Below, one piece after another: positions 1-64,000 of a stretch of DNA of 64,000 bases (positions are counted from its first letter, which is position 1; each line of letters begins with the position of its first letter). Origin of the DNA: Burkholderiales bacterium (lineage in GTDB: Bacteria > Pseudomonadota > Gammaproteobacteria > Burkholderiales > Burkholderiaceae_C). A program made the position numbers and the translations under genes. The notes under the pieces were generated by a model. It saw nothing but the letters and a program-made list of their open reading frames with translations. It was not told the DNA's origin and did no database searches. The stretch is from NCBI GenBank assembly GCA_028868995.1, contig JAGWTH010000020.1:1-64000 (forward strand). Direction: 5' to 3'.

Positions 1-1
1 C

Positions 2-3000
2 GCCGCCACCGGCGCGCCGCTGCCTGGCCTGCCGGCCCTGGGCGCGGTGGGCGACACCGGCGGCTCCGCCGCCGCCAGCCTGCAGGGCCTGCCGCGCCCG
101 CTGTACCGGTCGCCCGAGGCCGTGGCAGCGAAGCCGGCACCCGCCGCCGCGCCGGCGCCGGCCGAGGACAAGGACCTGAGCGAACCGCTGGAGGACCTGC
201 TGCCGCGGCTGACCCCGGAGGTCGGCTTCGTCGGCCTGCGCGACGGCCAGCAGCTGCCGGCGCTGCAGACGCGGGTGCGGGTGAAGGGGCCGCTGGGCGC
301 CGGGTTCCAGCTGTCCGTCAATGGGCAGCCCGTGTCGGCGAGGCAGGTGGGCAAGCGCAGCAGCCTGCCCGACCGGCGCGTGAGCGGCTGGGAATACATC
401 GGTGTCGACCTGCGCCCCGGGCGCAACACCCTGGAAGTGAAGGTCGTCGACCCGTTCGGCAACGTCCGGGGCAGCGCGCGGGTCACGGTGCTGGCCCCCG
501 GGCCGCTCGCCGCGATCCAGGTGGAGGTGCCGCCGCAGCCCGTGGCCGACGGCGCGACGCCGGTCACGGTCGTCGTGGGCCTGCGCGATGCCGAAGGCCT
601 GCCGGTGAGCGAGCGCACCCAGGTCACGCTGCAGGCGAGCGCCGGCCAGTGGCAGGTGGAAGACGCCGACCCGCGCCAGCCGGGCACCCAGGTGATGGTC
701 GAAGGCGGCACCGGCCGCTTCCTGCTGATGCCGCCCGCGCAGCCGGGCAAGGCGGAACTGACCGCGCTGGCGGGCACGGTGGAAGCCAGGGTGCCGGTGG
801 AGTTCGTTCCCAACCTGCGGCCGATGATCGCCGCCGGCATCGTCGAAGGCACGATCAACCTGCGCAACCTCAACGCGTCGACGCTGCAGCCGGCGCAGAG
901 CGGCGACGTGTTCGAGCGCGAGATCCGCAGCGTCTCCCGCAGCCTCGACAACGGCAAGGGCGACGCGGCGGCCCGGGCGGCTCTGTTCCTCAAGGGCAAG
1001 GTGCTGGGCTCGAGCCTGCTGACGCTGGCCTACGACTCCGACAAGGCCTCCGACATGCGCCTGTTCCGGGACATCCAGCCGAACCAGTTCTACCCCGTGT
1101 ACGGCGACTCCTCGGCGCGCGGCTTCGACGGCCAGTCCACCGGAAAGCTCTACGTGCTGCTCCAGAACGGCAGCAACTACGCGCTGCTGGGCGACTTCTC
1201 GACGCAGAGCGACAACCCGGCGCGCCAGCTGACCCAGTACGCCCGCTCCCTCAACGGGGCGAAGGGCCGCTGGAGCGACGGCAAGCTGAGCGTCGAGGGT
1301 TTCGCCAGCCGAACCTCCGCCACCCAGACGGTGCAGGAGTTCCGCGCCAACGGCACCTCGGGCCCGTTCCAGCTGGACCTGCGCGGCGTGGCCAACAGCG
1401 AGCAGGTGCACGTGATCACGCGCAGCCGCGACCAGCCCGCGCTGGTGCTGAAGGACCAGGCGCTGGCCGCCTTCGCCGACTACGTCATCGAGGCCACCAC
1501 CGGCCGGCTGCTGCTGAACGCGCCGGTGCCCAGCGTCGATGCGGACCTCAACCCGGTCTTCGTGCGGGTGACCTACGACATCGCCAGCGGCGGACCGGAG
1601 CACACCGTGGCCGGCGCGGAAGCCAGCGTCGAGGTCGTGCCCGGGACGAAGGTGGGCGCGCTGGCCGTGAGCGACGAGGATCCGGCCAACCGCGCGAAGC
1701 TCGCCGGCCTGACCCTGAGCAGCCGGCTGGGGGAGAAGACGGTGCTGACCGCGGAGGCGGCAGGCAGCCGGACCGACCTGCAGGGCGACGGGCACGGCCA
1801 GCGCGTGGAGCTGCGCCACGAGGGCGCGAACCTGCAGGCGCGGGTGTGGGGTGCGCACACCGACCGCGGCTTCAGCAACAGCGGCAGCCCGCAGTCGGCC
1901 GGCCAGTCGGAATACGGCGCCAAGGCCGGCTACACCCTCGATGCGTCCAACCGCCTGGTGGGCGAGGCGCTGAAGACCGCCAACAGCAGCACCGGCGCCG
2001 AACAGACCGGCGTGGACCTCAAGCTGGAACACAGCCTGCCGGGCAACGCCAAGCTGGAAGTGGGCCTGCGCCACAGCAGCACGAACGCGCAGGCCGCCCT
2101 GTCGACCATCGCGGCGCCCGGCACCGAGTCGCCGGTGCAGGGGACGACCGCCGCCGCGCCCGGCACCAGCACCGCGCAGGTGGCCACCACCACCGCGCGC
2201 GTGAAGGTGACGGTGCCGGTGCCGGGCCTGCCGCAGGCGGACGTCTACGCCGGGGCGGAACAGGCGGTGGACGGCAGCGGCGGGCGCGAGGTCGGCGTCG
2301 GCGGCGACTACGCGGTCAACGCCGGCACCAAGGTCTACCTGCGCCACGACTTCATCAACAGCCTGAACGGCCCCTACACGCTGACGCCGGAGGTCTCGCG
2401 CACCACCACGGTGGCCGGCGTCACCACGGCGCTGCCGGACAACACGCAGCTGTTCAACGAGTACCGCATCGGCGACTCCCTCGACGGCCGCACCGCCCAG
2501 GCGGCGCTCGGCCTGCGCCGCACCGTGCACCTGGCCGACGGCCTGAGCGTGACGGGCGGCCTGCAGCGCATCAAGCCCGTCTCGGGCCCGAGCACCGAGG
2601 ATTCGACCGCCGTGACGCTGGGCGCCGAATACCTCCAGGCCGCCCGCTGGAAGGCTTCGGGCCAGGCCCAGTGGCAGGCCTCCACCACCTCGCGCAGCTG
2701 GCTGCTGGGGGGCACGGTGGTGAACAAGCTGGATCCCGACTGGACCCTGCTGAACCGAGCCCTTTACAACAACCAGCAGAACGTGGGAAGCGGCGCCGGC
2801 GCGCACGAGCAGGTGAACGTGCAGTCCGGCGTGGCTTGGCGGCCGGTGGACGACAACCGGTGGAACGGCCTGGGCCGCGTCGAATACAAGCGGGACCACG
2901 ACACCACGGTGGTCCAGGGCGCGGACCAGAGCGCCTGGATCCTGTCGACCCACCTGTCCGTGCAGCCGCGCCGCGACTGGCTGGCCAGCGCCCGCTACGC

Positions 3001-3358
3001 GGCCCGCTGGAACATCGACCGCAGCGACGGTTTCAAGAGCCGCTCCTTCACCCAGCTGCTGGGCGGCCGCAGCACCTGGGACCTGGGCGAGCGCTGGGAC
3101 GTCGGCGTGCAGGCCTACGGGATGTGGGGCGACGGCGCGGTGCAGACCGCCGTGGGCGTCGAGGCCGGCTACATGGCGTGGAAGAATCTGTGGGTGTCGG
3201 TGGGCTTCAACTTCAAGGGCTTCTCCGCCAAGGACCTCGCCGGGGATGCCAATACGATGAAGGGCGTGTACGTGCGCATGCGCTACAAGTTCGACGAGGC
3301 GCTGCTCGCGGGCGACGCCGCCGCGAAGGCGCCTGCCGCCGCCACCTCCACCCCATGA
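2..3358 (+). CDS. Large outer-membrane barrel/surface protein, 5' end outside the window
   Basis: The frame is open from the left edge, so the N-terminus and any signal peptide are missing; the first in-window start-like codon is a GTG at 47 and is unlikely to be the true start. At least 1118 residues are visible. The N-terminal third is Ala/Pro-rich and then holds Ig-like beta segments (residues about 60-270 of the visible part), including an invasin/Big-like stretch. The rest is rich in alternating polar/aromatic residues and ends in a run of amphipathic strands closing near YVRMRYKF, as in outer-membrane barrels. A short Ala-rich tail follows. The stop overlaps the start of the next gene by ATGA, so the two are translationally coupled. 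I infer that it anchors or exports its partner; no enzymatic motif is visible. Confidence 0.75.
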   Translation, partial: AATGAPLPGLPALGAVGDTGGSAAASLQGLPRPLYRSPEAVAAKPAPAAAPAPAEDKDLSEPLEDLLPRLTPEVGFVGLRDGQQLPALQTRVRVKGPLGAGFQLSVNGQPVSARQVGKRSSLPDRRVSGWEYIGVDLRPGRNTLEVKVVDPFGNVRGSARVTVLAPGPLAAIQVEVPPQPVADGATPVTVVVGLRDAEGLPVSERTQVTLQASAGQWQVEDADPRQPGTQVMVEGGTGRFLLMPPAQPGKAELTALAGTVEARVPVEFVPNLRPMIAAGIVEGTINLRNLNASTLQPAQSGDVFEREIRSVSRSLDNGKGDAAARAALFLKGKVLGSSLLTLAYDSDKASDMRLFRDIQPNQFYPVYGDSSARGFDGQSTGKLYVLLQNGSNYALLGDFSTQSDNPARQLTQYARSLNGAKGRWSDGKLSVEGFASRTSATQTVQEFRANGTSGPFQLDLRGVANSEQVHVITRSRDQPALVLKDQALAAFADYVIEATTGRLLLNAPVPSVDADLNPVFVRVTYDIASGGPEHTVAGAEASVEVVPGTKVGALAVSDEDPANRAKLAGLTLSSRLGEKTVLTAEAAGSRTDLQGDGHGQRVELRHEGANLQARVWGAHTDRGFSNSGSPQSAGQSEYGAKAGYTLDASNRLVGEALKTANSSTGAEQTGVDLKLEHSLPGNAKLEVGLRHSSTNAQAALSTIAAPGTESPVQGTTAAAPGTSTAQVATTTARVKVTVPVPGLPQADVYAGAEQAVDGSGGREVGVGGDYAVNAGTKVYLRHDFINSLNGPYTLTPEVSRTTTVAGVTTALPDNTQLFNEYRIGDSLDGRTAQAALGLRRTVHLADGLSVTGGLQRIKPVSGPSTEDSTAVTLGAEYLQAARWKASGQAQWQASTTSRSWLLGGTVVNKLDPDWTLLNRALYNNQQNVGSGAGAHEQVNVQSGVAWRPVDDNRWNGLGRVEYKRDHDTTVVQGADQSAWILSTHLSVQPRRDWLASARYAARWNIDRSDGFKSRSFTQLLGGRSTWDLGERWDVGVQAYGMWGDGAVQTAVGVEAGYMAWKNLWVSVGFNFKGFSAKDLAGDANTMKGVYVRMRYKFDEALLAGDAAAKAPAAATSTP

Positions 3359-5880
3359 ACCGCCTGCTTGCCATCGCCCGCCGCCTGCTCGCGGCCTGCG
3401 TCCTCGGGATGCTGGCCAGCGTGCTGCTGCCCGCGGCGGCGCAGGCGGCCACCTGCGCACCGGCGGCCACCCAGGGCACGGCGCCGGCGGACTTCCGCAC
3501 CTACTGCTGGTTCGACTTCTCCACCTACAGCGACACGACGGCGCGCAGCGCGAGCGGCCAGAACTTCACCTTCAACCTGCCGGACGGCACGACGGTCACC
3601 TTCAACCTCAAGGCCAGCGGCAACAATCCCGCCCTGACGGCCGTGGCCGTGCCGTCCTGGAGCGGGTCCGCCTTCGGCAACAGCGCCTTCCTGAACATTC
3701 CCGGCAAGCCCATCCTCTACACGGCGGCGAATGCGACCACCATCAACGTCACGCTGAGCGCGCTCACGGTCACGCCGCCGAGCGGCGGCTCGTCGGCCTA
3801 TTCCATCATCGTGGGCGACGGCGAGTCGACCAACAGCGGCGAGTCGCTGACCTTCGCCACCAACGGCAATGCCTGGACCCGCATCGCCACCATCCAGAAC
3901 GGCACCAGCACCACCTACCCCACGGTGTCCGGCGAGGGCACCAAGACCGTCACGGAAACGGGCGTCGCCGGCACGGTCGGCAGTTTCGTCTGGCGCTCCG
4001 ACGGCAACCCGACCCAGGTGACGTCGAAGCTGGTGGCCGGCGGCCTGCAGGGCATCATCATCGGCATGCGCTACGCCTCGATCTCGGTCGTCTCGCAGAT
4101 CGCCAACATGCGCTACAACGCGGCCGACCAGTTCAACTACATGGTGAAGACGACCGGCGGCACCTTGCTCGGCCCCGCCCCCGGCGCCACCAGCGGCACC
4201 GCCCTCAACGGGTTCACCCCCTTCTCGGTGCCGACCGTCGCGGCCAGCTACCCGTTCGTGGTGTCGGAGTCCATGGCCTCCGGCAGCGTGGGCACCCTCG
4301 CCAATTACACGACCACGCTGACCTGCACCAACGCCAATGCCGGCTCGAGCACGGTCCTGCCGAACAACCAGCCCGTCACCTCCTACACCTTTCCGAGCCT
4401 GCAGTACGGCGACGCGCTGCTGTGCACCTTCACCAACACGCCGATCTTCAACACCATCATCGGCACCGTCTACAACGACGCCAACCACAACGGCTCGCAG
4501 GATGGCTCCGAGGCGGGGACCGGCCTGTCCACCCTTTACGTGAAGCAGGTGCCCGTGTCCGGCGGCGCCTGCACGGGGCCGGCCACCCAGGCCGTGGCGG
4601 TGGACCCGGCCACCGGGGCCTACACCCTGCCCAACCTGCCGCAGGGGACCTATTGCGTGGTCCTGGACACGAACAACACCCTGTCCGACATCACTTCGAC
4701 GCCACCCCCGGGCTGGCTCCCCACGCAGAACCCGACCGGGGTGACGCAGGTGGTGGTGCCGGCCGGCTCGCCGCAGCCGGTGCCGCAGAACTTCGGCCTG
4801 TTCAACGGCTCTCGCCTCACCGGCACGGTATTCGCCGACACGGGCGCCGGCGCCGGCACTGCCAACAACGGCGTCAAGGACGGCGGCGAGACCGGCCTCG
4901 CCGGCGTGACCGTCGCCACCAGCTCCGGCTCGGTCGCCGGCACGGTGACGGCCGGCGACGGCACGTTCACGCTGTGGGTGCCGGCCAGCGTGAGCGGCAC
5001 GCTCACCATCACGCCCACCGCGCCCTCCGGTGACCTGGCCACGGGCGGCTCGGCCGGCACCACCGGCGGCAGCTACACGCGCCCCAGCGTGAGCTTCACG
5101 CCCGCCGCGGGGCAGAACTACAGCGGCCTCGCCTTCGGCCTGGCGCCGCCCAGCACCTTCTCGCCCAACGGCGCGCAGACGGCGCAGCCGGGCACCGTGG
5201 TGTTCTATGCCCACACCTTCCAGGCCGGCAGCGGCGGGCAGGTCAGCTTCTCGCTCGCCAATGCCTCCAATCCGGCCAGCCCCGGCTGGAACTCGGTGCT
5301 GTACCAGGACAGCAACTGCAACGCGACGCTGGACGCCGGCGAACCCGTGATCGGTGGCGCCATCACCGTCACCGCGGGACAGCCGGTCTGCCTGATCGTC
5401 AAGCAGTTCGTGCCGGCAGGCGTCGCCTATGGCGCCTCGAACACGGCGACGGTGACGGCCAGCTTCAGTTACACCAACGCGAACCCGGCCCTGGCGGCGA
5501 CGCTGATCGTCACCGACGTCACCACCGCGGGCGAGCCCTCGGCGCTGTCGCTGCAGAAGCTGGTGAGCAACCTCAGCCGCGGCGGCGGCACCTCCACCTC
5601 CGTCACGGCCAGCCCGGGCGAGGTGCTGCAGTACACGCTGACGGCGCAGAACAACGGCGGCACGACGCTGTCGACGCTGGTCATCAACGACGCGACACCA
5701 GCCTTCACCACCTTCGTGTCGGCCGCCTGCCCGGGCACGCTGCCGGCGGGCATCACCGCCTGCAGCGTCAGCACGCAGCCCGGCGTGGGCAGCGCGGGCA
5801 GCCTGCAGTGGACCTTCACCGGCTCGCTGGCCTCGGGGGCACAGCTGGCCGTCACCTACCAGGTGAAGCTGAGCCAGTGA
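3355..5880 (+). CDS. Secreted DUF11/SdrD-B-type repeat surface protein
   Basis: 841 residues. The start is set by the ATGA overlap with the upstream gene and by the signal peptide that begins there (basic start, hydrophobic core, AQA cleavage site near residue 31); the frame is open far upstream but only by shadow. The mature part is Thr/Ser/Gly/Asn-rich with almost no Lys. Two SdrD-B/Cna-B-like modules are visible near residues 360-480 and 480-590 (pattern GTVY-D-N--G--D--E), and a DUF11-type domain near residues 730-840 (start LSLQK, then a long beta-rich segment). Families with these modules are adhesin-like extracellular proteins. It probably forms a surface structure with the barrel protein encoded just upstream. 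No cell-wall sorting signal is present, as expected for a Gram-negative. Confidence 0.8.
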
Positions 5881-5962
5881 GCCGCGCGCCGCGCGGGCCG
5901 CTACAAGTTGTCACATTCGGGCGCTAAGGTGGGGGGCTTCGCCCGCACCCGGACCCCGAACC

Positions 5963-7585
5963 ATGCGCCTCGCACCCCGCCAGACCAACGTCCTCGGCCG
6001 CCTGCTGGCCGCCTCCTTCGGCCTGCTGGTCGTCCTGGCCGTGCTGGGCGCGGTGCTGGGCTCCGCGGCGCTGCTGCGGGTCGACGCGGCCACCACCGAG
6101 GTCGTGGCCGGCCGGCTGGCCTCGGAACGCCTGGCCGCCGAGGTCTACCGGCGCGTCGCGCTGGCCTCCGAGCGCTTCAAGGCGATGTCCCTGAGTTCCG
6201 AGCCGGGCGTGCAGGAGGCGCTGTCCGCCGATGCCCGGGCGACGCAGAAGGAGTACCGCGCGCTGCTCGAGGAGATGGGCCGGCGCGCCCCGGACGCGGA
6301 CGCGCGGGAACGCCTCGCCGCCGTGGCCGCCGCCGACGCCCGCTTCCAGAAGGCGGTGCAGGGCCTGGCCGCCGCCGTGGACACCAACTACACCGAGACC
6401 ATCCGCAGGAACTACGACACCAGCTTCCTGCCCGCTTCGCGGGACCTCCTGGGCGCGGTCGACGCGCTGGCCGGGGCACAGCGGCAGGCGATCGATGCCG
6501 CCGCCGCCGACATCCACCAGCGCAGCATCGCGGCGCGCTGGGGCCTCGCCGCCTTCGCGTTCGCCGCGCTGGTGCTGAGCGCGATCCTCGCGCGCTGGCT
6601 GGCGAGGCGCATCTCGCAGCCGATCTCGTTCGCCAGCCAGACGGCGGTGCGGGTCGCGGACTTCGACCTGGCGCAGGACATCGCCGGGCATTCCCGCGAC
6701 GAGGCCGGCCGGCTGCTGGCGGCCCTGGGGCAGATGCAGGACAACCTGCGCGCCCTGGTGGGCGAGGTGAGCGGGTCGGCGCGCCACCTGCACGTGGCGG
6801 CCAGCGAAATGGCGCAGGGCAACCTGGACCTGTCGCAGCGCACCGAGGAGACCGCGAGCAGCCTGGACCGCACCGCGGCCGCGCTGGAGCGGATCACGAG
6901 CACGCTGCGCGAGTCGACCCGCGCGCTGGCCGGCGTGCGGCAGCGGGCCGGCGATGCGGCCGCCGACGCGGTGGCCGGCGGCGAACTGGTCGCGCAGCTG
7001 GTGCAGCGCATGCACGGCATCCAGGACGAATCGAAGGCGATCGCGGAGATCGTGGCGCTGATCGACGGCATCGCCTTCCAGACCAACCTGCTGGCGCTGA
7101 ACGCCGCTGTCGAGGCGGCCCGCGCCGGCGAGCATGGCCGGGGCTTCTCGGTGGTCGCCGCCGAGGTGCGCCAGCTGGCCCTGCGCACGGCCGCCGCCGC
7201 CGGCGACGTCAAGCAGCGGGTCGGCAGCTCGATGCAGTCGGTGCAGGCGGGCGCCGTGCTGGCCGCCCGCGTGGGCGACACCGTCGCCGGCGTGGTCGCC
7301 TCCATGAAGGAGGTGGCCTCGACCATTCACGAGGTGGCCGCCGCCACCCAGGCGCAGGGCGCGGGCATCTCCGAGGTGAACGAGGCGATGAACCGCGTCA
7401 GCGAGGCGACGCAGCAGAACGCCGCGCTGGTGGAGCAGTCCTCCGCCGCCTCGCAGCGGCTGACGGAGCAGGCGGAGGCGATGACGCGGCTGATCAGCCG
7501 CTTCGTGCTGCCCGGGCGCGCGCCGGACGCCGCCCTGCGTCTCGAGGGCGGGCCCGCCGAGCGGCTCAGGCCAGCATCGGCCTGA
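5963..7585 (+). CDS. Methyl-accepting chemotaxis protein
   Basis: 540 residues. A first membrane helix lies at about residues 11-38, a periplasmic four-helix-type sensing domain at 39-190, a second membrane helix at about 193-212, HAMP at about 213-265, and the cytoplasmic signalling coiled coil to about 520. The hairpin tip is near residue 367-395 ([20 protein letters not shown]), the segment that contacts CheA and CheW. The C-terminus lacks an obvious CheR/CheB-docking pentapeptide. No che genes are nearby, so this is an orphan receptor. Its 3' end overlaps that of the convergent fdsD gene by 20 bases. The ligand cannot be read from the sequence. Confidence 0.93.
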
Positions 7586-7787
7586 ACTTCGCGAGCGCCT
7601 GCACCACGATCGCGTGCGCCCCGGGCGCGCCCGCGTCCAGGAGCTCCAGCAGCTGCCGACGCATGCGCGGCTCCCAGAACTTGCGGATGTGCGTGGCGAT
7701 GCCCTCGAGCGCCTCGTCGCGGTCCGGGAAGGCTTCGAAGAAGTCGCCGATGCGGTTGGCCATGCGGATGAGGTTGTCGCTGTCCAT
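7566..7787 (-). CDS. fdsD: Formate dehydrogenase delta subunit FdsD
   Basis: 73 residues, the usual length for FdsD. The start is the ATG giving [13 protein letters not shown], the typical N-terminus of the family (N-L--M-N-I---F), and the C-terminus has the expected [14 protein letters not shown] ending. It is the last gene of the fds operon, 5 bases after the fdhD stop. FdsD is a small accessory subunit of soluble NAD-dependent molybdenum formate dehydrogenase; in related bacteria it is needed for an active complex, though its exact role is not settled. The 3' end overlaps the convergent chemoreceptor gene. Confidence 0.9.
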
Positions 7788-7792
7788 GGGCG

Positions 7793-8617
7793 CTAGGGTC
7801 GGATGCGTTCGGGATGGGTGTAGAGGTTCAGCTGCTCGCCGCGCGCGAAGCCGGCCAGGCACAGGCCGGCCTCCTCGGCGAGCTCGATCGCGAGGGCGGT
7901 GACGCCGGACACGGCGGCCAGCAGCGGCACGCCCGCGCGCACCGTCTTGCCGGCCATCTCGTAGCTGGCGCGGCTGGTCACGGCGATGAAGCCGTCGCCG
8001 CCCTCGACGCGGCCGGCCGCCATCGCGCCGGCCAGCTTGTCCAGGGCGTTGTGCCGCCCCACGTCCTCGCGCACCAGCAACAGGCGGCCGTCGGCGTCGG
8101 CGAAGGCGGCGGCATGGGCCGCGCCGCTGGCCGCATGCAGGGGCTGGTGGGCTTGCAGCGCGTCGAGCGCGCGCTGCACGGCCACGGCGGCGAAGCGCAC
8201 GTCGCTGCGCAGGGGGGCGGGGCGGCGCACCGCCTGCGGCAGGCTCTCGGCGCCGCACAGGCCGCAGCCGGTGCGGCCGGCGAGGCTGCGCCGCCGTTCC
8301 TTGAGCCGCACGAAACAGGCGGAGGCCACCTCCAGCCGCACCGTGATGCCCAAGGGCGCCTCGACCACCTCGATGTCGCGCACGTCGGCGGGAGAGCCCA
8401 CGATGTCCTCGGTCAGGGAGAAGCCGAGCGCGAAGTCCTCCAGGTCCACGGGCGAGGCCAGCATCACCGCGTGCGACACGCCGTTGTACTCCAGCGCGAC
8501 GGGCACTTCCTCGGCCACCCAGTCGCTGGTGTCGTGGCAGGCGGCGCCGCGGCGCCGCCGCACCGCCACCGCCTTCACGCCGGCCGGCGCCGCCAGGGGC
8601 GCGTCGCAGGGCTTCAC
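7793..8617 (-). CDS. fdhD: Formate dehydrogenase accessory sulfurtransferase FdhD
   Basis: 274 residues. FdhD transfers sulfur from a cysteine desulfurase to the molybdenum cofactor so that formate dehydrogenase becomes active. The sulfur-carrying CxxC motif is visible in GCGLCGAESL, and family blocks EDFALGF, VREDVGRHNA and SRASYEM are present in order. The start is a GTG that overlaps the fdsA stop as GTGA; it fixes the frame and implies translational coupling. In fds operons this gene is also called fdsC. It sits between fdsA and fdsD, the classical order. Confidence 0.93.
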   Translation of the reverse strand: MKPCDAPLAAPAGVKAVAVRRRRGAACHDTSDWVAEEVPVALEYNGVSHAVMLASPVDLEDFALGFSLTEDIVGSPADVRDIEVVEAPLGITVRLEVASACFVRLKERRRSLAGRTGCGLCGAESLPQAVRRPAPLRSDVRFAAVAVQRALDALQAHQPLHAASGAAHAAAFADADGRLLLVREDVGRHNALDKLAGAMAAGRVEGGDGFIAVTSRASYEMAGKTVRAGVPLLAAVSGVTALAIELAEEAGLCLAGFARGEQLNLYTHPERIRP

Positions 8618-11502
8618 CGGTCGCCGGCGGCGCCGGCCGCCTCCAGGTGGGCCAGCTGCTCGCGGTGGAAGCGCGAATGGTTCTCCTGCCATTCCGAGGG
8701 CCGGGCCACCGGCAGCACCTGCACCGCGGTCACCTTGTATTCGGGGCAGTTGGTGGCCCAGTCGGAGCTGTCGGTGGTGATCACGTTGGCGCCGGATTCG
8801 GGGAAGTGGAAGGTCGTGTAGACCACGCCCGGCTGCACGCGTTCGGTGACCAGCGCGCGCAGCACCGTCTCGCCCGCGCGGCTGGCGATGCCCACCCAGT
8901 CGCCGTCGCGGATGCCGCGGTCCTGCGCGTCGTGCGGGTGGATCTCCAGCCGGTCCTCGCTGTGCCACCGGCTGTTCGGCGTGCGGCGCGTCTGCGCACC
9001 GACATTGTACTGCGAGAGGATGCGGCCGGTGGTCAGCAGCAGCGGGAAGCGCTGCGTCACCTTCTCGTCGCTGGGGACGTACTTCGTGATCATGAAGCGG
9101 CCCTGGCCGCGCACGAAGCGGTCCACGTGCATGATCGCGGTGCCGGTCTCTGCCGTGTCCGCGTTGCAGGGCCACTGCACGCTGCCGTGCTGCTCGATCT
9201 TCTCGTAGCTGACGCCGGCGAAGCTGGGCGTCAGCGCCGCGATCTCCGCCATGATCTCGCGCGGGTGGCCGTAGGCCATCGGGTAGCCCAGCGCGTTGGC
9301 CAGCAGCTGCGTCACCTCCCAGTCCGCGTAGCCCGCCAGCGGCGGCATCACCTTGCGCACGCGCGAGATGCGCCGCTCCGCGTTGGTGAAGGTGCCGTCC
9401 TTCTCCAGGAAGGAGGACCCGGGCAGGAAGACGTGCGCGTACTTGGCCGTCTCGTTCAGGAAGAGGTCCTGCACCACGATGCACTCCATGGCCGACAGCG
9501 CCGCGGCCACGTGCTGGGTGTCGGGGTCGGACTGCACGATGTCCTCGCCCTCGCAATACAGGCCCTTGAAGCTGCCCGCCAGCGCCGCGTCGAACATGTT
9601 GGGGATGCGCAGGCCCGGCTCCGGGTCCAGCTCCACGCCCCAGGCCGCCTCGAACTGGCCGCGCACCGTGCCGTCGGAGATGTGGCGGTAGCCGGGCAGC
9701 TCGTGCGGGAAGCTGCCCATGTCGCAGCTGCCCTGCACGTTGTTCTGGCCGCGCAGCGGGTTCACGCCCACGCCCTCGCGGCCCACGTTGCCGGTGGCCA
9801 TGGCGAGGTTGGCGATGCCCATCACCATCGTGGAGCCCTGGGCATGCTCGGTCACGCCCAGGCCGTAGTAGATGGCGGCGTTGACCGGGGCGCCGGTGCG
9901 CCGGCCTTCGGCATTGCCGGTGGCATAGAGGCGGGCCGCGCCGCGCACCAGGTGGGCGGGCACGCCGATGACCGCCTCCATGGCTTCGGGCGAGTTCTCG
10001 GGCCGGGCCACGAATTCCTTCCACTGCTGGAAGGACTTGCCGTCGCAGCGCTCGGCGATGTAGTCCTCGGCCAGCAGGCCCTCGGTCACCACCACGTGGG
10101 CCAGGGCGCTGATCAGCGCGACGTTGGTGCCGGGCTTGAGCTGCAGGTGAAAGGCCGCGCGGATGTGCGGCGACTGCACGAGATCGATCTTCCGGGGGTC
10201 CACCACGATCAGCTGCGCGCCCTGGCGCAGGCGCTTCTTCATGCGCGAGGCGAACACCGGGTGCGCGGCCGCCGGGTTGGCGCCGATCACCAGGATCACG
10301 TCGCTCTTCTCGACCGACCGGAAGGTCTGGGTGCCGGCCGAGGTGCCGAAGGCCTGGCCCAGGCCGTAGCCGGTGGGCGAATGGCACACCCGCGCGCAGG
10401 TGTCGACGTTGTTGTTGCCGAAGGCCGCGCGGATCAGCTTCTGCACGAGGTAGGTCTCCTCGTTGGTGCAGCGCGAGGAGGTGATGCCGCCGATCGCGTC
10501 CTTGCCGTGCTTGCCCTGGATGCGCCGGAATTCGGAGGCCGCGTAGGCGATGGCTTCCTCCCAGCCCACCTCGCGCCAGGGCTCGTGGATGCTCTTGCGG
10601 ATCATCGGCCGGGTGATCCGGTCCTTGTGGGTGGCGTAGCCCCAGGCGAAGCGGCCCTTGATGCAGGAATGGCCCTCGTTGGCCTGGCCGTCCTTCCAGG
10701 GCACCATGCGCACGACCTGGCTGCCCTTCATCTCCGCCTTGAAGCCGCAGCCCACGCCGCAGTAGGCGCAGGTGGTGACCACGCTGTGCTCCGGCTGGCC
10801 CAGCTCGATCACCGTCTTCTCCTGCAGCGTGGCGGTGGGGCAGGCCTCGACGCAGGCGCCGCAGCTGACGCACTCGCTTTCCATGAAAGGCTGGTCCTGG
10901 CCCGGCGACACGCGCGATTCGAAGCCGCGGCCGCTGATGGTGAGGGCGAAGGTGCCCTGCTGTTCCTCGCAGGCGCGCACGCAGCGGCTGCAGACGATGC
11001 ACTTGGACGGGTCGTAGGTGAAGTACGGGTTGGACTCGTCCTTCTTCGCGTCCAGGTGGCTGGCGCCGTGGAAGCCGTAGCGCACGTTGCGCAGCCCCGT
11101 CACGCCCGCCATCTCCTGCAGCTCGCAGTCGCCGTTGGCGCTGCAGGTCAGGCAGTCGAGCGGGTGGTCGGAGATGTAGAGCTCCATCACGCCCTTGCGC
11201 AGGTCCTGCAGCTTCGGCGTCTGGGTGCGCACCTTCATGCCGGCCTCGGCCGGGGTGGTGCAGGAGGCGGGGAAGCCCTTGCGGCCCTCGATCTCCACCA
11301 GGCACAGGCGGCAGGAGCCGAAGGGCTCGACGGAGTCGGTGGCGCACAGCCTGGGCACCCGGATGCCGGCCTCGACGGCCGCGCGCATCAGGGAAGTGCC
11401 CTGCGGCACCGTGACGGCCTGGCCGTCGATCTCCAGCGTCACTTCCTGCGCGGATTCGCGTTTCGGGGTGCCGTAGTCGGCGACGTGTTCGTGTTCGAGC
11501 AT
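8614..11502 (-). CDS. fdsA: NAD-dependent formate dehydrogenase alpha (catalytic) subunit
   Basis: 962 residues. Oxidises formate to CO2 at a bis-MGD molybdenum centre and passes electrons to FdsB/FdsG. Domain order: N-terminal [2Fe-2S] ferredoxin domain (residues about 18-95, CATD----FGSCRLC), His/Cys cluster site (HPLDCLTCSANGDC), two [4Fe-4S] sites (CIVCSRCVRAC and CVSCGACVEAC), then the molybdopterin domain with its own cluster (CAYCGVGC). The molybdenum-ligand cysteine lies in ARVCHSPTG, so this is the Cys-type rather than the selenocysteine enzyme. The C-terminal molybdopterin dinucleotide-binding domain contains TTGRILSQYN. The gene starts 10 bases after the fdsB stop. All key residues are present. 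Confidence 0.96.
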   Translation of the reverse strand: MLEHEHVADYGTPKRESAQEVTLEIDGQAVTVPQGTSLMRAAVEAGIRVPRLCATDSVEPFGSCRLCLVEIEGRKGFPASCTTPAEAGMKVRTQTPKLQDLRKGVMELYISDHPLDCLTCSANGDCELQEMAGVTGLRNVRYGFHGASHLDAKKDESNPYFTYDPSKCIVCSRCVRACEEQQGTFALTISGRGFESRVSPGQDQPFMESECVSCGACVEACPTATLQEKTVIELGQPEHSVVTTCAYCGVGCGFKAEMKGSQVVRMVPWKDGQANEGHSCIKGRFAWGYATHKDRITRPMIRKSIHEPWREVGWEEAIAYAASEFRRIQGKHGKDAIGGITSSRCTNEETYLVQKLIRAAFGNNNVDTCARVCHSPTGYGLGQAFGTSAGTQTFRSVEKSDVILVIGANPAAAHPVFASRMKKRLRQGAQLIVVDPRKIDLVQSPHIRAAFHLQLKPGTNVALISALAHVVVTEGLLAEDYIAERCDGKSFQQWKEFVARPENSPEAMEAVIGVPAHLVRGAARLYATGNAEGRRTGAPVNAAIYYGLGVTEHAQGSTMVMGIANLAMATGNVGREGVGVNPLRGQNNVQGSCDMGSFPHELPGYRHISDGTVRGQFEAAWGVELDPEPGLRIPNMFDAALAGSFKGLYCEGEDIVQSDPDTQHVAAALSAMECIVVQDLFLNETAKYAHVFLPGSSFLEKDGTFTNAERRISRVRKVMPPLAGYADWEVTQLLANALGYPMAYGHPREIMAEIAALTPSFAGVSYEKIEQHGSVQWPCNADTAETGTAIMHVDRFVRGQGRFMITKYVPSDEKVTQRFPLLLTTGRILSQYNVGAQTRRTPNSRWHSEDRLEIHPHDAQDRGIRDGDWVGIASRAGETVLRALVTERVQPGVVYTTFHFPESGANVITTDSSDWATNCPEYKVTAVQVLPVARPSEWQENHSRFHREQLAHLEAAGAAGDR

Positions 11503-11512
11503 GGCGGCTCCT

Positions 11513-13057
11513 TCAGGCGGCGCGACGGCCGGGGGCGGCGAGGCCGAAGTCCTCGGGATAGTGGTCCAGCGCGGACAGCACCGGGTAGGGCGTCATGCCG
11601 CCCATGGCGCACAGCGAACCATGCAGCATGGTGTCGCACAGGTCGCGCAGCAGCTGCACTTGCTGCGGGCGGGCCTGCGCGTCGGCGGCGAGGAGGCGGT
11701 CCACCACCTCGACGCCGCGGGTGGAGCCGATGCGGCAGGGCGTGCACTTGCCGCAGGACTCCAGCGCACAGAACTCCATGGCGTAGCGCGCCAGCTGCGC
11801 CAGGTCGGCGGTGTCGTCGTGCATCACGATGCCGCCGTGGCCTACGGTCGCGCCGGCGGCCGCGTAGGCCTCGTAGTTCAGCGGCGTGTCCCAGCGCGAC
11901 TCGGGGACGTAGGCGCCCAGCGGGCCGCCCACCTGCACCGCCTTCAGCGGCCGGCCCGAGGCGGTGCCGCCGCCGTAGTCGAACATCAGCTCGCGCAGGG
12001 TGACGCCGAAGGCCTTCTCCACCAGGCCGCCGCGCTTCACATTGCCCGCGAGCTGGATCGGCAAGGTGCCGCGCGAGCGGCCCATGCCGTAGTCGCGATA
12101 GAACGCCGGCCCGCGCTCCAGGATCACCGGCACCGAGGCGAAGGTGATCACGTTGTTGATCACGGTGGGCCGGCCGAACAGGCCCTGCAGCGCCGGCAAT
12201 GGCGGCTTGGCGCGCACCACGCCGCGCCGGCCCTCGATGCTCTCCAGCATCGCCGTCTCCTCGCCGCAGACGTAGGCGCCGGCGGCCTTGCGGATCTCGA
12301 TGTCGAAGCGCTCGCCCAGCCAGCCGGCGGCGCGCGCGAGCGCCACGGCCTCGCGCATCGTCGCGACCGCCTGCGGGTATTCGGAGCGGATGTAGACATA
12401 GCCGCGCGTGGCCCCGGTGGCCAGTCCCGCGATGGCCATGCCCTCGATCAGCAGGAAGGGGTCGCCTTCCATCAGCATGCGGTCGGAGAAGGTGCCGGAG
12501 TCGCCCTCGTCGGCGTTGCATACGACGTACTTCTGCGCCGCGCTCGCGCCCAGCACCGTCTTCCACTTGATGCCGGCCGGGAAGGCAGCGCCGCCGCGCC
12601 CGCGCAGGCCCGAGTCGAGCACCTGCTGCACGATCGCCTGCGGCGGCAGGTCCAGGGCGCGGCGCCAGCCGGCCAGGCCGCCGTACGCCTCGTAGCCGGC
12701 GAGCGACAGCGGATCGGTGATGCCAACGCGGGCGAATGTGAGCCGTTCCTGCGACTTGAGCCAGGGCAGGCGTTCGGTGAATCCCACCAGCCGCGGATGC
12801 TCGCCGCCCTGCAGGAAGCCGGCCGCGAACAGCGAGGGCACATCCTCCGGTGCCACCGGTCCATAGGCCACCCGCCCCAGCGGCGTCTGCACCTCCACCA
12901 GTGGCTCCAGCCACAACATGCCCCGCGAGCCGTTGCGCACGACCTGCACGGACAGGCCCTGGGCCGCTGCCGTGGCCGCGATGGCTTCGGCGACCGCGTC
13001 GGCCCCCACGGCCAGCGCCGCGCTGTCGCGTGGCACGAACACGCGGACGGCGCTCAT
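11513..13057 (-). CDS. fdsB: NAD-dependent formate dehydrogenase beta subunit (FMN/NADH site)
   Basis: 514 residues, homologous to NuoF with an N-terminal thioredoxin-like extension typical of FdsB. It binds NAD and FMN and passes electrons from formate to NAD+. Visible motifs: GRGGAAFPAGIKWK (NADH/FMN site, near residue 190), NADEGDSGTFSDR, GAYVCGEETA (FMN), an SLBB-type segment, and the C-terminal [4Fe-4S] motif CGKCTPCRIGS. The ATG start overlaps the fdsG stop as ATGA; the frame stays open upstream but that part reads as the antisense of fdsG. It is the second gene of the fds operon. Confidence 0.95.
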   Translation of the reverse strand: MSAVRVFVPRDSAALAVGADAVAEAIAATAAAQGLSVQVVRNGSRGMLWLEPLVEVQTPLGRVAYGPVAPEDVPSLFAAGFLQGGEHPRLVGFTERLPWLKSQERLTFARVGITDPLSLAGYEAYGGLAGWRRALDLPPQAIVQQVLDSGLRGRGGAAFPAGIKWKTVLGASAAQKYVVCNADEGDSGTFSDRMLMEGDPFLLIEGMAIAGLATGATRGYVYIRSEYPQAVATMREAVALARAAGWLGERFDIEIRKAAGAYVCGEETAMLESIEGRRGVVRAKPPLPALQGLFGRPTVINNVITFASVPVILERGPAFYRDYGMGRSRGTLPIQLAGNVKRGGLVEKAFGVTLRELMFDYGGGTASGRPLKAVQVGGPLGAYVPESRWDTPLNYEAYAAAGATVGHGGIVMHDDTADLAQLARYAMEFCALESCGKCTPCRIGSTRGVEVVDRLLAADAQARPQQVQLLRDLCDTMLHGSLCAMGGMTPYPVLSALDHYPEDFGLAAPGRRAA

Positions 13058-13620
13058 GCTGCCTCCCGTGCGCGGCCCATCAGCGCGTCGAGCCGTTGCG
13101 CATCCAGGCGCGCGTGCGGACGGCCATCGAGCAGCGCCGCCGGCGACTGCGCGCACAGGCCCAGGCAGTACACCGGCTCGACGCTGAAGGCGCCGTCGGC
13201 CGTCCTGCCGCCCTGCGCCGGCAGGCGGGCGCTTGCGCAGGCATGGCGCCACAGGTCTTCGCCGCCCATGGCCTGGCAGGCCTCGGCGCGGCAAAGCTCC
13301 AGCACGTGCCGGCCGGCCGGTTCGCTGCGGAAGTGGTGGTAATAGGTGATCACGCCGTGCACCTCGGCGCGCGAGAGGTTCAGGCCCTGCGCGATCTCGC
13401 CGACCAGCTCCGGCGGGATGCAGCCCAGCGTGTCCTGCACCGCATGCAGCACGGGCAGCAGCGGGCCGGGCTGGCCCCCCAGCTCCGCCAGGATGGCGCG
13501 AACCTGCGGCAGGCGGGGATCGTCCCGGCGCGGAACGGAGGTCCCGAGCTGGCGGATGCGGTCACGCAACTCGTCCGGGGTGGCCAGCAGGGCCTGCGGT
13601 TGCGGCGGGGGGTGTTGCAC
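13054..13620 (-). CDS. fdsG: NAD-dependent formate dehydrogenase gamma subunit
   Basis: 188 residues from the GTG at 13620. It is a NuoE-like thioredoxin-fold subunit carrying one [2Fe-2S] cluster: the ligands are visible as CRAEAC and, about 35 residues later, CLGLC. A PEVR/LPEL-like helical N-terminus and the YYHHF block are typical. The frame extends upstream to a start codon at 13686, but the GTG at 13620 has a GAGG nine bases ahead and gives a more usual length (family about 160-190). First gene of fdsGBA-fdhD-fdsD; the 3' end overlaps fdsB. Start choice is the uncertain part. Confidence 0.85.
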   Translation of the reverse strand: MQHPPPQPQALLATPDELRDRIRQLGTSVPRRDDPRLPQVRAILAELGGQPGPLLPVLHAVQDTLGCIPPELVGEIAQGLNLSRAEVHGVITYYHHFRSEPAGRHVLELCRAEACQAMGGEDLWRHACASARLPAQGGRTADGAFSVEPVYCLGLCAQSPAALLDGRPHARLDAQRLDALMGRAREAA

Positions 13621-13687
13621 GGTTCGGAACCTCGCGGGTGGGCCATCGACCGCGCGAGTGTCCCGGCGCCGCGCACGCCGGTCCAAT

Positions 13688-13711
13688 TGAATCGGAACAT
13701 GCGCCGATTCA
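13688..13711. promoter_or_regulatory. Perfect 8-bp inverted repeat upstream of fdsG
   Basis: TGAATCGG and CCGATTCA face each other across 8 bases, between the LysR gene stop and fdsG. It lies about 70 bases ahead of the proposed fdsG start. There is no T-tract after either arm, so it looks more like an operator than a terminator. A role in formate-dependent control is inferred from position only. Confidence 0.4.
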
Positions 13712-13728
13712 GGACTTGAATGAAGGCA

Positions 13729-14673
13729 TCAGCCCGCGAGCAGGCCGGAGTGCGCGGCGGCATGCCGCAGCCACTGCGCATCCTGCGCGAGCGCCAGCGC
13801 CGCTTCGAGCGCACGCGAGGGTCGCACGCCGGCCGGCGCCATGAAGCCGATCGGGGTGCGCACTTCCGGCTCGACGAGCGGCAGCGCCTCCAGCTCGCCG
13901 TGGCCGCGCACCGTGCCCACCAGCGCGCCCGGCATCACGCTGCACAGCTCGCCCGCCACGACGGCCAGGGCCAGCGTCAGCACCGAATTGGTTTCCAGCG
14001 CGGGCTGCACCGGCGTGCCCGCGGTGACGAAGGCGCTGTCGATGATGGTGCGGTTGTGCATGCCCGGCGTGAGCAGGGCCAGCGGCAGGCGCGCGGCCTC
14101 GCTCCAGCGGATGGGACGGCCGATGCGCAGTCCGTCCGCCGACGGCCGCGCGGCGCGGCGCAGCAGGAAGTAATGCTCGATGTATTGCGGCCAGGCGTTG
14201 AGCGGCGTGCCCCGCAGCTGCATGCGCTCGGTGTAACCCAGCGCCAGGTCCAGCGAAAGCGTTTCCAGTCCCGCCTCCAGCTCCGGCGAGCTGAGCGACA
14301 GCACCGCGGGCACGATGCCCGGATGCGTCGCCTGCAGGATCGCAGCGAAGCGCGAGAGCACCGGCATCGCGGTGGGCACCGCGCCCATGCGGATGGGCCC
14401 GCGCGGCCGGCCGGCCTCGCTGCCCAGCTCCTGCTGCAGCAGGTTGTGCTCGTGCAGCATGCGCTGCGCCGTCGCCAGCACGCGCTCGCCTTCCGGCGTG
14501 AGGCCGGCATAGCTGCGCCCCCGCTTGACGATCACCACGCCGAACTCCTCCTCCAGCGCGCGCATCGCGTTGGACAGGGCCGGCTGCGTGATGTGGCAGG
14601 CCTGCGCCGCCCGGCCGAAATGCCGGTGCTCGCTGAGCGCGACCAGGTAGCGCAGGGAGGACAGGAGGTTCAT
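13729..14673 (-). CDS. LysR-family regulator, probable regulator of the fds operon
   Basis: 314 residues. The N-terminal winged helix-turn-helix (residues 3-62, with AAQACHITQPALSNAMRALE as recognition region) is typical of LysR proteins, followed by a substrate-binding effector domain (about 90-300). It lies 108 bases upstream of fdsG in the same orientation. LysR-type regulators adjoin fds operons in related bacteria, so control by formate or by a carbon signal is a reasonable inference. Because it is co-directional, it may also be partly co-transcribed with fds. The ATG start at 14673 gives the usual LysR N-terminus. Confidence 0.85.
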   Translation of the reverse strand: MNLLSSLRYLVALSEHRHFGRAAQACHITQPALSNAMRALEEEFGVVIVKRGRSYAGLTPEGERVLATAQRMLHEHNLLQQELGSEAGRPRGPIRMGAVPTAMPVLSRFAAILQATHPGIVPAVLSLSSPELEAGLETLSLDLALGYTERMQLRGTPLNAWPQYIEHYFLLRRAARPSADGLRIGRPIRWSEAARLPLALLTPGMHNRTIIDSAFVTAGTPVQPALETNSVLTLALAVVAGELCSVMPGALVGTVRGHGELEALPLVEPEVRTPIGFMAPAGVRPSRALEAALALAQDAQWLRHAAAHSGLLAG

Positions 14674-14758
14674 CGGGCCGGCCGCAGGGGTCGGCCGCGA
14701 GACTAGCAGAAGAGGAGGCGCCCGCGCGGCCGCCGCCGTGGCCTATGAGGCGGCCTTC

Positions 14759-15319
14759 CTAACGGGACGGGGCCGCGGGGCACTCGAGATACTCCTTCAC
14801 GGCTTGCGGCCACGCGCTCTTCGGGTCGAAGCCGTCGACGAACGGGTGGGTGTCGCTCGCGCCGTTGAAGCCCCCGATGCCCTCGCGCAGCATGTAGCCG
14901 GGCAGGTAGTCCGGCGGGCCGACCCGCAGCACCTCGACGCAGTAGCGCCCGCGCGTCGCGTCGTCGCCCAGGGTCGCCTGCACCTGCCGCCGGAACGCGG
15001 CTGCCTGCGGCTTCGGCAGCGCCGCCAGCCCCGCGCGGGGGAGTTCGGCCGCGGCCCGGTGCGCGCTGTCGTCGGCCACGCGCAGCACGTCGAAGCGGGC
15101 GAAGCTGCCCGCCACCGCGTACAGGAACACGGCCGCGTCGTACCGGCCCGCGGTCACGCAGGCCTCGATGCCCTCCCACAGGTCGACGGGCGACAGCTTC
15201 GCCGTGACCTGGCCCGGCTCCAGGCAGGCCTGGGGCCCCGCGAGGGCCTGCGTTGCGGCCGCGACGGTGAACAGCAGGGCGAGCGCGATGCTCCGGGCGC
15301 GATGCGATCGATTCTTCAT
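14759..15319 (-). CDS. Small secreted protein of unknown function
   Basis: 186 residues. Not recognised. The first 27 residues form a clear signal peptide (basic start, core IALALLFTVAAA, cleavage at ALA-GP), so it should be periplasmic. The mature part has four cysteines (in QACLEP, IEACVT, GRYCVE and YLECPA), which could make two disulfides. The ATG start is chosen because the signal peptide begins there and there is an AAGGACGTCC-type ribosome site just ahead. It stands alone between the LysR gene and the divergent thiC leader. No enzymatic motif was found. Confidence 0.7.
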   Translation of the reverse strand: MKNRSHRARSIALALLFTVAAATQALAGPQACLEPGQVTAKLSPVDLWEGIEACVTAGRYDAAVFLYAVAGSFARFDVLRVADDSAHRAAAELPRAGLAALPKPQAAAFRRQVQATLGDDATRGRYCVEVLRVGPPDYLPGYMLREGIGGFNGASDTHPFVDGFDPKSAWPQAVKEYLECPAAPSR

Positions 15320-15430
15320 GGACGTCCTTCCAGGCCTTCCCTCCGGGCGGCATGCTGGCGCAAGCGGGCGCCGAAGGCAAGCGCGGATCCGGCCGGCCGC
15401 GGCCGCGGCCATCGCGGTTACACTGCGTCC

Positions 15431-15524
15431 CGCTCCGGGGTGCGAGCGGCCGCAGGCCGCCCGCTGAGATGGCCAGGCCAAACCCGTGAACTTGAACCGG
15501 TTCGTACCGGCGTAAGAAGAGCTG
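15431..15524 (+). ncRNA. TPP riboswitch (thi-box) upstream of thiC
   Basis: The thi-box core is readable: GGGGTGC near the 5' end, CTGAGA (pyrimidine-binding loop) at 15473-15478, ACCC, TTGAACC, and CCGGCGTAAGAAGAGC at the 3' end. GCTC at 15432-15435 can pair with GAGC at 15519-15522 to close P1. Position, directly upstream of a thiamin biosynthesis gene, agrees. Binding of thiamin pyrophosphate is expected to turn thiC off. Confidence 0.92.
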
Positions 15525-15525
15525 A

Positions 15526-17451
<1,926 letters not shown>

Positions 17452-17470
17452 AGGGGGCGATCGTTCCGGG

Positions 17471-17502
17471 CCCGCGCCGCGCGCTCACCGCGCCGGCGCG
17501 GG
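17471..17502. terminator. Possible bidirectional terminator hairpin between thiC and the antiporter gene
   Basis: CCCGCGCCG (17471-17479) pairs perfectly with CGGCGCGGG (17494-17502) across a 14-base loop. It lies just after thiC and overlaps the 3' end of the convergent antiporter gene. No T-run follows on either strand, so termination is only suggested. Confidence 0.35.
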
Positions 17503-18621
17503 ATCGAGCCGGAAGGTCCTTCCTTTCAGTACCGAGGGCAGCGCCGTGCTCGCGAACGCGTACACGAGCAGTGCGCCGTACCAGGTCGCAGAGATCGCGT
17601 AGCGCTCGCGCAGGATGCCGGCGAGCACCAGCGTGAAGATCAGCGTCGGCGCCAGCGTGACCGCCACGCGCAGGCTGCTGCCGGCGCTCTCGCGATGCAC
17701 GATCCGCCGGTGCAGCCACTGGATGCCGATGCGCAGCGGCAGCACGACGGCCGACAGGGCGAGCCCCAGCGCCAGCGCCTGCCACTGGAAGGCCTCGGGC
17801 GGGATGTGGCTGCCGCTGGCGAAGAAGTAGAAGGGCACGAAGAACGACGCGAACAGCCGCACCGCCCGCAGGTTGTCGTCCGAGGCGAGCAGCGGCATGC
17901 GCTCGCGCAGCAGGCGCGCGGTGAAGCCCGCCAGGAATGCGCCCACGAGGTAGTACACGCCCAGCTGCTTCGTCAGGTACGCGGCGATCAGTCCCACCAT
18001 CACCAGCAGCGAGAACTCCGAGCCCGGGGCGTACGGCAGGACATGGCGGCCGAAGAGGATGAACAGCAGCGGGACGCCGGCGACCATCGCCAGCAGGGCC
18101 AGGCTGGCCAGGGCCAGGGTCGCGACGGAGCCGGACTGCACGACGACGAACAGCACTACCAGCGCCAGGATCTCGCCGGCGACGGCCTTGGCCGCGACCC
18201 AGAACCGTTCCTCCTCGTCCAGGCCCTGTTCGGACAGCGTGTCGAGGATGAAACCGGTGGAGGGCGTCAGCAGCGCCAGCCCGAGCAGGCTGCCCGCCTG
18301 CCACGACAGGCCGAGGAAGCGCATCGCGGCCCACGCGACGCCCGCCAGCGACAGTGCGCGCAGCACCAGGTGCGCCAGCAGCTTCCAGCGGGCGCGGCGG
18401 AACGCCTCCAGCTCGATCTCCAGGCCGGCGAACAGGAACAGCGACGAGATGCCCAGCGTCGCCAGCAGCGTCAGCGTGGAGTCGGCGCCCAGGCCCGGGA
18501 CGGCGATGCCGGCGGCCAGGCCGAGGGTGAAGGCGGTGAGGGGCGCGGGGATGCGAAAGCGCTGCAGGACCCGCGGCAGCAGCAGCAGGACCAGCACGAG
18601 CGCCAGGTAGAGGAGCTCCAT
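17485..18621 (-). CDS. Cation:proton antiporter (CPA2 family)
   Basis: 378 residues with about 11-12 hydrophobic segments spread over the whole length. The opening (ALVLVLLLLPRVLQRF-IP), LFLFAGLEIE near residue 62-71 and LLTPSTGFILDTL match the Na+/H+ exchanger domain of CPA2 proteins (KefB/GerN-like). It has no C-terminal TrkA-N or other regulatory domain; the protein stops right after the last membrane helix. Located in the inner membrane. Which cation it exchanges cannot be told. It stands alone, convergent with thiC, with otsB 49 bases upstream in the same orientation. Confidence 0.88.
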   Translation of the reverse strand: MELLYLALVLVLLLLPRVLQRFRIPAPLTAFTLGLAAGIAVPGLGADSTLTLLATLGISSLFLFAGLEIELEAFRRARWKLLAHLVLRALSLAGVAWAAMRFLGLSWQAGSLLGLALLTPSTGFILDTLSEQGLDEEERFWVAAKAVAGEILALVVLFVVVQSGSVATLALASLALLAMVAGVPLLFILFGRHVLPYAPGSEFSLLVMVGLIAAYLTKQLGVYYLVGAFLAGFTARLLRERMPLLASDDNLRAVRLFASFFVPFYFFASGSHIPPEAFQWQALALGLALSAVVLPLRIGIQWLHRRIVHRESAGSSLRVAVTLAPTLIFTLVLAGILRERYAISATWYGALLVYAFASTALPSVLKGRTFRLDPAPAR

Positions 18622-18670
18622 CCCCCGTGATTCTAGGGATGCGCGCAGGAGCAGGTGCCGGCGCCGCGCC

Positions 18671-19423
18671 TCACTCGCCGAGGTGCGCCAGCATGCGATC
18701 CAGCAGCAGTGCGACCTCGGCCGTGCTGTCCAGGAAGAAGTCGGCGCGCGAGCGGGGATCCTCGCGGCCGATGCGGATGGTGAGCCAGTGGGCCGGGGCC
18801 GATGCGAACACCGGTTCGTCGTTGCCGTCGTCGCCGATGAAGATGGCGCAATCGGCGCGGCACTGCCGCACCAGGTGGTGCACCGCGCTGCGCTTGTCGG
18901 CCGCGTCGCGCGGCGCCACGTTCTCCACCTGCCGGCCGGAGAAGATGCGGTAGTCCCCGTGCAGCGGCTGCAGCACCTCGCGCAGGACGGCGCGCGCCTG
19001 CTCGGGGCAGCGGGCCAGACGGTAGTGCAGGGCGAGCGACAGCCCCTTGTCTTCCAGCGTGATGCCGGCCCGCGCCAGGTCTGCCGCGTGGCGCCTCAGG
19101 AGGTCGCGGGCGAGGTCGAGCTCGCCGGCGAGGCCGGGCGCCTGCGCCGGCCCGATCTCGGCGCCGTGGTTGCCCGCGACGTAGCGCGGCTCGAAGTCGA
19201 GCCGGCCGCGCACATCCGCGACGCTGCGCCCCGTGACGATCGCCACCGGCAGGCGTTCGCACAGCCGGCGCAGCTTGCCGGACACCGAACGCGAGATCCG
19301 GGCGCGTGCCGGCGTCGGTGCGATCCGCGCGAGCGTCCCGTCGAAGTCGAAAGCCAGCAGCGGAGAGCGCCTCAGCGCCGCCGCGAGCACGGCCTCGCCC
19401 TGCGGCTGCAGAAGATGCGGCAT
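18671..19423 (-). CDS. otsB: Trehalose-6-phosphate phosphatase OtsB
   Basis: 250 residues, usual for the family. HAD-superfamily phosphatase that dephosphorylates trehalose 6-phosphate to trehalose. Motif I is AFDFDGTLA (nucleophile Asp and acid/base Asp), motif II is IVTGRS, and motif IV is FIGDDGNDE. AGNHGAEI and ENVAPRDAADKR are also typical OtsB blocks. The start at 19423 is preferred to one at 19546, because the intervening codons lie in an AT-rich stretch that looks non-coding. No otsA (synthase) gene is in the window. The gene is immediately upstream of the antiporter gene in the same direction. Confidence 0.9.
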   Translation of the reverse strand: MPHLLQPQGEAVLAAALRRSPLLAFDFDGTLARIAPTPARARISRSVSGKLRRLCERLPVAIVTGRSVADVRGRLDFEPRYVAGNHGAEIGPAQAPGLAGELDLARDLLRRHAADLARAGITLEDKGLSLALHYRLARCPEQARAVLREVLQPLHGDYRIFSGRQVENVAPRDAADKRSAVHHLVRQCRADCAIFIGDDGNDEPVFASAPAHWLTIRIGREDPRSRADFFLDSTAEVALLLDRMLAHLGE

Positions 19424-19577
19424 GCGCGCCGCCGCCGTGATGTTCCTGCGCAGGATGGTGCTGTCCCTTTCCCCGGAAAAGGGTGGTCCCGCGCGGGGGG
19501 CTGCAGCGCAACGTCCCCGGCGCCACCCGGAGATATATTGCCACAAACGTAATCGGGGCCTGGCGTCGAGCCCGTGC

Positions 19578-20555
19578 TCACTCCAGGGTCAGGTGCTCCC
19601 GCCGGGCCAGTTCCTGCCAGCGCTTCAGATCCGAGCTGACGAACGCAGTCGTCTCGGCGGGGGAGGCGAGCACCGGGTCGAGCCCGATCTGCACCAGGCC
19701 CGATGCCACGTCCGGCTGGTGCAGGGCGGCGTTGATCGCCGCATTGAGCCGGGCCAGCCGCTGGGCCGGCACGCCGGCGGGCGCGGCGACGACGAACCAC
19801 TGGCTCGCATCGAAGCCCGGCAGGCCCGCCTCGGCGAGCGTCGGCACGTCCGGCAGCGCGGGTGAGCGCGTCGCCGTGGTCACGCCGTAGGCCTTGAGCC
19901 TGCCGGCCTTGATGTGCGGCAGCACCGGCGTGGCCCCCAGGATGGCCAGCGGCACCTGGCCGCCGATCACGTCCGTGACCGCCTGGCCTCCGCCCTTGTA
20001 GGGCACGTGCTGCATGCGGACGTGGGCCATCTCGTTGATCAGTTCTCCGGCGAGGTGCTGGCTGGTGCCGTTGCCGGACGAGGCGAAGCTGTAGGCGTCG
20101 GGCTTGCGCCGCATCGCGTCCAGCAGGTCCTTGAAGGAGGGCACGGCCGTGGCGACCGGGCCGACCAGGACCATGGGGCCCTTGCCCAGCATGGCCACGC
20201 CGGTGAGCTCCCGGCCCACCTGGGGCAGGGGCTGGACGGTGAGCACCGGGCCGGGCACCGTCACCAGGGTGTATCCGTCCGCGCCGGCCTTGGCCGCGGC
20301 ATGCAGGCCGATGGCGCCGGAGGCGCCGGGACGGTTGTCGATCACCACCGGCTGGCCCAGGGCCGACTCCAGCCGCCTGGCCACCAGGCGCGTGGCCACG
20401 TCCACCGTGCCGCCCGGAGGAAAGCCGACGATCCAGGTGATCGGCCGGGTGAGGAAGGAATCCTGGGCGAACGCCAGTGCGCAGGACAGCAGGGCGGTCG
20501 CGACGCCGAGCGCACGGGCGATGCGGGGCAGGATGGATGGGGCAAGGCGGGTCAT
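19578..20555 (-). CDS. Bug-family (tripartite tricarboxylate transporter) solute-binding protein
   Basis: 325 residues. Signal peptide residues 1-30 (core ALGVATALLSCALA, cleavage at FAQ). Family blocks: ITWIVGFPPGGTVDV, PVVIDNRPGASGAIG, YKGGGQAV, and DVPTLAEAGLPGF. Such periplasmic proteins bind carboxylates or other small ligands, and are greatly expanded in Comamonadaceae and Bordetella. No membrane subunits (TctA/TctB) are nearby. It starts 15 bases after the sulfatase stop and is probably co-transcribed, so it may bind the sulfatase substrate or product. That link is an inference. Confidence 0.92.
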   Translation of the reverse strand: MTRLAPSILPRIARALGVATALLSCALAFAQDSFLTRPITWIVGFPPGGTVDVATRLVARRLESALGQPVVIDNRPGASGAIGLHAAAKAGADGYTLVTVPGPVLTVQPLPQVGRELTGVAMLGKGPMVLVGPVATAVPSFKDLLDAMRRKPDAYSFASSGNGTSQHLAGELINEMAHVRMQHVPYKGGGQAVTDVIGGQVPLAILGATPVLPHIKAGRLKAYGVTTATRSPALPDVPTLAEAGLPGFDASQWFVVAAPAGVPAQRLARLNAAINAALHQPDVASGLVQIGLDPVLASPAETTAFVSSDLKRWQELARREHLTLE

Positions 20556-20570
20556 GCGGGGGCTCCTCGG

Positions 20571-21905
20571 TCAATCGTCACGTGCGCCCGGGGGGGTGTT
20601 GGGCCATTGCGCGCAGCTGGCGTTGAACGCCTGCACCATGCGCAGGACCGGGCCCATGACCCAGGTGTTGAACACGAGCACATCGGTCTCCTCCTTCGGG
20701 TCGCGCGTGATGTTGAACAGGTAGGGCGACTCCAGCCGGCCCTTGCCCTCGTTCACCTCCGGCTCCCAGAAGAAGTGCAGCTTCCAGTCGCGCCACTTCA
20801 CCGCGCGCAGGTCGTTCTTGATGTAGAAGAGGAAGCCCTCGCGCGCCGAGCGCTCCCGCGACCCGAGCAGGAAGTCCAGCTGGTCCACTCCGTCGATCGG
20901 CCGATCCTGCGGCAGCGCCGCGCCCGCGAGCCTGGCGAGCGTGGTGAACAGGTCGGTGACGTGCACGATCTCGTTGCTCACGCGCCCGGGCGCGATGTGT
21001 CCCGGCCAGCGGGCGATGAAGGGCACGCGCAGGCTGCCCTCCATGGCGGTGTGGTAGGTGCCGCGCCAGGGTCCGGCGGTGCCGCGGTAGGGCGCTCGGA
21101 ACTCGGGGCCGTTGTCGCTGCAGAAGACCACGAGCGTGTCCTCCGCGAGGCCCAGGCGGTCCACCTCGTCGACCACCTGGCCCACCCGGTGGTCCAGTTC
21201 CACCATGGAGTCGGCGAAGTCCCCGTTGCCGGTGCGGCCGGCGAAGTCGCGGTGCGGCAGGGTCGGGAAGTGCAGGTGCACCAGGGGCAGGTACAGGAAG
21301 AACGGCTGGCCCGAGGCCTGGTTGCGCCGCATGAAGTCCAGGGCGCGGTCGACCAGCGCCTCGTCGATGCGCCGCCGCGCATCCAGGTCGTACAGCTCCA
21401 CGTTGCGCGAGGGCTCGCCGGCCCTTCCTTCCATGACGTACGGGAGGTCCACCACGGAGGGATCGAATCCCAGGGAGGACGTGAACTGGGTCTCGTCGGT
21501 GGTGCGCGGGATGCCGTACCACTCGCCGAAGCCGCGGTCGCTGGGGAAGCGGCCCGGCACGTCGCCCAGGTGCCACTTGCCGTAGTGCGCCGTGGCGTAG
21601 CCGCGCCCGGCGAGCAGCTGGGCGAGCGTGACCTCCTTGCGGGTGAGGCCCTGGGGCAGCCCGGGCGGCACCGACTGCAGGCAGCCGGTGCGGATCGGGT
21701 GCCGCCCGGTCATCAGGGCCGAGCGGGTCGGCACGCAGTCGCTTTCCACGTTGAAGTTCTGCAGCAGCAGGCCCTCGGCCGCGAGGCGGTCGATGCGCGG
21801 CGTCGGCGCGCCGCGCAGGGCGCCGCCGCCGTAGCAGCCGGGCTCGCCCCAGCCGAGGTTGTCCGCGACGATCAGGACGATGTTGGGGAGTTTGGCGTCG
21901 GACAT
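20571..21905 (-). CDS. Sulfatase (arylsulfatase-type)
   Basis: 444 residues. The signature C-x-P-x-R is intact as CVPTRSALMTGR, with Cys57 being the residue converted to formylglycine. Metal-ligand positions are present: NIVLIVADNLG at the N-terminus (DN in place of the common DD) and FCSDNGPE in the middle. GKWHLG is another family block. There is no signal peptide at the chosen ATG, so it is probably cytoplasmic; the frame is open upstream but runs into the divergent LysR gene. It may be co-transcribed with the Bug-type binding protein, and is divergent from a LysR gene that probably controls it. The substrate is not deducible. Confidence 0.9.
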   Translation of the reverse strand: MSDAKLPNIVLIVADNLGWGEPGCYGGGALRGAPTPRIDRLAAEGLLLQNFNVESDCVPTRSALMTGRHPIRTGCLQSVPPGLPQGLTRKEVTLAQLLAGRGYATAHYGKWHLGDVPGRFPSDRGFGEWYGIPRTTDETQFTSSLGFDPSVVDLPYVMEGRAGEPSRNVELYDLDARRRIDEALVDRALDFMRRNQASGQPFFLYLPLVHLHFPTLPHRDFAGRTGNGDFADSMVELDHRVGQVVDEVDRLGLAEDTLVVFCSDNGPEFRAPYRGTAGPWRGTYHTAMEGSLRVPFIARWPGHIAPGRVSNEIVHVTDLFTTLARLAGAALPQDRPIDGVDQLDFLLGSRERSAREGFLFYIKNDLRAVKWRDWKLHFFWEPEVNEGKGRLESPYLFNITRDPKEETDVLVFNTWVMGPVLRMVQAFNASCAQWPNTPPGARDD

Positions 21906-21983
21906 GGCAGTTCGGTGGCCCCAGTCTAGGAACCGGCGGCTTGCCAGGTTTTCCTGATCGTTGAAATGCCTTAACCTCTCGTC

Positions 21984-22892
21984 ATGCTGGCCCCTCGCGA
22001 CCTCGACTACTTCCTGGAGGTCGCCCGGCGCGGCCAGCTGGTGCAGGCCGCCGCGACGCTGGAGGTCACGGCCGCCGCGCTGTCCAAGGGCATCCGCAGG
22101 CTCGAGCAGGCGCTGGGGCTGGCGCTGTTCGAGCGCTCCGGCCAGGGAATGCGCCTGACGCCTTTCGGCCAGTCCTTCGTGCCGCGCGCCGAGCGCATCC
22201 GCCAGCACCACGAAGAGGCGCTGCAGCACGCCGGCGATGTGCGAGCGGGCCGCGCCGGCCAGCTCCGCGTGGGCGGCACCATCGCCATCCTGGAGTCGGT
22301 GATCTCGCCGGCGCTTGCGCGCATGCAGCCGCGGCGGCCCATGATGCGGGTGACCTTGATGATCGCGTCGTCCGACCGGCTGCTCGAGCGGGCCCGGGAC
22401 GGGCAGCTCGATTTCGCCGTGGTCCCCACCTACGAACCCGGCGCCAACGGGCTGGAGCAGGCGGCGCTCGGATCGGACGCGCTGGTGCCGGTCGTGCGGC
22501 GCGGTCACCCGCTGCTGCGGCGCCGCAGGCTTCGGCTCGCCGACGTCGCCCCGCTCCCGTGGCTGCTGCCCCCGGCATCCTCGGCGGCCCGCTCGCGGCT
22601 GGAGGCGGTGTTCGCGGCGGCGGGGCTGCCCGCACCGCGCGCGGCCATCGAGGTGGACGCCAATTCGTCGTGGTCGCTGTCGCTGGTGCGCGGCACGGAC
22701 CTCGTCGCCCCGGTGCCCCTGTCCTCGCTGGGGACTCGTCCCGACCAGGACGTGCGGGTCCTGGACATCGAGGAGCTGCAGATCCAGCGCACCATCAGTG
22801 CCTTCTCCCGTCCGGGCGCCGCCTGGTCGCCGCTGATGCAGGAGTTCGTGCGCGAGCTCGCGGCGGGCAAGGGCTTCGCCCGGCGCGCCTGA
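21984..22892 (+). CDS. LysR-family regulator divergent from the sulfatase gene
   Basis: 302 residues. Winged helix-turn-helix at residues 4-63 (VQAAATLEVTAAALSKGIRR), then the effector-binding domain. No good ribosome site is visible ahead of the ATG. It is transcribed away from the sulfatase/Bug pair with only 78 bases between starts, the classical LysR arrangement, so it probably activates that pair in response to a sulfate ester or a related carboxylate. Confidence 0.87.
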   Translation: MLAPRDLDYFLEVARRGQLVQAAATLEVTAAALSKGIRRLEQALGLALFERSGQGMRLTPFGQSFVPRAERIRQHHEEALQHAGDVRAGRAGQLRVGGTIAILESVISPALARMQPRRPMMRVTLMIASSDRLLERARDGQLDFAVVPTYEPGANGLEQAALGSDALVPVVRRGHPLLRRRRLRLADVAPLPWLLPPASSAARSRLEAVFAAAGLPAPRAAIEVDANSSWSLSLVRGTDLVAPVPLSSLGTRPDQDVRVLDIEELQIQRTISAFSRPGAAWSPLMQEFVRELAAGKGFARRA

Positions 22893-22910
22893 CGGGTCGG
22901 GCGGGGCGCT

Positions 22911-23369
22911 TCAGCCCGCCGCCGGCGCGGGCGCGTCGGTGCTGTCCAGAACCCGCACGTTCACCTCGATGCCGCCGCGCACGCTCTGCGTGACCACGCA
23001 GAAGTCCTCGAACTGCGCGAGGGCCCGGTCGGCGTGCTTGAGTCGGGACCAGGGCACGCCCAGCTGGATTTCCACGTCGATGCGGGGGATGCGCCAGCGC
23101 CCCTCGGCATTGCGCTCGGGCGCCAGCGTGCAGGTGGTCTGCACGGGTCCCGGCTCGTTGCCGAACTTTCGCAGCGCGAACAGCAGGCTCGCGGACAGGC
23201 AGTTGGCGACGGCGGTGCCCAGCAGGCGGGCCGGGTTGGGCCCGGCACCGCCGCCCAGGGGCGGCGGCTCGTCGGTGATGAGCGGGTCGAGCTCGGTGCC
23301 CTCGAAATGCGCTTCGAAGCGGTAGTCGGCCTGCTGGTGCAGGGCAATGCGGATGGGTGCTTCAGCCAT
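22911..23369 (-). CDS. OsmC-family protein
   Basis: 152 residues. OsmC/Ohr proteins are thiol peroxidase-like or unknown-function small domains. Visible family features are GGGAGPNPARLLGTAVANCLSASL, with the first conserved Cys, and FCVVTQSVRGGI, with the second Cys in the usual place. The order and spacing match OsmC rather than Ohr. The ATG at 23369 is chosen; the frame extends to 23417 but the added residues are not family-like. It is convergent with the LysR gene, and the IS110 element starts shortly upstream of it. Possible loss of its upstream region to the insertion cannot be excluded. Confidence 0.85.
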   Translation of the reverse strand: MAEAPIRIALHQQADYRFEAHFEGTELDPLITDEPPPLGGGAGPNPARLLGTAVANCLSASLLFALRKFGNEPGPVQTTCTLAPERNAEGRWRIPRIDVEIQLGVPWSRLKHADRALAQFEDFCVVTQSVRGGIEVNVRVLDSTDAPAPAAG

Positions 23370-23463
23370 GGAGCGACCATAGGGCGCGGCCGGTTGCGCC
23401 CGCTTGCGCTTCGTCAACTCGGGGGCATCGCCGCCCGGGCGCCGGCTTGTATGTTCTCAAACC

Positions 23464-23589
23464 AGACCAGCACGGTAAATTCGGTGGGCCGATGAGGTTG
23501 ACCGGACGGTCTGTGCAGCCTGGGAGCCGCTCGAGCCGCTAAGACGAGCTCGTGACTGAGTCGATTGCGCACGGACACCGTGCTGGTCT
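23464..23589 (+). ncRNA. Candidate bridge RNA region of the IS110 element
   Basis: A perfect 13-bp inverted repeat, AGACCAGCACGGT at 23464-23476 and ACCGTGCTGGTCT at 23577-23589, would close a 126-base structure. Inside it GCTCG (23529-23533) pairs with CGAGC (23545-23549). IS110-group elements are known to encode a structured guide RNA in the left non-coding end, and the position fits. I cannot assign the target- and donor-binding loops. Confidence 0.45.
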
Positions 23590-23607
23590 TTCTGCCCGAA
23601 CGGTTAA

Positions 23608-24614
<1,007 letters not shown>

Positions 24615-24628
24615 GGAGACACGGTTAC

Positions 24629-25252
24629 TCAGTCGAGCCGGACCTGCTCCGGCTGCCGCGCCTGCTGCGCCGCCAGCGCGCGCACCGCGGCGCGCCGCTT
24701 GAGGGCCCGGCGCACGCGGCCCGCGATGAGGACCAGGGCGAACGCGACCACCACGATGGCCAGCAGCAGGCCCTCGTATTCCTGGATATCTCCCAGCAGC
24801 ACCTCCAGGCTCTGGCCCAGGAGGTAGCCCGCGCCGCCGATCAGCAGGGCCCAGACGGCGGCGCCCAGCGCATTGAAGACGGCGAAGCGTCCCCGGGACA
24901 CGCCCAGCGCGCCCATGGCCACCGGCCCGGCGATGCGCAGTCCGTACATGAACCGGATGGCGAACACCAGCGCGGCGTCCCAGCGGCGCAGCAGCGTGCC
25001 CACCAGCGTCGTGCGCGCCTTGAGGGCGGGAAAGCGCTCCAGCAGGGGCTCGCCCCAGCGCCGGCCGATCCAGAAGAACACCTGGTCGCCGACGGTGCCG
25101 CCGAAGAACGCGATCAGCAGGACCAGCTCGATCGCCAGGTAGCCCTGGTGCGCGGCGAAGCCGGCCAGCAGCAGGATGCTCTCGCCCTCCAGCAGCGTGC
25201 CGACGAGCACGGCGGCATAGCCATAGTCGGAGACGAACTCGGTCAGGGTCAT
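24629..25252 (-). CDS. DedA-family membrane protein
   Basis: 207 residues, with four to five hydrophobic segments. DedA/VTT-domain proteins are inner-membrane proteins involved in lipid carrier flipping and membrane potential homeostasis. Typical blocks: LLEGESILLLAGFAA near residue 20, FFGGTVGDQVFFWIGRR near 49-66, and the RFMYGLRIAGPVAMG arginine motif near 107-121. The ATG at 25252 gives the usual N-terminus. It ends only a few bases from the IS110 element; the C-terminus looks complete, basic and Gln-rich. It is followed upstream by the cardiolipin synthase gene end, so both may belong to envelope lipid functions. Confidence 0.88.
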   Translation of the reverse strand: MTLTEFVSDYGYAAVLVGTLLEGESILLLAGFAAHQGYLAIELVLLIAFFGGTVGDQVFFWIGRRWGEPLLERFPALKARTTLVGTLLRRWDAALVFAIRFMYGLRIAGPVAMGALGVSRGRFAVFNALGAAVWALLIGGAGYLLGQSLEVLLGDIQEYEGLLLAIVVVAFALVLIAGRVRRALKRRAAVRALAAQQARQPEQVRLD

Positions 25253-25322
25253 GGACGGGCAGGCGGGTCGGTCTGCCGCCAGCTTCGCACACGGACCTCC
25301 CGCCCGCTTGCGCCATGTCAAT

Positions 25323-26729
25323 CTAAAGTTGAAACGTGAGCCAGCGCAGCAGGCCTTCGCCGACCTCGCGCAGTGCGCCCACCGGCCGCGGCGGCTGGCG
25401 GTCGGCGCCGGCGCGGACCTGTTCGGCCCAGGCCGCGAAGCGGTCGATGGCCTCCGTGTCGTAGAAGGCCACCATCATTTCGTAGTTGAGGAACAGGCTG
25501 CGCGAATCCAGGTTCAGGGAGCCGGCCAGCGCCACCTTCCGGTCGATCACCACCAGCTTGGCGTGCAGCATCGGGCCCGTGAGCCAGACGCGCGCCCCCG
25601 AGTCGAGCAGCTCGCGCACGGCCGCGGGCCGGGCGAGGTCGGCCAGCCGATGGTTCGAATGGCGCGGCAGCACCAGGTCCACCGTGACGCCGCGCCGCGC
25701 CGCCAGGGCGAAGGCCATCAGCAGCGCCGGGTCCGGCACGAAGTAGGGCGTCAAGGCGACGATCCGCTCCTGGGCGTTGAAGCAGGCATCGATCAGCAGT
25801 TCGTAAAGCGTGTCGTCGGCCTGGTCCGGGCCGCTGGGCAGCAGCTGGGCCACCGGGGGGACGGTCGTCGCGCCGGCGGAGGCAGGCGGCGGCGGCCGCT
25901 CGCCTACCGCGACGGCCCAGTCCTGCAGGAACTGATCGCGCGCCTGGGCGGCGAGCGGGCCGCGCAGGTCGAAGCTCAGGTCGATCCAGGGGGGCTCGTG
26001 CCGGCCCGGTGCCTGGCGCCCGGTGAAATACTCGGCCGCCAGGTTGCGCCCGCCGCTCCACAGCCGCTCGCCGTCGGCGATCGCCGCCTTGCGGTGGTTG
26101 CGCAGGTTCACGCGCCCGCGCAATGGCGACGACCAGGGGCGCACGAACAGGCCCACTTCGACGCCGGCCGCGCGCAGCCGCCGCAGGCTCGGCCAGCCGC
26201 CGAGGTAGCGCCCCACGCCGTCGATCATCAGCCGCACGCGCACGCCCTCGCGCGCGCGCTGCGCCAGCAGCGCCGTCACCTGCTCGCCCGCCGCATCGCG
26301 CCCGAGCAGGAACGAGCTCACCTCCAGGGTCCGGCGCGCCGAGCGCAGCAGGTCTTCCAGCCGCTGGAGCGCCTGCGCGCCGTCCTGGTGGACGACGAGG
26401 TCCCGGTAGGGCGCCGGCGCCGGCAGGCCCATGCTCAGGGCGAGCGCGCCCATCCGGCCGCCAGGCCCGCCGAGCGCCTCGCGCACGGCCTCCTCCAGCC
26501 CCAGCCGGGGGCGGCGGCGCGCACGCACGGTCTTGCGGTTGCCGAACACCAGGAACAAGGGCAGCCCGATGTAGGGCACCAGCAGCAGGAGCAGCACCCA
26601 GCCGATCGCGGCGGAGGGATGGCGGCGCTGGCGCCGTGCCAGCGACAGGGCGGCGTAGGTGACGAGCGCCGCCAGGACGACGACGCCGTGCAGGGTGAGC
26701 CATTGGCTCTGACTCAGGGCCGGAAACAT
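25323..26729 (-). CDS. cls: Cardiolipin synthase (phospholipase D family)
   Basis: 468 residues. Makes cardiolipin from phosphatidylglycerol at the inner membrane. Two N-terminal membrane helices (about residues 12-30 and 40-62, ending GLPLFLVFGNRK), then two PLD domains. Both HKD motifs are intact: NHRKAAIAD in the first domain and HAKLVVID followed by GSLNLDSRS in the second. The first half also has the SGGRNL block. The last residues are hydrophobic, as in Cls proteins. It stands alone, divergent from the repeat protein gene at 26927. Not a nuclease-type PLD, because of the membrane helices and paired HKD motifs. Confidence 0.93.
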   Translation of the reverse strand: MFPALSQSQWLTLHGVVVLAALVTYAALSLARRQRRHPSAAIGWVLLLLLVPYIGLPLFLVFGNRKTVRARRRPRLGLEEAVREALGGPGGRMGALALSMGLPAPAPYRDLVVHQDGAQALQRLEDLLRSARRTLEVSSFLLGRDAAGEQVTALLAQRAREGVRVRLMIDGVGRYLGGWPSLRRLRAAGVEVGLFVRPWSSPLRGRVNLRNHRKAAIADGERLWSGGRNLAAEYFTGRQAPGRHEPPWIDLSFDLRGPLAAQARDQFLQDWAVAVGERPPPPASAGATTVPPVAQLLPSGPDQADDTLYELLIDACFNAQERIVALTPYFVPDPALLMAFALAARRGVTVDLVLPRHSNHRLADLARPAAVRELLDSGARVWLTGPMLHAKLVVIDRKVALAGSLNLDSRSLFLNYEMMVAFYDTEAIDRFAAWAEQVRAGADRQPPRPVGALREVGEGLLRWLTFQL

Positions 26730-26926
26730 CGGGCGGGAGGTGCGGGGCGGTTGGACCCGGACAGGTTACCTCACGGCCGCCCTGGTTCCTTGCCGGCCTT
26801 TGAGCTGCATCAGTTCGCGCACCGTCCGTCTCGCCCACACTGATTGCGGTCGCCCTTACGCTGGCGGCCTCCACCCGGCCCGTCAACGGCTGGCGTCATT
26901 GCGTCCATTCCAGGAGAGGATTCCCG

Positions 26927-27472
26927 ATGAACAAGCATTCCCGTGTTCTCAGAACGATCTGCGTCGCCGCGGCCATGGCCGTCTCCGGTGCAAGCTTCGC
27001 GGCAGGTGGTGGCGGCGGCGGTGGTGGTGGTGGGGGCGCGGGCGGCCCCGGGGCGGGAGCGCCCGGTGCGGGCATGGGGGCGACGACCCAGACCCAGACC
27101 CAGCAGCAGACCAAGGCGCAGGTCCATGCCCAGCAACAGACCAAGGCGCAGGTGCGCGCCCAGGTGAGGGTGCAGGAGCAGCTCCTGTCGCGCACGCGCA
27201 GCCAGCTCAAGGCGCAGGACCAGCTCCTGTCGCGCACGCGCAGCCAGTTGAAGGAACAGGACCAGCTCATGACCCGGGCGCGGGACCAGCAGAAGGACCA
27301 GGACCAGCTGAAGGACCAGGTCCGGGCCCAGCTGCGCGACCAGGACCAGGTGCAGCAGAAGACCCTGGACCAGCTCAAGGACCAGGAGCAGGTGCAGCAG
27401 AAGACCCTGGACCAGCTCAAGGACCAGGAGAAGACGCAACTGAAGACGCTCGACCAGCTGCGCGGCCAGTGA
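26927..27472 (+). CDS. Secreted Gln-rich protein with seven 14-residue repeats
   Basis: 181 residues. Not recognised. A signal peptide (residues 1-26, cleavage at SFA) is followed by a run of eleven glycines, a Gly/Ala/Pro stretch, then Gln/Thr-rich sequence. From residue 85 to the end the protein is built of seven repeats of 14 residues, pattern Q-D/E-Q-L----L-QL-, i.e. two heptads each, probably one long amphipathic helix or coiled coil. It is rich in Gln, Lys, Asp and Arg and has no Cys, Trp or Phe in the mature part. A GAGAGGA ribosome site precedes the ATG. A structural or envelope-spacing role can only be guessed. Confidence 0.75.
   Translation: MNKHSRVLRTICVAAAMAVSGASFAAGGGGGGGGGGGAGGPGAGAPGAGMGATTQTQTQQQTKAQVHAQQQTKAQVRAQVRVQEQLLSRTRSQLKAQDQLLSRTRSQLKEQDQLMTRARDQQKDQDQLKDQVRAQLRDQDQVQQKTLDQLKDQEQVQQKTLDQLKDQEKTQLKTLDQLRGQ
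27179..27430 (+). repeat. Tandem 42-bp repeats inside the Gln-rich protein gene
   Basis: Six 42-base units in direct tandem begin at 27179, 27221, 27263, 27305, 27347 and 27389, with a seventh shorter one to the stop. Units 1 and 2 are nearly identical at the DNA level, and units 5 and 6 are almost identical, so duplication was recent and copy number may vary between strains. Confidence 0.85.
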
Positions 27473-27488
27473 CCGGCCCGCGGCCGGT
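27472..27488 (+). terminator. Compact GC hairpin at the stop of the Gln-rich protein gene
   Basis: ACCGGCC and GGCCGGT form a perfect 7-bp stem with a 3-base loop, starting in the stop codon. No T-run follows, so rho-independent termination is uncertain. Confidence 0.3.
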
Positions 27489-27569
27489 GGGGTGGCGGAC
27501 GTGCAAGGCGTTCAGCTATCGTTCATCGGCTGCGGCGCACCATGGCGGCACCTACTGAAGGAGCACGCC

Positions 27570-27905
27570 ATGAGATCACCCGTCCGCCCCCGCATCCTCG
27601 CCGCCGCCGCCCTGGGCGCGGCGCTGTTCGGCCTCGGGTCCGCCGCGCGGGCCGGCGAGATCTACTTCTCGCTGGGCCTGCCGGTCTACACGAGCCCCGC
27701 CCCGGTCTACGTGCAACCGCAGCCGGTGTATGTGCAGCCGCAACCGGTGTACGTTCCGCCCCGGCCGGTCTACGTGACGCCGCCGGCCGGTGCCTACGTC
27801 GGCTGGGCCGGCCCGCGCTGGGGGGGCGACGGCTGGCGCCGTGAGCGCTGGGAACACCGGCACTGGGAAGGCCGCCGCGAGCGGCGCTGGCACGACGACG
27901 ACTGA
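27570..27905 (+). CDS. Small secreted Pro/Tyr-rich repeat protein
   Basis: 111 residues, not assigned to a named function. Signal peptide about residues 1-29 (core AAAALGAALFGLG, cleavage at ARA-GE). The middle has four tandem heptads with the pattern PVYVxPx (residues 45-72). The C-terminal third is very rich in Trp, Arg and His (HRHWEGRRERRWH) and ends in DDD. The ATG at 27570 has AAGGAG ahead of it, which decides the start. Similar short Pro-Val-Tyr-Val proteins are common in Betaproteobacteria, usually as unknown envelope proteins. Confidence 0.75.
   Translation: MRSPVRPRILAAAALGAALFGLGSAARAGEIYFSLGLPVYTSPAPVYVQPQPVYVQPQPVYVPPRPVYVTPPAGAYVGWAGPRWGGDGWRRERWEHRHWEGRRERRWHDDD
27702..27785 (+). 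repeat. Four tandem 21-bp repeats encoding PVYV heptads
   Basis: Units start at 27702, 27723, 27744 and 27765; each encodes PVYV plus three variable Pro/Gln-rich residues. The bases differ mostly at third codon positions. Confidence 0.8.
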
Positions 27906-28120
27906 GGCGGCCGCCTGCGCGCGAGCGCACGCGATGCGTCCGGGTGCGGCCCTCGCGCGACCCGGTGTCGGTATCCACCCTGTTTACAGGCGTGCGCGCC
28001 CGGGCGAGACTGCGCGGGCGTTCCGTCCCCGGTCCGCGGATGTTTCCGCGGGCGGTGGGCGGCTCCAACATGCCTCGGGCCCCGGGCCGGCCCCAGGCGC
28101 AACGACAACAGGAGACGACA

Positions 28121-29809
28121 TTGGCCGACACCACGCTTTCCTTCCAGGCCGCGCGGCAGTTCCTGCTGGAACACCGCAGCGACTACCGCGCCGCCGTCGC
28201 CGGCTTCCGGTGGCCTGAACTGAATACTTTCAACTGGGCCCTGGACCACTTCGACGCGCTGGCGAGCGACCAGCCCGCGCTGTGGATCGTCAGGGACGGC
28301 GGCGGCGAGGAAAAGCATTCCTTCCGCGAGATGTCCGAGCGTTCCAACCGGGTGGCCAACTGGCTGCGCGCGCAAGGCGTGCGCCGCGGCGACCGCGTAC
28401 TGCTGATGCTGGGCAACGAGCTGGCGTTGTGGGAGTCCATGCTGGCGCTCATGAAGCTGGGCGCGGTGATGATCCCGGCGACCACGCTGCTGGCGCGCGA
28501 CGACATCCAGGACCGGCTGGACCGCGGCCACGTCCGCCACGTCATCTGCGGCGCGGCGAACGTCGGGAAGTTCGACGGCGTCGCCGGCAGCTTCACGCGC
28601 ATCGCCGTGGGGCAGGCGCCCGGCTGGCTCGATTTCGGGGACAGCCGCTCGGCCTCGCCGCGGTACGTGCCGGAGGCGCCGACGCCGGCGGGCGACCCGA
28701 TGCTGCTGTACTTCACCTCCGGCACCACCTCCAAGCCCAAGCTGGTACTGCACAGCCACCAGAGCTACCCGGTCGGCCACCTGTCCACCATGTACTGGAT
28801 CGGCGTGCAGCCCGGTGACGTGCACCTGAACATCTCGTCGCCCGGCTGGGGCAAGCATGCCTGGAGCAGCTTCTTCGCCCCCTGGAACGCGGGCGCCTGC
28901 ATCTTCGTCTACCAGTACGAGCGCTTCGACGCGCCCACCCTGCTGGACGTGCTCGTGCGCCACGGCATCTCCTCCTTCTGCGCGCCGCCCACCGTCTGGC
29001 GCATGCTCATCCAGCAGGACCTGGGCGCCTGGAAGGTGCGGGTGCGCGAGGCCCTGAGCGCGGGCGAGCCGCTGAACCCCGAGGTGATCGAGCGCGTGCG
29101 CGAGGCCTGGGGCGTCACCATCCGCGACGGCTTCGGGCAGACGGAGACCACCTGCGTCGTCGGCAACAGCCCCCGCCAGCCGCTGAAGATGGGCAGCATG
29201 GGCCGCCCCATGCCCGGCTACCCCGTGGTGCTGCTGGACGAGGACGGGAATCCGTCCGACCAGGGCGAACTGTGCCTCGCGCTGGCGCAGCGGCCCTTGG
29301 GCCTCATGCTCGGTTATGCCGACGACCCGGCGAAGACCGCCGACGTGCAGCGCGACGGCCATTACCACACGGGCGACGTCGCCTCGCGCGACGGGGAGGG
29401 CTACATCACCTACGTCGGCCGCGCCGACGACGTGTTCAAGTCCTCGGACTACCGCCTGAGCCCCTTCGAGCTCGAATCGGTGCTGCTGGAGCATCCCGCC
29501 GTGGCCGAGGCCGCCGTGATCCCGAGCCCCGACCCGCTGCGCCTGGCCGTGCCCAAGGCCGTCATCGTGCTGGCGGCCGGCACCGGCGCGGACCGCGCGA
29601 CGGCCCTGTCCATCCTGGCCTTCTGCCGCGAGCGGCTCGCGCCGTACAAGCGCATCCGCCGCATCGAGTTCGCCGAACTGCCCAAGACCATCTCCGGCAA
29701 GATCCAGCGCGGCAAGCTGCGCCGCGCCGAGGAGGAGCGCCGCGCGGGCGGCGGGCGCGGGGCGGCGGAGTACTGGGACGAGGACTTCGCGGAGCTGAAA
29801 GGGCGCTAG
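28121..29809 (+). CDS. AMP-dependent acyl-CoA synthetase (acetyl-CoA synthetase-like)
   Basis: 562 residues from a TTG start that has ACAGGAGA just upstream; the frame is open to 27944 and an ATG lies at 28070, but neither has such a ribosome site. Activates a carboxylic acid to the acyl-CoA with ATP. Motifs: LLYFTSGTTSKPKLV (P-loop-like, near residue 197), DGFGQTETT (adenine site), HTGDVASRDGEGYI, and the C-terminal catalytic lysine block ELPKTISGKIQR. Overall it resembles medium-chain or acetoacetyl-type ADP-ligases rather than classical Acs, because it is shorter. Its stop and that of the convergent FRG gene share the palindrome CTAG. Substrate unknown. Confidence 0.9.
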   Translation: MADTTLSFQAARQFLLEHRSDYRAAVAGFRWPELNTFNWALDHFDALASDQPALWIVRDGGGEEKHSFREMSERSNRVANWLRAQGVRRGDRVLLMLGNELALWESMLALMKLGAVMIPATTLLARDDIQDRLDRGHVRHVICGAANVGKFDGVAGSFTRIAVGQAPGWLDFGDSRSASPRYVPEAPTPAGDPMLLYFTSGTTSKPKLVLHSHQSYPVGHLSTMYWIGVQPGDVHLNISSPGWGKHAWSSFFAPWNAGACIFVYQYERFDAPTLLDVLVRHGISSFCAPPTVWRMLIQQDLGAWKVRVREALSAGEPLNPEVIERVREAWGVTIRDGFGQTETTCVVGNSPRQPLKMGSMGRPMPGYPVVLLDEDGNPSDQGELCLALAQRPLGLMLGYADDPAKTADVQRDGHYHTGDVASRDGEGYITYVGRADDVFKSSDYRLSPFELESVLLEHPAVAEAAVIPSPDPLRLAVPKAVIVLAAGTGADRATALSILAFCRERLAPYKRIRRIEFAELPKTISGKIQRGKLRRAEEERRAGGGRGAAEYWDEDFAELKGR

Positions 29810-30609
29810 TCCTGCGGGTGCGTGCGCTCGTAGTCCTCCACCAGCCGGTCCCAGATCGCCTCCAGCTCGTAGCTGACCGAGCGCGCCAGGCCGTCGAGGT
29901 CGGGGAACAGCGTGGCGTAGGTGACGTTCATGCGGTAGAGCGCGCGCATGGCCTCGTCGCGCATGGACAGCGGCAGGACGAACTTGGTGAGCAGCGTGCC
30001 GGAGCCGCCGTAGTGCTCCAGGATCGCATCCAGCGGCTGGTCCAGCACGCCCGGCAGCACGAACAGGCCCGACTGCGCCACCAGCCGGCTGTCCATCTCC
30101 GACGGTTCGCCGAACCACAGCAGCGGCAGCTTGTTGCCCGAGAAGTAGCGCTCGAAGTTGCCGGGAACGCGCGGGTCGACCTGCGTGCGCGTCAGCGCGG
30201 GGTCGAAGTCCGGCGCCCGGTGCCAGAGGTCCGGGGTGTTGAGCGCGAACACCGCGACGTCGCTCGAGGCGCTTTCCAGCGCGAAGAACGCCGCCACGAA
30301 GGGCGACTTGGTGAAATCGAGCAGGCGGGTGGCGGCGCCGTGGTGCTGCATCAGCGCCAGGCAGCGCAGGTCATCGTCCAGCGCCGTGCGGTCGTGCAGG
30401 TGGATGTGCGCCTTGCGGCGGAAGATGCGCATCGCGCGCGCCTCGCGCAGCGGCCACAGGCGCGCTTCGGGGCTGAACTCCTGGAGCCGCCGCGTGAGCG
30501 AAGGCACCAGGGGCCAGTCCGCGGAAACATGGCCGCGGAAGGCCCAGCCCTGCAGGGCATCGGTGTGCTCGACGAATTCGGACCACCGGGAGAGGGTGAG
30601 GACTTTCAA
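29806..30609 (-). CDS. FRG-domain protein
   Basis: 267 residues from a TTG start with GGAAGGAG seven bases ahead, which is why it is preferred to 30834. The FRG domain is visible as WAFRGH near residue 22, then LMQHHGAATRLLDFTKSPFVAAFFAL near residues 93-118, the two conserved blocks. FRG proteins are of unknown biochemical function, are scattered widely and turn up in defence-like and phage contexts. Here there are no neighbours of that kind: an acyl-CoA synthetase lies convergent, and the idonate dehydrogenase gene ends 35 bases downstream of the start on the other side. I cannot say what it does. Confidence 0.85.
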   Translation of the reverse strand: MKVLTLSRWSEFVEHTDALQGWAFRGHVSADWPLVPSLTRRLQEFSPEARLWPLREARAMRIFRRKAHIHLHDRTALDDDLRCLALMQHHGAATRLLDFTKSPFVAAFFALESASSDVAVFALNTPDLWHRAPDFDPALTRTQVDPRVPGNFERYFSGNKLPLLWFGEPSEMDSRLVAQSGLFVLPGVLDQPLDAILEHYGGSGTLLTKFVLPLSMRDEAMRALYRMNVTYATLFPDLDGLARSVSYELEAIWDRLVEDYERTHPQD

Positions 30610-30644
30610 GCGCGACTCCTTCCGGCGAATGATGCGCCGCGCTA

Positions 30645-31733
30645 TCAGCCCGCCGCTTCGTCGAAGGCGAGCAGCATCTTCATCGCCCGCTTGCGGTCGC
30701 CGGCCAGCTCGAAGGCCTCGCGGGCCTGCCGCACCGGGAAGGCCCCGGTGATCATGGGGCGCATGTCCACGCGCCCCTCGTTGATCAGGCGCACCGCCAG
30801 CGCGAACTCGGCATGGAAGCGGAAGCTGCCGCACACCGAGAGTTCCTTCGCGACCACCACGTTCTGCGGCAGGCTGACGTCACCGCCCAGCCCCAGCTGC
30901 ACGACGATGCCGCGCGGGCGCATCACCTCCAGGCCGGCGCGCAGGGCCCGCTCGTTGCCGCTGCATTCCAGCATGACGTCGAAGGTGCCCTTGTCGCCGC
31001 TGAAGCGTGCCACCCAGCCGGGATCGGCCGCGACGTTGATGGTGCGGTGCGCACCCATGGCCCGCGCCACCGCCAGCGTCTCGTCGGTGAGGTCCACCGC
31101 GGTGATTTCCGCGGCGCCGTGCACGCGGGCCGCCGCGACGGCCAGCGCACCGATCGGCCCGCAGCCGGAGACCAGCACCTTCTTGCCGAGCAGCGAGCCG
31201 GCGCGCGCGACGCCGTGCAGCCCCACCGAGAAGGGCTCGGCCAGCGCCGCATGCTGCAGCGGCACGTGCGCGGCGACCGTCTCGCACTGCACCGCGTCGC
31301 AGGTGAGCAGGGTGCGAAACGCGCCTTCCACGTGCGGGTCGCGCATCGCGCTGCCGTAGAAGCGCATGTCCAGGCACTGGTTGGGCAGCCCCTCCAGGCA
31401 GTAGCGGCAGCGGCCGCAGGGCCGGCTCGGGTTCACCGCCACGCGGTCGCCCGGCCGCACGCGCGTGACGTCGCCGGCCACTTCGGCCACCGTGCCCGCC
31501 ACCTCGTGGCCCAGCGTCATCGGTCGCTTGATGCGCACGGTGCCGAAGCCGCCCTGGTGGAAGTAGTGCAGGTCCGAGCCGCAGATACCGCCGTAGCCGA
31601 CCCGCACGCGCACCTGTCCGGGCCCCAGGGGTTCGACTTCGCGCTCGTCGAGGCGCAGGTCCTCGGGCGCATGGATCACCACGCACAGGCAGGCCAGGCG
31701 CGCGGCCTGCTGCAGGGGTCTTCCGTCGTCCAT
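30645..31733 (-). CDS. L-idonate 5-dehydrogenase-like zinc alcohol dehydrogenase
   Basis: 362 residues. Zinc-dependent medium-chain dehydrogenase. Catalytic zinc ligands are in ICGSDLHYFH and GHEVAG; the structural zinc loop is complete (CGRCRYCLEGLPNQC). A Rossmann motif GCGPIGALAV lies near residue 185. The GICGSDLHY--HG--G pattern and length match IdnD, which oxidises L-idonate to 5-keto-D-gluconate. It starts 8 bases after an SDR gene of gluconate 5-dehydrogenase type, the matching second step, which supports the assignment. Other polyol substrates remain possible. Confidence 0.85.
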   Translation of the reverse strand: MDDGRPLQQAARLACLCVVIHAPEDLRLDEREVEPLGPGQVRVRVGYGGICGSDLHYFHQGGFGTVRIKRPMTLGHEVAGTVAEVAGDVTRVRPGDRVAVNPSRPCGRCRYCLEGLPNQCLDMRFYGSAMRDPHVEGAFRTLLTCDAVQCETVAAHVPLQHAALAEPFSVGLHGVARAGSLLGKKVLVSGCGPIGALAVAAARVHGAAEITAVDLTDETLAVARAMGAHRTINVAADPGWVARFSGDKGTFDVMLECSGNERALRAGLEVMRPRGIVVQLGLGGDVSLPQNVVVAKELSVCGSFRFHAEFALAVRLINEGRVDMRPMITGAFPVRQAREAFELAGDRKRAMKMLLAFDEAAG

Positions 31734-31741
31734 GAGGATTC

Positions 31742-32509
31742 CTAAAGGCTGGCGGTGATGCCGCCGTCGACGTACAGGATGTGGCCGTTGACGAAGCTCG
31801 ACGCGTCGCTGGCCAGGAACACCGCCGCGCCGGCGAGTTCGTCGACCTCGCCCCAGCGGCCGGCCGGCGTGCGCTTCGCCAGCCAGTCGGTGAAGGCCGC
31901 GTCGGCGACCAGCGCCTGCGTGAGCTCGGTCTTGAAATAGCCGGGGCCGAGACCGTTGACCTGGATGCCGTGGCGCCCCAGGTCGATGGCCATGCCCTTG
32001 GTCAGCATCTTCACCGCGCCCTTGGTCGCCGCGTAGGGCGCGATGCCGGGGCGGCCCAGCTCGCTCTGCACCGAGCAGATGTTGATGATCTTGCCGCGGC
32101 CGCGCGGGATCATGCGCTGCGCCACCGAGCGGCCGACGAGGAACACGCTGTCGATGTTGGTGGCCGAGAGCCGGCGCCAGGCGTCCACCGGGAATTCGGC
32201 GAAGGGCGCGCGGTGCTGCATGCCGGCGTTGTTCACCAGGATGTCGATCGGCCCGACCGATGCCTCGACCTCGGCCACGCCCGCCTCCACGGCCTGCGGG
32301 TCGGTCACGTCGAAGGCCACGGCGCGCACGTCGTGGCCGCTGGCGGCCAGCGCGGCGCGCGCCTGCTCCAGCCGGCCGGCGTCGCGCGCATTGAGCACCA
32401 CGCGGGCGCCGGCCGCGGCGAGGCCCGCGGCCAGCGCGAAGCCGATGCCCTTGCTGGAGCCGGTGATCAGGGCCGTGCGGCCGGTGAGGTCGAAGAGCGG
32501 GGTGGACAT
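31742..32509 (-). CDS. Short-chain dehydrogenase, probable gluconate 5-dehydrogenase
   Basis: 255 residues, classical SDR. Cofactor motif TGSSKGIG near residue 17, NNAG near 92, catalytic Ser in ICSVQSELG and YAATKG with the Tyr/Lys pair, and the C-terminal NGHILYVDGGITASL typical of IdnO-like enzymes. It should reduce 5-ketogluconate to gluconate (or the reverse). It lies immediately upstream of the idonate dehydrogenase-like gene in the same direction, so the pair may form a small idonate/gluconate operon. No transporter or regulator for it is nearby. Confidence 0.87.
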   Translation of the reverse strand: MSTPLFDLTGRTALITGSSKGIGFALAAGLAAAGARVVLNARDAGRLEQARAALAASGHDVRAVAFDVTDPQAVEAGVAEVEASVGPIDILVNNAGMQHRAPFAEFPVDAWRRLSATNIDSVFLVGRSVAQRMIPRGRGKIINICSVQSELGRPGIAPYAATKGAVKMLTKGMAIDLGRHGIQVNGLGPGYFKTELTQALVADAAFTDWLAKRTPAGRWGEVDELAGAAVFLASDASSFVNGHILYVDGGITASL

Positions 32510-32607
32510 GGCTCCAGCTTACTGCAGTGCGCCCTCGGGACCGACCCGGTGGGCGGGTCGCCGCGGATGGTGTCCAATGGCCCGGTCACCATTTTCCTGG
32601 ATGCCCC

Positions 32608-33831
32608 ATGAAACTGCGGAAGATCGCCCTCGGCCTGCTGGTCGCCGTCGTGGTGGCCGGCACTGCCGGCTGGTTCAGCCTCGACAAGGAGACGCGCGGG
32701 CTGCTGGCGACCTTTCCCACCAACCGCGACCTGCTGTTCTGGAGCCAGACCCAGCGCGACGCGGCCTTCCGCGCGCTGGACCGCCTGCCGATCCTGGCCA
32801 AGGCGCGCGCCGTGGCGGCGGGCGGCACCGTGCGGCCGCTGCCGCCGGGGCCGCCGCTGAAGCTGCCGCTGGACGTCGACGCCTACATGGCCGGCCAGCG
32901 CAGCGCTGCCCTGCTGGTCGTCCAGGACGGCAAGCTGCGCCTGGAGAAGTACGGGCTGGACTTCGACCGCCACGGGCGCTGGACCAGCTTCTCGGTCGCC
33001 AAGTCCTTCACTTCCACGCTGGTGGGCGCGGCCGTGCGCGACGGCTACATCCACAGCATGGACGACAAGGTCAGCACCTACATCCCGCAGATGAAGGGAT
33101 CGGCCTACGACGACGTCACGGTGCGTGAGCTGCTGACGATGACCTCCGGCGTGCGCTGGAACGAGGACTACGCCGACCCGAAGTCGGACGTGGCGCAGTT
33201 CAACAACTACCAGCCGGCCCAGGGCGTGCCCGCGATCGTGGACTACCTGCGCCGCCTGCCGCGGGCCGCGCCGCCCGGAACGCACTGGCACTACAGCACG
33301 GGCGAGACCAACCTGGTGGGCATCCTGCTGGAGAACGCCATCCGCAAGCCCCTGGCCGACTACCTGTCGGAGAAGATCTGGAAGCCGGTGGGCATGGAGC
33401 AGCAGGCCACCTGGATCCTGAGCAAGACCGGGCAGGAGATCAGCGGCTGCTGCATCTAGGCCACCTCGCGCGACTACGCCCGCATGGGGCTGTTCATCCT
33501 GGACGGCGCCCGAGTCCACGGGCAGAGCATCCTGCCCGACGGCTGGCTGGCCGAGGCGACGAGCAAGCGCGCCGACATCGCCCAGCCGGGCCGCGGCTAC
33601 GGCTATCTCTGGTGGACCTACGACGACGGCAGCTTCGCCGCGCGCGGCATCTTCGGTCAGGGCATCTTCATCGACCCGAAGCGCAAGCTGGTGATCGTCT
33701 CCAACGCCGACTGGGCCGGCGGCGCGCGCGATCCGGCGGCCAGCGAAGCCCGCGAACGCTTCTACAAGGCGGTGCAGAAGGCCGTCGACGACGAAGCCGC
33801 CGCCAAGGCGGGGGCGACCCCGGCGCAGTGA
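32608..33831 (+). pseudogene. Serine hydrolase (beta-lactamase/DD-peptidase fold) interrupted by one amber codon
   Basis: From the ATG at 32608 the frame encodes a membrane-anchored serine hydrolase (hydrophobic residues 5-22) with the catalytic S-x-x-K (SVAKSF) and Y-S-T (HYSTGETN) motifs. A single TAG at 33457-33459 interrupts it after GCCI, yet the same frame continues with family-typical sequence (ATSRDYARMG, RGYGYLWW, GIFGQGIFIDP) to 33831. One base change from CAG would restore about 407 residues. No frameshift is present. It is either a recent nonsense mutation, a sequencing error, or a real readthrough; the rest of the gene shows no decay. A class C beta-lactamase-like or peptidase role would be normal for the intact protein. 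Confidence 0.8.
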
Positions 33832-33881
33832 CGCGTGCGGCGGTGCCGGCCGGCCCGCCGGCGCACGTACACTCGCGGGCC

Positions 33882-33995
33882 GTGACCGCTGCCGAAATGC
33901 TCCTGTTCGCCGAATCCTGGGCCTACCGCCTCGGCGGCTTCGTGGTCCTGAACATCCTCGACGACCCGGCCTGGCTGGCGATGATCTTCTGTTGA
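33882..33995 (+). CDS. Possible 37-residue membrane-associated peptide
   Basis: A GTG-started frame whose translation is tidy and hydrophobic at the end (GGFVVLNILDDPAWLAMIF). It begins 50 bases after the serine hydrolase. No clear ribosome site and no recognised family, so it may be only chance. Confidence 0.25.
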   Translation: MTAAEMLLFAESWAYRLGGFVVLNILDDPAWLAMIFC

Positions 33996-34008
33996 AGGCT
34001 GCGCGCGC

Positions 34009-34230
34009 TCAGGTGACCAGCGCGTGGTGGGCCTCGATCGCCGCCTTGGCCTCCTCGATGGCCGCCAGCTCCAGCTTCCGGCTGCCCCACCTCGGCCGAC
34101 CCACGTAGCTGGTCACGGAGGTCACGCGCTTGACCACCCTGCCGCCGCAGCGGATGGTGTAACTGCCCTGGCGGTCGGCCTCGATCTCGTAGGCCGAGCC
34201 GCCGCTGCTGCTGACGTACTCGATCTTCAT
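34009..34230 (-). CDS. Small conserved-looking protein of unknown function
   Basis: 73 residues. Not recognised. It starts MKIEYVSS and reads as a compact beta-rich segment (YEIEADRQGSYTIRCGGRVVKRV) followed by an amphipathic helix rich in Ala/Glu (ELAAIEEAKAAIEAHH). One cysteine. No signal peptide or membrane helix, so it should be cytoplasmic. Third positions are strongly GC-biased, as in real genes here. It lies convergent to the broken serine hydrolase, with nothing on the opposite strand that looks better. Confidence 0.6.
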   Translation of the reverse strand: MKIEYVSSSGGSAYEIEADRQGSYTIRCGGRVVKRVTSVTSYVGRPRWGSRKLELAAIEEAKAAIEAHHALVT

Positions 34231-34317
34231 GCGCGCATTCTCGCGCGCGCACGGCCGGCTTCGGGGGCGGATACGCGCCCTTACGCGCCTTACGATCGCG
34301 CCCGGGGTCGCCGAGGC

Positions 34318-34662
34318 TCAGGCCAGCGCGACGGACTGCGCGCCGATCATGCGCAGGCAACGCCGGCGCAGGCCTTCGACGGCGGCCAGGTGCTCGTGCA
34401 GCGCGCTCGCGGCCACTCCGGTGCGGCTGCAAAGCGCCTGCAGCAGCCGGGCGCGGGAGACGACGACCGCCACCCACGAGACGGACAGTTTCGGCAGCGA
34501 CGCGCCCATCAGCCTCAGCTCGCCGAACTGCTCCTGCAGCCGGCGCAGCAGGGTCGGGTCGCGCCAGCCCTCGGCCAGCGCCCGCCAATCCATCTCGTAC
34601 CTTTCCAGCGCCGCCGCGAGCTTGAACGTCACCACCCGGGCGGGGAAATCCTTCATCTGCAT
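34318..34662 (-). CDS. Small protein of unknown function, helical
   Basis: 114 residues. Not recognised. The ATG at 34662 has GGGAGA ahead of it, so the longer frame to 34995 is rejected. No signal peptide. The sequence is mostly predicted helix, rich in Ala, Leu and Arg (VVSRARLLQALCSRTG, AVEGLRRRCLRMIG), with two cysteines. Possibly a nucleic-acid- or membrane-associated protein, but nothing specific shows. It is divergent from the acyltransferase gene, with 141 bases between the two starts. Confidence 0.6.
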   Translation of the reverse strand: MQMKDFPARVVTFKLAAALERYEMDWRALAEGWRDPTLLRRLQEQFGELRLMGASLPKLSVSWVAVVVSRARLLQALCSRTGVAASALHEHLAAVEGLRRRCLRMIGAQSVALA

Positions 34663-34803
34663 TCGTTCTCCCTGGTGGCACGAATGTAGGTCGAAGAGCG
34701 GACGATTCCAGAGGGAAAACGGGTCGTTACCGCTCCGGATGTAAATGGCCGCCGCGAGCGACAATGCCGGGTTGGCAAGAGGGCGGGGACGTCGAAGGTG
34801 AAG

Positions 34804-35910
34804 ATGGATGGCTCGCGCGCCGCGGCAGGGCGCGTTCACGGGTGGCATCTCCTGCGGGGTGCGTGCGCCCTGGCGGTGGCTTCGTACCACCTGCTGCTGT
34901 GGACCGGCACCGCCGCGCCCTGGGCCTGGGGCTCGTACGGCGTGTACCTGTTCTTCATCCTGTCCGGGGCGTCGCTCGCCTACACCTATTCGCACGCGCA
35001 GCAGGCAGGCGCGTTGTCATGGCGCGCATTCCTGTGGGCCCGCTACGTACGGCTGGCGCCGCTGTACCTGCTGGCGATACTGCTGTCGCTGCCGCTGCAC
35101 CTGAGCCCGCATGCGGCGGGCAGCGCCCCGTGGTGGCGCCAGGCCGCCCTCAACGCCAGCCTGCTGCACGGACTGGTCGACCCGGTCGCCAACGAGATGG
35201 TGATCGGCGGCTGGTCGCTCGGCGTGGAGGTGGCCTTCTACCTGGCCTTCCCCTGGCTGCTGGGCGCGCTGTTGCGGCCCCGGCTGCGCTGGCTGGTCCT
35301 CGCGGCGGCGGCCGGCCTGCAGGCCGGGTGGATCCTGCGCACGATCGGTTCCGCCCAGGGCTACGCGGGCGCCAGCGGCCTGTACCACCAGGTGCCCGCC
35401 TTCGCCGCCTATTTCCTGGGGGGCTGCGCGCTGGGCGTGGCTCACGCGCGCCACGCGGGCCGCCCGCTCGCGCCGCGGGCCGCGCTGCCGGCGCTGGCCG
35501 GTGCCTTCGCCGCGCTGCTGCTGCAGTCCACCGGCCGGCAGGGCGACGAGCTGCTCGGGTGGCGGGGCGTCCTCCTGCCCTTGCTGTGCTTCGCGCTGGT
35601 GGCCTTGGCGGGGCGCATGCAGGTCGACGGGCGCCTGCGGCGGCTTGCCGAGTCCGCCGGCGACGCGACCTACGGCCTGTACCTGCTGCACCCGGTGCTC
35701 TATTTCTCGGCCGCGTACTTCCTGTTCCCGGCGCTGGGCGTGCAGCCGCAGCGCTGGGGCCTGCCGGCGCGCGCGGCCTTCCTGCTGGCGCTGGGGGCGT
35801 GCGCCTGGGGCCTGGCCCTGCTGCTGGAGCGCCGGTTCGAGCGCCCGCTGCGCAACCGCGCGCGCCGCTGGTTCGCCGCACCGCGGGCCGCCTGGGCCCG
35901 GGCCGCCTGA
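34804..35910 (+). CDS. Acyltransferase 3 family membrane protein
   Basis: 368 residues with about ten hydrophobic segments. Acyltransferase-3 (OafA/NodX-type) proteins O-acylate surface sugars or other carbohydrates from the cytoplasmic acyl-CoA. The conserved Arg and the catalytic His lie in LLRGACALAVASYH near residues 17-30, and FFILSGASLAY and GWSLGVEVAFYL are the usual blocks. A GTG six bases upstream (34798) is an alternative start; the ATG at 34804 has GAAGG at a better distance. It stands alone, so its acceptor is unknown. Confidence 0.88.
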   Translation: MDGSRAAAGRVHGWHLLRGACALAVASYHLLLWTGTAAPWAWGSYGVYLFFILSGASLAYTYSHAQQAGALSWRAFLWARYVRLAPLYLLAILLSLPLHLSPHAAGSAPWWRQAALNASLLHGLVDPVANEMVIGGWSLGVEVAFYLAFPWLLGALLRPRLRWLVLAAAAGLQAGWILRTIGSAQGYAGASGLYHQVPAFAAYFLGGCALGVAHARHAGRPLAPRAALPALAGAFAALLLQSTGRQGDELLGWRGVLLPLLCFALVALAGRMQVDGRLRRLAESAGDATYGLYLLHPVLYFSAAYFLFPALGVQPQRWGLPARAAFLLALGACAWGLALLLERRFERPLRNRARRWFAAPRAAWARAA

Positions 35911-35917
35911 ACACCCC

Positions 35918-37657
35918 TCAGGCGGTGGTGCCGGGAGGTGCGGCGTCGGCGGCCGGCGGCGGCTCGCCGAACTCCCGCGCGAACGCGTGCCGCATCTGCC
36001 GCACCGAGGAGAAGTGGCCCGTGCCGAGGCCGTCCTCGCGCGCGAGTCCGTGCAGGCCCAGCTGCTGCAGCACCGCGGGGGAAGGGCGCAGGAACTTCAG
36101 CACCACCTGCCGCGCCGCCAGGCTCGCCTGCATCTCCTGCAGCGCCGCACCGGCGGAGAAGTCGATGTCGTCGACCGCGTCGAGGTCCATCACCAGCCAG
36201 CGCAGCGGCGGCGCCGCGGCGCCCACCAGCGCGTCGACTTCCAGCACCATCACCTCCACGTTGGCGTAGTACATCGAGTGGCTGAAGCGGTAGACCAGCA
36301 GGCCCGGCGCGTACTGCTGCCCCGACGCGAGCGGGACCGGCCGGGCATGCCCGTCCTCCCCGCGCGCGAGCACGCTGTTGTGCGGCCGGTAGCCCCTGCG
36401 CACGTGGTCGATCAGCGACAGCAGCATCGCCAGCATGATCGCCTGCTGCACGCCGACGGCCACGACGGCCACCGCGGTGGCCAGCGCGACCCAGAACTCG
36501 GAGCGGCGCACCCGGTGGATGGCGCGCAGCTCCCGCACCTGGACCAGCTCGATGCCGATCACGAACACGACCCCCGCCAGCGCCGCGTCCGGCAGGTGGG
36601 CGATCGGCGCCGTGAGGAACAGCAGCACCAGCACGACCACCGCCACCATCGTGAGGTGGGCGAACTGGCTGCGCCCGCCGGCGGAGTCGACCATCTGGGT
36701 CTTGGTGGGGCTGCCGTTGACGACGAAGGTGCCGGTCAGGGCCGCCCCCGCGTTGGCGAGGCCCAGGGCGACCAGGTCCCGGTTCTCGCTGAATCGCTCG
36801 CCGTATTTCCACGCGTAGGCGCGCGATGTCGCCGCGCTTTGCGTCAGGATGACGACCGCCATCGCGACGGCCGCCGGCGCGAGCAGGTCGATGCGGTCCC
36901 ATGCGTGCGCCAGGGGCGGCAGCGCCGCCGCGGGCAGGCCGCCCTGCAGCGGCCCGACGACGGCCAGCCCGTGGCGGTCCAGTCCGAACCCCCAGCTCGC
37001 GGCCAGCGCCGCCAGCACGGCGAACAGGGGCATGGGCCAGCGCGGGGCCCAGCGGCGCGCCGCCAGGATGGACAGGACGACGCCGCAGCCGATCGCCGCG
37101 TCCGCCCAGCGCAGCGCGTGCAGGTTCGCGAGCGTGCCCAGCAGCCGGCCCCAAGTCCCGCTTCCCTCCACCGTCAGCCCGAGCAGCACCGGCAGTTCGG
37201 CCAGCGCGACCTGAACGCCCACGCCGGTGAGGAAGCCGGCGAGCACGGTGCGCGAGAGGAAGTCGGCCAGGAAGGCGAGGCGCGCCAGCCGCGCCAGCAG
37301 CAGCAGCGCCGCGCTCAGGAGGGCGAGCACGCCCGCCAGCGCCATCCACTCGGCGGAGGCGGGGCGCGCCAGCGGCGCGAGGCTCGCGGCCATGATCGCG
37401 GCGGTGGCCGAATCGGCGCCGACCACCAGGTGGCGGGAGGAACCGAACAGCGCGAACAGCGCCGCCGGGAGCAGCAGCGTGTACAGGCCCGTGACGACCG
37501 GGGTGCCGGCGATGCGCGTGTAGCCCATCACCTCGGGAATGGCGAGCGCGGCCAGCGTGATGCCGGCCAGCAGGTCCCGCAGCAGGCCGGCGCGGGTGAT
37601 GGGCAGCAGCCCCTGCAGCGGGGCGGCGGCCGGCCGGGGGCCCTGCTGCGTCGTCAT
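35918..37657 (-). CDS. SulP-family anion transporter with STAS domain
   Basis: 579 residues. About 11-12 membrane helices (residues 25-440) followed by a C-terminal STAS domain (about 450-565). SulP family opening is visible (DLLAGITLAALAIPEVMGY), and the transmembrane core has LANAGAALTGTFVVNGSPTKTQ. The STAS domain has VMDLDAVDDIDFSAGAAL, an anti-sigma-antagonist-like regulatory fold. Likely a sulfate or other anion importer in the inner membrane; no bicarbonate-specific clue. The gene is convergent with the acyltransferase, 7 bases from its end. Confidence 0.9.
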   Translation of the reverse strand: MTTQQGPRPAAAPLQGLLPITRAGLLRDLLAGITLAALAIPEVMGYTRIAGTPVVTGLYTLLLPAALFALFGSSRHLVVGADSATAAIMAASLAPLARPASAEWMALAGVLALLSAALLLLARLARLAFLADFLSRTVLAGFLTGVGVQVALAELPVLLGLTVEGSGTWGRLLGTLANLHALRWADAAIGCGVVLSILAARRWAPRWPMPLFAVLAALAASWGFGLDRHGLAVVGPLQGGLPAAALPPLAHAWDRIDLLAPAAVAMAVVILTQSAATSRAYAWKYGERFSENRDLVALGLANAGAALTGTFVVNGSPTKTQMVDSAGGRSQFAHLTMVAVVVLVLLFLTAPIAHLPDAALAGVVFVIGIELVQVRELRAIHRVRRSEFWVALATAVAVVAVGVQQAIMLAMLLSLIDHVRRGYRPHNSVLARGEDGHARPVPLASGQQYAPGLLVYRFSHSMYYANVEVMVLEVDALVGAAAPPLRWLVMDLDAVDDIDFSAGAALQEMQASLAARQVVLKFLRPSPAVLQQLGLHGLAREDGLGTGHFSSVRQMRHAFAREFGEPPPAADAAPPGTTA

Positions 37658-37682
37658 GGACGCGAGGATAGCGCCGGACGCT

Positions 37683-38627
37683 TCAGTCGCGGCTCGCCTC
37701 GCGCAGACGGCGCCGTTCGTAGCTTTGCAGGTGGATCCAGGCGGGCCGCAGCGCGCCGGGGGCGAGGCCCAGCGCCTGCACCCGGCGCAGCATGTCGGCG
37801 ACGATGTGCTCGCCCTCGGTGCGCGAGCCCGCCTCGATGTCGCGCAGCATCGAGGCCGTCAGCGGCGATCCGCGCTGCTGCAGCATCTGCCGGAAGTTCG
37901 CGCGGGCCGCCTCCCGCGGCGGATGGCCGGCCGCCTCGGCGGCGCGCACGCAGGCGTCGAAGGTCTCCTGCAGGTAGGCCGCGCCCTCGTCGGAGGCGAG
38001 GATGTCGCCGACGGAGGCCCGCATCAGGCAGGTGGACGCGGCCAGGGTGGCCAGGCCCACGAACTTCTCCCACAGCTCCAGCCACATGTCCGGCGCCAGG
38101 ACCGCGTCGACCGGCGTCGCGCGGAACAGCTCCAGCAGCCGCTCCAGCTTCGGACCTGCGGCGGCGCTGCTTTGCGGCAACCGGCCGAACACGATGCGGT
38201 GCAGGGGCAGCAACTGCACGATCTCCCCGTTGGCGGCCAGGGTGGCCGGGATCGCGCAACTGCCGCCGAGCACCCGCTCGCCGCCGAAGGCGTCCTGCAG
38301 CCTGGCGATGTGCGCCACGCCGTTGAGCAGCGGCAGCACGTGGGTGCCGGGTCCCACCGCGGGGCGGATCGATGCGATCGCGTCGTCCAGGTCGTAGGCC
38401 TTGCAGGCCAGCAGGACCAGGTCGGCCGGCTCGTCCAGCCCGGACGCCAGGACGGTGCGGGCCGCGACCGTGAAGTCGCCATGGGGGCTGCGCACCACCA
38501 GCCCCTGCGCCCGCAGCTGGCCCGCGCGCCGCTCCCGCACCAGGAACGAGAGGTCGGCGCCGGCCTGTGCCAGGCGGGCGCCGAAGTAGCCGCCGATCGC
38601 GCCGGCGCCCAGAACCAGGATCTTCAT
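37683..38627 (-). CDS. panE: 2-dehydropantoate 2-reductase (ketopantoate reductase)
   Basis: 314 residues. NADPH-dependent reduction of ketopantoate to pantoate for coenzyme A synthesis. The N-terminal Rossmann motif GAGAIGGYFGARL is at residues 7-19, CKAYDL (catalytic Lys region) near residue 76, LLNGVAH and the C-terminal catalytic Lys/Glu helix in ELWEKFVGLA, and PREAA--NFRQML / SPLTASMLRDIEAG blocks are present. The last block is the usual PanE/ApbA signature for substrate binding. It could instead be a PanE paralog with other 2-oxoacid substrates, because panE-like genes are common in this group; the second copy at 41993 is more divergent. Confidence 0.85.
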   Translation of the reverse strand: MKILVLGAGAIGGYFGARLAQAGADLSFLVRERRAGQLRAQGLVVRSPHGDFTVAARTVLASGLDEPADLVLLACKAYDLDDAIASIRPAVGPGTHVLPLLNGVAHIARLQDAFGGERVLGGSCAIPATLAANGEIVQLLPLHRIVFGRLPQSSAAAGPKLERLLELFRATPVDAVLAPDMWLELWEKFVGLATLAASTCLMRASVGDILASDEGAAYLQETFDACVRAAEAAGHPPREAARANFRQMLQQRGSPLTASMLRDIEAGSRTEGEHIVADMLRRVQALGLAPGALRPAWIHLQSYERRRLREASRD

Positions 38628-38786
38628 GTTGTTCCCCGAGCGCCGACGGGCGCGCAGCCGGCATTGTGGTGCCGCGGAGAACGGCGGGGACCTTGAGGCA
38701 CGTCAAGACCGCGCCGGCCGCAGGGCAGCAGGATGCAGGCCACGCGGCCGAACCGTCGGCTGCGGCAGACCGTGGAGGCCAGTGGC

Positions 38787-39089
38787 ATGCAAGTGTCGAA
38801 GATCGGGTTGCCATCGGATGAATACGACTGGCAGCTGTACCACCGCAAGGTCGGCTCCGACGTGGCCGCGCGCGAGCTGAGCGAGCACCTGGCGGCGCTG
38901 CTCGAGCCCGTGCTGGCGGCCGTTCCCCACAGCAGTGCCGGCTGGCGGCTGGCGCAGGCCGCGCGCATCCGCAACGAGATGCATGGCCACATGCAGCGCT
39001 ATCGCCACCTGGGCGCGGCCGACGCCGAGCCGCGGATGGTGCTGAACCACGTGTTGCGCCGGCACCTGAGCGTGGAGCTGCGGCATTGA
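38787..39089 (+). CDS. Small protein of unknown function
   Basis: 100 residues. Not recognised. The ATG at 38787 follows GGAGG by 8 bases; an in-frame ATG at 38733 lacks good spacing. Reads as a soluble, mixed charged protein (SDEYDWQLYHRKVGSD, then LSEHLAALLEPVLAAVP) with strong third-position GC bias. No membrane helix or signal peptide. Located between panE and another unknown gene. The frame is open on the opposite strand too, but composition favours this strand. Confidence 0.55.
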   Translation: MQVSKIGLPSDEYDWQLYHRKVGSDVAARELSEHLAALLEPVLAAVPHSSAGWRLAQAARIRNEMHGHMQRYRHLGAADAEPRMVLNHVLRRHLSVELRH

Positions 39090-39268
39090 ACGCGCCCGCG
39101 GCCGCATCCGGCGCCGGACGCGACCCACTATTTCACATCCCCGCACCGCACATCGGACTGCGGCGCCCAGTCGTCGGGCATCCTCCCTTGGGAGGTAGCG
39201 GCTGGGACCCGGGTTGTTTCCAATCGTAAACACCCCATCCCGGCGGCCCCTTCCATCGGACGACGACC

Positions 39269-39829
39269 ATGTTCAAACTCTTCTCAGCACGGAGTCCCAG
39301 TCCGCCCGAGACCCGGGCGGGCCAGGAGAGCACGCTGGGGACGCCGTCCCGGCAGCCCAGCAGCGGGATGGGCGGCACGACGTCGCGCAAGCAGATGCTG
39401 GCCCTGGTGCTCAGGGAAACCCTCCTGCGCAACGGCGTGCCCGCTTCCTGGGTGGGCATGGAGTTCTTCCGGACGATGGACCGCGCCGGCAGCCGCACGG
39501 ACGGCATCCATGTCCGCCTGGTCGTGCGCGACGGGCATCCGGACCTGCCGGCCCGCATGCTGGTGCTGGAGCGGGACTTCCGTCGGCGGGTCCACCTGAT
39601 CGACTACCGCGCCGTGGAATGGCTGCAAGGGGTGTCCTGGCAGTTCGAGCTGCCGGAGGAGGAGGAGCAGGCCGCGGCGGCCTGGGCCGCACCGGCGGCG
39701 GAACGCCCGGCGGCCGCGCCCGCCCGGGTCGAGGAGGACGGTCCCCTGCTCATCTCGCGCGGGGCGCGGGCGCGCCAGCAGGACGCCCGCGGACTCACCT
39801 TCGCCTCGACCGAGCCGGCGCCGCTCTGA
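39269..39829 (+). CDS. Protein of unknown function, 186 residues
   Basis: Not recognised. The N-terminal 40 residues are Ser/Pro/Arg-rich and probably disordered. A compact central region (about residues 40-130) has alternating hydrophobic strands (DGIHVRLVVRDGHPDL, MLVLERDFRRRVHLID) and ends WQFELPEEEE. The tail is Ala/Pro- and acid-rich and disordered. No signal peptide or membrane helix. The weak ribosome site makes the start slightly uncertain. Oriented away from the XRE regulator gene, with a small gene (40051) between. Confidence 0.65.
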   Translation: MFKLFSARSPSPPETRAGQESTLGTPSRQPSSGMGGTTSRKQMLALVLRETLLRNGVPASWVGMEFFRTMDRAGSRTDGIHVRLVVRDGHPDLPARMLVLERDFRRRVHLIDYRAVEWLQGVSWQFELPEEEEQAAAAWAAPAAERPAAAPARVEEDGPLLISRGARARQQDARGLTFASTEPAPL

Positions 39830-40050
39830 GCGGCGCGCCGGGCCGGCCGCGATCCCCCGAAAGCAACAGTCCCGGGGCGCTCCCGCCGCCTGGAGGCTTG
39901 CACGCCCCGTCCGTCGCGCCGGCGCCGGCGTCACGGCACGCCCGGAACACGACGTGCCCACAATGGTCCGGCGTCCTTCGCGGATGCGTTTTCGAAGGCC
40001 GGGCCCGAGTCCGCGTCCCGTTCCGCGAAGGATCCGTTCGGGAGCGAGAG

Positions 40051-40257
40051 ATGGCCATGACCTCCACGCAGATGCCCCCCGAGGGCAACGCGAGCATCGC
40101 GCGCGACGGCGCGCCGGGTGAAGCCGCGCCGCGCGCGCGCCAGGGCGCCCCGCTGGGCCGCAAGCTGATGGCGGACCTGAGCGAGTTCCTCACCCGCCGC
40201 CGGCAGCAGCGCGGCGGCCTGTACCTGCCGCTGGTGCGCGTCGACGGCGGCGAGTGA
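40051..40257 (+). CDS. Small basic protein of unknown function
   Basis: 68 residues, with GGGAGCGAGAG just before the ATG, a good ribosome site. The first half is Pro/Ala/Glu-rich and disordered; the second half has an amphipathic basic segment (KLMADLSEFLTRRRQQRG) and ends LPLVRVDGGE. Not recognised. It is convergent with the XRE regulator gene, 42 bases away. Confidence 0.5.
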   Translation: MAMTSTQMPPEGNASIARDGAPGEAAPRARQGAPLGRKLMADLSEFLTRRRQQRGGLYLPLVRVDGGE

Positions 40258-40299
40258 GCCGCCGGGGCACCGGCCCCGGCCAGGCATCGCGGCAGGCGT

Positions 40300-41862
40300 T
40301 CAGCCGGAGCGCTGGCGCACGCTGCGCCGGATGATCTCCTGCTGGACCTCCTCGATCTCCCGCGGGCGGGTGGCCCGCGAACCGTCGCAGTGCTCCTGCC
40401 GCGGGCAGTTCGTGCTGCGCGGGCAGATGATGCGAGCGGGCCGCTCCAGCGCCTCGGGGATCCAGGCGATGTTGAGCACGTGGGCCGCGCCGCGGATGGC
40501 CTCGGCCGCCTCGTCCGGCACGCGTGCCTCGCCGTGGTGGCGCAGGCAGGCCTGGGCGATGCTGTCCACCAGCCGGTCCGCCTCGCGCGTGTGCGAGCGC
40601 AGCGCCGGCACCAGGTCGATGCCGACCGACAGCACGTGGGCATTGCCGGCCATGTCGTGGGTGCGGTGCGAATGGCACACGTACAGCAGGAACTGGTCGC
40701 CCTCGCGCAGCACGGAGATCTGCGAGCCGCGGTCCGGCCCGCGCGTGTGGTGCAGCATGCGGAACACGGCCCAGTGCGGGCAGGGGTCCGTCACCTGCGC
40801 CATGTTGCCCCAGGGCAGCGGGATGCCGTTGCCGCGATAGACCGCACGCAGGTAGCCGGGCGGGTAGGCGTCGAAGAAGTGCCAGTACGGGTAGGGTGAC
40901 ACCTTGGTCATGCGCCGCATCATCACCGCGGGCGTCAGGCCGATCTTCTCGCCGGCCTCGATGCGGTAGGACTCGCGCGTGAGGAAGCGGCGGAACGGCT
41001 GCTTGGGCGCGAGCAGGGCGCCGGCGAAGAAGCTGCACTCGAAGTCGCGCCAGGCGTGCAGCACGTCCTCGGGGCTCAGGCCGGTCTCCGGCCCGTGGGG
41101 GCTGCCGCCCATCTGGCCGCCGGTGGCGTGCGCCGACTTCAGGCCGTCGCCGCCGTGCAGCACCTTGTGCGCGAGGTGGGAGGCCAGGTCGAACTTCAGC
41201 CGCGCCGGGTGGGCCTGCAGCGCGCGGTTCAGGTAGATCGTGTTCGGCGCCGCGTAGAAGGAGCGCATCATGCTGCGCAGTTCGGTGTCGCGGTCCGGCA
41301 GCATCTCGGTCGCGCGGTCGAACCATTTCAGCTGCAGGCCATGGTGCTTGCACAGGGCCACCAGGTCGTCCACCGAGAGCGGGAAGCGCCGCTGGCCCAC
41401 CTCCTCCGCGGCGCGCTCCAGGTCCGGGTAGTCGTTGCGCGACAGCTCCTGGTGCGAGCGGATCAGCAGGTGCGCGAACTGGCGCCCGGTGGTGCCCGTC
41501 TGCGCCAGCAGCTCGGGGATGGCCGCCTGCAGCAGCTCGCGCGAGAACAGGAAGGCCGGCTCGAAGGGCACCGGCGGCGCGCCGCCCGCGCGCGCTGCGG
41601 CCCGGGGCGGTTCCGCCGCCTGGGTCCCGTCCAGGAACCACGCCGGATCGCGCTGGAACAGCGAGGCGAGCAGGTCCAGCACCTCGTTGGAGGGCACCCG
41701 CTTGCCGCCCTCGATCATGCTGAGGTAGGACACCGAGGGGGCCCGCTCGGCGTCCAGCTGGATGCAGCGCGCCGACAGCTCCTCCAGCGTCAGGCCGTGG
41801 GTCTTGCGCAGGGCGCGCAGCTTGCTGCCGAGGAAATGCGAGTTGCGCGCGTGCTGGGCCAT
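40300..41862 (-). CDS. XRE-family regulator with IrrE-like and ScfR-type C-terminal domain
   Basis: 520 residues. N-terminal helix-turn-helix at about residues 11-66 (LGSKLRALRKTHGLTLEELS...SVSYLSMIEGG). A central ImmA/IrrE-like domain (about 150-290) where the zinc-protease HExxH is degenerate (SHLAHKVLHG). The C-terminal part has short-chain-fatty-acyl regulator (ScfR/DUF2083) features and ends with a cysteine cluster, CPRSTNCPRQEHC, which could hold an Fe-S centre as reported for PrpR. Relatives (RamB, PrpR) control acetate/propionate or glyoxylate metabolism, so a similar carbon role is likely. It is divergent from the reductase-like gene 41993, with a three-copy direct repeat between them that is probably its operator. 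Confidence 0.82.
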   Translation of the reverse strand: MAQHARNSHFLGSKLRALRKTHGLTLEELSARCIQLDAERAPSVSYLSMIEGGKRVPSNEVLDLLASLFQRDPAWFLDGTQAAEPPRAAARAGGAPPVPFEPAFLFSRELLQAAIPELLAQTGTTGRQFAHLLIRSHQELSRNDYPDLERAAEEVGQRRFPLSVDDLVALCKHHGLQLKWFDRATEMLPDRDTELRSMMRSFYAAPNTIYLNRALQAHPARLKFDLASHLAHKVLHGGDGLKSAHATGGQMGGSPHGPETGLSPEDVLHAWRDFECSFFAGALLAPKQPFRRFLTRESYRIEAGEKIGLTPAVMMRRMTKVSPYPYWHFFDAYPPGYLRAVYRGNGIPLPWGNMAQVTDPCPHWAVFRMLHHTRGPDRGSQISVLREGDQFLLYVCHSHRTHDMAGNAHVLSVGIDLVPALRSHTREADRLVDSIAQACLRHHGEARVPDEAAEAIRGAAHVLNIAWIPEALERPARIICPRSTNCPRQEHCDGSRATRPREIEEVQQEIIRRSVRQRSG

Positions 41863-41878
41863 GGCCGGGCATCCCGTT

Positions 41879-41930
41879 GTGAAATTGACATTGTGAAATT
41901 TCCCGAGTGAAATTTACACCATCCTTTCAC
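41879..41930. promoter_or_regulatory. Three GTGAAATT direct repeats at exact 14-base spacing
   Basis: GTGAAATT occurs at 41879, 41893 and 41907, always 14 bases apart, and an inverted TTTCAC is at 41925. The third copy is part of a near-palindrome (GTGAAATTTACAC). The repeats are 17-52 bases upstream of the XRE start and 79-114 bases upstream of the divergent gene, so they probably bind the XRE regulator. Confidence 0.6.
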
Positions 41931-41992
41931 CAGAATGGGGCTCAACGCGGGCCCTCGGGTCCTGCCCCGGTTCTTTTGTTCCTGGAGATTCC

Positions 41993-43066
41993 ATGTCGTC
42001 CATCCTCATCCTGGGGGCCTCCTACGGCTCCCTGCTGGCCACCCGGCTCGCCATGGCGGGCCACCGGGTCACCCTGGTGTGCACCGCGCCCACGGCGGAA
42101 CTGATCAACCGCGAGGGCACCGTCGTGCGCTTCCCCGTCAAGGGCCGCGAGGCGCTGGTGGAAGTGCGCTCGGGCGACCTGCCCGGCGAGGTGCTCGCCG
42201 CCACCCCGCAGGACGTGCTGCCGGCGGGCTTCGACCTGGCGGTGCTGGGCATGCAGGAGGCGCAGTACGCGGAAGGCAAGGTGCGCCAGCTGATGCAGCG
42301 CATCGCCCGCGCCCGCATCCCCTGCCTGGCCATCATGAACATGCCGCCGCCGGCCTACCTGCGGCGCATCCCCGCGCTGGACCTGGCCGCCCTGGCCGGC
42401 TGCTACACCGACGCGCACCTGTGGGATGCCTTCGACCCGGACCTGGTCACGCTGGCCAGCCCCGACCCGCAGGCCTTCCGACCGGCCGACGAGGGCAAGA
42501 ACGTGCTGCAGGTGGGCCTGCCCACCAACTTCAAGGCGGCGCGCTTCGCCGACGAGGCCGCCACCGCGCTGCTGCGCCGGCTGGAGGCGGACATCGAGGC
42601 CGCGCGCTTCACCGTCGACGGCGAGGCGATCGAGCTGCCGGTCAAGCTGAAGGTGCACGACTCGCTGTTCGTGCCGCTGGCCAAGTGGCCGATGCTGATC
42701 ACCGGCAACTACCGCTGCATCCGTGCCGACGGGATGATCCCGATCCAGGAGGCGGTGCACGGCGACCTGGCCTTGTCGCGCACGATCTACGAGTGGGTCT
42801 CGGACCTGTGCTGCCGCCTCGGCGCCGACCGCGCCGACCTCGTGCCGTTCGAGAAGTACGCGGCGGCGGCGGCCTCGCTGAAGAAGCCCTCGTCGGCGGC
42901 GCGCGCGCTGTTCGGCGGCGCCGGGCACATCGAGCGCGTGGACAGCCTGGTGCAGCGCATCGCCGCGCAGTTCGGCCTGGCGCACCCGGCCCTGGACGAG
43001 ACCGTGGCGCTGGTGGATGCCCGCCTGGTCGCCAACCGGATGGGTCGCGAGGCGGTGGCGGCGTAA
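41993..43066 (+). CDS. Ketopantoate reductase-like dehydrogenase
   Basis: 357 residues. The N-terminus has a Rossmann-like turn (LILGASYGSLLATRLAMAGH) resembling ketopantoate reductase but with ASYGS in place of the usual GAIG, so cofactor binding may be altered. The rest has the helical C-terminal fold of 2-oxoacid reductases (KLKVHDSLFVPLAKWPMLITG, IQEAVHGDL). Function not known: a 2-oxo acid or CoA-related reductase is plausible. It is divergent from the XRE/ScfR regulator, which suggests control by it, and is followed by the convergent LysR gene. Confidence 0.6.
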   Translation: MSSILILGASYGSLLATRLAMAGHRVTLVCTAPTAELINREGTVVRFPVKGREALVEVRSGDLPGEVLAATPQDVLPAGFDLAVLGMQEAQYAEGKVRQLMQRIARARIPCLAIMNMPPPAYLRRIPALDLAALAGCYTDAHLWDAFDPDLVTLASPDPQAFRPADEGKNVLQVGLPTNFKAARFADEAATALLRRLEADIEAARFTVDGEAIELPVKLKVHDSLFVPLAKWPMLITGNYRCIRADGMIPIQEAVHGDLALSRTIYEWVSDLCCRLGADRADLVPFEKYAAAAASLKKPSSAARALFGGAGHIERVDSLVQRIAAQFGLAHPALDETVALVDARLVANRMGREAVAA

Positions 43067-43088
43067 GGTCCTGCCCCCGGGGGCGCCG

Positions 43089-43973
43089 CTACGCCCCCGT
43101 CCCCGCCGTGCGGCGGATGATCTCCGCGAAGTGCTTGAGCACCGGCGAGCGGGTCGCGCCCTTGGGCCAGAGCATCCCCGGCGTGCGGATCGGCGTCGGG
43201 TCCTCCAGCGGGACCACGCGCAGGTCCGCCGTCTGCGAGACGGCCGTCTCGGTGATGATCCCGGCCAGGTCGGTCTGCCGGATCAGCTCGATCATCGGCG
43301 TCACGGAGTTCATCTGCGCCGCCACCAGCGGCCTGGCGCCGGCCTGGTGGAAGCATTCGTCCAGCAGCTTGCGGGTGAGGAACTGCGGGTGCAGCAGCAC
43401 CATGCGCACGTTGTGCAGTTCCACCATGCGCACGCGCCGGCGCCGGGCCAGCGGGTGGTGGATGCCGACCACCAGGCGCAGCTCCTCGTTGTAGAGGGGC
43501 TCGAACCACAGGTCGCCGCCCTCGCCGGGCGGGTAGGAGACGGCCAGGTCCAGGTGGCCCGAGCGCAGGCGCTTGAGGATCTGGCCGGCCGCGAGCTCCT
43601 CCACCTCCACCGCGATGCCGGGGTAGTGATTGAGCAGCGTGGCCACGCACTGGGGGACCATGCGGGTGTTGAAGCTGGGCGTGGTGCCCAGGCGGATGCG
43701 CCCGGTGATGGCCTCGGCCGGCTGGCGCAGGGCCTGCACGCCCAGGTCGATCTGCTCCAGCGCCGGCGTCATGTGGCTGCGCAGGATCTCGCCGGCCTCG
43801 GTCATGCGTACGTGCTTGCCGCCGCGGTCGAACAGGGGCGTGCCCAGCTCGTCCTCCAGTTGCTTGATCTGGTGCGACAGCGTCGACTGGGTCACGTGCA
43901 GGCGCTCGGCCGCCCGCGTGAAGTTCAGCGTCTCGGCGACGGCGTCGAAGTAGCGCAGGTGGCGCAGTTCCAT
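43089..43973 (-). CDS. LysR-family regulator of the dioxygenase operon
   Basis: 294 residues. Winged helix-turn-helix at residues 1-60 (AAERLHVTQSTLSHQIKQLE), then an effector-binding domain typical of CatR/CbnR-like LysR proteins (about 90-290). It is divergently transcribed from the intradiol dioxygenase operon, 115 bases between starts, with a GATCGA-N5-TCGATC box between them. Activation of that operon by an aromatic or muconate-type inducer is the expected behaviour for this arrangement. Confidence 0.88.
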   Translation of the reverse strand: MELRHLRYFDAVAETLNFTRAAERLHVTQSTLSHQIKQLEDELGTPLFDRGGKHVRMTEAGEILRSHMTPALEQIDLGVQALRQPAEAITGRIRLGTTPSFNTRMVPQCVATLLNHYPGIAVEVEELAAGQILKRLRSGHLDLAVSYPPGEGGDLWFEPLYNEELRLVVGIHHPLARRRRVRMVELHNVRMVLLHPQFLTRKLLDECFHQAGARPLVAAQMNSVTPMIELIRQTDLAGIITETAVSQTADLRVVPLEDPTPIRTPGMLWPKGATRSPVLKHFAEIIRRTAGTGA

Positions 43974-43994
43974 CTCAGGGTCCGCCCGGATTGC

Positions 43995-44011
43995 GATCGA
44001 TGGCTTCGATC
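43995..44011. promoter_or_regulatory. LysR-type box between the regulator and the dioxygenase gene
   Basis: GATCGA (43995-44000) and TCGATC (44006-44011) form a 6-bp inverted repeat with a 5-base centre; T43997 and A44009 satisfy the T-N11-A rule. Its place in a divergent LysR/operon region makes it a likely regulator binding site. Confidence 0.5.
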
Positions 44012-44088
44012 ATAACCGTCGAAATTCATCACTTTTCAACCTGGCCGGACCGCTCCTAGACTGCGCTCGCAATCAAGGAGACAAGGCC

Positions 44089-44970
44089 ATGGCCGCACTG
44101 GAAGTCAGCGATTTCGCGCAAGCCGTGATCGACCGCATGGGCGAATGCCAGGACGCCCGCTTCAAGCAGGTCATGAGCGCGCTGGTGAAGTACGCCCACG
44201 CCTTCATGCGCGAGGTGGACCTCACGCCCGAGGAGTGGATGGCCGGCATCCAGTTCCTCACCGAGACCGGCAAGAAGTGCGACGACAAGCGCCAGGAGTT
44301 CATCCTGCTGTCCGACACCCTGGGCATCTCCATGCTGATCGTGGCGCTGGACCAGGCGCGCGGCGCGAAGGCGCTGGCCGGCAGGCCGGGCGAGAAGCCG
44401 ACCGAGGCCACGGTGCAGGGCCCCTTCTTCTGGCCCGGCGCGCCCCAGCTGGAACTGGGCGCCGACATCGGCCAGGGTTACGGCGAGCCGACCCTGTACT
44501 ACGGGCGCGTCACCGACACCGGCGGCCGGCCGGTCGCCGGCTGCGAGCTGGACGTCTGGTCGGGCGACGAGCACGGCTTCTACGACATGCAGAAGGGCAA
44601 CGAGATGCACCTGCGGGCGCAGTTCAGGACCGACCAGGACGGCAACTACCGCTTCTGGTCGATCAAGCCCACCTTCTACCCGGTGCCCGGCGACGGGCCC
44701 GTGGGGCGCATGCTGGACAAGATGGGCCGGCACCTGAACCGGCCGGGCCACATGCACATGATGCTCAACGCGCCGGGGCACGAGCGGCTGATCACGCACA
44801 TCTTCGTCAAGGACAGCCCCTACCTCGACTCGGATGCCGTGTTCGGGGTGCGCAACAGCCTGATCGTGGACTTCCCCAGGCATCCGCCGGGCCGGGCGCC
44901 GGACGGGCGGGTGCTGGAGCAGCCCTACTACACGGCGCACTACGACTTCCGGCTGGTGCCGTCGGCATAG
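44089..44970 (+). CDS. Intradiol ring-cleavage dioxygenase (hydroxyquinol/catechol 1,2-type)
   Basis: 293 residues. Non-heme Fe(III) dioxygenase that opens a catecholic ring between the hydroxyls. The four Fe ligands (two Tyr, two His) are expected in the YYGRVTD / FYPVPGDG area and RPGHMHMML. The N-terminal helical dimerisation region and LFWPGAPQLE-like loop are normal for hydroxyquinol 1,2-dioxygenases; catechol and chlorocatechol enzymes are shorter there. The ATG is preceded by AAGGAG. It is the first gene of a catabolic operon that continues to 51615 (lyase, CoA transferase, Liv transporter). The exact substrate cannot be read. Confidence 0.87.
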   Translation: MAALEVSDFAQAVIDRMGECQDARFKQVMSALVKYAHAFMREVDLTPEEWMAGIQFLTETGKKCDDKRQEFILLSDTLGISMLIVALDQARGAKALAGRPGEKPTEATVQGPFFWPGAPQLELGADIGQGYGEPTLYYGRVTDTGGRPVAGCELDVWSGDEHGFYDMQKGNEMHLRAQFRTDQDGNYRFWSIKPTFYPVPGDGPVGRMLDKMGRHLNRPGHMHMMLNAPGHERLITHIFVKDSPYLDSDAVFGVRNSLIVDFPRHPPGRAPDGRVLEQPYYTAHYDFRLVPSA

Positions 44971-45064
44971 GCGCGCGAACTGGGGTTCGCTGCGCTCACC
45001 GCCGGCCTGCCGGACCCCATCGGCGACCCAGCCGGCATCCCCATCGCTTTCCAGGAGACCCCCC

Positions 45065-45865
45065 GTGAAGATCGGCAAGGCCACCGTGCCGCGTTCGGCC
45101 ATCTGCACCTCGGACGAGGACACCATCGTCGTGCGCGGCAACGACCTCGCGCGCGACCTGATCGGCCAGGTCAATTTCGGCGACTACTTCTACCTGCTCG
45201 TGACCGGCAAGCGGCCCGACGCCGCGGCCAGCGCCGTGCTCAATGCCACGCTGGTGGCGATCGCGGAGCACGGCCTGGTGCCCAGCGTGCAGGCCGCGCG
45301 CATGACGCTCGCGGCCGCGCCCGACGCCCTGCAGGGCGCGGTGGCGGCGGGCATCCTGGGCTCGGGCTCGGTGATCCTGGGCGCCTCGGAGACGGCCGGC
45401 CGCATGTACGTGGAGATCGAGGAGGAGGCGGCACGGCGCGGCGGCGACCTGCGCGCCGCCGCCCAGGCCGTGGTGGCGGGACGGCGCGAGCGCAAGCTGG
45501 CGATCCCGGGCTACGGCCACCCGGAGCACAAGCGGCGCGACCCGCGGGTGGATGCGCTGTTCGGCGTGTCGCGGCAGGCCGGTGGCGGGCAGCGCTTCGT
45601 CGAGATCGCGAAGGTGGTCGAGGAGGTCATCCCCGGGGTGGTCGGCAAGGACCTGAAGCTCAACGTGTCCGGCGCCATCCCCGCGGTGCTGCTGGGCGTG
45701 GGCTTCCCGGTGGCGGCGCTCAAGGGCGTGCCCATGCTGGCGCGCACCGCCAGCCTGATCGCCCACCTGAACGAGGAGCTGAACGACCCGATCGGCTTCG
45801 CGCTGTCCTACCAGGCCACCCGCGAGTTCGAGTACACGGGCGGCCTGCCGGGGGAGGGCCGGTGA
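45065..45865 (+). CDS. Citryl-CoA lyase-like protein (short citrate synthase fold)
   Basis: 266 residues from a GTG start with CAGGAGA seven bases ahead. Small citrate synthase-fold protein; the block PGYGHPEHKRRDPR matches the citrate synthase catalytic His/Arg region. The aspartate seen in NVDFY of citrate synthase seems absent (NVSGAI here), and the large domain is short, as in citryl-CoA lyase annotations. Such enzymes would cleave a 3-hydroxy-3-carboxyacyl-CoA to a 2-oxo acid and an acyl-CoA. Its stop overlaps the start of the CoA transferase gene as GTGA, so the two are translationally coupled and probably act on the same acid. Confidence 0.75.
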   Translation: MKIGKATVPRSAICTSDEDTIVVRGNDLARDLIGQVNFGDYFYLLVTGKRPDAAASAVLNATLVAIAEHGLVPSVQAARMTLAAAPDALQGAVAAGILGSGSVILGASETAGRMYVEIEEEAARRGGDLRAAAQAVVAGRRERKLAIPGYGHPEHKRRDPRVDALFGVSRQAGGGQRFVEIAKVVEEVIPGVVGKDLKLNVSGAIPAVLLGVGFPVAALKGVPMLARTASLIAHLNEELNDPIGFALSYQATREFEYTGGLPGEGR

Positions 45866-47007
45866 TCAAGGTGCTCGATGGCGTGCGCGTGCTGGAGCAC
45901 GGCACCTTCATCACGGGGCCGGCGGCCTCCATGCTGCTGGCCGACCTGGGCGCCGACGTCGTGAAGGTGGAACTGCCCGGCACCGGCGACCCGTTCCGCG
46001 CCTTCAAGGGCGGCCTGTATTCGCCGCACTACCAGACGGTCAACCGCAACAAGCGCAGCGTCACGCTCGACACCCGCAAGGCGCAGGACCAGGAGAAGTT
46101 CGACGCGCTGGTGAAGGACGCGGACGTCTACATCCAGAACTTCCGACCCGGCTTCGCCGAGCAGATCGGCGCCGGCTTCGAACGCCTGCGCGGGATCAAC
46201 CCCCGCCTGATCTACTGCGCCATCAGCGGCTTCGGCGCCGACGGCCCCGCGGCGCAGCGCCCGGCCTACGACAGCGTCGCCCAGGCCGCCAGCGGCTTCC
46301 TGCGGCTGCTGGTGAACCCGGGCAACCCGCGCGTGACCGGCCCCGCGATCGCCGACCTGGTGACCGGTTTCTACGCCGCCTACGGCATCCTCGGCGCGCT
46401 CTACGACCGCGAGAAGCACGGCACCGCGCGCAAGGTGGAACTGTCCATGTTCGAGGCGATGACGCACTTCAACCTGGACGCCTTCCAGCACCTGTTCTCG
46501 GCCAGCGAGGTCATGGGCCCGTTCAGCCGGCCCAGCGTCTCGCAGTCCTACGTGCTGGAGTGCGCGGACGGCAAGTGGGTGGCGCTGCACATGTCCTCGC
46601 CGGAGAAGTTCTGGCAGGGCCTGGCCACCGCCATGGAGCGGCCCGACATCTTCCGGGATCCGCGCTTCGCCAGCCGCCAGGGCCGCATCGAGCACCAGGA
46701 GGACCTGATCCAGGTGCTGCGGCCGATCTTCCGCCGGCACGACCGCGGCGAATGGTGCCGCCGGCTGGAGGCCAACGACGTGCCGCATTCCCCTATGTAC
46801 ACCACCGCGGAGGTTCCGGACGATCCGCAGGCGAAGCACCTGCAGCTGTTCGTGGAGACCGAGCATCCGGTGACCGGACCCTTTCGCACCGTGCGCTCGC
46901 CGGTCTCCTTCGACGGCGAGCGGCCGCTGGAGGTGACGGCCCCGCCGGTGCTGGGCGAACACAACGAGGAACTGTCCCACGGCTGGAAGCCGCGGGGCGG
47001 GGCCTGA
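45862..47007 (+). CDS. Class III CoA transferase (CaiB/BaiF family)
   Basis: 381 residues, the usual length. Transfers CoA between carboxylic acids through an aspartyl-CoA anhydride intermediate. Start is a GTG overlapping the lyase stop. N-terminal RVLEHGTFITGPAASMLLADLGADV-type opening is the family fold signature, and the catalytic Asp is in GPAIADLVTG near residue 168. C-terminal HNEELSHGW is also typical. In this operon it would activate the ring-cleavage-derived acid as a CoA ester for the lyase-like enzyme upstream. Confidence 0.92.
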   Translation: MIKVLDGVRVLEHGTFITGPAASMLLADLGADVVKVELPGTGDPFRAFKGGLYSPHYQTVNRNKRSVTLDTRKAQDQEKFDALVKDADVYIQNFRPGFAEQIGAGFERLRGINPRLIYCAISGFGADGPAAQRPAYDSVAQAASGFLRLLVNPGNPRVTGPAIADLVTGFYAAYGILGALYDREKHGTARKVELSMFEAMTHFNLDAFQHLFSASEVMGPFSRPSVSQSYVLECADGKWVALHMSSPEKFWQGLATAMERPDIFRDPRFASRQGRIEHQEDLIQVLRPIFRRHDRGEWCRRLEANDVPHSPMYTTAEVPDDPQAKHLQLFVETEHPVTGPFRTVRSPVSFDGERPLEVTAPPVLGEHNEELSHGWKPRGGA

Positions 47008-47088
47008 GATGCGCCGGCGCCTTCCCGCGCCCCGGCGCCCGCGTGGATCCAGTTTCTTGCAGTCCCACCCAGAACCAGGAGACAAGCC

Positions 47089-48285
47089 ATGACCTTTTCC
47101 CGCCGCCGCATCCTCGCCGCCGCCGGCGCCTCGCTGGCCCTGCCCGCGCTGGCGCAGGCGCCCTCGGGCCAGACGATCCGCATCGGCAGCACGCTGGCCC
47201 TCACCGGGCCGCTGTCGGCCACCGCCCTCACGCACAAGCTGGTGGGCGAGATCTACATGGAGCAGTTGAACAAGCGCGGTGGCCTGCTGGGCCGGCCGGT
47301 CCAGTGGATCGTCAAGGACGACCAGTCCAAGCCGGACCTGGCGCGCACGCTGTACGAGCAGCTGGTGACCAGCGACAAGGTGGACCTGCTCATGGGCCCG
47401 TACGCCACCGGCGCCATCCTGTCGGCGATGGCCGTGGCGCAGCGCTACAACAAGGTGCTGGTGCACCACACCTTCGGCATCCCGTCGCTTGCCAAGTACG
47501 ACATGCAGTTCCCGGCCTGGTCGCTGGGCCCGAAGCCGGAGGAGACGGTCCCCGCCACGCTGCTGGACGCGCTCGCGTCGACGCGCAAGCCGCCGAAGAC
47601 CATCGCCGTCGTCACCAGCAAGTTCCCCTCGGTCCACTTCCTGTCCCTGGGCATGCGCGAGGTGGCGAAGAAGCGGGGGCTCAAGGAGGTGCTGTTCCTC
47701 GAGTGGGATTTCGGCAACCGCGACTTCGGCCCGATCGCCGCGCGGGTCAAGGATGCGAAGCCCGACCTGCTGTTCATCGGCGACATCGGCCTGGAAGGCA
47801 ACATGCTGCTCGACGCGATGAAGAAGATCGACTACGCGCCGCCGCTGCACTTCCACCTGTACCCGGCGCCGGGGCCCATGATCAAGTCGCCGGAGGGCGA
47901 CAAGGCGCTGTCGGTGACGATCTTCGAGGAGCACCCGCCGTTCACCAACTCCGGCACCGCCGCCGAGTTCGTCAAGGTCTTCGACGAGCGCGCCGCCGCG
48001 GCCAACCTGCCCTACGCGCACGTGGAGGTGCAGGCCGCCGCCTCCTACACCGCCTGGCAGATCCTGGAGGCCGGCGTGCGCGGCGCGAACAGCCTGGACG
48101 ACCGCAAGATCGCCGACTTCCTGAAGAAGAACAAGGTCGACACCATCCAGGGCCGCCTGCGCTTCAACGGGCCCAACAACTACGGCGATGACCTCATGAA
48201 GATCAAGCAGGTGCAGGGCGGGCTGTGGAAGGTGGTCTGGCCCACCTCGTTCGCGGCCCCCGGCGCGACGCTGCAGGTGCAATGA
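47089..48285 (+). CDS. ABC-transporter substrate-binding protein (Liv/HbpA-like)
   Basis: 398 residues. Periplasmic-binding protein of the branched-chain amino-acid type (type I fold). It begins with SRRRILAAAGAS, an RR-containing signal that could use Tat export, cleaved at AQA near residue 24. Visible blocks: IRIGSTLALTGPLSA and GRPVQWIVKDDQSKPDLA, the normal Liv-binding opening. In catabolic operons such proteins often bind aromatic or other carboxylic acids rather than amino acids, which the neighbours (dioxygenase, CoA transferase) suggest here. It is the first gene of the transporter set. Confidence 0.92.
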   Translation: MTFSRRRILAAAGASLALPALAQAPSGQTIRIGSTLALTGPLSATALTHKLVGEIYMEQLNKRGGLLGRPVQWIVKDDQSKPDLARTLYEQLVTSDKVDLLMGPYATGAILSAMAVAQRYNKVLVHHTFGIPSLAKYDMQFPAWSLGPKPEETVPATLLDALASTRKPPKTIAVVTSKFPSVHFLSLGMREVAKKRGLKEVLFLEWDFGNRDFGPIAARVKDAKPDLLFIGDIGLEGNMLLDAMKKIDYAPPLHFHLYPAPGPMIKSPEGDKALSVTIFEEHPPFTNSGTAAEFVKVFDERAAAANLPYAHVEVQAAASYTAWQILEAGVRGANSLDDRKIADFLKKNKVDTIQGRLRFNGPNNYGDDLMKIKQVQGGLWKVVWPTSFAAPGATLQVQ

Positions 48286-48298
48286 GCGCAGGAGCACG

Positions 48299-49156
48299 AT
48301 GACCCTGCCCAGCCTCAACCTGCTGCTGCAATCGATCCTGTCGGGGATCTTCATCGGGGGTCTCTACGGCCTGATCGGGCTGGGGCTGGGCCTCACCTGG
48401 GGGCTGCTGCGCCAGATCAACCTGGCGCACTTCGGCCTGGTGTTCCTGGGCGGCTACCTGAGCTACCAGATGGCCGCCTCCTGGCGGCTGGACCCCCTGG
48501 TGGCGCTGGCGATCGTGCCGCCGGCGTTCTTCGCGCTCGGGGCGGGCATGCAGTGGGTGCTCTCGCGCTTCGCCATCACGCCCTTCAACTCGCTGCTGGT
48601 CACCTTCGGCATCACGGTGATGATCGAGAGCGCCATCCAGGGCCTCTGGACGGCGGACTACCGGCGCCTGGAGTCGCACTACAGCGACCTGAAGTTCACC
48701 GTCGGCCCGCTGTACGTGCCGGTGCCGGAGCTGCTCACCTTCGGGCTGGCGCTGGCCATCTCCCTGGGCATCTGGGCCGGCCTGCGCTACACGGACCTGG
48801 GCAAGGCGCTGCGGGCGATGGCGGAGGACGGCCCGATCGCGACCGCCTTCGGCATCGACGCGAAGACCCTGTCGCTGGTGCTGGCGGGCGGCTGCGCGGC
48901 GCTGGCGGGCGTGGCCGGGGTGTGCCTGGCGCTCACCTTCACGCTGACGCCCTCGCAGATCTTCGCCTGGGTGGGCGTGGTGTTCGCGGCGGTGATGCTG
49001 GGCGGACTGGGCAGCGCGCTGGGGCCGCTGGCCGCGGGCGTCGTGATCGGCGTGAGCGAGGCGATCACCATGGCGGTGGCCTCGCCCTCCTGGGCGCCGA
49101 TCGTGTCCTTCTCGCTGCTGATCCTGATGCTGCTGTTCCGGCCGGGGAAGGCCTGA
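48299..49156 (+). CDS. livH: Branched-chain amino-acid type ABC permease LivH
   Basis: 285 residues, about eight membrane helices. Opens LQSILSGIFIGGLYGLIGLGLGLTWGL, the standard LivH start, and has the permease turn near VGVVFAAVMLGGLGSALGPLAAG. It forms the channel with the LivM part of the next gene. Starts 13 bases after the binding-protein stop. Confidence 0.94.
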   Translation: MTLPSLNLLLQSILSGIFIGGLYGLIGLGLGLTWGLLRQINLAHFGLVFLGGYLSYQMAASWRLDPLVALAIVPPAFFALGAGMQWVLSRFAITPFNSLLVTFGITVMIESAIQGLWTADYRRLESHYSDLKFTVGPLYVPVPELLTFGLALAISLGIWAGLRYTDLGKALRAMAEDGPIATAFGIDAKTLSLVLAGGCAALAGVAGVCLALTFTLTPSQIFAWVGVVFAAVMLGGLGSALGPLAAGVVIGVSEAITMAVASPSWAPIVSFSLLILMLLFRPGKA

Positions 49157-49160
49157 GTCC

Positions 49161-50909
49161 ATGAAGAACAAGAACGTCCTGGCGATCGTCGCCGCGGGGC
49201 TGGCGCTGGCCGCGCTGCCCTGGCTCGGCCTGCCGGCCTTCTACGAGTCCATCCTGTACCTGGTGTGCCACTGGGTGGTGCTGGCCGTGTCCTGGAACAT
49301 CCTGTCCGGGTATTCGGGCTACTTCTCCTTCGGCCACGGCGCCTTCTTCGGCGTCGGCATGTACACGACCGCGGTGCTGGCGGGCAAGCTGGACTGGCCT
49401 TTCCTGGCCACGCTGCCGTTCGCGGCGGCCGTGCCGGCGCTGCTGGGCCTGGCCATCGGCTTCGTGGTGTTCCGGGTCAAGGCGGTGCGCGGCGAGCTGT
49501 TCGCGTTGCTGACGCTGGCCGTCACCTTCGTGGTGGCGACCATCATCGTCAACACGCCCATCGACGGCGGCTCGGGCATCTACCTCAACTCGGTCGCGGT
49601 GCCGAGCCTGGGGCCGTCGCCGTCGTCCTCGCTGTACCTGATGATGCTCGCCGCGGCGGTGGCGACGCTGCTGGCGGCCTGGCGGGTGCAGGCGTCCCGG
49701 CTGGGCATCGGCCTGTTCGCGATCCACGACGACGAGGACGTCGCCGAGGTCATGGGCGTGCCGACCTTCCGCTACAAGCTCGCCGCCTTCGCGCTGTCCT
49801 GCGCGCTGGCGGGGCTGGCCGGCGGCATCCAGGCCCTGTTCGTGTCCTACGTGACCTCGTCCGAGACCTTCAACATCACGGTGCCGCTGACGGTGGTGCT
49901 CATGAGCGTGCTGGGCGGCACGCGCCACTGGGCGGGGCCGGCGGTGGGCGCGACGGCCATCACGGGGCTGCTGTACTTCTTCACCGCGGGCGACCATGCG
50001 GTGGCCGGGCGCGCGGCGGTCGGCGCGATCCTGGTGGTGGTGATCCTGTTCCTGCCCGAGGGCATCCTGGGGCAGTTCCTCCAGCGCCGGCCGGCCAAGG
50101 CGCAGGCGCGGCCCGAGGCGCCCCCTGCGGCGCCCGCCCCCGAGGTGCCCACGGCCAGCGTGCGCCCGCACCCGACCGCTGCGCCGCTGCTGGAAGTGCG
50201 CGGCCTGTCCAAGGCCTTCAAGGGCGTGCAGGCCCTGGACGGCGTCGACCTGCAGGTGCGCCCGGGGGAGATCCTGGGCCTGCTGGGGCCCAACGGCTCG
50301 GGCAAGTCGACCTTCATCAACGTGGTGAGCGGCCATTACCCGCTCTCGGCCGGCCGCATCGTGTTCGCCGGCCAGGACCTCACGGGCCTGCCGGCGCACC
50401 GCATGGCGCATGCGGGCATCGCCCGCACCTACCAGATCCCGCGGCCGTTCGCGCACATGACGGTGCTGCGCAACGTCGCCATGGTGGCGATGTTCGGCTG
50501 CGCCTCGCTGCGGGAGCAGGAGGCCGAGCGCGAGGCCTGGAAGTGGCTGGAATTCACCGGGCTGCAGGCGCGCGCGCAGGCCCTGCCGGAGGACCTCAAC
50601 CTGCACCAGCGCAAGTTCCTGGAGCTCGCCCGCGCGCTGGCCGCCCGGCCGCGCCTGGTGCTGCTGGACGAGGTGCTGTCGGGCCTCACGCCCAGCGAGA
50701 TCAACGAGGCCATCGAACTGATCCGCCGCATCCGCGACCAGGGGGCGACCATCGTCTTCGTGGAGCACGTGATGCGCGCGGTGATGGCGCTCACCGACCG
50801 CATCGTCGTCCTGAACCACGGCCGGCTGATCGCCCAGGGCCACGCCAACGAGGTGATGCAGGACGCGCAGGTCGTCAGCGCCTACCTGGGAAAGCCCGCC
50901 CATGCTTGA
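49161..50909 (+). CDS. Fused LivM permease and LivG ATPase
   Basis: 582 residues joining two usually separate subunits. Residues about 1-310 are the LivM permease (YLVCHWVVLAVSWNILSGYSGYFSFGHGAFF is the family core). A Pro/Ala-rich linker follows (about 311-345, PEAPPAAPAPEVP). Residues about 346-582 are the LivG ATPase: Walker A GPNGSGKST, Walker B LVLLDEVLSGL, H-loop near VEHVMRAV. The signature motif is degenerate (LNLHQRKF instead of LSxGQ). There is no stop or restart at the joint; the fusion is real unless the sequence is in error. Eight-base overlap with livF. Confidence 0.93.
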   Translation: MKNKNVLAIVAAGLALAALPWLGLPAFYESILYLVCHWVVLAVSWNILSGYSGYFSFGHGAFFGVGMYTTAVLAGKLDWPFLATLPFAAAVPALLGLAIGFVVFRVKAVRGELFALLTLAVTFVVATIIVNTPIDGGSGIYLNSVAVPSLGPSPSSSLYLMMLAAAVATLLAAWRVQASRLGIGLFAIHDDEDVAEVMGVPTFRYKLAAFALSCALAGLAGGIQALFVSYVTSSETFNITVPLTVVLMSVLGGTRHWAGPAVGATAITGLLYFFTAGDHAVAGRAAVGAILVVVILFLPEGILGQFLQRRPAKAQARPEAPPAAPAPEVPTASVRPHPTAAPLLEVRGLSKAFKGVQALDGVDLQVRPGEILGLLGPNGSGKSTFINVVSGHYPLSAGRIVFAGQDLTGLPAHRMAHAGIARTYQIPRPFAHMTVLRNVAMVAMFGCASLREQEAEREAWKWLEFTGLQARAQALPEDLNLHQRKFLELARALAARPRLVLLDEVLSGLTPSEINEAIELIRRIRDQGATIVFVEHVMRAVMALTDRIVVLNHGRLIAQGHANEVMQDAQVVSAYLGKPAHA

Positions 50910-51615
50910 AGTGACCGGACTGAATGCCTCCTATGGCGCGGCGCCGGCGCTGTGGGACGTGTCCCTGCAGGTGGCCGGCGGCGAGCTGGTGTGCGTGGTC
51001 GGGCCCAACGGCGCCGGCAAGAGCACCCTGATCAACGTGGTCGCCGGCCTGCACCGCGCGCGCGGCGGCCGGCTGCGCTTCGACGGCGAGGACATCACCC
51101 AGCTGCCCAGCCACCGCTTCTGCGGCGCGGGCATCGCCATCGTGCCCGAGGGCCGCCGGCTGTTCACCGGCATGAGCGTGCTGGACAACCTGGAACTGGG
51201 CAGCTACCTGCCGCACGCGCGTCGCGAGCGCGTGCGCTCGCTGGAACGGGTGCTGGCGCTGTTCCCGGCGCTGAAGGCCAGGCTGCACGCCCCGGCCGGC
51301 GCGCTGTCGGGCGGCCAGCAGCAGATGGTGGCGATCGGCCGCGCGCTCATGAGCCTGCCGCGCCTGCTGCTGCTCGATGAACCCTCCCTCGGCCTGGCGC
51401 CCGCCGTGGTGCTCGACATGTTCGCGGCGATCCGGGGGATCAACGAGGGCGGCACCTCCGTGCTGCTGGTGGAGCAGAACGTCGTCATGGCGCTGGAGAT
51501 CGCGCGCCGCGCCTACGTGATGGAGGAGGGCCGCATCGTCGCCGAGGGGCCGGCCGGCGAGCTGATGGACCGGCCCGAGATCCGCAAGGCCTACCTGGGA
51601 CTCGAGACGCACTGA
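50902..51615 (+). CDS. livF: Branched-chain amino-acid type ABC ATPase LivF
   Basis: 237 residues, standard length. Walker A GPNGAGKST, signature LSGGQQQMV, Walker B LLLLDEPSLGL and the H-loop VEQNV are intact. It pairs with the LivG half of the fused protein. Its start overlaps the fusion gene by 8 bases. Last gene of the dioxygenase/transporter operon; no clear terminator follows. Confidence 0.95.
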   Translation: MLEVTGLNASYGAAPALWDVSLQVAGGELVCVVGPNGAGKSTLINVVAGLHRARGGRLRFDGEDITQLPSHRFCGAGIAIVPEGRRLFTGMSVLDNLELGSYLPHARRERVRSLERVLALFPALKARLHAPAGALSGGQQQMVAIGRALMSLPRLLLLDEPSLGLAPAVVLDMFAAIRGINEGGTSVLLVEQNVVMALEIARRAYVMEEGRIVAEGPAGELMDRPEIRKAYLGLETH

Positions 51616-51672
51616 GTCCGCCCTGGCTGGGGTTTTCGTATAAGCGGAAGCCTTAAAAGAAGATTTGATTGC

Positions 51673-52041
51673 CTAGGGATAAGACTTCACAAGTCGCCGT
51701 ATTTCCTCTTCTACAAGGTCCAATTCCCGCCCGATGCGCTCCATGGCGGCCTGCCAGCCTTCGGCTTGGGCTGACCGGCGCTCCTGCACGGCCCGCAGCA
51801 GCCGAGGTGCCTGAATGAAGTGGCAACTCCCCTCCAGCCGGTGGAGCTCTTCCCCGAGTTCCTGACTCTCCAGGCCACCCGCCAAGACCAACCGAGCCCT
51901 TGGAATATGGTCTAGAAAGGTAGTGAGTATACGCTCCTGAAGCTTCCGGTCGCCCAGGGTCAGGCGCTCGAGCGCCTCCATGTCCAAGGTGGGCTGAGGC
52001 CTGGAGCGCTTGGCGTGACGCATGCCTCTCGTCAGTTGCAT
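51673..52041 (-). CDS. Hpt-domain-like phosphotransfer protein
   Basis: 122 residues from the ATG at 52041 (a longer TTG start at 52077 has no ribosome site). A compact helical protein with the Hpt-type helix around residues 65-85: ELHRLEGSCHF, where the His of HRLEGS stands where HxLKGS carries the phospho-His, with Glu in place of the usual Lys. This suggests a phosphotransfer module, but it is divergent. It is transcribed away from the histidine kinase gene with a short AT-rich gap between them, and may hand on phosphate in that system. Base composition is lower in GC than elsewhere. Confidence 0.6.
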   Translation of the reverse strand: MQLTRGMRHAKRSRPQPTLDMEALERLTLGDRKLQERILTTFLDHIPRARLVLAGGLESQELGEELHRLEGSCHFIQAPRLLRAVQERRSAQAEGWQAAMERIGRELDLVEEEIRRLVKSYP

Positions 52042-52104
52042 CTGTACACGAAATACTTCCAACGGATGATAGTCCAAAAATCGGTTTAGTTTACAGTTTG
52101 TATC

Positions 52105-53832
52105 ATGTTTCTAACGATTTCACGGAAATCGTATGGGGCGCAAGCTCTGGTCCGCGTGCCTCGCTGGCGGGCCGACTATCGCGTCCAGCTCTGGGCCGGC
52201 TGCGTGGTGCTGCTGCTATGCCTTTGGGGCGGGCTGGTCCACGCGGTCCTGAACAACGCGAGTGAGGCGCGCGCCCAGCGGCGCGAGAAGGCGCTGGCGA
52301 CGGCCAACGGCTTCGCCGAGTATTTCCGGCTGCACCTGATGCAGGTGGACCGAGTGCTGCTCAACCTGCGCGAAATCTACGCGCAGACCGGCAGGCTGCC
52401 TGACCGCTCACTGATCCTGGCCGACATGGGCGACCGGGAATCGGTCGTCATCAACGTGGCCGTGGCCGGCGAGGATGGCGTCATCAAGGCAAGCGCACTG
52501 CCCGAGGCCGGGCCGATCAGCATCGCGGACCGGGAGCATTTCCAGGCGCTGCGGCGTGATCCGCGCGATCGAATCTACGTCGGCCCCCCGGTGGTCGGGC
52601 GCATGACCAGGCAGCTCGCGATCCCCGTGGCGCGCCCGGTCCTGGATGCGGGTGGGCGATTCCGCGGGGTGATCTTCGCATCGATCGACCCGACGCTGCT
52701 GCAACGGTACTTCCAGTCGGTCGATGCGTTCGCCGATGGCGGCGCGATCTCGCTGGTCCAGGTGGACCCGCCCCGTATCCTGGCGCGATTCACCCACGGC
52801 CATCTCTCCGGGGGCCAGTCCCTGGAAGGGGCCGCGAACTGGGCCTCGATCGCATCCGGGGCGTCGGGGACCTTCGAGGCCCGCAGCGTCATCGACGGCA
52901 AGGCGCGCATCTTCGGATTCAGCCGCGTGGGCGGGTCCCCGGTGGCGGTCCTCGCCAGCACGGAATTCTCCGACTGGCCTGTCCTGACCAACCCCGGCTA
53001 CCTCGCGGCCGTCCTCCTGGGGCTCCTCTGCACCGCCAGCCTGGTGTTCCTCACCCGCCTCCTGTCGCGGCGGACCCTGGAGCAGCAGCGCGTGATCGCG
53101 CGCCTGCAGGAGAGCAGGGCGCGGGAGGCGGAGGCCAGTCGCCTGAAGTCCGGATTCCTCGCTTCGGTATCTCACGAGTTGCGCACGCCTCTGCACGCCA
53201 TCGTGGGGTTTTCGGAACTCATCCGAGACCATTCCGGAGACCCGCAGGCGAGCCAATACGCTTCGCTCATCCACAGCAGCGGAGTTCACCTCCATTCGCT
53301 CGTGAACACACTACTTGACCTCGCCAAGATCGAGGCTGGCCGCATGGAACTGCACCTGGAGACCGTCGACGTGGGCGAGTTGATCGAAACGCTGGTCGAG
53401 ACCCATCGCGTGGCGGCACAGAAGAAGGGGCTGTCGATGGCTCTGCAGCTGTCCCTGCCCCCGGATGCGCGCCTCGAAGCGGAGACAGACCGAACCAAAC
53501 TGACACAGATCCTGAACAACGTGCTGCACAACGCAGTGAAATTCACTTCGGAGGGGGCCGTGAGGGTAGCGGTGTCGGTGGTTGGAACGACCCTTGTGCT
53601 TCGGGTGAACGACACGGGCAGCGGGATCGCGCCCCACCATCTGCCGCATGTCTTCGAGCAGTTTCGGCGTGCCCATGACGAATTCAGCGAGCAGGAAGGA
53701 ACGGGCCTCGGCCTGCCCCTGTCGCGCCAACTCCTCGCGCTGCTCGGGGGCACGATCGCAATCCAGTCCTGGGTAGGCAAGGGAACGACCGTTGAGGTTC
53801 GCTTGCCGGGAATCCGAATCTTGGAACACTAA
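52105..53832 (+). CDS. Membrane sensor histidine kinase
   Basis: 575 residues. Membrane helices at about residues 27-50 and 297-320 flank a periplasmic domain of the Cache/PDC type (about 51-295). Cytoplasmic part: HisKA with SVSHELRTPLHAIVGF (phospho-His near residue 357), HATPase_c with NNVLHNAVKF (N box, about 466), DTGSGIAPHH (G1, about 502) and GTGLGLPLSRQ (G2). No receiver domain is attached. The start is uncertain because no ribosome site is seen. The next gene, a single receiver, begins right after the stop, so it should be its partner. Confidence 0.88.
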   Translation: MFLTISRKSYGAQALVRVPRWRADYRVQLWAGCVVLLLCLWGGLVHAVLNNASEARAQRREKALATANGFAEYFRLHLMQVDRVLLNLREIYAQTGRLPDRSLILADMGDRESVVINVAVAGEDGVIKASALPEAGPISIADREHFQALRRDPRDRIYVGPPVVGRMTRQLAIPVARPVLDAGGRFRGVIFASIDPTLLQRYFQSVDAFADGGAISLVQVDPPRILARFTHGHLSGGQSLEGAANWASIASGASGTFEARSVIDGKARIFGFSRVGGSPVAVLASTEFSDWPVLTNPGYLAAVLLGLLCTASLVFLTRLLSRRTLEQQRVIARLQESRAREAEASRLKSGFLASVSHELRTPLHAIVGFSELIRDHSGDPQASQYASLIHSSGVHLHSLVNTLLDLAKIEAGRMELHLETVDVGELIETLVETHRVAAQKKGLSMALQLSLPPDARLEAETDRTKLTQILNNVLHNAVKFTSEGAVRVAVSVVGTTLVLRVNDTGSGIAPHHLPHVFEQFRRAHDEFSEQEGTGLGLPLSRQLLALLGGTIAIQSWVGKGTTVEVRLPGIRILEH

Positions 53833-54210
53833 ATGAGCATGCAACCCGTCGAAGGACTCGTCTACGTCGTGGATGATGTCGAGTGCAATCGCCTCCTCGG
53901 TGAGGCGCACTTGAAACTGCTCGGATGGCGCGTGCGCACCTTGGCGAGCGCACGTGAGGCCTTGCTGGCGTTGCGGGAGGAGACTCCCCAGTCAATGCTG
54001 GTCGACATGCGCATGCCCGAAATGACCGGCCGAGAGCTTGCCAGCTTGCTCCAATCGCGTGCCGACACGCGCGTCATCCGGCTTGTCGGCTACACCGCCC
54101 ACGCTCATCCCGACGAAATTCGCAAATTCCGCGAAGCGGGATTCGCGGAGGTACTCATCAAGCCTGCACAGATGGCGGACATGGAGCGGGTATTCGGGAG
54201 GAGAGCATGA
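53833..54210 (+). CDS. Single-domain response regulator
   Basis: 125 residues, receiver only. Acid pocket YVVDDVE (Asp14/Asp15), phospho-acceptor Asp58 in LVDMRMPEMTG, Thr/Tyr switch in VGYTAHA, and Lys in LIKPAQ. All five key positions are present. It starts at the base after the kinase stop and its stop overlaps the next gene as ATGA, so the three are probably one operon. It may carry phosphate to the next regulator or to the Hpt-like protein. Confidence 0.88.
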   Translation: MSMQPVEGLVYVVDDVECNRLLGEAHLKLLGWRVRTLASAREALLALREETPQSMLVDMRMPEMTGRELASLLQSRADTRVIRLVGYTAHAHPDEIRKFREAGFAEVLIKPAQMADMERVFGRRA

Positions 54211-54914
54211 CCGATCTCCAGGCTGCGGCTCCATCCGGGGCGCCACGCTGGTTGTCATCTGATGTCAGGCCGGAGCCTGCGAAGCCGTCGGTGCTCATCA
54301 TCGACGACCACGACATCGCGCGCTTCGCGCTCGAGGCCGCGATCCTCGGCTGCCCCGCGCTGCGGCTGGTCGGCTCGGCGGCCAGCCTCGCCGACGGCCT
54401 GTCGAAGATCCGCGACCTCCGGCCGGACCTGGTGATCACGGATCTCGCCCTGCCCGATGGCAAGGGTGCGGAGACGCTGCGGGCCGTGCTGGAGGCCCAG
54501 GGCCCGCGCCGGACCCTGGTGGTGTCGATGCACGACGAGCTTTCCTACGGCCAGATGGCGCTTCGCGCCGGCGCGGCCGGCTACCTGATGAAGGACAACG
54601 CGCAGGCCAACGTGGTGCGGGCGGCGACCACGGTGCTGGAAGGCGGCCGCTGGGCGAGCCCCGCGCTCGCCGCGCGGCTGCTGGACCAGGTGCTGGCACC
54701 CGAGCGCCGGGACGCGGACGCGGGCCAGGCGCGGTTGACCGTGCGCGAACTCGAGGTGCTGGAGCAGCTGAAGGCGGGCCGCACCACCAAGGAAATCGCC
54801 GCGGCCCTCGGCCTCAGCGTGCGCACGGTGGACCTCTATCGCGCGAGCATCAAGCGCAAGCTGCACCTGCGCACGGGCGTGCAGCTGGTCGTGTACGCGA
54901 TCAACAAGCTCTGA
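54207..54914 (+). CDS. LuxR-type DNA-binding response regulator
   Basis: 235 residues. Receiver domain (about residues 27-145; IIDDHD acid pocket, phospho-Asp79 in VITDLALPDGKG, Lys in LMKDNAQ) and a C-terminal LuxR helix-turn-helix (about 165-230, LTVRELEVLEQLKAGRTTKEIA). NarL/FixJ type. The start overlaps the previous gene. The N-terminus has about 25 extra residues that look unstructured. It likely regulates genes for the whole signalling cluster; direct repeats 54999-55034 just downstream could be a target. Confidence 0.9.
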   Translation: MTDLQAAAPSGAPRWLSSDVRPEPAKPSVLIIDDHDIARFALEAAILGCPALRLVGSAASLADGLSKIRDLRPDLVITDLALPDGKGAETLRAVLEAQGPRRTLVVSMHDELSYGQMALRAGAAGYLMKDNAQANVVRAATTVLEGGRWASPALAARLLDQVLAPERRDADAGQARLTVRELEVLEQLKAGRTTKEIAAALGLSVRTVDLYRASIKRKLHLRTGVQLVVYAINKL

Positions 54915-54998
54915 GCCACCCCGTTCCCCGTTCCCGGCAGGTCGCGTCAGCCACCTGCCGGTTGGCCGTTGCCTGGCCGAACGAATGTGACCGATTGC

Positions 54999-55034
54999 AA
55001 CTACATGGTCGTCCCACGCAGAACTACATAGTCG
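54999..55034. promoter_or_regulatory. Direct repeats AACTACATxGTCG
   Basis: AACTACATGGTCG (54999-55011) and AACTACATAGTCG (55022-55034) are 23 bases apart, about two helical turns, upstream of the NarX-like kinase gene. Probable regulator binding site; which regulator is not known. Confidence 0.4.
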
Positions 55035-55126
55035 CGCGTGCGTGACACGCGCGAGCATGGAGGCCATACGGGAAGCCATGCCGGACGAGGGCGGCAAGTC
55101 CCGGAAGCCGCGACAGGAGGGCCGAC

Positions 55127-55939
55127 ATGTTCCAACCCATTCAACCAGGAGTTTCATCCCGCTTCCCGGGGGAGCGCGGCACGCGCGGCCTGGGACTGCG
55201 CGGCGCCGACCGGGGCTTCGCCGGGCGCTTCGCTCCGCGGGCCGACGGCCCCCTGCCGGTCGCGGCTGCGGTGACCGCCGCCGTGGAGCAGGAGCGGGCG
55301 CGGGTGGCCCACGAGCTCCACGATGACGTGACCCAGGCGCTGTTCGCGCTGAAGATCGATTGCGCCTGGCTGCGCCAGAACCTCCAGCGCGATCCCCGCC
55401 GAGCGCTGCAGCGCCTGGAAGCCATGCAGGCGCTGCTGGATGGCTCGGCCGCCTCGGTGCGGCGCATCGCCACCGGTCTGCGGCCCCTGGCCCTGGCGGA
55501 GCAAGGGCTGGCCCCGGCGATCGAAAGGCTGGTTCGCGAGTTCCTCGCCTGCACCGGGACGCGTTGCGATCTCTACCTCGCGGGGGACCTGGGCCTGCAC
55601 GAGCCCTACGCGTCCACCCTGTTCCGCCTGGTCCAGGAGGCCCTGGCCAATGCGCGCAAGCATGCCGACGCGAAGGAGGTCACGGTGAACATCTCCCGGC
55701 AGGGGGACCTGCTGTCGTTCTGCGTGCGTGATGACGGCAAGGGGTTTTCGCCGCGCGCGGCCCAGCGTGCCGACGCGATGGGCCTCGCCGGCATGCAGGA
55801 ACGGGTGCATCTGGTCGGGGGGGAGCTGCTCGTGTCGAGCACGCCCGGCGGCGGCACGATGGTCGCCGGCTGCATGCGCGTCGACCCGCAGCCGGACGCC
55901 GACCCGGAACAGCGAGGAGGCGACCGTGGGCTGCTGTGA
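55127..55939 (+). CDS. Soluble histidine kinase (NarX/HisKA_3 type)
   Basis: 270 residues. No membrane helix: an N-terminal 45 residues of low complexity lead to the HisKA_3 block ARVAHELHDDVTQALFALKI (His62/His65 candidate, with HD pair) and an ATPase domain (about 170-265) with N box EALANARKHADA, G1 DDGKGFSPRA and GMQERVHLVGGEL. The start is fixed by ACAGGAGGGCCGACATG. It is followed by a small protein and by a LuxR regulator without the usual acid pocket. It may take a signal from the upstream system. Confidence 0.87.
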   Translation: MFQPIQPGVSSRFPGERGTRGLGLRGADRGFAGRFAPRADGPLPVAAAVTAAVEQERARVAHELHDDVTQALFALKIDCAWLRQNLQRDPRRALQRLEAMQALLDGSAASVRRIATGLRPLALAEQGLAPAIERLVREFLACTGTRCDLYLAGDLGLHEPYASTLFRLVQEALANARKHADAKEVTVNISRQGDLLSFCVRDDGKGFSPRAAQRADAMGLAGMQERVHLVGGELLVSSTPGGGTMVAGCMRVDPQPDADPEQRGGDRGLL

Positions 55940-56078
55940 CGGTCACTGCCAAGACGAAGGCAGGAACTGCAGCGGCGCGCACCAGGCCACGCGCGTGGCG
56001 ATGCGCCGCTTGTGGCTGCCGCTGCTGTGTTTCCTGGCGATCACGGCCTGGGCCGTGCTCACCGGTCCCTCGGCATGA
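55926..56078 (+). CDS. Tiny Cys-rich membrane protein
   Basis: 50 residues from a GTG preceded by a perfect GAGGAGG ribosome site, overlapping the 3' end of the kinase gene by 14 bases. The N-terminus has a compact cysteine motif (CCDGHCQDEGRNC), followed by a basic turn and one membrane helix (LWLPLLCFLAITAWAVLTG). Not recognised. The Cys cluster facing the cytoplasm could bind a metal or a thiol signal. Translational coupling with the kinase suggests a sensing or modulating role. It is too short for most gene finders. Confidence 0.55.
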   Translation: MGCCDGHCQDEGRNCSGAHQATRVAMRRLWLPLLCFLAITAWAVLTGPSA

Positions 56079-56148
56079 ATTTTGTTCGGGGGGACCGCGG
56101 CTGTCCGAGGGCATCCGGGCCGGTCGCCCCCCCAGTTGGAGAGAAGAA

Positions 56149-56916
56149 ATGAAATTCCTTGAAGAAACGAGCGAGCGCTACCTGGCACAGGACATCGTGC
56201 CCGGCGCTCCGGAGCACGCGCCCGCCGCTTCCGGCGCGCCCGTGCAGGTCTACCTCGTGGCACAGCCGCTGGTGGGATGGGGCCTGCAGCGCATGGTGCA
56301 GACGGCCGGGCCGCGCTTCCAGCTGGCCGGCGTGTCCGCGCGCCTCGAGGAGTCGCTGCCCATCCTCGAACGCAGCCTGCCCGACGTGGTCGTGCTCGAC
56401 TTCGACGACGGTTACGGCGTGGAGGACCTGCGCGATGCCTACCATGCGATGCGCGCGAAGGTGCTGGTGCTCACGGGTGTCACGGACCCGGCGTTTCTCA
56501 CCCAGCTGCTCCATGCCGGCGCCACCGGCGTGCTGCAGAAGCGCGAGGCGCCGGCGGCCCTCCTTCGGGCCATCGACACGGTCGGCGCGGGCCGCGTCTT
56601 CGCCACCGAGTCGGCCACCGATCGCCTGTTCGAGGTGGCCGCGCGCAGCGCGGCCCGGCGCCAGGACGGAGACGCCAGCCGCATCGCGAGCCTGACCCTG
56701 CGCGAGCGCCAGACCATCGCCGCCGTCACCTCCGATGCCTCGGCGCCGGTCAAGGTGATCGCCGGGCGGCTGTGCATCAGCGAGCACACGCTGCGCAACC
56801 ACCTGACCTCGATCTACTCCAAGCTGGGCGTGACGGGGCGCCTGGCGCTGCACGCTTACGCAGACCAGCATGCGCTCAAGGGCGCTGCCGCGCGGATGGG
56901 GCGCGACGCCCGCTGA
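56149..56916 (+). CDS. LuxR-type regulator with degenerate receiver domain
   Basis: 255 residues from the ATG at 56149, with GGAGAGAAGAA ahead; the frame is open to 55936. The receiver (about 33-150) has the central Asp84 (VVLDFDD) and Lys (LQKRE), but the usual acidic pair at the top of strand 1 is missing (VQVYLVAQPL), so it may not be phosphorylated. C-terminal LuxR helix-turn-helix near residues 180-245 (SLTLRERQTIAAVTSDASAP and ISEHTLRNHLTSIYSKLGV). It is downstream of the kinase and the Cys-rich protein and 72 bases upstream of the PilZ-like gene that precedes wecB-nfrB, so it may control that cluster. Confidence 0.85.
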   Translation: MKFLEETSERYLAQDIVPGAPEHAPAASGAPVQVYLVAQPLVGWGLQRMVQTAGPRFQLAGVSARLEESLPILERSLPDVVVLDFDDGYGVEDLRDAYHAMRAKVLVLTGVTDPAFLTQLLHAGATGVLQKREAPAALLRAIDTVGAGRVFATESATDRLFEVAARSAARRQDGDASRIASLTLRERQTIAAVTSDASAPVKVIAGRLCISEHTLRNHLTSIYSKLGVTGRLALHAYADQHALKGAAARMGRDAR

Positions 56917-56987
56917 TGCGCCGCCGGCCGTCGCGTCCCGTGCCCGGCCCACGGGACATCCCCCCACAAAAAAGGGTGGGATCGACC

Positions 56988-57305
56988 ATGGTCCGCGCAC
57001 CCGCGGCCCGGTCACACTTCCGCATGCGACCGATGGCCAGGACCCACGATTCCGAGAACTTCCGCCTGCAGCTGCAGCTGCCGGACGGCAGTCCGGCGGT
57101 CGCGACCGAGCTCGATGCCTCGGGCATGCTGCTCGAGACTTCCGCGCGCCTGCGGCCGGGCCAGGAGCTCGCCTTCGAACTGCGCGCGCCCGACTCCCAT
57201 CTCGTCTTCGTCGTGCACGGCGAGATCGTCTCCGTGCACCGCTACGGCGCGCTGCTGCGCGCGCGCGTCCACTTCAACGACCTGAGCCTGCGCGGCGCGC
57301 ACTGA
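56988..57305 (+). CDS. PilZ-like protein (putative c-di-GMP receptor)
   Basis: 105 residues. The start follows GGGTGGG. A basic RPMAR (R-x3-R) lies near residues 14-18, and then ELDASGML, which resembles the D/N-x-S-x-x-G of PilZ but with G directly after Ser. A beta-barrel-like alternation follows (LRPGQELAFELRA, HLVFVVHGEIVSVH). PilZ proteins bind c-di-GMP through the RxxxR and DxSxxG motifs; here both look partly degenerate. Position just upstream of wecB-nfrB-nfrA, whose E. coli counterparts are c-di-GMP controlled, supports the reading. I judge it plausible, not proven. Confidence 0.55.
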   Translation: MVRAPAARSHFRMRPMARTHDSENFRLQLQLPDGSPAVATELDASGMLLETSARLRPGQELAFELRAPDSHLVFVVHGEIVSVHRYGALLRARVHFNDLSLRGAH

Positions 57306-57539
57306 GCCGCTCGCGGCGCGCGCCTTCCCCGGCCCGCGAGGACGCACTCCGGGGCGGGTGCGACTTCCTTCACGCACCTCCTGCCTCTCCATGACATCAC
57401 CGGGACAGGTGTCCTGGGAAGTCGGGAGGCTTCGCCCGCGCGCGTGCCGCGACGGCTGCGTACATTTTTTTGCATGTGTTCGCCGTGCGTCGAGAGCTCG
57501 TCGCGACGCGGCGCGCGCCTCCTTCCAACCGAGGACCCC

Positions 57540-58721
57540 ATGAGCCAACGCACCATCGCCATCGTCGCCGGCACCCGTCCCGAAATCATCAAGCTCGCCC
57601 CCGTGTACCGGACCCTGCGCATGAGCGACGACATGGACGTCCGCTGGATCCACACGGGCCAGCACGCCGACATGGCGTGGGACATGCTCCGCTGCTTCGG
57701 CATCGTCCCGGACGCGCAACTGCACCGCACGGGAACCACGCTGGAGGAATTCAGCACGGGCTGCCGGACGCAGCTCGACGTCCTGCGCTCCCGCGAAGCC
57801 TGGGATGCCTGCGTCGTCCAGGGCGACACCGAGAGCGCGTTCGTCGGGGCGCTGTCTTCGTTCTACGGGCGGGTGCCGGTGGTGCACGTGGAAGCGGGCC
57901 TGCGGACGCGCGACCTGGAGCGCCCGTTCCCGGAAGAGGGCATCCGCCAGATGATCAGCCGCATCGCGGCGCTGCACCTGGCGCCGACCGAGCGCGCGCG
58001 CCAGGCGCTGCTGGCCGAAGGCGTGGAGCCGCAGCGCATCCGCGTCACCGGCAACACGGTCGTCGACGCCCAGCTGTGGGTCTGCTCGCTGTACGGCATC
58101 CGCCGCCAGCAGGGGCCCGACCGCGGGCACATCCTGGTGACCGCCCACCGGCGCGAGCACTGGGGCCGGGACATGGAGGAGACATTCCATGCGGTGGCCG
58201 ACATTGCCGCGGCCTATCCGGCCACGCACGTCCTGTTTCCCGTGCACCTCAACCCGGCGGTCCAGAAGCCGGCCCGGGAGATCCTCGGCCGGCTGCCGAA
58301 CGTGTCGCTGGTGGCGCCGCTGGACTACCTCGGCATGCAACGGGCGCTGGCCAACGCGCGCCTGCTGCTGACCGACTCGGGCGGGCTGCAGGAGGAGGCG
58401 CCGACCTTCCACGTTCCCACGCTGGTGCTGCGGCGCGAGACGGAGCGGCCCGAGGCGGTCGAGGCCGGCTGCGCGGAACTGGTCGGTCCTGGCCGCGCGG
58501 ACATCGTGGCCGCCACCCGCCGCCTCATGGACGACCCCGACGCCGCCGCCGCCATGCGGGATGTCGCCAATCCCTTCGGCGACGGCCATGCGGCCGAGCG
58601 GGTCCTGCAGGCGATGCAGGAGCTCCTGGGCCTGCAGCGTGCGCGGCCTCAGCTGCAGGTGCTGCGCGGCGTCGGCGCCGGCGCGGTCGCGGCACGGCAC
58701 CAGCCCCACGGCCGCGCTTGA
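57540..58721 (+). CDS. wecB: UDP-N-acetylglucosamine 2-epimerase (non-hydrolysing)
   Basis: 393 residues. Converts UDP-GlcNAc to UDP-ManNAc. The family blocks are all there: GTRPEIIKLAP, HTGQH, VQGDTESAFVG, VHVEAGLRT, PFPEEGIRQ, VTGNTVVDA, VTAHRREHWG and LTDSGGLQEEAP. The start is the ATG at 57540 at the end of a GGACCCC stretch; the upstream frame is open but not family-like. In E. coli the wecB product feeds both the common antigen and the N4 glycan receptor; here the gene is immediately upstream of nfrB, so it should supply UDP-ManNAc for that polymer. The C-terminal 25 residues are a low-complexity extension. Confidence 0.95.
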   Translation: MSQRTIAIVAGTRPEIIKLAPVYRTLRMSDDMDVRWIHTGQHADMAWDMLRCFGIVPDAQLHRTGTTLEEFSTGCRTQLDVLRSREAWDACVVQGDTESAFVGALSSFYGRVPVVHVEAGLRTRDLERPFPEEGIRQMISRIAALHLAPTERARQALLAEGVEPQRIRVTGNTVVDAQLWVCSLYGIRRQQGPDRGHILVTAHRREHWGRDMEETFHAVADIAAAYPATHVLFPVHLNPAVQKPAREILGRLPNVSLVAPLDYLGMQRALANARLLLTDSGGLQEEAPTFHVPTLVLRRETERPEAVEAGCAELVGPGRADIVAATRRLMDDPDAAAAMRDVANPFGDGHAAERVLQAMQELLGLQRARPQLQVLRGVGAGAVAARHQPHGRA

Positions 58722-58732
58722 GAGGCCATGCG

Positions 58733-60364
58733 ATGAGCCTGCCCGACTTCCTCGCGCAGATCGCCGGCGCCATGGAGGCGCTGACGGCCGTGCTGCTCGT
58801 GGTGATCCTCGCGTCGTCCCTGGACGACGCCTTCCTTGACGTCAACTACTGGGTGCGCCGGCTGCGGCGTCCGCGCGGCTGGCCGGTGCGTCCGCACGCA
58901 TCCGCCCAGGCCCTGCGCGCCCTCCCCGAGGTGCCCATGGCGATCATGGTCCCGGCCTGGCATGAAAGCGACGTCATCGCCGCCATGCTGGACAACCTGA
59001 TCCGGCGCCAGGAGTACGACGACTACGTCGTTTTCGTGGGCACCTACCCGAACGATCCGCAGACCATCGCCGAGGTCGAGCGCATGGCGGCCTTGCACCC
59101 GCGGGTGCGGCGGGTGGATGTCGGCCATCCCGGGCCGACCTGCAAGGCGGACTGCCTCAATGCCATCGTCGAGGAGATCTTCCGCCACGAGCGGGTTGCC
59201 AAGCGCAAGTTCCACGGCATCGTGATGCACGACAGCGAGGACGTGCTGCATTCGCTGGAGCTGCGCTATTTCTCGGCTGCGCTCGCGCACTTCGACATGG
59301 TGCAGATCCCTGTAGTGGCGCTGGAGCGCGGGGTGCACGCCCTCGTGGCCGGGACCTACATGGACGAATTCGCGGAGTCGCACGCGAAGGAGATGCTGGT
59401 GCGCGAGGCGATGTGCGGCAGCATCCCCTCGGCCGGCGTCGGCACCTGCTTCTCGCGCGCGGCGATCCGGGCCCTGTGGGACCGGTCGGAGGGGGAGCCC
59501 TACCGCACCGACAGCCTGACCGAGGACTACGAGATCGGGATGCGCCTGGCGGAGCTGGGCCTGCGATCGAGCTTCGAGGTGGTGGACATCGTCGAGGACG
59601 GGCCGGGCGCGCCGTCGCAGGCGCTCGTGCCCGAAACCGAGAGGCTGCTGTCCGTGCGCGAGTTCTTCCCGGCGAGCTTCCGCGCGGCCTACCGGCAGAA
59701 GGCGCGCTGGATCCTGGGCATCGGCCTGCAGTCGTGGGAACAGATGCCGATGCGCGGCCGGTCCGCCGGGGACATCTACATGATGCTGCACGACCGCAAG
59801 GGGGTGGTGACCGCCTTCGTGCCGCCGGTGGCCTACCTGATCCTGCTCTACGCAATGCTGCTGGAGGGGGCGACCGCAGCCGACCTGATCCCCGCGCCCT
59901 CCGGCGGCCTGCTCGGCGCCAGTGCCGCCTGGATGGCCCTCGTCTACGTCAACGGCAGCCTGCTCGCGGTGCGCTGCGTGCAGCGGGCGTACTTCACCAC
60001 CTCCATCTACGGCTGGAAGCAGGGCATCGCGGCGATCCCGCGCATGGTGGTGGGCAACTTCGTCAACTGCATGGCGGCCGCGCGGGCCTGGCGCCTGTAC
60101 CTCGTGCACCGCCTGGCACGCCGCCCCCTGGCCTGGGAGAAGACCGCGCACCAGTTTCCGGACCTCCCCGAACCCGAGGGGATGCCGGCGTTCGCCGCCG
60201 TGCCCCTGTCGGCCGGCCGCCCCGCGCTGGCGCTGGTTCCGGGCTCCGCGCCGCCCGGCCGCCCGGCCAGCCATCCCCTGCCGCACATGCCGCGCCGGCG
60301 GGTGCCGCACGCATCCGCGGCGGCCGAACCGGACCTCGGCCCGCAACGCATTCCCCACCCCTGA
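58733..60364 (+). CDS. nfrB: NfrB-like glycosyltransferase (phage N4 adsorption protein B homolog)
   Basis: 543 residues. Family-2 glycosyltransferase in the inner membrane: membrane helix at about residues 12-30, cytoplasmic GT2 core at about 70-300 with VMHDSED (DxD-like), LTEDYEIG and the processivity motif RQKARW (about 321-326), then several membrane helices (about 365-480). E. coli NfrB is longer and ends in a c-di-GMP-sensing MshEN domain; this protein ends in a Pro/Arg-rich tail with no such domain. The ATG at 58733 is chosen over an out-of-frame ATG at 58728; the frame starts 12 bases after the wecB stop. NfrB polymerises N-acetylmannosamine in E. coli. Confidence 0.92.
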   Translation: MSLPDFLAQIAGAMEALTAVLLVVILASSLDDAFLDVNYWVRRLRRPRGWPVRPHASAQALRALPEVPMAIMVPAWHESDVIAAMLDNLIRRQEYDDYVVFVGTYPNDPQTIAEVERMAALHPRVRRVDVGHPGPTCKADCLNAIVEEIFRHERVAKRKFHGIVMHDSEDVLHSLELRYFSAALAHFDMVQIPVVALERGVHALVAGTYMDEFAESHAKEMLVREAMCGSIPSAGVGTCFSRAAIRALWDRSEGEPYRTDSLTEDYEIGMRLAELGLRSSFEVVDIVEDGPGAPSQALVPETERLLSVREFFPASFRAAYRQKARWILGIGLQSWEQMPMRGRSAGDIYMMLHDRKGVVTAFVPPVAYLILLYAMLLEGATAADLIPAPSGGLLGASAAWMALVYVNGSLLAVRCVQRAYFTTSIYGWKQGIAAIPRMVVGNFVNCMAAARAWRLYLVHRLARRPLAWEKTAHQFPDLPEPEGMPAFAAVPLSAGRPALALVPGSAPPGRPASHPLPHMPRRRVPHASAAAEPDLGPQRIPHP

Positions 60365-60381
60365 CCCGCAGAGGAAGTTCC

Positions 60382-60645
60382 ATGAAACCTGCCCTGAAGC
60401 GCATGGCGGCCATGCTTGTCGCCACCCTCTCCGTCGCGGCCTCCCTGGCCCAGCCCGTGAAGCCGCCGCCGCTGCCGGCCGGATCGGAGCTCGCCCGGCC
60501 CCAGCCCGGCATGAACGAGCCGGAGCGCAAGCGCATGCACCGCGCGCACAAGCAGCCGCACCCGCGCGACTACCGCGTGGACGACAGCGTGCAACCTCCT
60601 CCGCCCGCAACGCCGGGCAGCAGGAACCCCAACGCGGGCCGGTGA
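60382..60645 (+). CDS. Small secreted Pro-rich basic protein of the nfr cluster
   Basis: 87 residues, with AGAGGAAG ahead of the ATG. Signal peptide about residues 1-23 (core MLVATLSVAASLA, cleavage at SLA-QP). The mature part is short, Pro-rich, with a basic middle (ERKRMHRAHKQPHPRDYR) and no cysteine. Not recognised. It sits between nfrB and the deacetylase-like gene, 17 and 10 bases from them, so it is a member of the operon. A small periplasmic partner, possibly holding an anionic or amino polymer, is a guess. Confidence 0.65.
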   Translation: MKPALKRMAAMLVATLSVAASLAQPVKPPPLPAGSELARPQPGMNEPERKRMHRAHKQPHPRDYRVDDSVQPPPPATPGSRNPNAGR

Positions 60646-60655
60646 GGAGCACGCC

Positions 60656-62287
60656 ATGAACCGCTTCGTCCGCTTCCTCCTCGTCGCCTGCGCGCTCTGC
60701 GCGTCCTTCCTGGCCGCTCCCGCGCAGGCCGGCCCCCGGGTGCTGGCCCTCTACGACGCTCCCCAGGGCACCCCCTACGACAAGCTGGGCTTCGCCTACG
60801 CCATCATGCTGCGCAACCTGCTGGGCCACTTCGACGCCCAGGTGGACCTGCAACCGGTCGGCAGCTACACCGCCGGGTCGCTCGCCAACTACGACGCGAC
60901 CTTCTACCTCGGCGCCATCTACGACAACCCGATCCCGGCGGCCTTCCTCGCGGACGCGGCCGTCGCCACGAAACCGCTGGTCTGGTTCAAGTACAACCTG
61001 TGGCAGCTCGCCTGGAACAGCGCCTACAACTTCCAGGCCACCCGAGGCATCGCCTTCCAGGGGCTGCGCGGATTCAACGCGCCCCCCTCGGCGGCGAACC
61101 CCAGCCCGGGATTCTTCGACACGGTGAAGTTCAAGGGCCTGAACTTCGTCAAGTACTACGCCTTCAACAGCGCGACCGGCGTCGTCAGCGCGGACCCGGA
61201 CATCGGCGTGACGGCGGTGACCGACCCGACGAAAGCCACCGTGCCGGTGAGCGTGGCCAACTCCGTCACCGGCGAAGTCGCTCCCTACATGATTCGCTCC
61301 GGCAACTTCTGGTACGTGGCCGACATGCCCTTCAGCTTCATCGGCCCGCGCGACCGGTACCTGGTCTTCGCGGACCAGCTGCATGACATGCTGGGCATCA
61401 ACCATGCCGAGAGCCACCAGGCCATGGTGCGACTGGAGGACGTGGGCGCGATGGTCACCGTCAGCTCGATGAAGAAGCTCTCGGACTACCTGTACCAGCG
61501 GCACATCCCGTTCTCGGTCGCCGTCATTCCCCACTACATGGACCCGCTGGGTGTCTACAACGGCGGCGTGCCGATGGACGTTTCGCTGTCCCAGGCGACC
61601 AACCTGAAGACCTCGCTCGACTACGCGCTGCAGCGCGGCGGCGACCTGGTGATGCACGGCTTCACGCACCAGTACGACGCGATGCGCAACCCGCACACCG
61701 GGGTGAGCGGGGACGACTTCGAGTTCTGGAACATCGTGGCCAACTCGCCGGTGGCGGAGGACTCCACGTCCTGGACGCTCGGCCGCCTGAACTCGGGCCT
61801 GACCGAGCTCACCGCCAACGGCTACAAGGTGTTCGCCTGGGAGACTCCGCACTACCAGGCCTCGGCCACCGCCTCGCGCGCCTTCGCGCAGAAGTTCGCC
61901 AAGACCTACCAGCGGGTCGTGTACTACACGGCCGACCAGCCGGACTTCACCGCCTCGGTGGCCCGCGACTACGCGGTGGGCCAGATCTTCCCGTACCCGG
62001 TCCGCACGGACTACTACGGCCAGCGGGTGCTGCCGGAAAGCCTGGGCAACATCGAGTACGACATCCACCTGATCGACCCGACGTCGAACTACAACTACAC
62101 GGCCCAGGACATCATCACCAACGCGGCCTACGTCAAGACCGTGCGTGACGGCGTCGCCTCCTGGTTCTTCCATCCGTTCTGGCTCGACCCCGACCTGGGC
62201 GTTCCGGGCTTCACGGACTTCAAGACCACCATCACCGGCATCACCAACCTGGGCTTCACCTGGGTGCGCGCCAGCACCCTGCCCTAG
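60656..62287 (+). CDS. DUF2334 polysaccharide deacetylase-like protein
   Basis: 543 residues. Signal peptide about 1-25 (cleavage at AQA-GP), so periplasmic or outer-leaflet. The N-terminal half is a Rossmann-like domain (VLALYDAPQGTPYDKLGF, YLGAIYDNPIP), as in PelA-like proteins. The C-terminal half is a carbohydrate-esterase-4-like domain: MVRLEDVG near residue 259 (metal Asp), SVAVIPHY, MHGFTHQYDAM (His pair) and SWFFHPFW. These are the DUF2334 motifs. It would remove acetyl groups from a secreted N-acetyl sugar polymer. Its place between nfrB and nfrA suggests the polymer is the ManNAc product, which is an inference. Confidence 0.85.
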   Translation: MNRFVRFLLVACALCASFLAAPAQAGPRVLALYDAPQGTPYDKLGFAYAIMLRNLLGHFDAQVDLQPVGSYTAGSLANYDATFYLGAIYDNPIPAAFLADAAVATKPLVWFKYNLWQLAWNSAYNFQATRGIAFQGLRGFNAPPSAANPSPGFFDTVKFKGLNFVKYYAFNSATGVVSADPDIGVTAVTDPTKATVPVSVANSVTGEVAPYMIRSGNFWYVADMPFSFIGPRDRYLVFADQLHDMLGINHAESHQAMVRLEDVGAMVTVSSMKKLSDYLYQRHIPFSVAVIPHYMDPLGVYNGGVPMDVSLSQATNLKTSLDYALQRGGDLVMHGFTHQYDAMRNPHTGVSGDDFEFWNIVANSPVAEDSTSWTLGRLNSGLTELTANGYKVFAWETPHYQASATASRAFAQKFAKTYQRVVYYTADQPDFTASVARDYAVGQIFPYPVRTDYYGQRVLPESLGNIEYDIHLIDPTSNYNYTAQDIITNAAYVKTVRDGVASWFFHPFWLDPDLGVPGFTDFKTTITGITNLGFTWVRASTLP

Positions 62288-62295
62288 GAGAGTCC

Positions 62296-64000
62296 ATGCA
62301 GTTCCCTTCGCCAGCCTTCCCGCGCCGGCCGTCTTACCGTGCGGTCGCCGCCGCGGCGGCCCTGGTCCTCGCCTGCCATGCGGCGGGCGCGGCGCAGACG
62401 GGGCCGGTGTCGCCCCAGGCCCGCGCGCAGGCGGCGTACGCGGCGGCCGATGCCGCCTACCAGGCCTACGCCGCCGGCGCCTACGCGGACGCCGCCGACC
62501 ATGCGGCGCGCGCCACGAACCTGGTGCCGCGGCGGCGCGACTACTGGCTGCTGCTCGCCCGGGCGCAGATGGCCTTGGGCCGGCTGCACGCGGCCAGCCT
62601 GGCGCTGGACGCGGCCGAGCGCGCGCGGGGCGACGACGCGGCGCTGGCGAAGCTGCAGGACGAACTGACGCAGGCACGCGCCCGCGAGGCGGCCGGGGCG
62701 ATGTATGCCGCGCTGGCGGCGGGCGAGCTGCCGCGCGCGGTCGACAGCGGCACGCTGGCGGTGCGCCTGGCTCCGGCCGATCCCGCCTATCGCCTGGTGC
62801 TGGTGCACACGCTGTTGCGCCAGCGGCGTTTCGCCGAGGCGCAGGGTTTTGCCGCGGAAGGACTGGCGCAGCGGCCGGGCGATGGAGCCCTGTGGGCGCT
62901 GAGCGCCCAGGCATTGCATGCCCTCGGCAAGGACGACGAGGCATCGGGCGCGGCGGCGCGCGCGTTGCAGCAGCCGGCCCCCGAGGCATTGCTCCGGCAG
63001 CAGCGGCTGCTGGCTGCCGACCTCGCGCTGGCGCAGGGCCGGCCCGGCGGCATCGGGGAACTGGTGGAACCGATGGGAGCCCAGGACGCCGCCGCGCAGA
63101 GCCGGCGGGACTGGGCCGCCCAGGAGTTCGCGCGGCCGCAGGGGCCGCGGCCCGCGCTGCCGCTGCCGGCGATCGACTGCAGCGGCGTGCAGTCCCAGGG
63201 CACTTGCATGCTGCAGGCCGGCGCGCTGCAGGCGCTGCCCGGACATGCCGATGCCACGGCGGCCTATGCGGCCATGGACCGGAAGGATTACGGTGCCGCG
63301 CTGCGGCATGCGCGCCTGGCCACCGAGGCATCGCCCGGCCAGCGGGCGTGGTGGCGCCTGCACCTGCAGGCGGCCATCGGCGCCGGGGAGCGGGACGAGG
63401 CCGAGGCCATCGCGGCGCGGCCCGAACTCGCCGCGCAGGACCGCCTCCAACTGGCCTACCTGTCGCTGCGCGCGGGCGACGACCCGGCCGGACTGCGGAC
63501 CTTCGCCAGCCTCGAGGCCCAGGGCGAACTGCCGCCCCCGGCCACGCTCGACGCCGCCTATGCGGCGGTGCGCGCCGGTCGCGACGAGGAGGCGCTCGCC
63601 TACTTCGACCAGGCGGTCGCCTACGCCAACGAGGGCAGGCTGCCGCTGGACCCGCAGCGCCTTTACGAGACGAAGCGCGAGGCCGCCGACGTTTCCCGCA
63701 AGTGGGGCGTGCTCGCCTCCGTCACTTCGCGCAACGCCGCCGGCATCGAGCCGGTGTTCGGCGCGATCGGCAGCGGCGGCAACCAGCGCACCACCCAGGG
63801 CGGCACCGAGGCCTACTGGCGTCCCTGGGGCTATGGAGGCGGGCGCTACGTCGAGGTGTTCGCGCGGGGCTTCGCCACGCTGGCCGCCGACGCCCCCGGC
63901 GCCTGGACCGGCGGCGACAGCTTCCAGGGCGGCATCGGCGCGCGCTGGAAGCCGCTCGCCGAGCACGACCTGGTGCTCTCCGGTTCGCGGATCTTCGGCC
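62296..64000 (+). CDS. nfrA: NfrA-like outer-membrane exporter/receptor (3' end outside the window)
   Basis: The frame stays open from the ATG at 62296 to the window end (568 codons seen). Signal peptide about 1-33 (core AAAAALVLACHAAGA). Then an Ala-rich TPR superhelix to about residue 440 (repeats such as YWLLLARAQMALGRLHAA and WWRLHLQAAIGAGERDEA). The start of the C-terminal outer-membrane domain is at about residue 475 (SRKWGVLASVTSRNAAG) and is cut by the edge. E. coli NfrA has the same TPR-plus-barrel plan and is the phage N4 receptor that handles the polymer made by NfrB. Last known member of the cluster here; more genes may follow outside. Confidence 0.9.
   Translation, partial: MQFPSPAFPRRPSYRAVAAAAALVLACHAAGAAQTGPVSPQARAQAAYAAADAAYQAYAAGAYADAADHAARATNLVPRRRDYWLLLARAQMALGRLHAASLALDAAERARGDDAALAKLQDELTQARAREAAGAMYAALAAGELPRAVDSGTLAVRLAPADPAYRLVLVHTLLRQRRFAEAQGFAAEGLAQRPGDGALWALSAQALHALGKDDEASGAAARALQQPAPEALLRQQRLLAADLALAQGRPGGIGELVEPMGAQDAAAQSRRDWAAQEFARPQGPRPALPLPAIDCSGVQSQGTCMLQAGALQALPGHADATAAYAAMDRKDYGAALRHARLATEASPGQRAWWRLHLQAAIGAGERDEAEAIAARPELAAQDRLQLAYLSLRAGDDPAGLRTFASLEAQGELPPPATLDAAYAAVRAGRDEEALAYFDQAVAYANEGRLPLDPQRLYETKREAADVSRKWGVLASVTSRNAAGIEPVFGAIGSGGNQRTTQGGTEAYWRPWGYGGGRYVEVFARGFATLAADAPGAWTGGDSFQGGIGARWKPLAEHDLVLSGSRIFG

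What the first reader, a model, noticed from the sequence alone, without database searches (positions are those of the whole stretch)
56988..64000. Self-contained wecB-nfrB-DUF2334-nfrA operon: a candidate N4-glycan-receptor-like exopolysaccharide system
Seen: wecB, nfrB, a small secreted protein, a DUF2334 deacetylase-like gene and nfrA follow each other in the same direction with gaps of 8-17 bases. Established: in E. coli, WecB, NfrB and NfrA make a secreted N-acetylmannosamine polymer that phage N4 uses as receptor, under c-di-GMP control; there wecB is not next to nfrAB. Inferred: this organism has a dedicated, possibly deacetylated version of the polymer with its own precursor enzyme. 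The grouping with a deacetylase and a signalling cluster looks unlike the E. coli locus.
Basis: partly seen in the sequence, partly recalled or inferred. Interest (0 to 1): 0.85.

Follow-up and report, generated by a model that had tools for sequence, protein, structure and literature searches.

The report
Nfr sugar-polymer operon with putative deacetylase
This bacterium carries a compact gene set that probably makes, chemically trims and exports a surface sugar polymer related to the one phage N4 uses to enter E. coli; the makers and exporter are known, but the trimming partner and the missing c-di-GMP switch look new.

Summary
wecB, nfrB, a small secreted protein, a DUF2334 gene and nfrA run in one direction with gaps of 11, 17, 10 and 8 bases; nfrA is complete, ending 428 bases past the window. 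wecB linked to nfrB is already published (PMC8669469, PMC8669472). c-di-GMP control is not carried over: this NfrB lacks the MshEN domain, and the neighbouring PilZ-like protein lacks the canonical motifs. What I did not find in print is DUF2334 as a recurring Nfr partner: in the genus 17 of 19 NfrB genomes have it against 1 of 41 without NfrB (E 1e-60), and NfrB lies near it in 57 of 80 DUF2334 loci. No NfrB locus examined had both DUF2334 and the AlgX/MBOAT O-acylation genes that 13 of 21 other family loci carry. Its model (pLDDT 91.9) has a polysaccharide-deacetylase fold with invariant metal-site residues. NfrBs without MshEN form at least two clades; the window's gene order recurs in the other one. 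Best reading: a ManNAc-polymer synthase-exporter whose polymer is N-deacetylated in the periplasm. Polymer, deacetylation and phage role are untested.

The parts
56988..57305 (+). small PilZ-like protein gene upstream; membership of the operon uncertain
   Evidence: PF07238 23.6 bits (cut-off 22.5), profile 28-90 of 102. The [DN]xSxxG position reads DASGML here and DAAGME in L113 (canonical motif recalled). A relative (43% identity) stands at the same place before the MshEN-less wecB-nfrB-nfrA of L113. By tblastn with this sequence it was seen in 0 of 80 DUF2334 loci and in 1 of 399 family genomes, its own; a diverged PilZ protein would be missed.
57540..58721 (+). wecB: UDP-GlcNAc 2-epimerase (would supply UDP-ManNAc)
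   Evidence: TIGR00236 382.2 bits; only copy over the cut-off in the genome; GAGGA four bases before the ATG
58733..60364 (+). nfrB: inner-membrane family-2 glycosyltransferase, 543 aa, without MshEN domain; Pro-rich tail after residue ~478
   Evidence: PRK15489 614 bits on profile 8-482 of 703; HDSED, TED 263-265 and Q322-R325-W326 present; no MshEN match
60382..60645 (+). small secreted protein, 87 aa, signal peptide by eye; PPPLPxGS ... RAHK ... DDS motif
   Evidence: relatives by tblastn with three seed sequences in 41 of 80 DUF2334 loci, in each just before DUF2334 in the listing (lenient limit of 28 bits, no shuffled control); example sequences
60656..62287 (+). DUF2334 secreted protein: N-terminal amidotransferase/ThuA-like part plus C-terminal polysaccharide-deacetylase barrel
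   Evidence: PF10096 154 bits; model pLDDT 91.9; E261, D262, H334, H338, H506 invariant in alignments of 54 and 51 sequences; fold matches
62296..64000 (+). nfrA: TPR plus outer-membrane barrel exporter; runs on to contig base 64428 (710 aa in all)
   Evidence: TPR_19 and NfrA_C (PF13283 116.5 bits, 2-172 of 173) on the complete protein L007 6296-8428

Best explanation
The five genes form one unit that makes, modifies and exports a hexosamine exopolysaccharide of the Nfr (NGR) kind. WecB turns UDP-GlcNAc into UDP-ManNAc; NfrB polymerises it and passes the chain across the inner membrane; in the periplasm the DUF2334 protein removes N-acetyl groups from part of the residues, perhaps helped by the small His/Lys-rich secreted protein; NfrA carries the polymer through the outer membrane. 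The product would be a partly cationic poly-mannosamine. Direct c-di-GMP switching is gone with the MshEN domain, so output is probably set by expression or another factor. Shown: genes, domains, predicted fold, conserved residues, linkage, absence of MshEN. Inferred: substrate, N-deacetylation, export of this polymer, mode of control.
Against: No biochemistry. The place of the CE4/Agd3 catalytic-base Asp is held by Glu (E261) in every sequence aligned. No CE4 Pfam domain was called at E 0.001. DUF2334 also occurs away from Nfr: none of WecB, NfrB or NfrA in 10 of 53 full-flank loci. NfrB also occurs away from DUF2334: 18 of 21 family genomes with NfrB lack a DUF2334 relative at E 1e-60, and of nine further genus loci fetched, many of them chosen because they looked odd, six have NfrB without DUF2334 nearby. 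That PssB belongs to DUF2334 is recalled, not tested. The Streptomyces glycosyltransferase is only weakly like NfrB (35 bits).
Confidence: 0.58

Rival explanations
1. DUF2334 is a chain-cleaving glycosidase, a lyase or an inactive polymer-binding scaffold, not a deacetylase.
For: Glu instead of Asp at the base position in every aligned sequence. Distant structural neighbours include a GH57 enzyme, dispersin and hexosaminidases, and a CE4 pseudoenzyme. The N-terminal part resembles ThuA and glutamine amidotransferases.
Against: Most of the 50 rows shown by VIA are deacetylases or CE4 esterases (exceptions include an allantoinase and a viral turret protein); the metal-site pattern D, HxxxH and a late H is invariant.
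Confidence: 0.22
2. An ordinary Nfr/NGR system: DUF2334 is an optional accessory, and the polymer and its control are as in E. coli.
For: The core genes are clearly Nfr family; 18 of 21 family genomes with NfrB lack DUF2334.
Against: MshEN, which binds c-di-GMP in E. coli NfrB (PMC8669469, passages), is absent. The short form is not a one-off: 11 tree rows including the window form one clade and 5 others a second.
Confidence: 0.13
3. c-di-GMP control has moved from a fused MshEN domain to the separate PilZ-like protein.
For: PilZ-like genes precede the MshEN-less wecB-nfrB pair both here and in L113, with different genes further upstream.
Against: Canonical PilZ motifs are absent in both (motif recalled). 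The gene is poorly conserved (1 of 399), was not seen with this query in the 80 DUF2334 loci, MshEN-less ones included, and lies 234 bases from wecB.
Confidence: 0.07

Closest known systems
E. coli NfrB-NfrA-WecB system (N4 glycan receptor, NGR)
   Same: WecB, family-2 synthase with the same active-site signatures, TPR-barrel exporter with NfrA_C
   Different: E. coli NfrB has a C-terminal MshEN domain, wecB lies in the ECA operon and the third gene is ybcH (PMC8669469 and PMC8669472, passages); here no MshEN, wecB inside, DUF2334 and a small secreted protein added
Nfr clusters with O-acetyltransferases (Achromobacter xylosoxidans, Simplicispira suum; PMC8669472, PMC8669469)
   Same: wecB with nfrB and nfrA plus a polymer-modification module
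   Different: their module is O-acylation (AlgX, MBOAT, AlgF; seen here in 13 of 21 family loci); here it is DUF2334, and the two were not seen together in any locus examined
Listeria Pss exopolysaccharide with PssB; Bacillus subtilis yda operon with YdaL
   Same: a deacetylase-like or YdaL-named protein encoded with a glycosyltransferase; in Listeria the backbone is beta-1,4-ManNAc; one source (jgi) names many of our homologs 'YdaL'
   Different: Gram-positive, c-di-GMP through degenerate GGDEF-type receptors; not compared by sequence here
PelA, Agd3 (CE18), NDST1: polymer N-deacetylases
   Same: fold and metal-site pattern; PelA aligns over 361 residues, both parts of the model
   Different: sequence identity about 10-11%; base position Glu instead of Asp (Agd3); PelA also hydrolyses Pel (abstract in the listing)
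Comamonadaceae bacterium OTU4NAUVB1 plasmid CP099603.1 (L176)
   Same: wecB, 515-aa glycosyltransferase without MshEN, 100-aa protein, DUF2334, TPR/NfrA_C in the same order
   Different: adds DUF4434 at the end; its NfrB belongs to the other MshEN-less clade

Membership tests
Nfr (NGR) exopolysaccharide system | NfrB family-2 synthase with DxD, TED and QxxRW signatures | tested here: met
   PRK15489 over its cut-off; the E. coli NfrB model NF008411 scores 461, below its cut-off of 1170; HDSED, TED, QKARW
Nfr (NGR) exopolysaccharide system | NfrA: signal sequence, TPR repeats, NfrA_C barrel | tested here: met
   (signal sequence by eye)
Nfr (NGR) exopolysaccharide system | WecB supplying UDP-ManNAc | tested here: met
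   (gene only, activity not tested)
Nfr (NGR) exopolysaccharide system | C-terminal MshEN c-di-GMP domain (1,705 of 1,841 published homologs, so typical, not universal) | tested here: not met
   count from PMC8669469 section 11
Nfr (NGR) exopolysaccharide system | product is a ManNAc polymer and an N4-type phage receptor | not testable with these tools
   needs glycan analysis and phage tests
DUF2334 (PF10096) | match over the gathering score | tested here: met
   154.3 bits, cut-off 26
CE4/CE18 polysaccharide deacetylases | deacetylase barrel fold | tested here: met
CE4/CE18 polysaccharide deacetylases | metal triad Asp, HxxxH and catalytic His | tested here: met
   D262, H334, H338, H506 invariant; correspondence with Agd3 by motif, not by superposed coordinates
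CE4/CE18 polysaccharide deacetylases | Asp as catalytic base | tested here: not met
   Glu261 in every aligned sequence; so it is said to work like them, not filed as CE4 or CE18
CE4/CE18 polysaccharide deacetylases | deacetylase activity | not testable with these tools
   needs enzyme assay
PilZ c-di-GMP receptor (56988-57305) | RxxxR and [DN]xSxxG motifs (recalled) | tested here: not met
   DASGML at the second motif; the Pfam match lacks the first 27 profile positions

The most novel reading that the evidence does not exclude
DUF2334 is a family of poly-ManNAc N-deacetylases, and Nfr systems come in chemically alternative types: O-acylated (AlgX/MBOAT/AlgF) or N-deacetylated (DUF2334, with a conserved small PPPLPxGS protein). 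The deacetylated type would make a cationic poly-mannosamine not yet described, freed from c-di-GMP allostery at least twice. Because NGR-dependent E. coli phages carry glycan-deacetylase tailspikes (PMC8669472, passages), removal or shielding of the acetyl groups by the cell itself could also hide the receptor from such phages.
Probability: 0.35. Interest if true: 0.75.

Novelty: new variant of a known kind. Interest (0 to 1): 0.5.

Why it matters
The NGR polymer was postulated from genetics in 2021; in the passages read its structure is inferred and its purpose open. A partner that edits acetyl groups gives a handle: it predicts a cationic product that can be isolated and tested, gives a candidate function for DUF2334 (one paper in the held library names it), and points to natural synthases without the c-di-GMP domain with which to ask what MshEN does. 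Glycan deacetylation is also what the tailspikes of NGR-dependent phages are thought to do.

Tried and rejected
Rejected: wecB-nfrAB linkage as the novelty (published). Rejected: a truncated nfrA or a window-edge artefact. Rejected: a one-off truncation of NfrB; homologs of 98%, 88% and five at 51-55% share the short form (from the best 120 of 4655 proteins) and group with 100/100 support. Weakened: the PilZ-like gene as a replacement c-di-GMP receptor (motifs absent). The two-component genes upstream (52105-56916) are near, but nothing ties them to the operon.

Led nowhere: sequence search of the DUF2334 profile against solved structures gave one chance hit at E 0.1; DUF2334 against 50,697 phage records, no match; fold comparison with viral proteins gave only distant matches, among them tail esterases and one deacetylase. 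A regular-expression count of the small protein (17 of 75) was too narrow; the tblastn count (41 of 80) is used instead and has a lenient limit. With the better model Agd3 is not among the 50 Foldseek rows shown although it was first with the weaker model, and it is not among the 50 rows shown in either VIA list.

In one search at most three candidates per genome were scored, so NfrB counts may be low. Related genomes are not independent. The tree holds 56 chosen rows, not every NfrB found; L162 was dropped for lack of an anchor; rows were labelled 'short' mainly by length. L053, labelled short, keeps a remnant of the C-terminal region; L051 (541 aa, MshEN-like match to residues 479-536 only) was left unlabelled and may be a further shortened form; P0221, a third short branch, comes from a 2.3-kb contig and may be cut off. 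The tree is unrooted. My gene caller yields shadow ORFs and uncertain starts in GC-rich loci, so synteny counts rest on tblastn.
Full report
WHAT IS THERE. The five genes are as described: wecB 57540-58721, nfrB 58733-60364, a small secreted protein 60382-60645, DUF2334 60656-62287 and nfrA from 62296, all + strand with gaps of 11, 17, 10 and 8 bases. The window is contig C39:1-64000 of a 3.76-Mb assembly, and the contig ends at 65903. nfrA is complete at 64428 (710 aa; TPR and NfrA_C); a prepilin peptidase gene (PF01478) and a CpaB-like gene (by eye) follow to the contig end. The closest named relatives of the proteins are Ramlibacter and Caenimonas, so a Comamonadaceae source is likely.

FAMILIES. 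WecB passes TIGR00236 and is the only such hit over the cut-off in the genome; a second hit of 77 bits is far below. NfrB passes PRK15489 over profile 8-482 of 703 only, has the HDSED, TED and QxxRW signatures and ends in about 65 Pro-rich residues where relatives carry the MshEN region. In the genus, 25 NfrB places were found in 19 of 60 genomes; 21 of the 25 show the C-terminal region, and the four without are the window, G024:C227, G017 and one cut off by a contig end.

WHAT IS ALREADY PUBLISHED. Section 11 of PMC8669469 (read whole) reports frequent nfrB-wecB linkage, 1,705 of 1,841 NfrB homologs with MshEN, and an alginate-type acetyltransferase cluster in Simplicispira suum. Section 9 of PMC8669472 (read whole) reports nfrA, nfrB and wecB clustered with BcsB-like and O-acetyltransferase genes in Achromobacter xylosoxidans. 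Searches for 'DUF2334' (one paper, not opened), 'DUF2334' with 'polysaccharide' (none) and three of DUF2334, YdaL, polysaccharide deacetylase, glycosyltransferase (none) gave no account of DUF2334 in an Nfr context. Only openly licensed papers are held, and supplementary files were not read.

DUF2334 IS A RECURRING NFR PARTNER. A scan of named genomes found 145 relatives, of which the best 80 were kept. NfrB lies near DUF2334 in 57 of 80, NfrA in 53, WecB in 49, DUF4434-type proteins in 40 and the small protein in 41; of the 53 loci with 8 kb on both sides, 42 have NfrB, 41 NfrB and NfrA, 31 all three, and 10 none of the three. Genera with NfrB nearby include Ramlibacter, Caenimonas, Comamonas, Collimonas, Ralstonia, Burkholderia, Paraburkholderia, Trinickia, Halopseudomonas and Microbulbifer. 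Gene order varies: wecB-small-DUF2334-BcsB-nfrB-nfrA-DUF4434 in 10 loci, divergent nfrBA in 10, nfrB-nfrA-wecB-DUF2334 in 7, DUF2334 alone in 16. The window order is seen in L053, L087, L049 (wecB inverted) and plasmid CP099603.1. By genome, NfrB is in 19 and DUF2334 in 18 of 60 genus members, both in 17; in the family sample, NfrB 21, DUF2334 3, both 3 of 399. Against strict coupling: six of nine further genus loci that I fetched, chosen partly because they looked odd, have NfrB without DUF2334 nearby.

TWO MODIFICATION MODULES. I fetched all 21 other NfrB places of the family sample. Thirteen carry O-acylation genes (MBOAT PF03062, AlgX PF16822, AlgF PF11182 identified on examples), two carry DUF2334 and six neither; none has both. 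Over all 111 loci examined, 62 rows (58 distinct) with NfrB and DUF2334 hold no O-acylation gene at the limits used. The unbiased part alone is weak (p 0.055).

LINK TO ManNAc. Two papers, seen as passages, state that Listeria makes a beta-1,4-ManNAc polymer with side galactose and that PssB, a CE4-domain protein listed as its deacetylase, is needed for cell-bound polymer (PMC6307706, PMC4817252). Bacillus subtilis is among the 7 of 14 control genomes that ring for PF10096 (4 over the cut-off, not told which), and one source names many of our homologs YdaL. That PssB is a DUF2334 protein is my recollection and was not tested. A Streptomyces plasmid places wecB and a family-2 glycosyltransferase next to, and divergent from, a DUF2334 protein; its glycosyltransferase is only weakly NfrB-like.

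LOSS OF THE c-di-GMP DOMAIN. In a 56-row tree of the synthase core, rows without MshEN fall into one clade of 11 with the window (100/100) and one of 5 (L176, L049, L053, L086, L087; 100/99), plus one doubtful row. L053 keeps a remnant of the C-terminal region, and L051, left unlabelled, may be a further shortened form. Within the first clade only the window and L113 could be read in context, and L113 has no DUF2334. If MshEN is ancestral, it was lost at least twice. A PilZ-like gene precedes wecB both here and in L113 but lacks canonical motifs, so I do not claim that it replaces MshEN.

MECHANISM. Shown: gene set, domains, predicted fold, invariant residues, linkage, MshEN absence. Reported for E. 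[quoted passage not shown] Inferred: UDP-ManNAc polymerisation, periplasmic N-deacetylation, export through NfrA, control by expression. The small protein may bind polymer or metal; this is a guess from its composition.

VERDICT. An Nfr system of a known kind with a recurrent deacetylase-type partner that I did not find reported, and without its usual c-di-GMP domain.

Noticed in passing
L113 (G024:C227:107000-124000), about 5303-10731: A second MshEN-less unit, PilZ-wecB-nfrB-nfrA without DUF2334, in a genome that also has the full wecB-small-DUF2334-BcsB-nfrB(MshEN)-nfrA-DUF4434 locus (L115).
   Followed up: partly
window 60382-60645; L011 9626-9949; L056 9683-9988: A conserved small secreted protein (PPPLPxGS ... 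RAHHHK ... KDYTRDDS in relatives) sits just before DUF2334 in many loci; the window copy matched no Pfam or NCBIfam model at E 0.001.
   Followed up: partly
L009 18244-19065, L011 11614-12534, L176 13760-14833: A DUF4434-type (PF14488) protein lies near DUF2334 in 40 of 80 loci; none was found beside the window operon before the contig end.
   Followed up: partly
L173 17950-19455: A DltA-like AMP-binding ligase (339 bits, below cut-off) lies beside the MBOAT/AlgX genes of this O-acylation-type nfr cluster, so the acyl group might not be acetyl.
   Followed up: no
L117, L118, L119, L121: Further NfrB copies with MshEN in genus members without WecB, NfrA or DUF2334 found nearby: lone synthases of unknown role.
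   Followed up: no
L177 (Streptomyces plasmid NZ_CP108510.1): wecB, a family-2 glycosyltransferase and a GH16-annotated gene lie next to a DUF2334 protein: a possible Gram-positive version.
   Followed up: partly
L021, L028: Tandem DUF2334 copies (three called genes in L021, two in L028) within one nfr locus.
   Followed up: no
window 52105-56916: A run of two-component genes (histidine kinases, receiver and LuxR-type regulators) directly upstream of the PilZ-like gene; no link to the operon shown.
   Followed up: no
L007 8513-9901: Prepilin peptidase (PF01478) and a CpaB-like gene (by eye), probably parts of a Tad-type pilus locus, start right after nfrA at the contig end.
   Followed up: no
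L036, L041, L045, L047 and others (cluster 5, 28 loci): A ~300-aa protein of unclear family recurs beside nfr/DUF2334 loci of Burkholderia, Ralstonia and Trinickia; the one copy scanned had only a weak Pfam hit.
   Followed up: no
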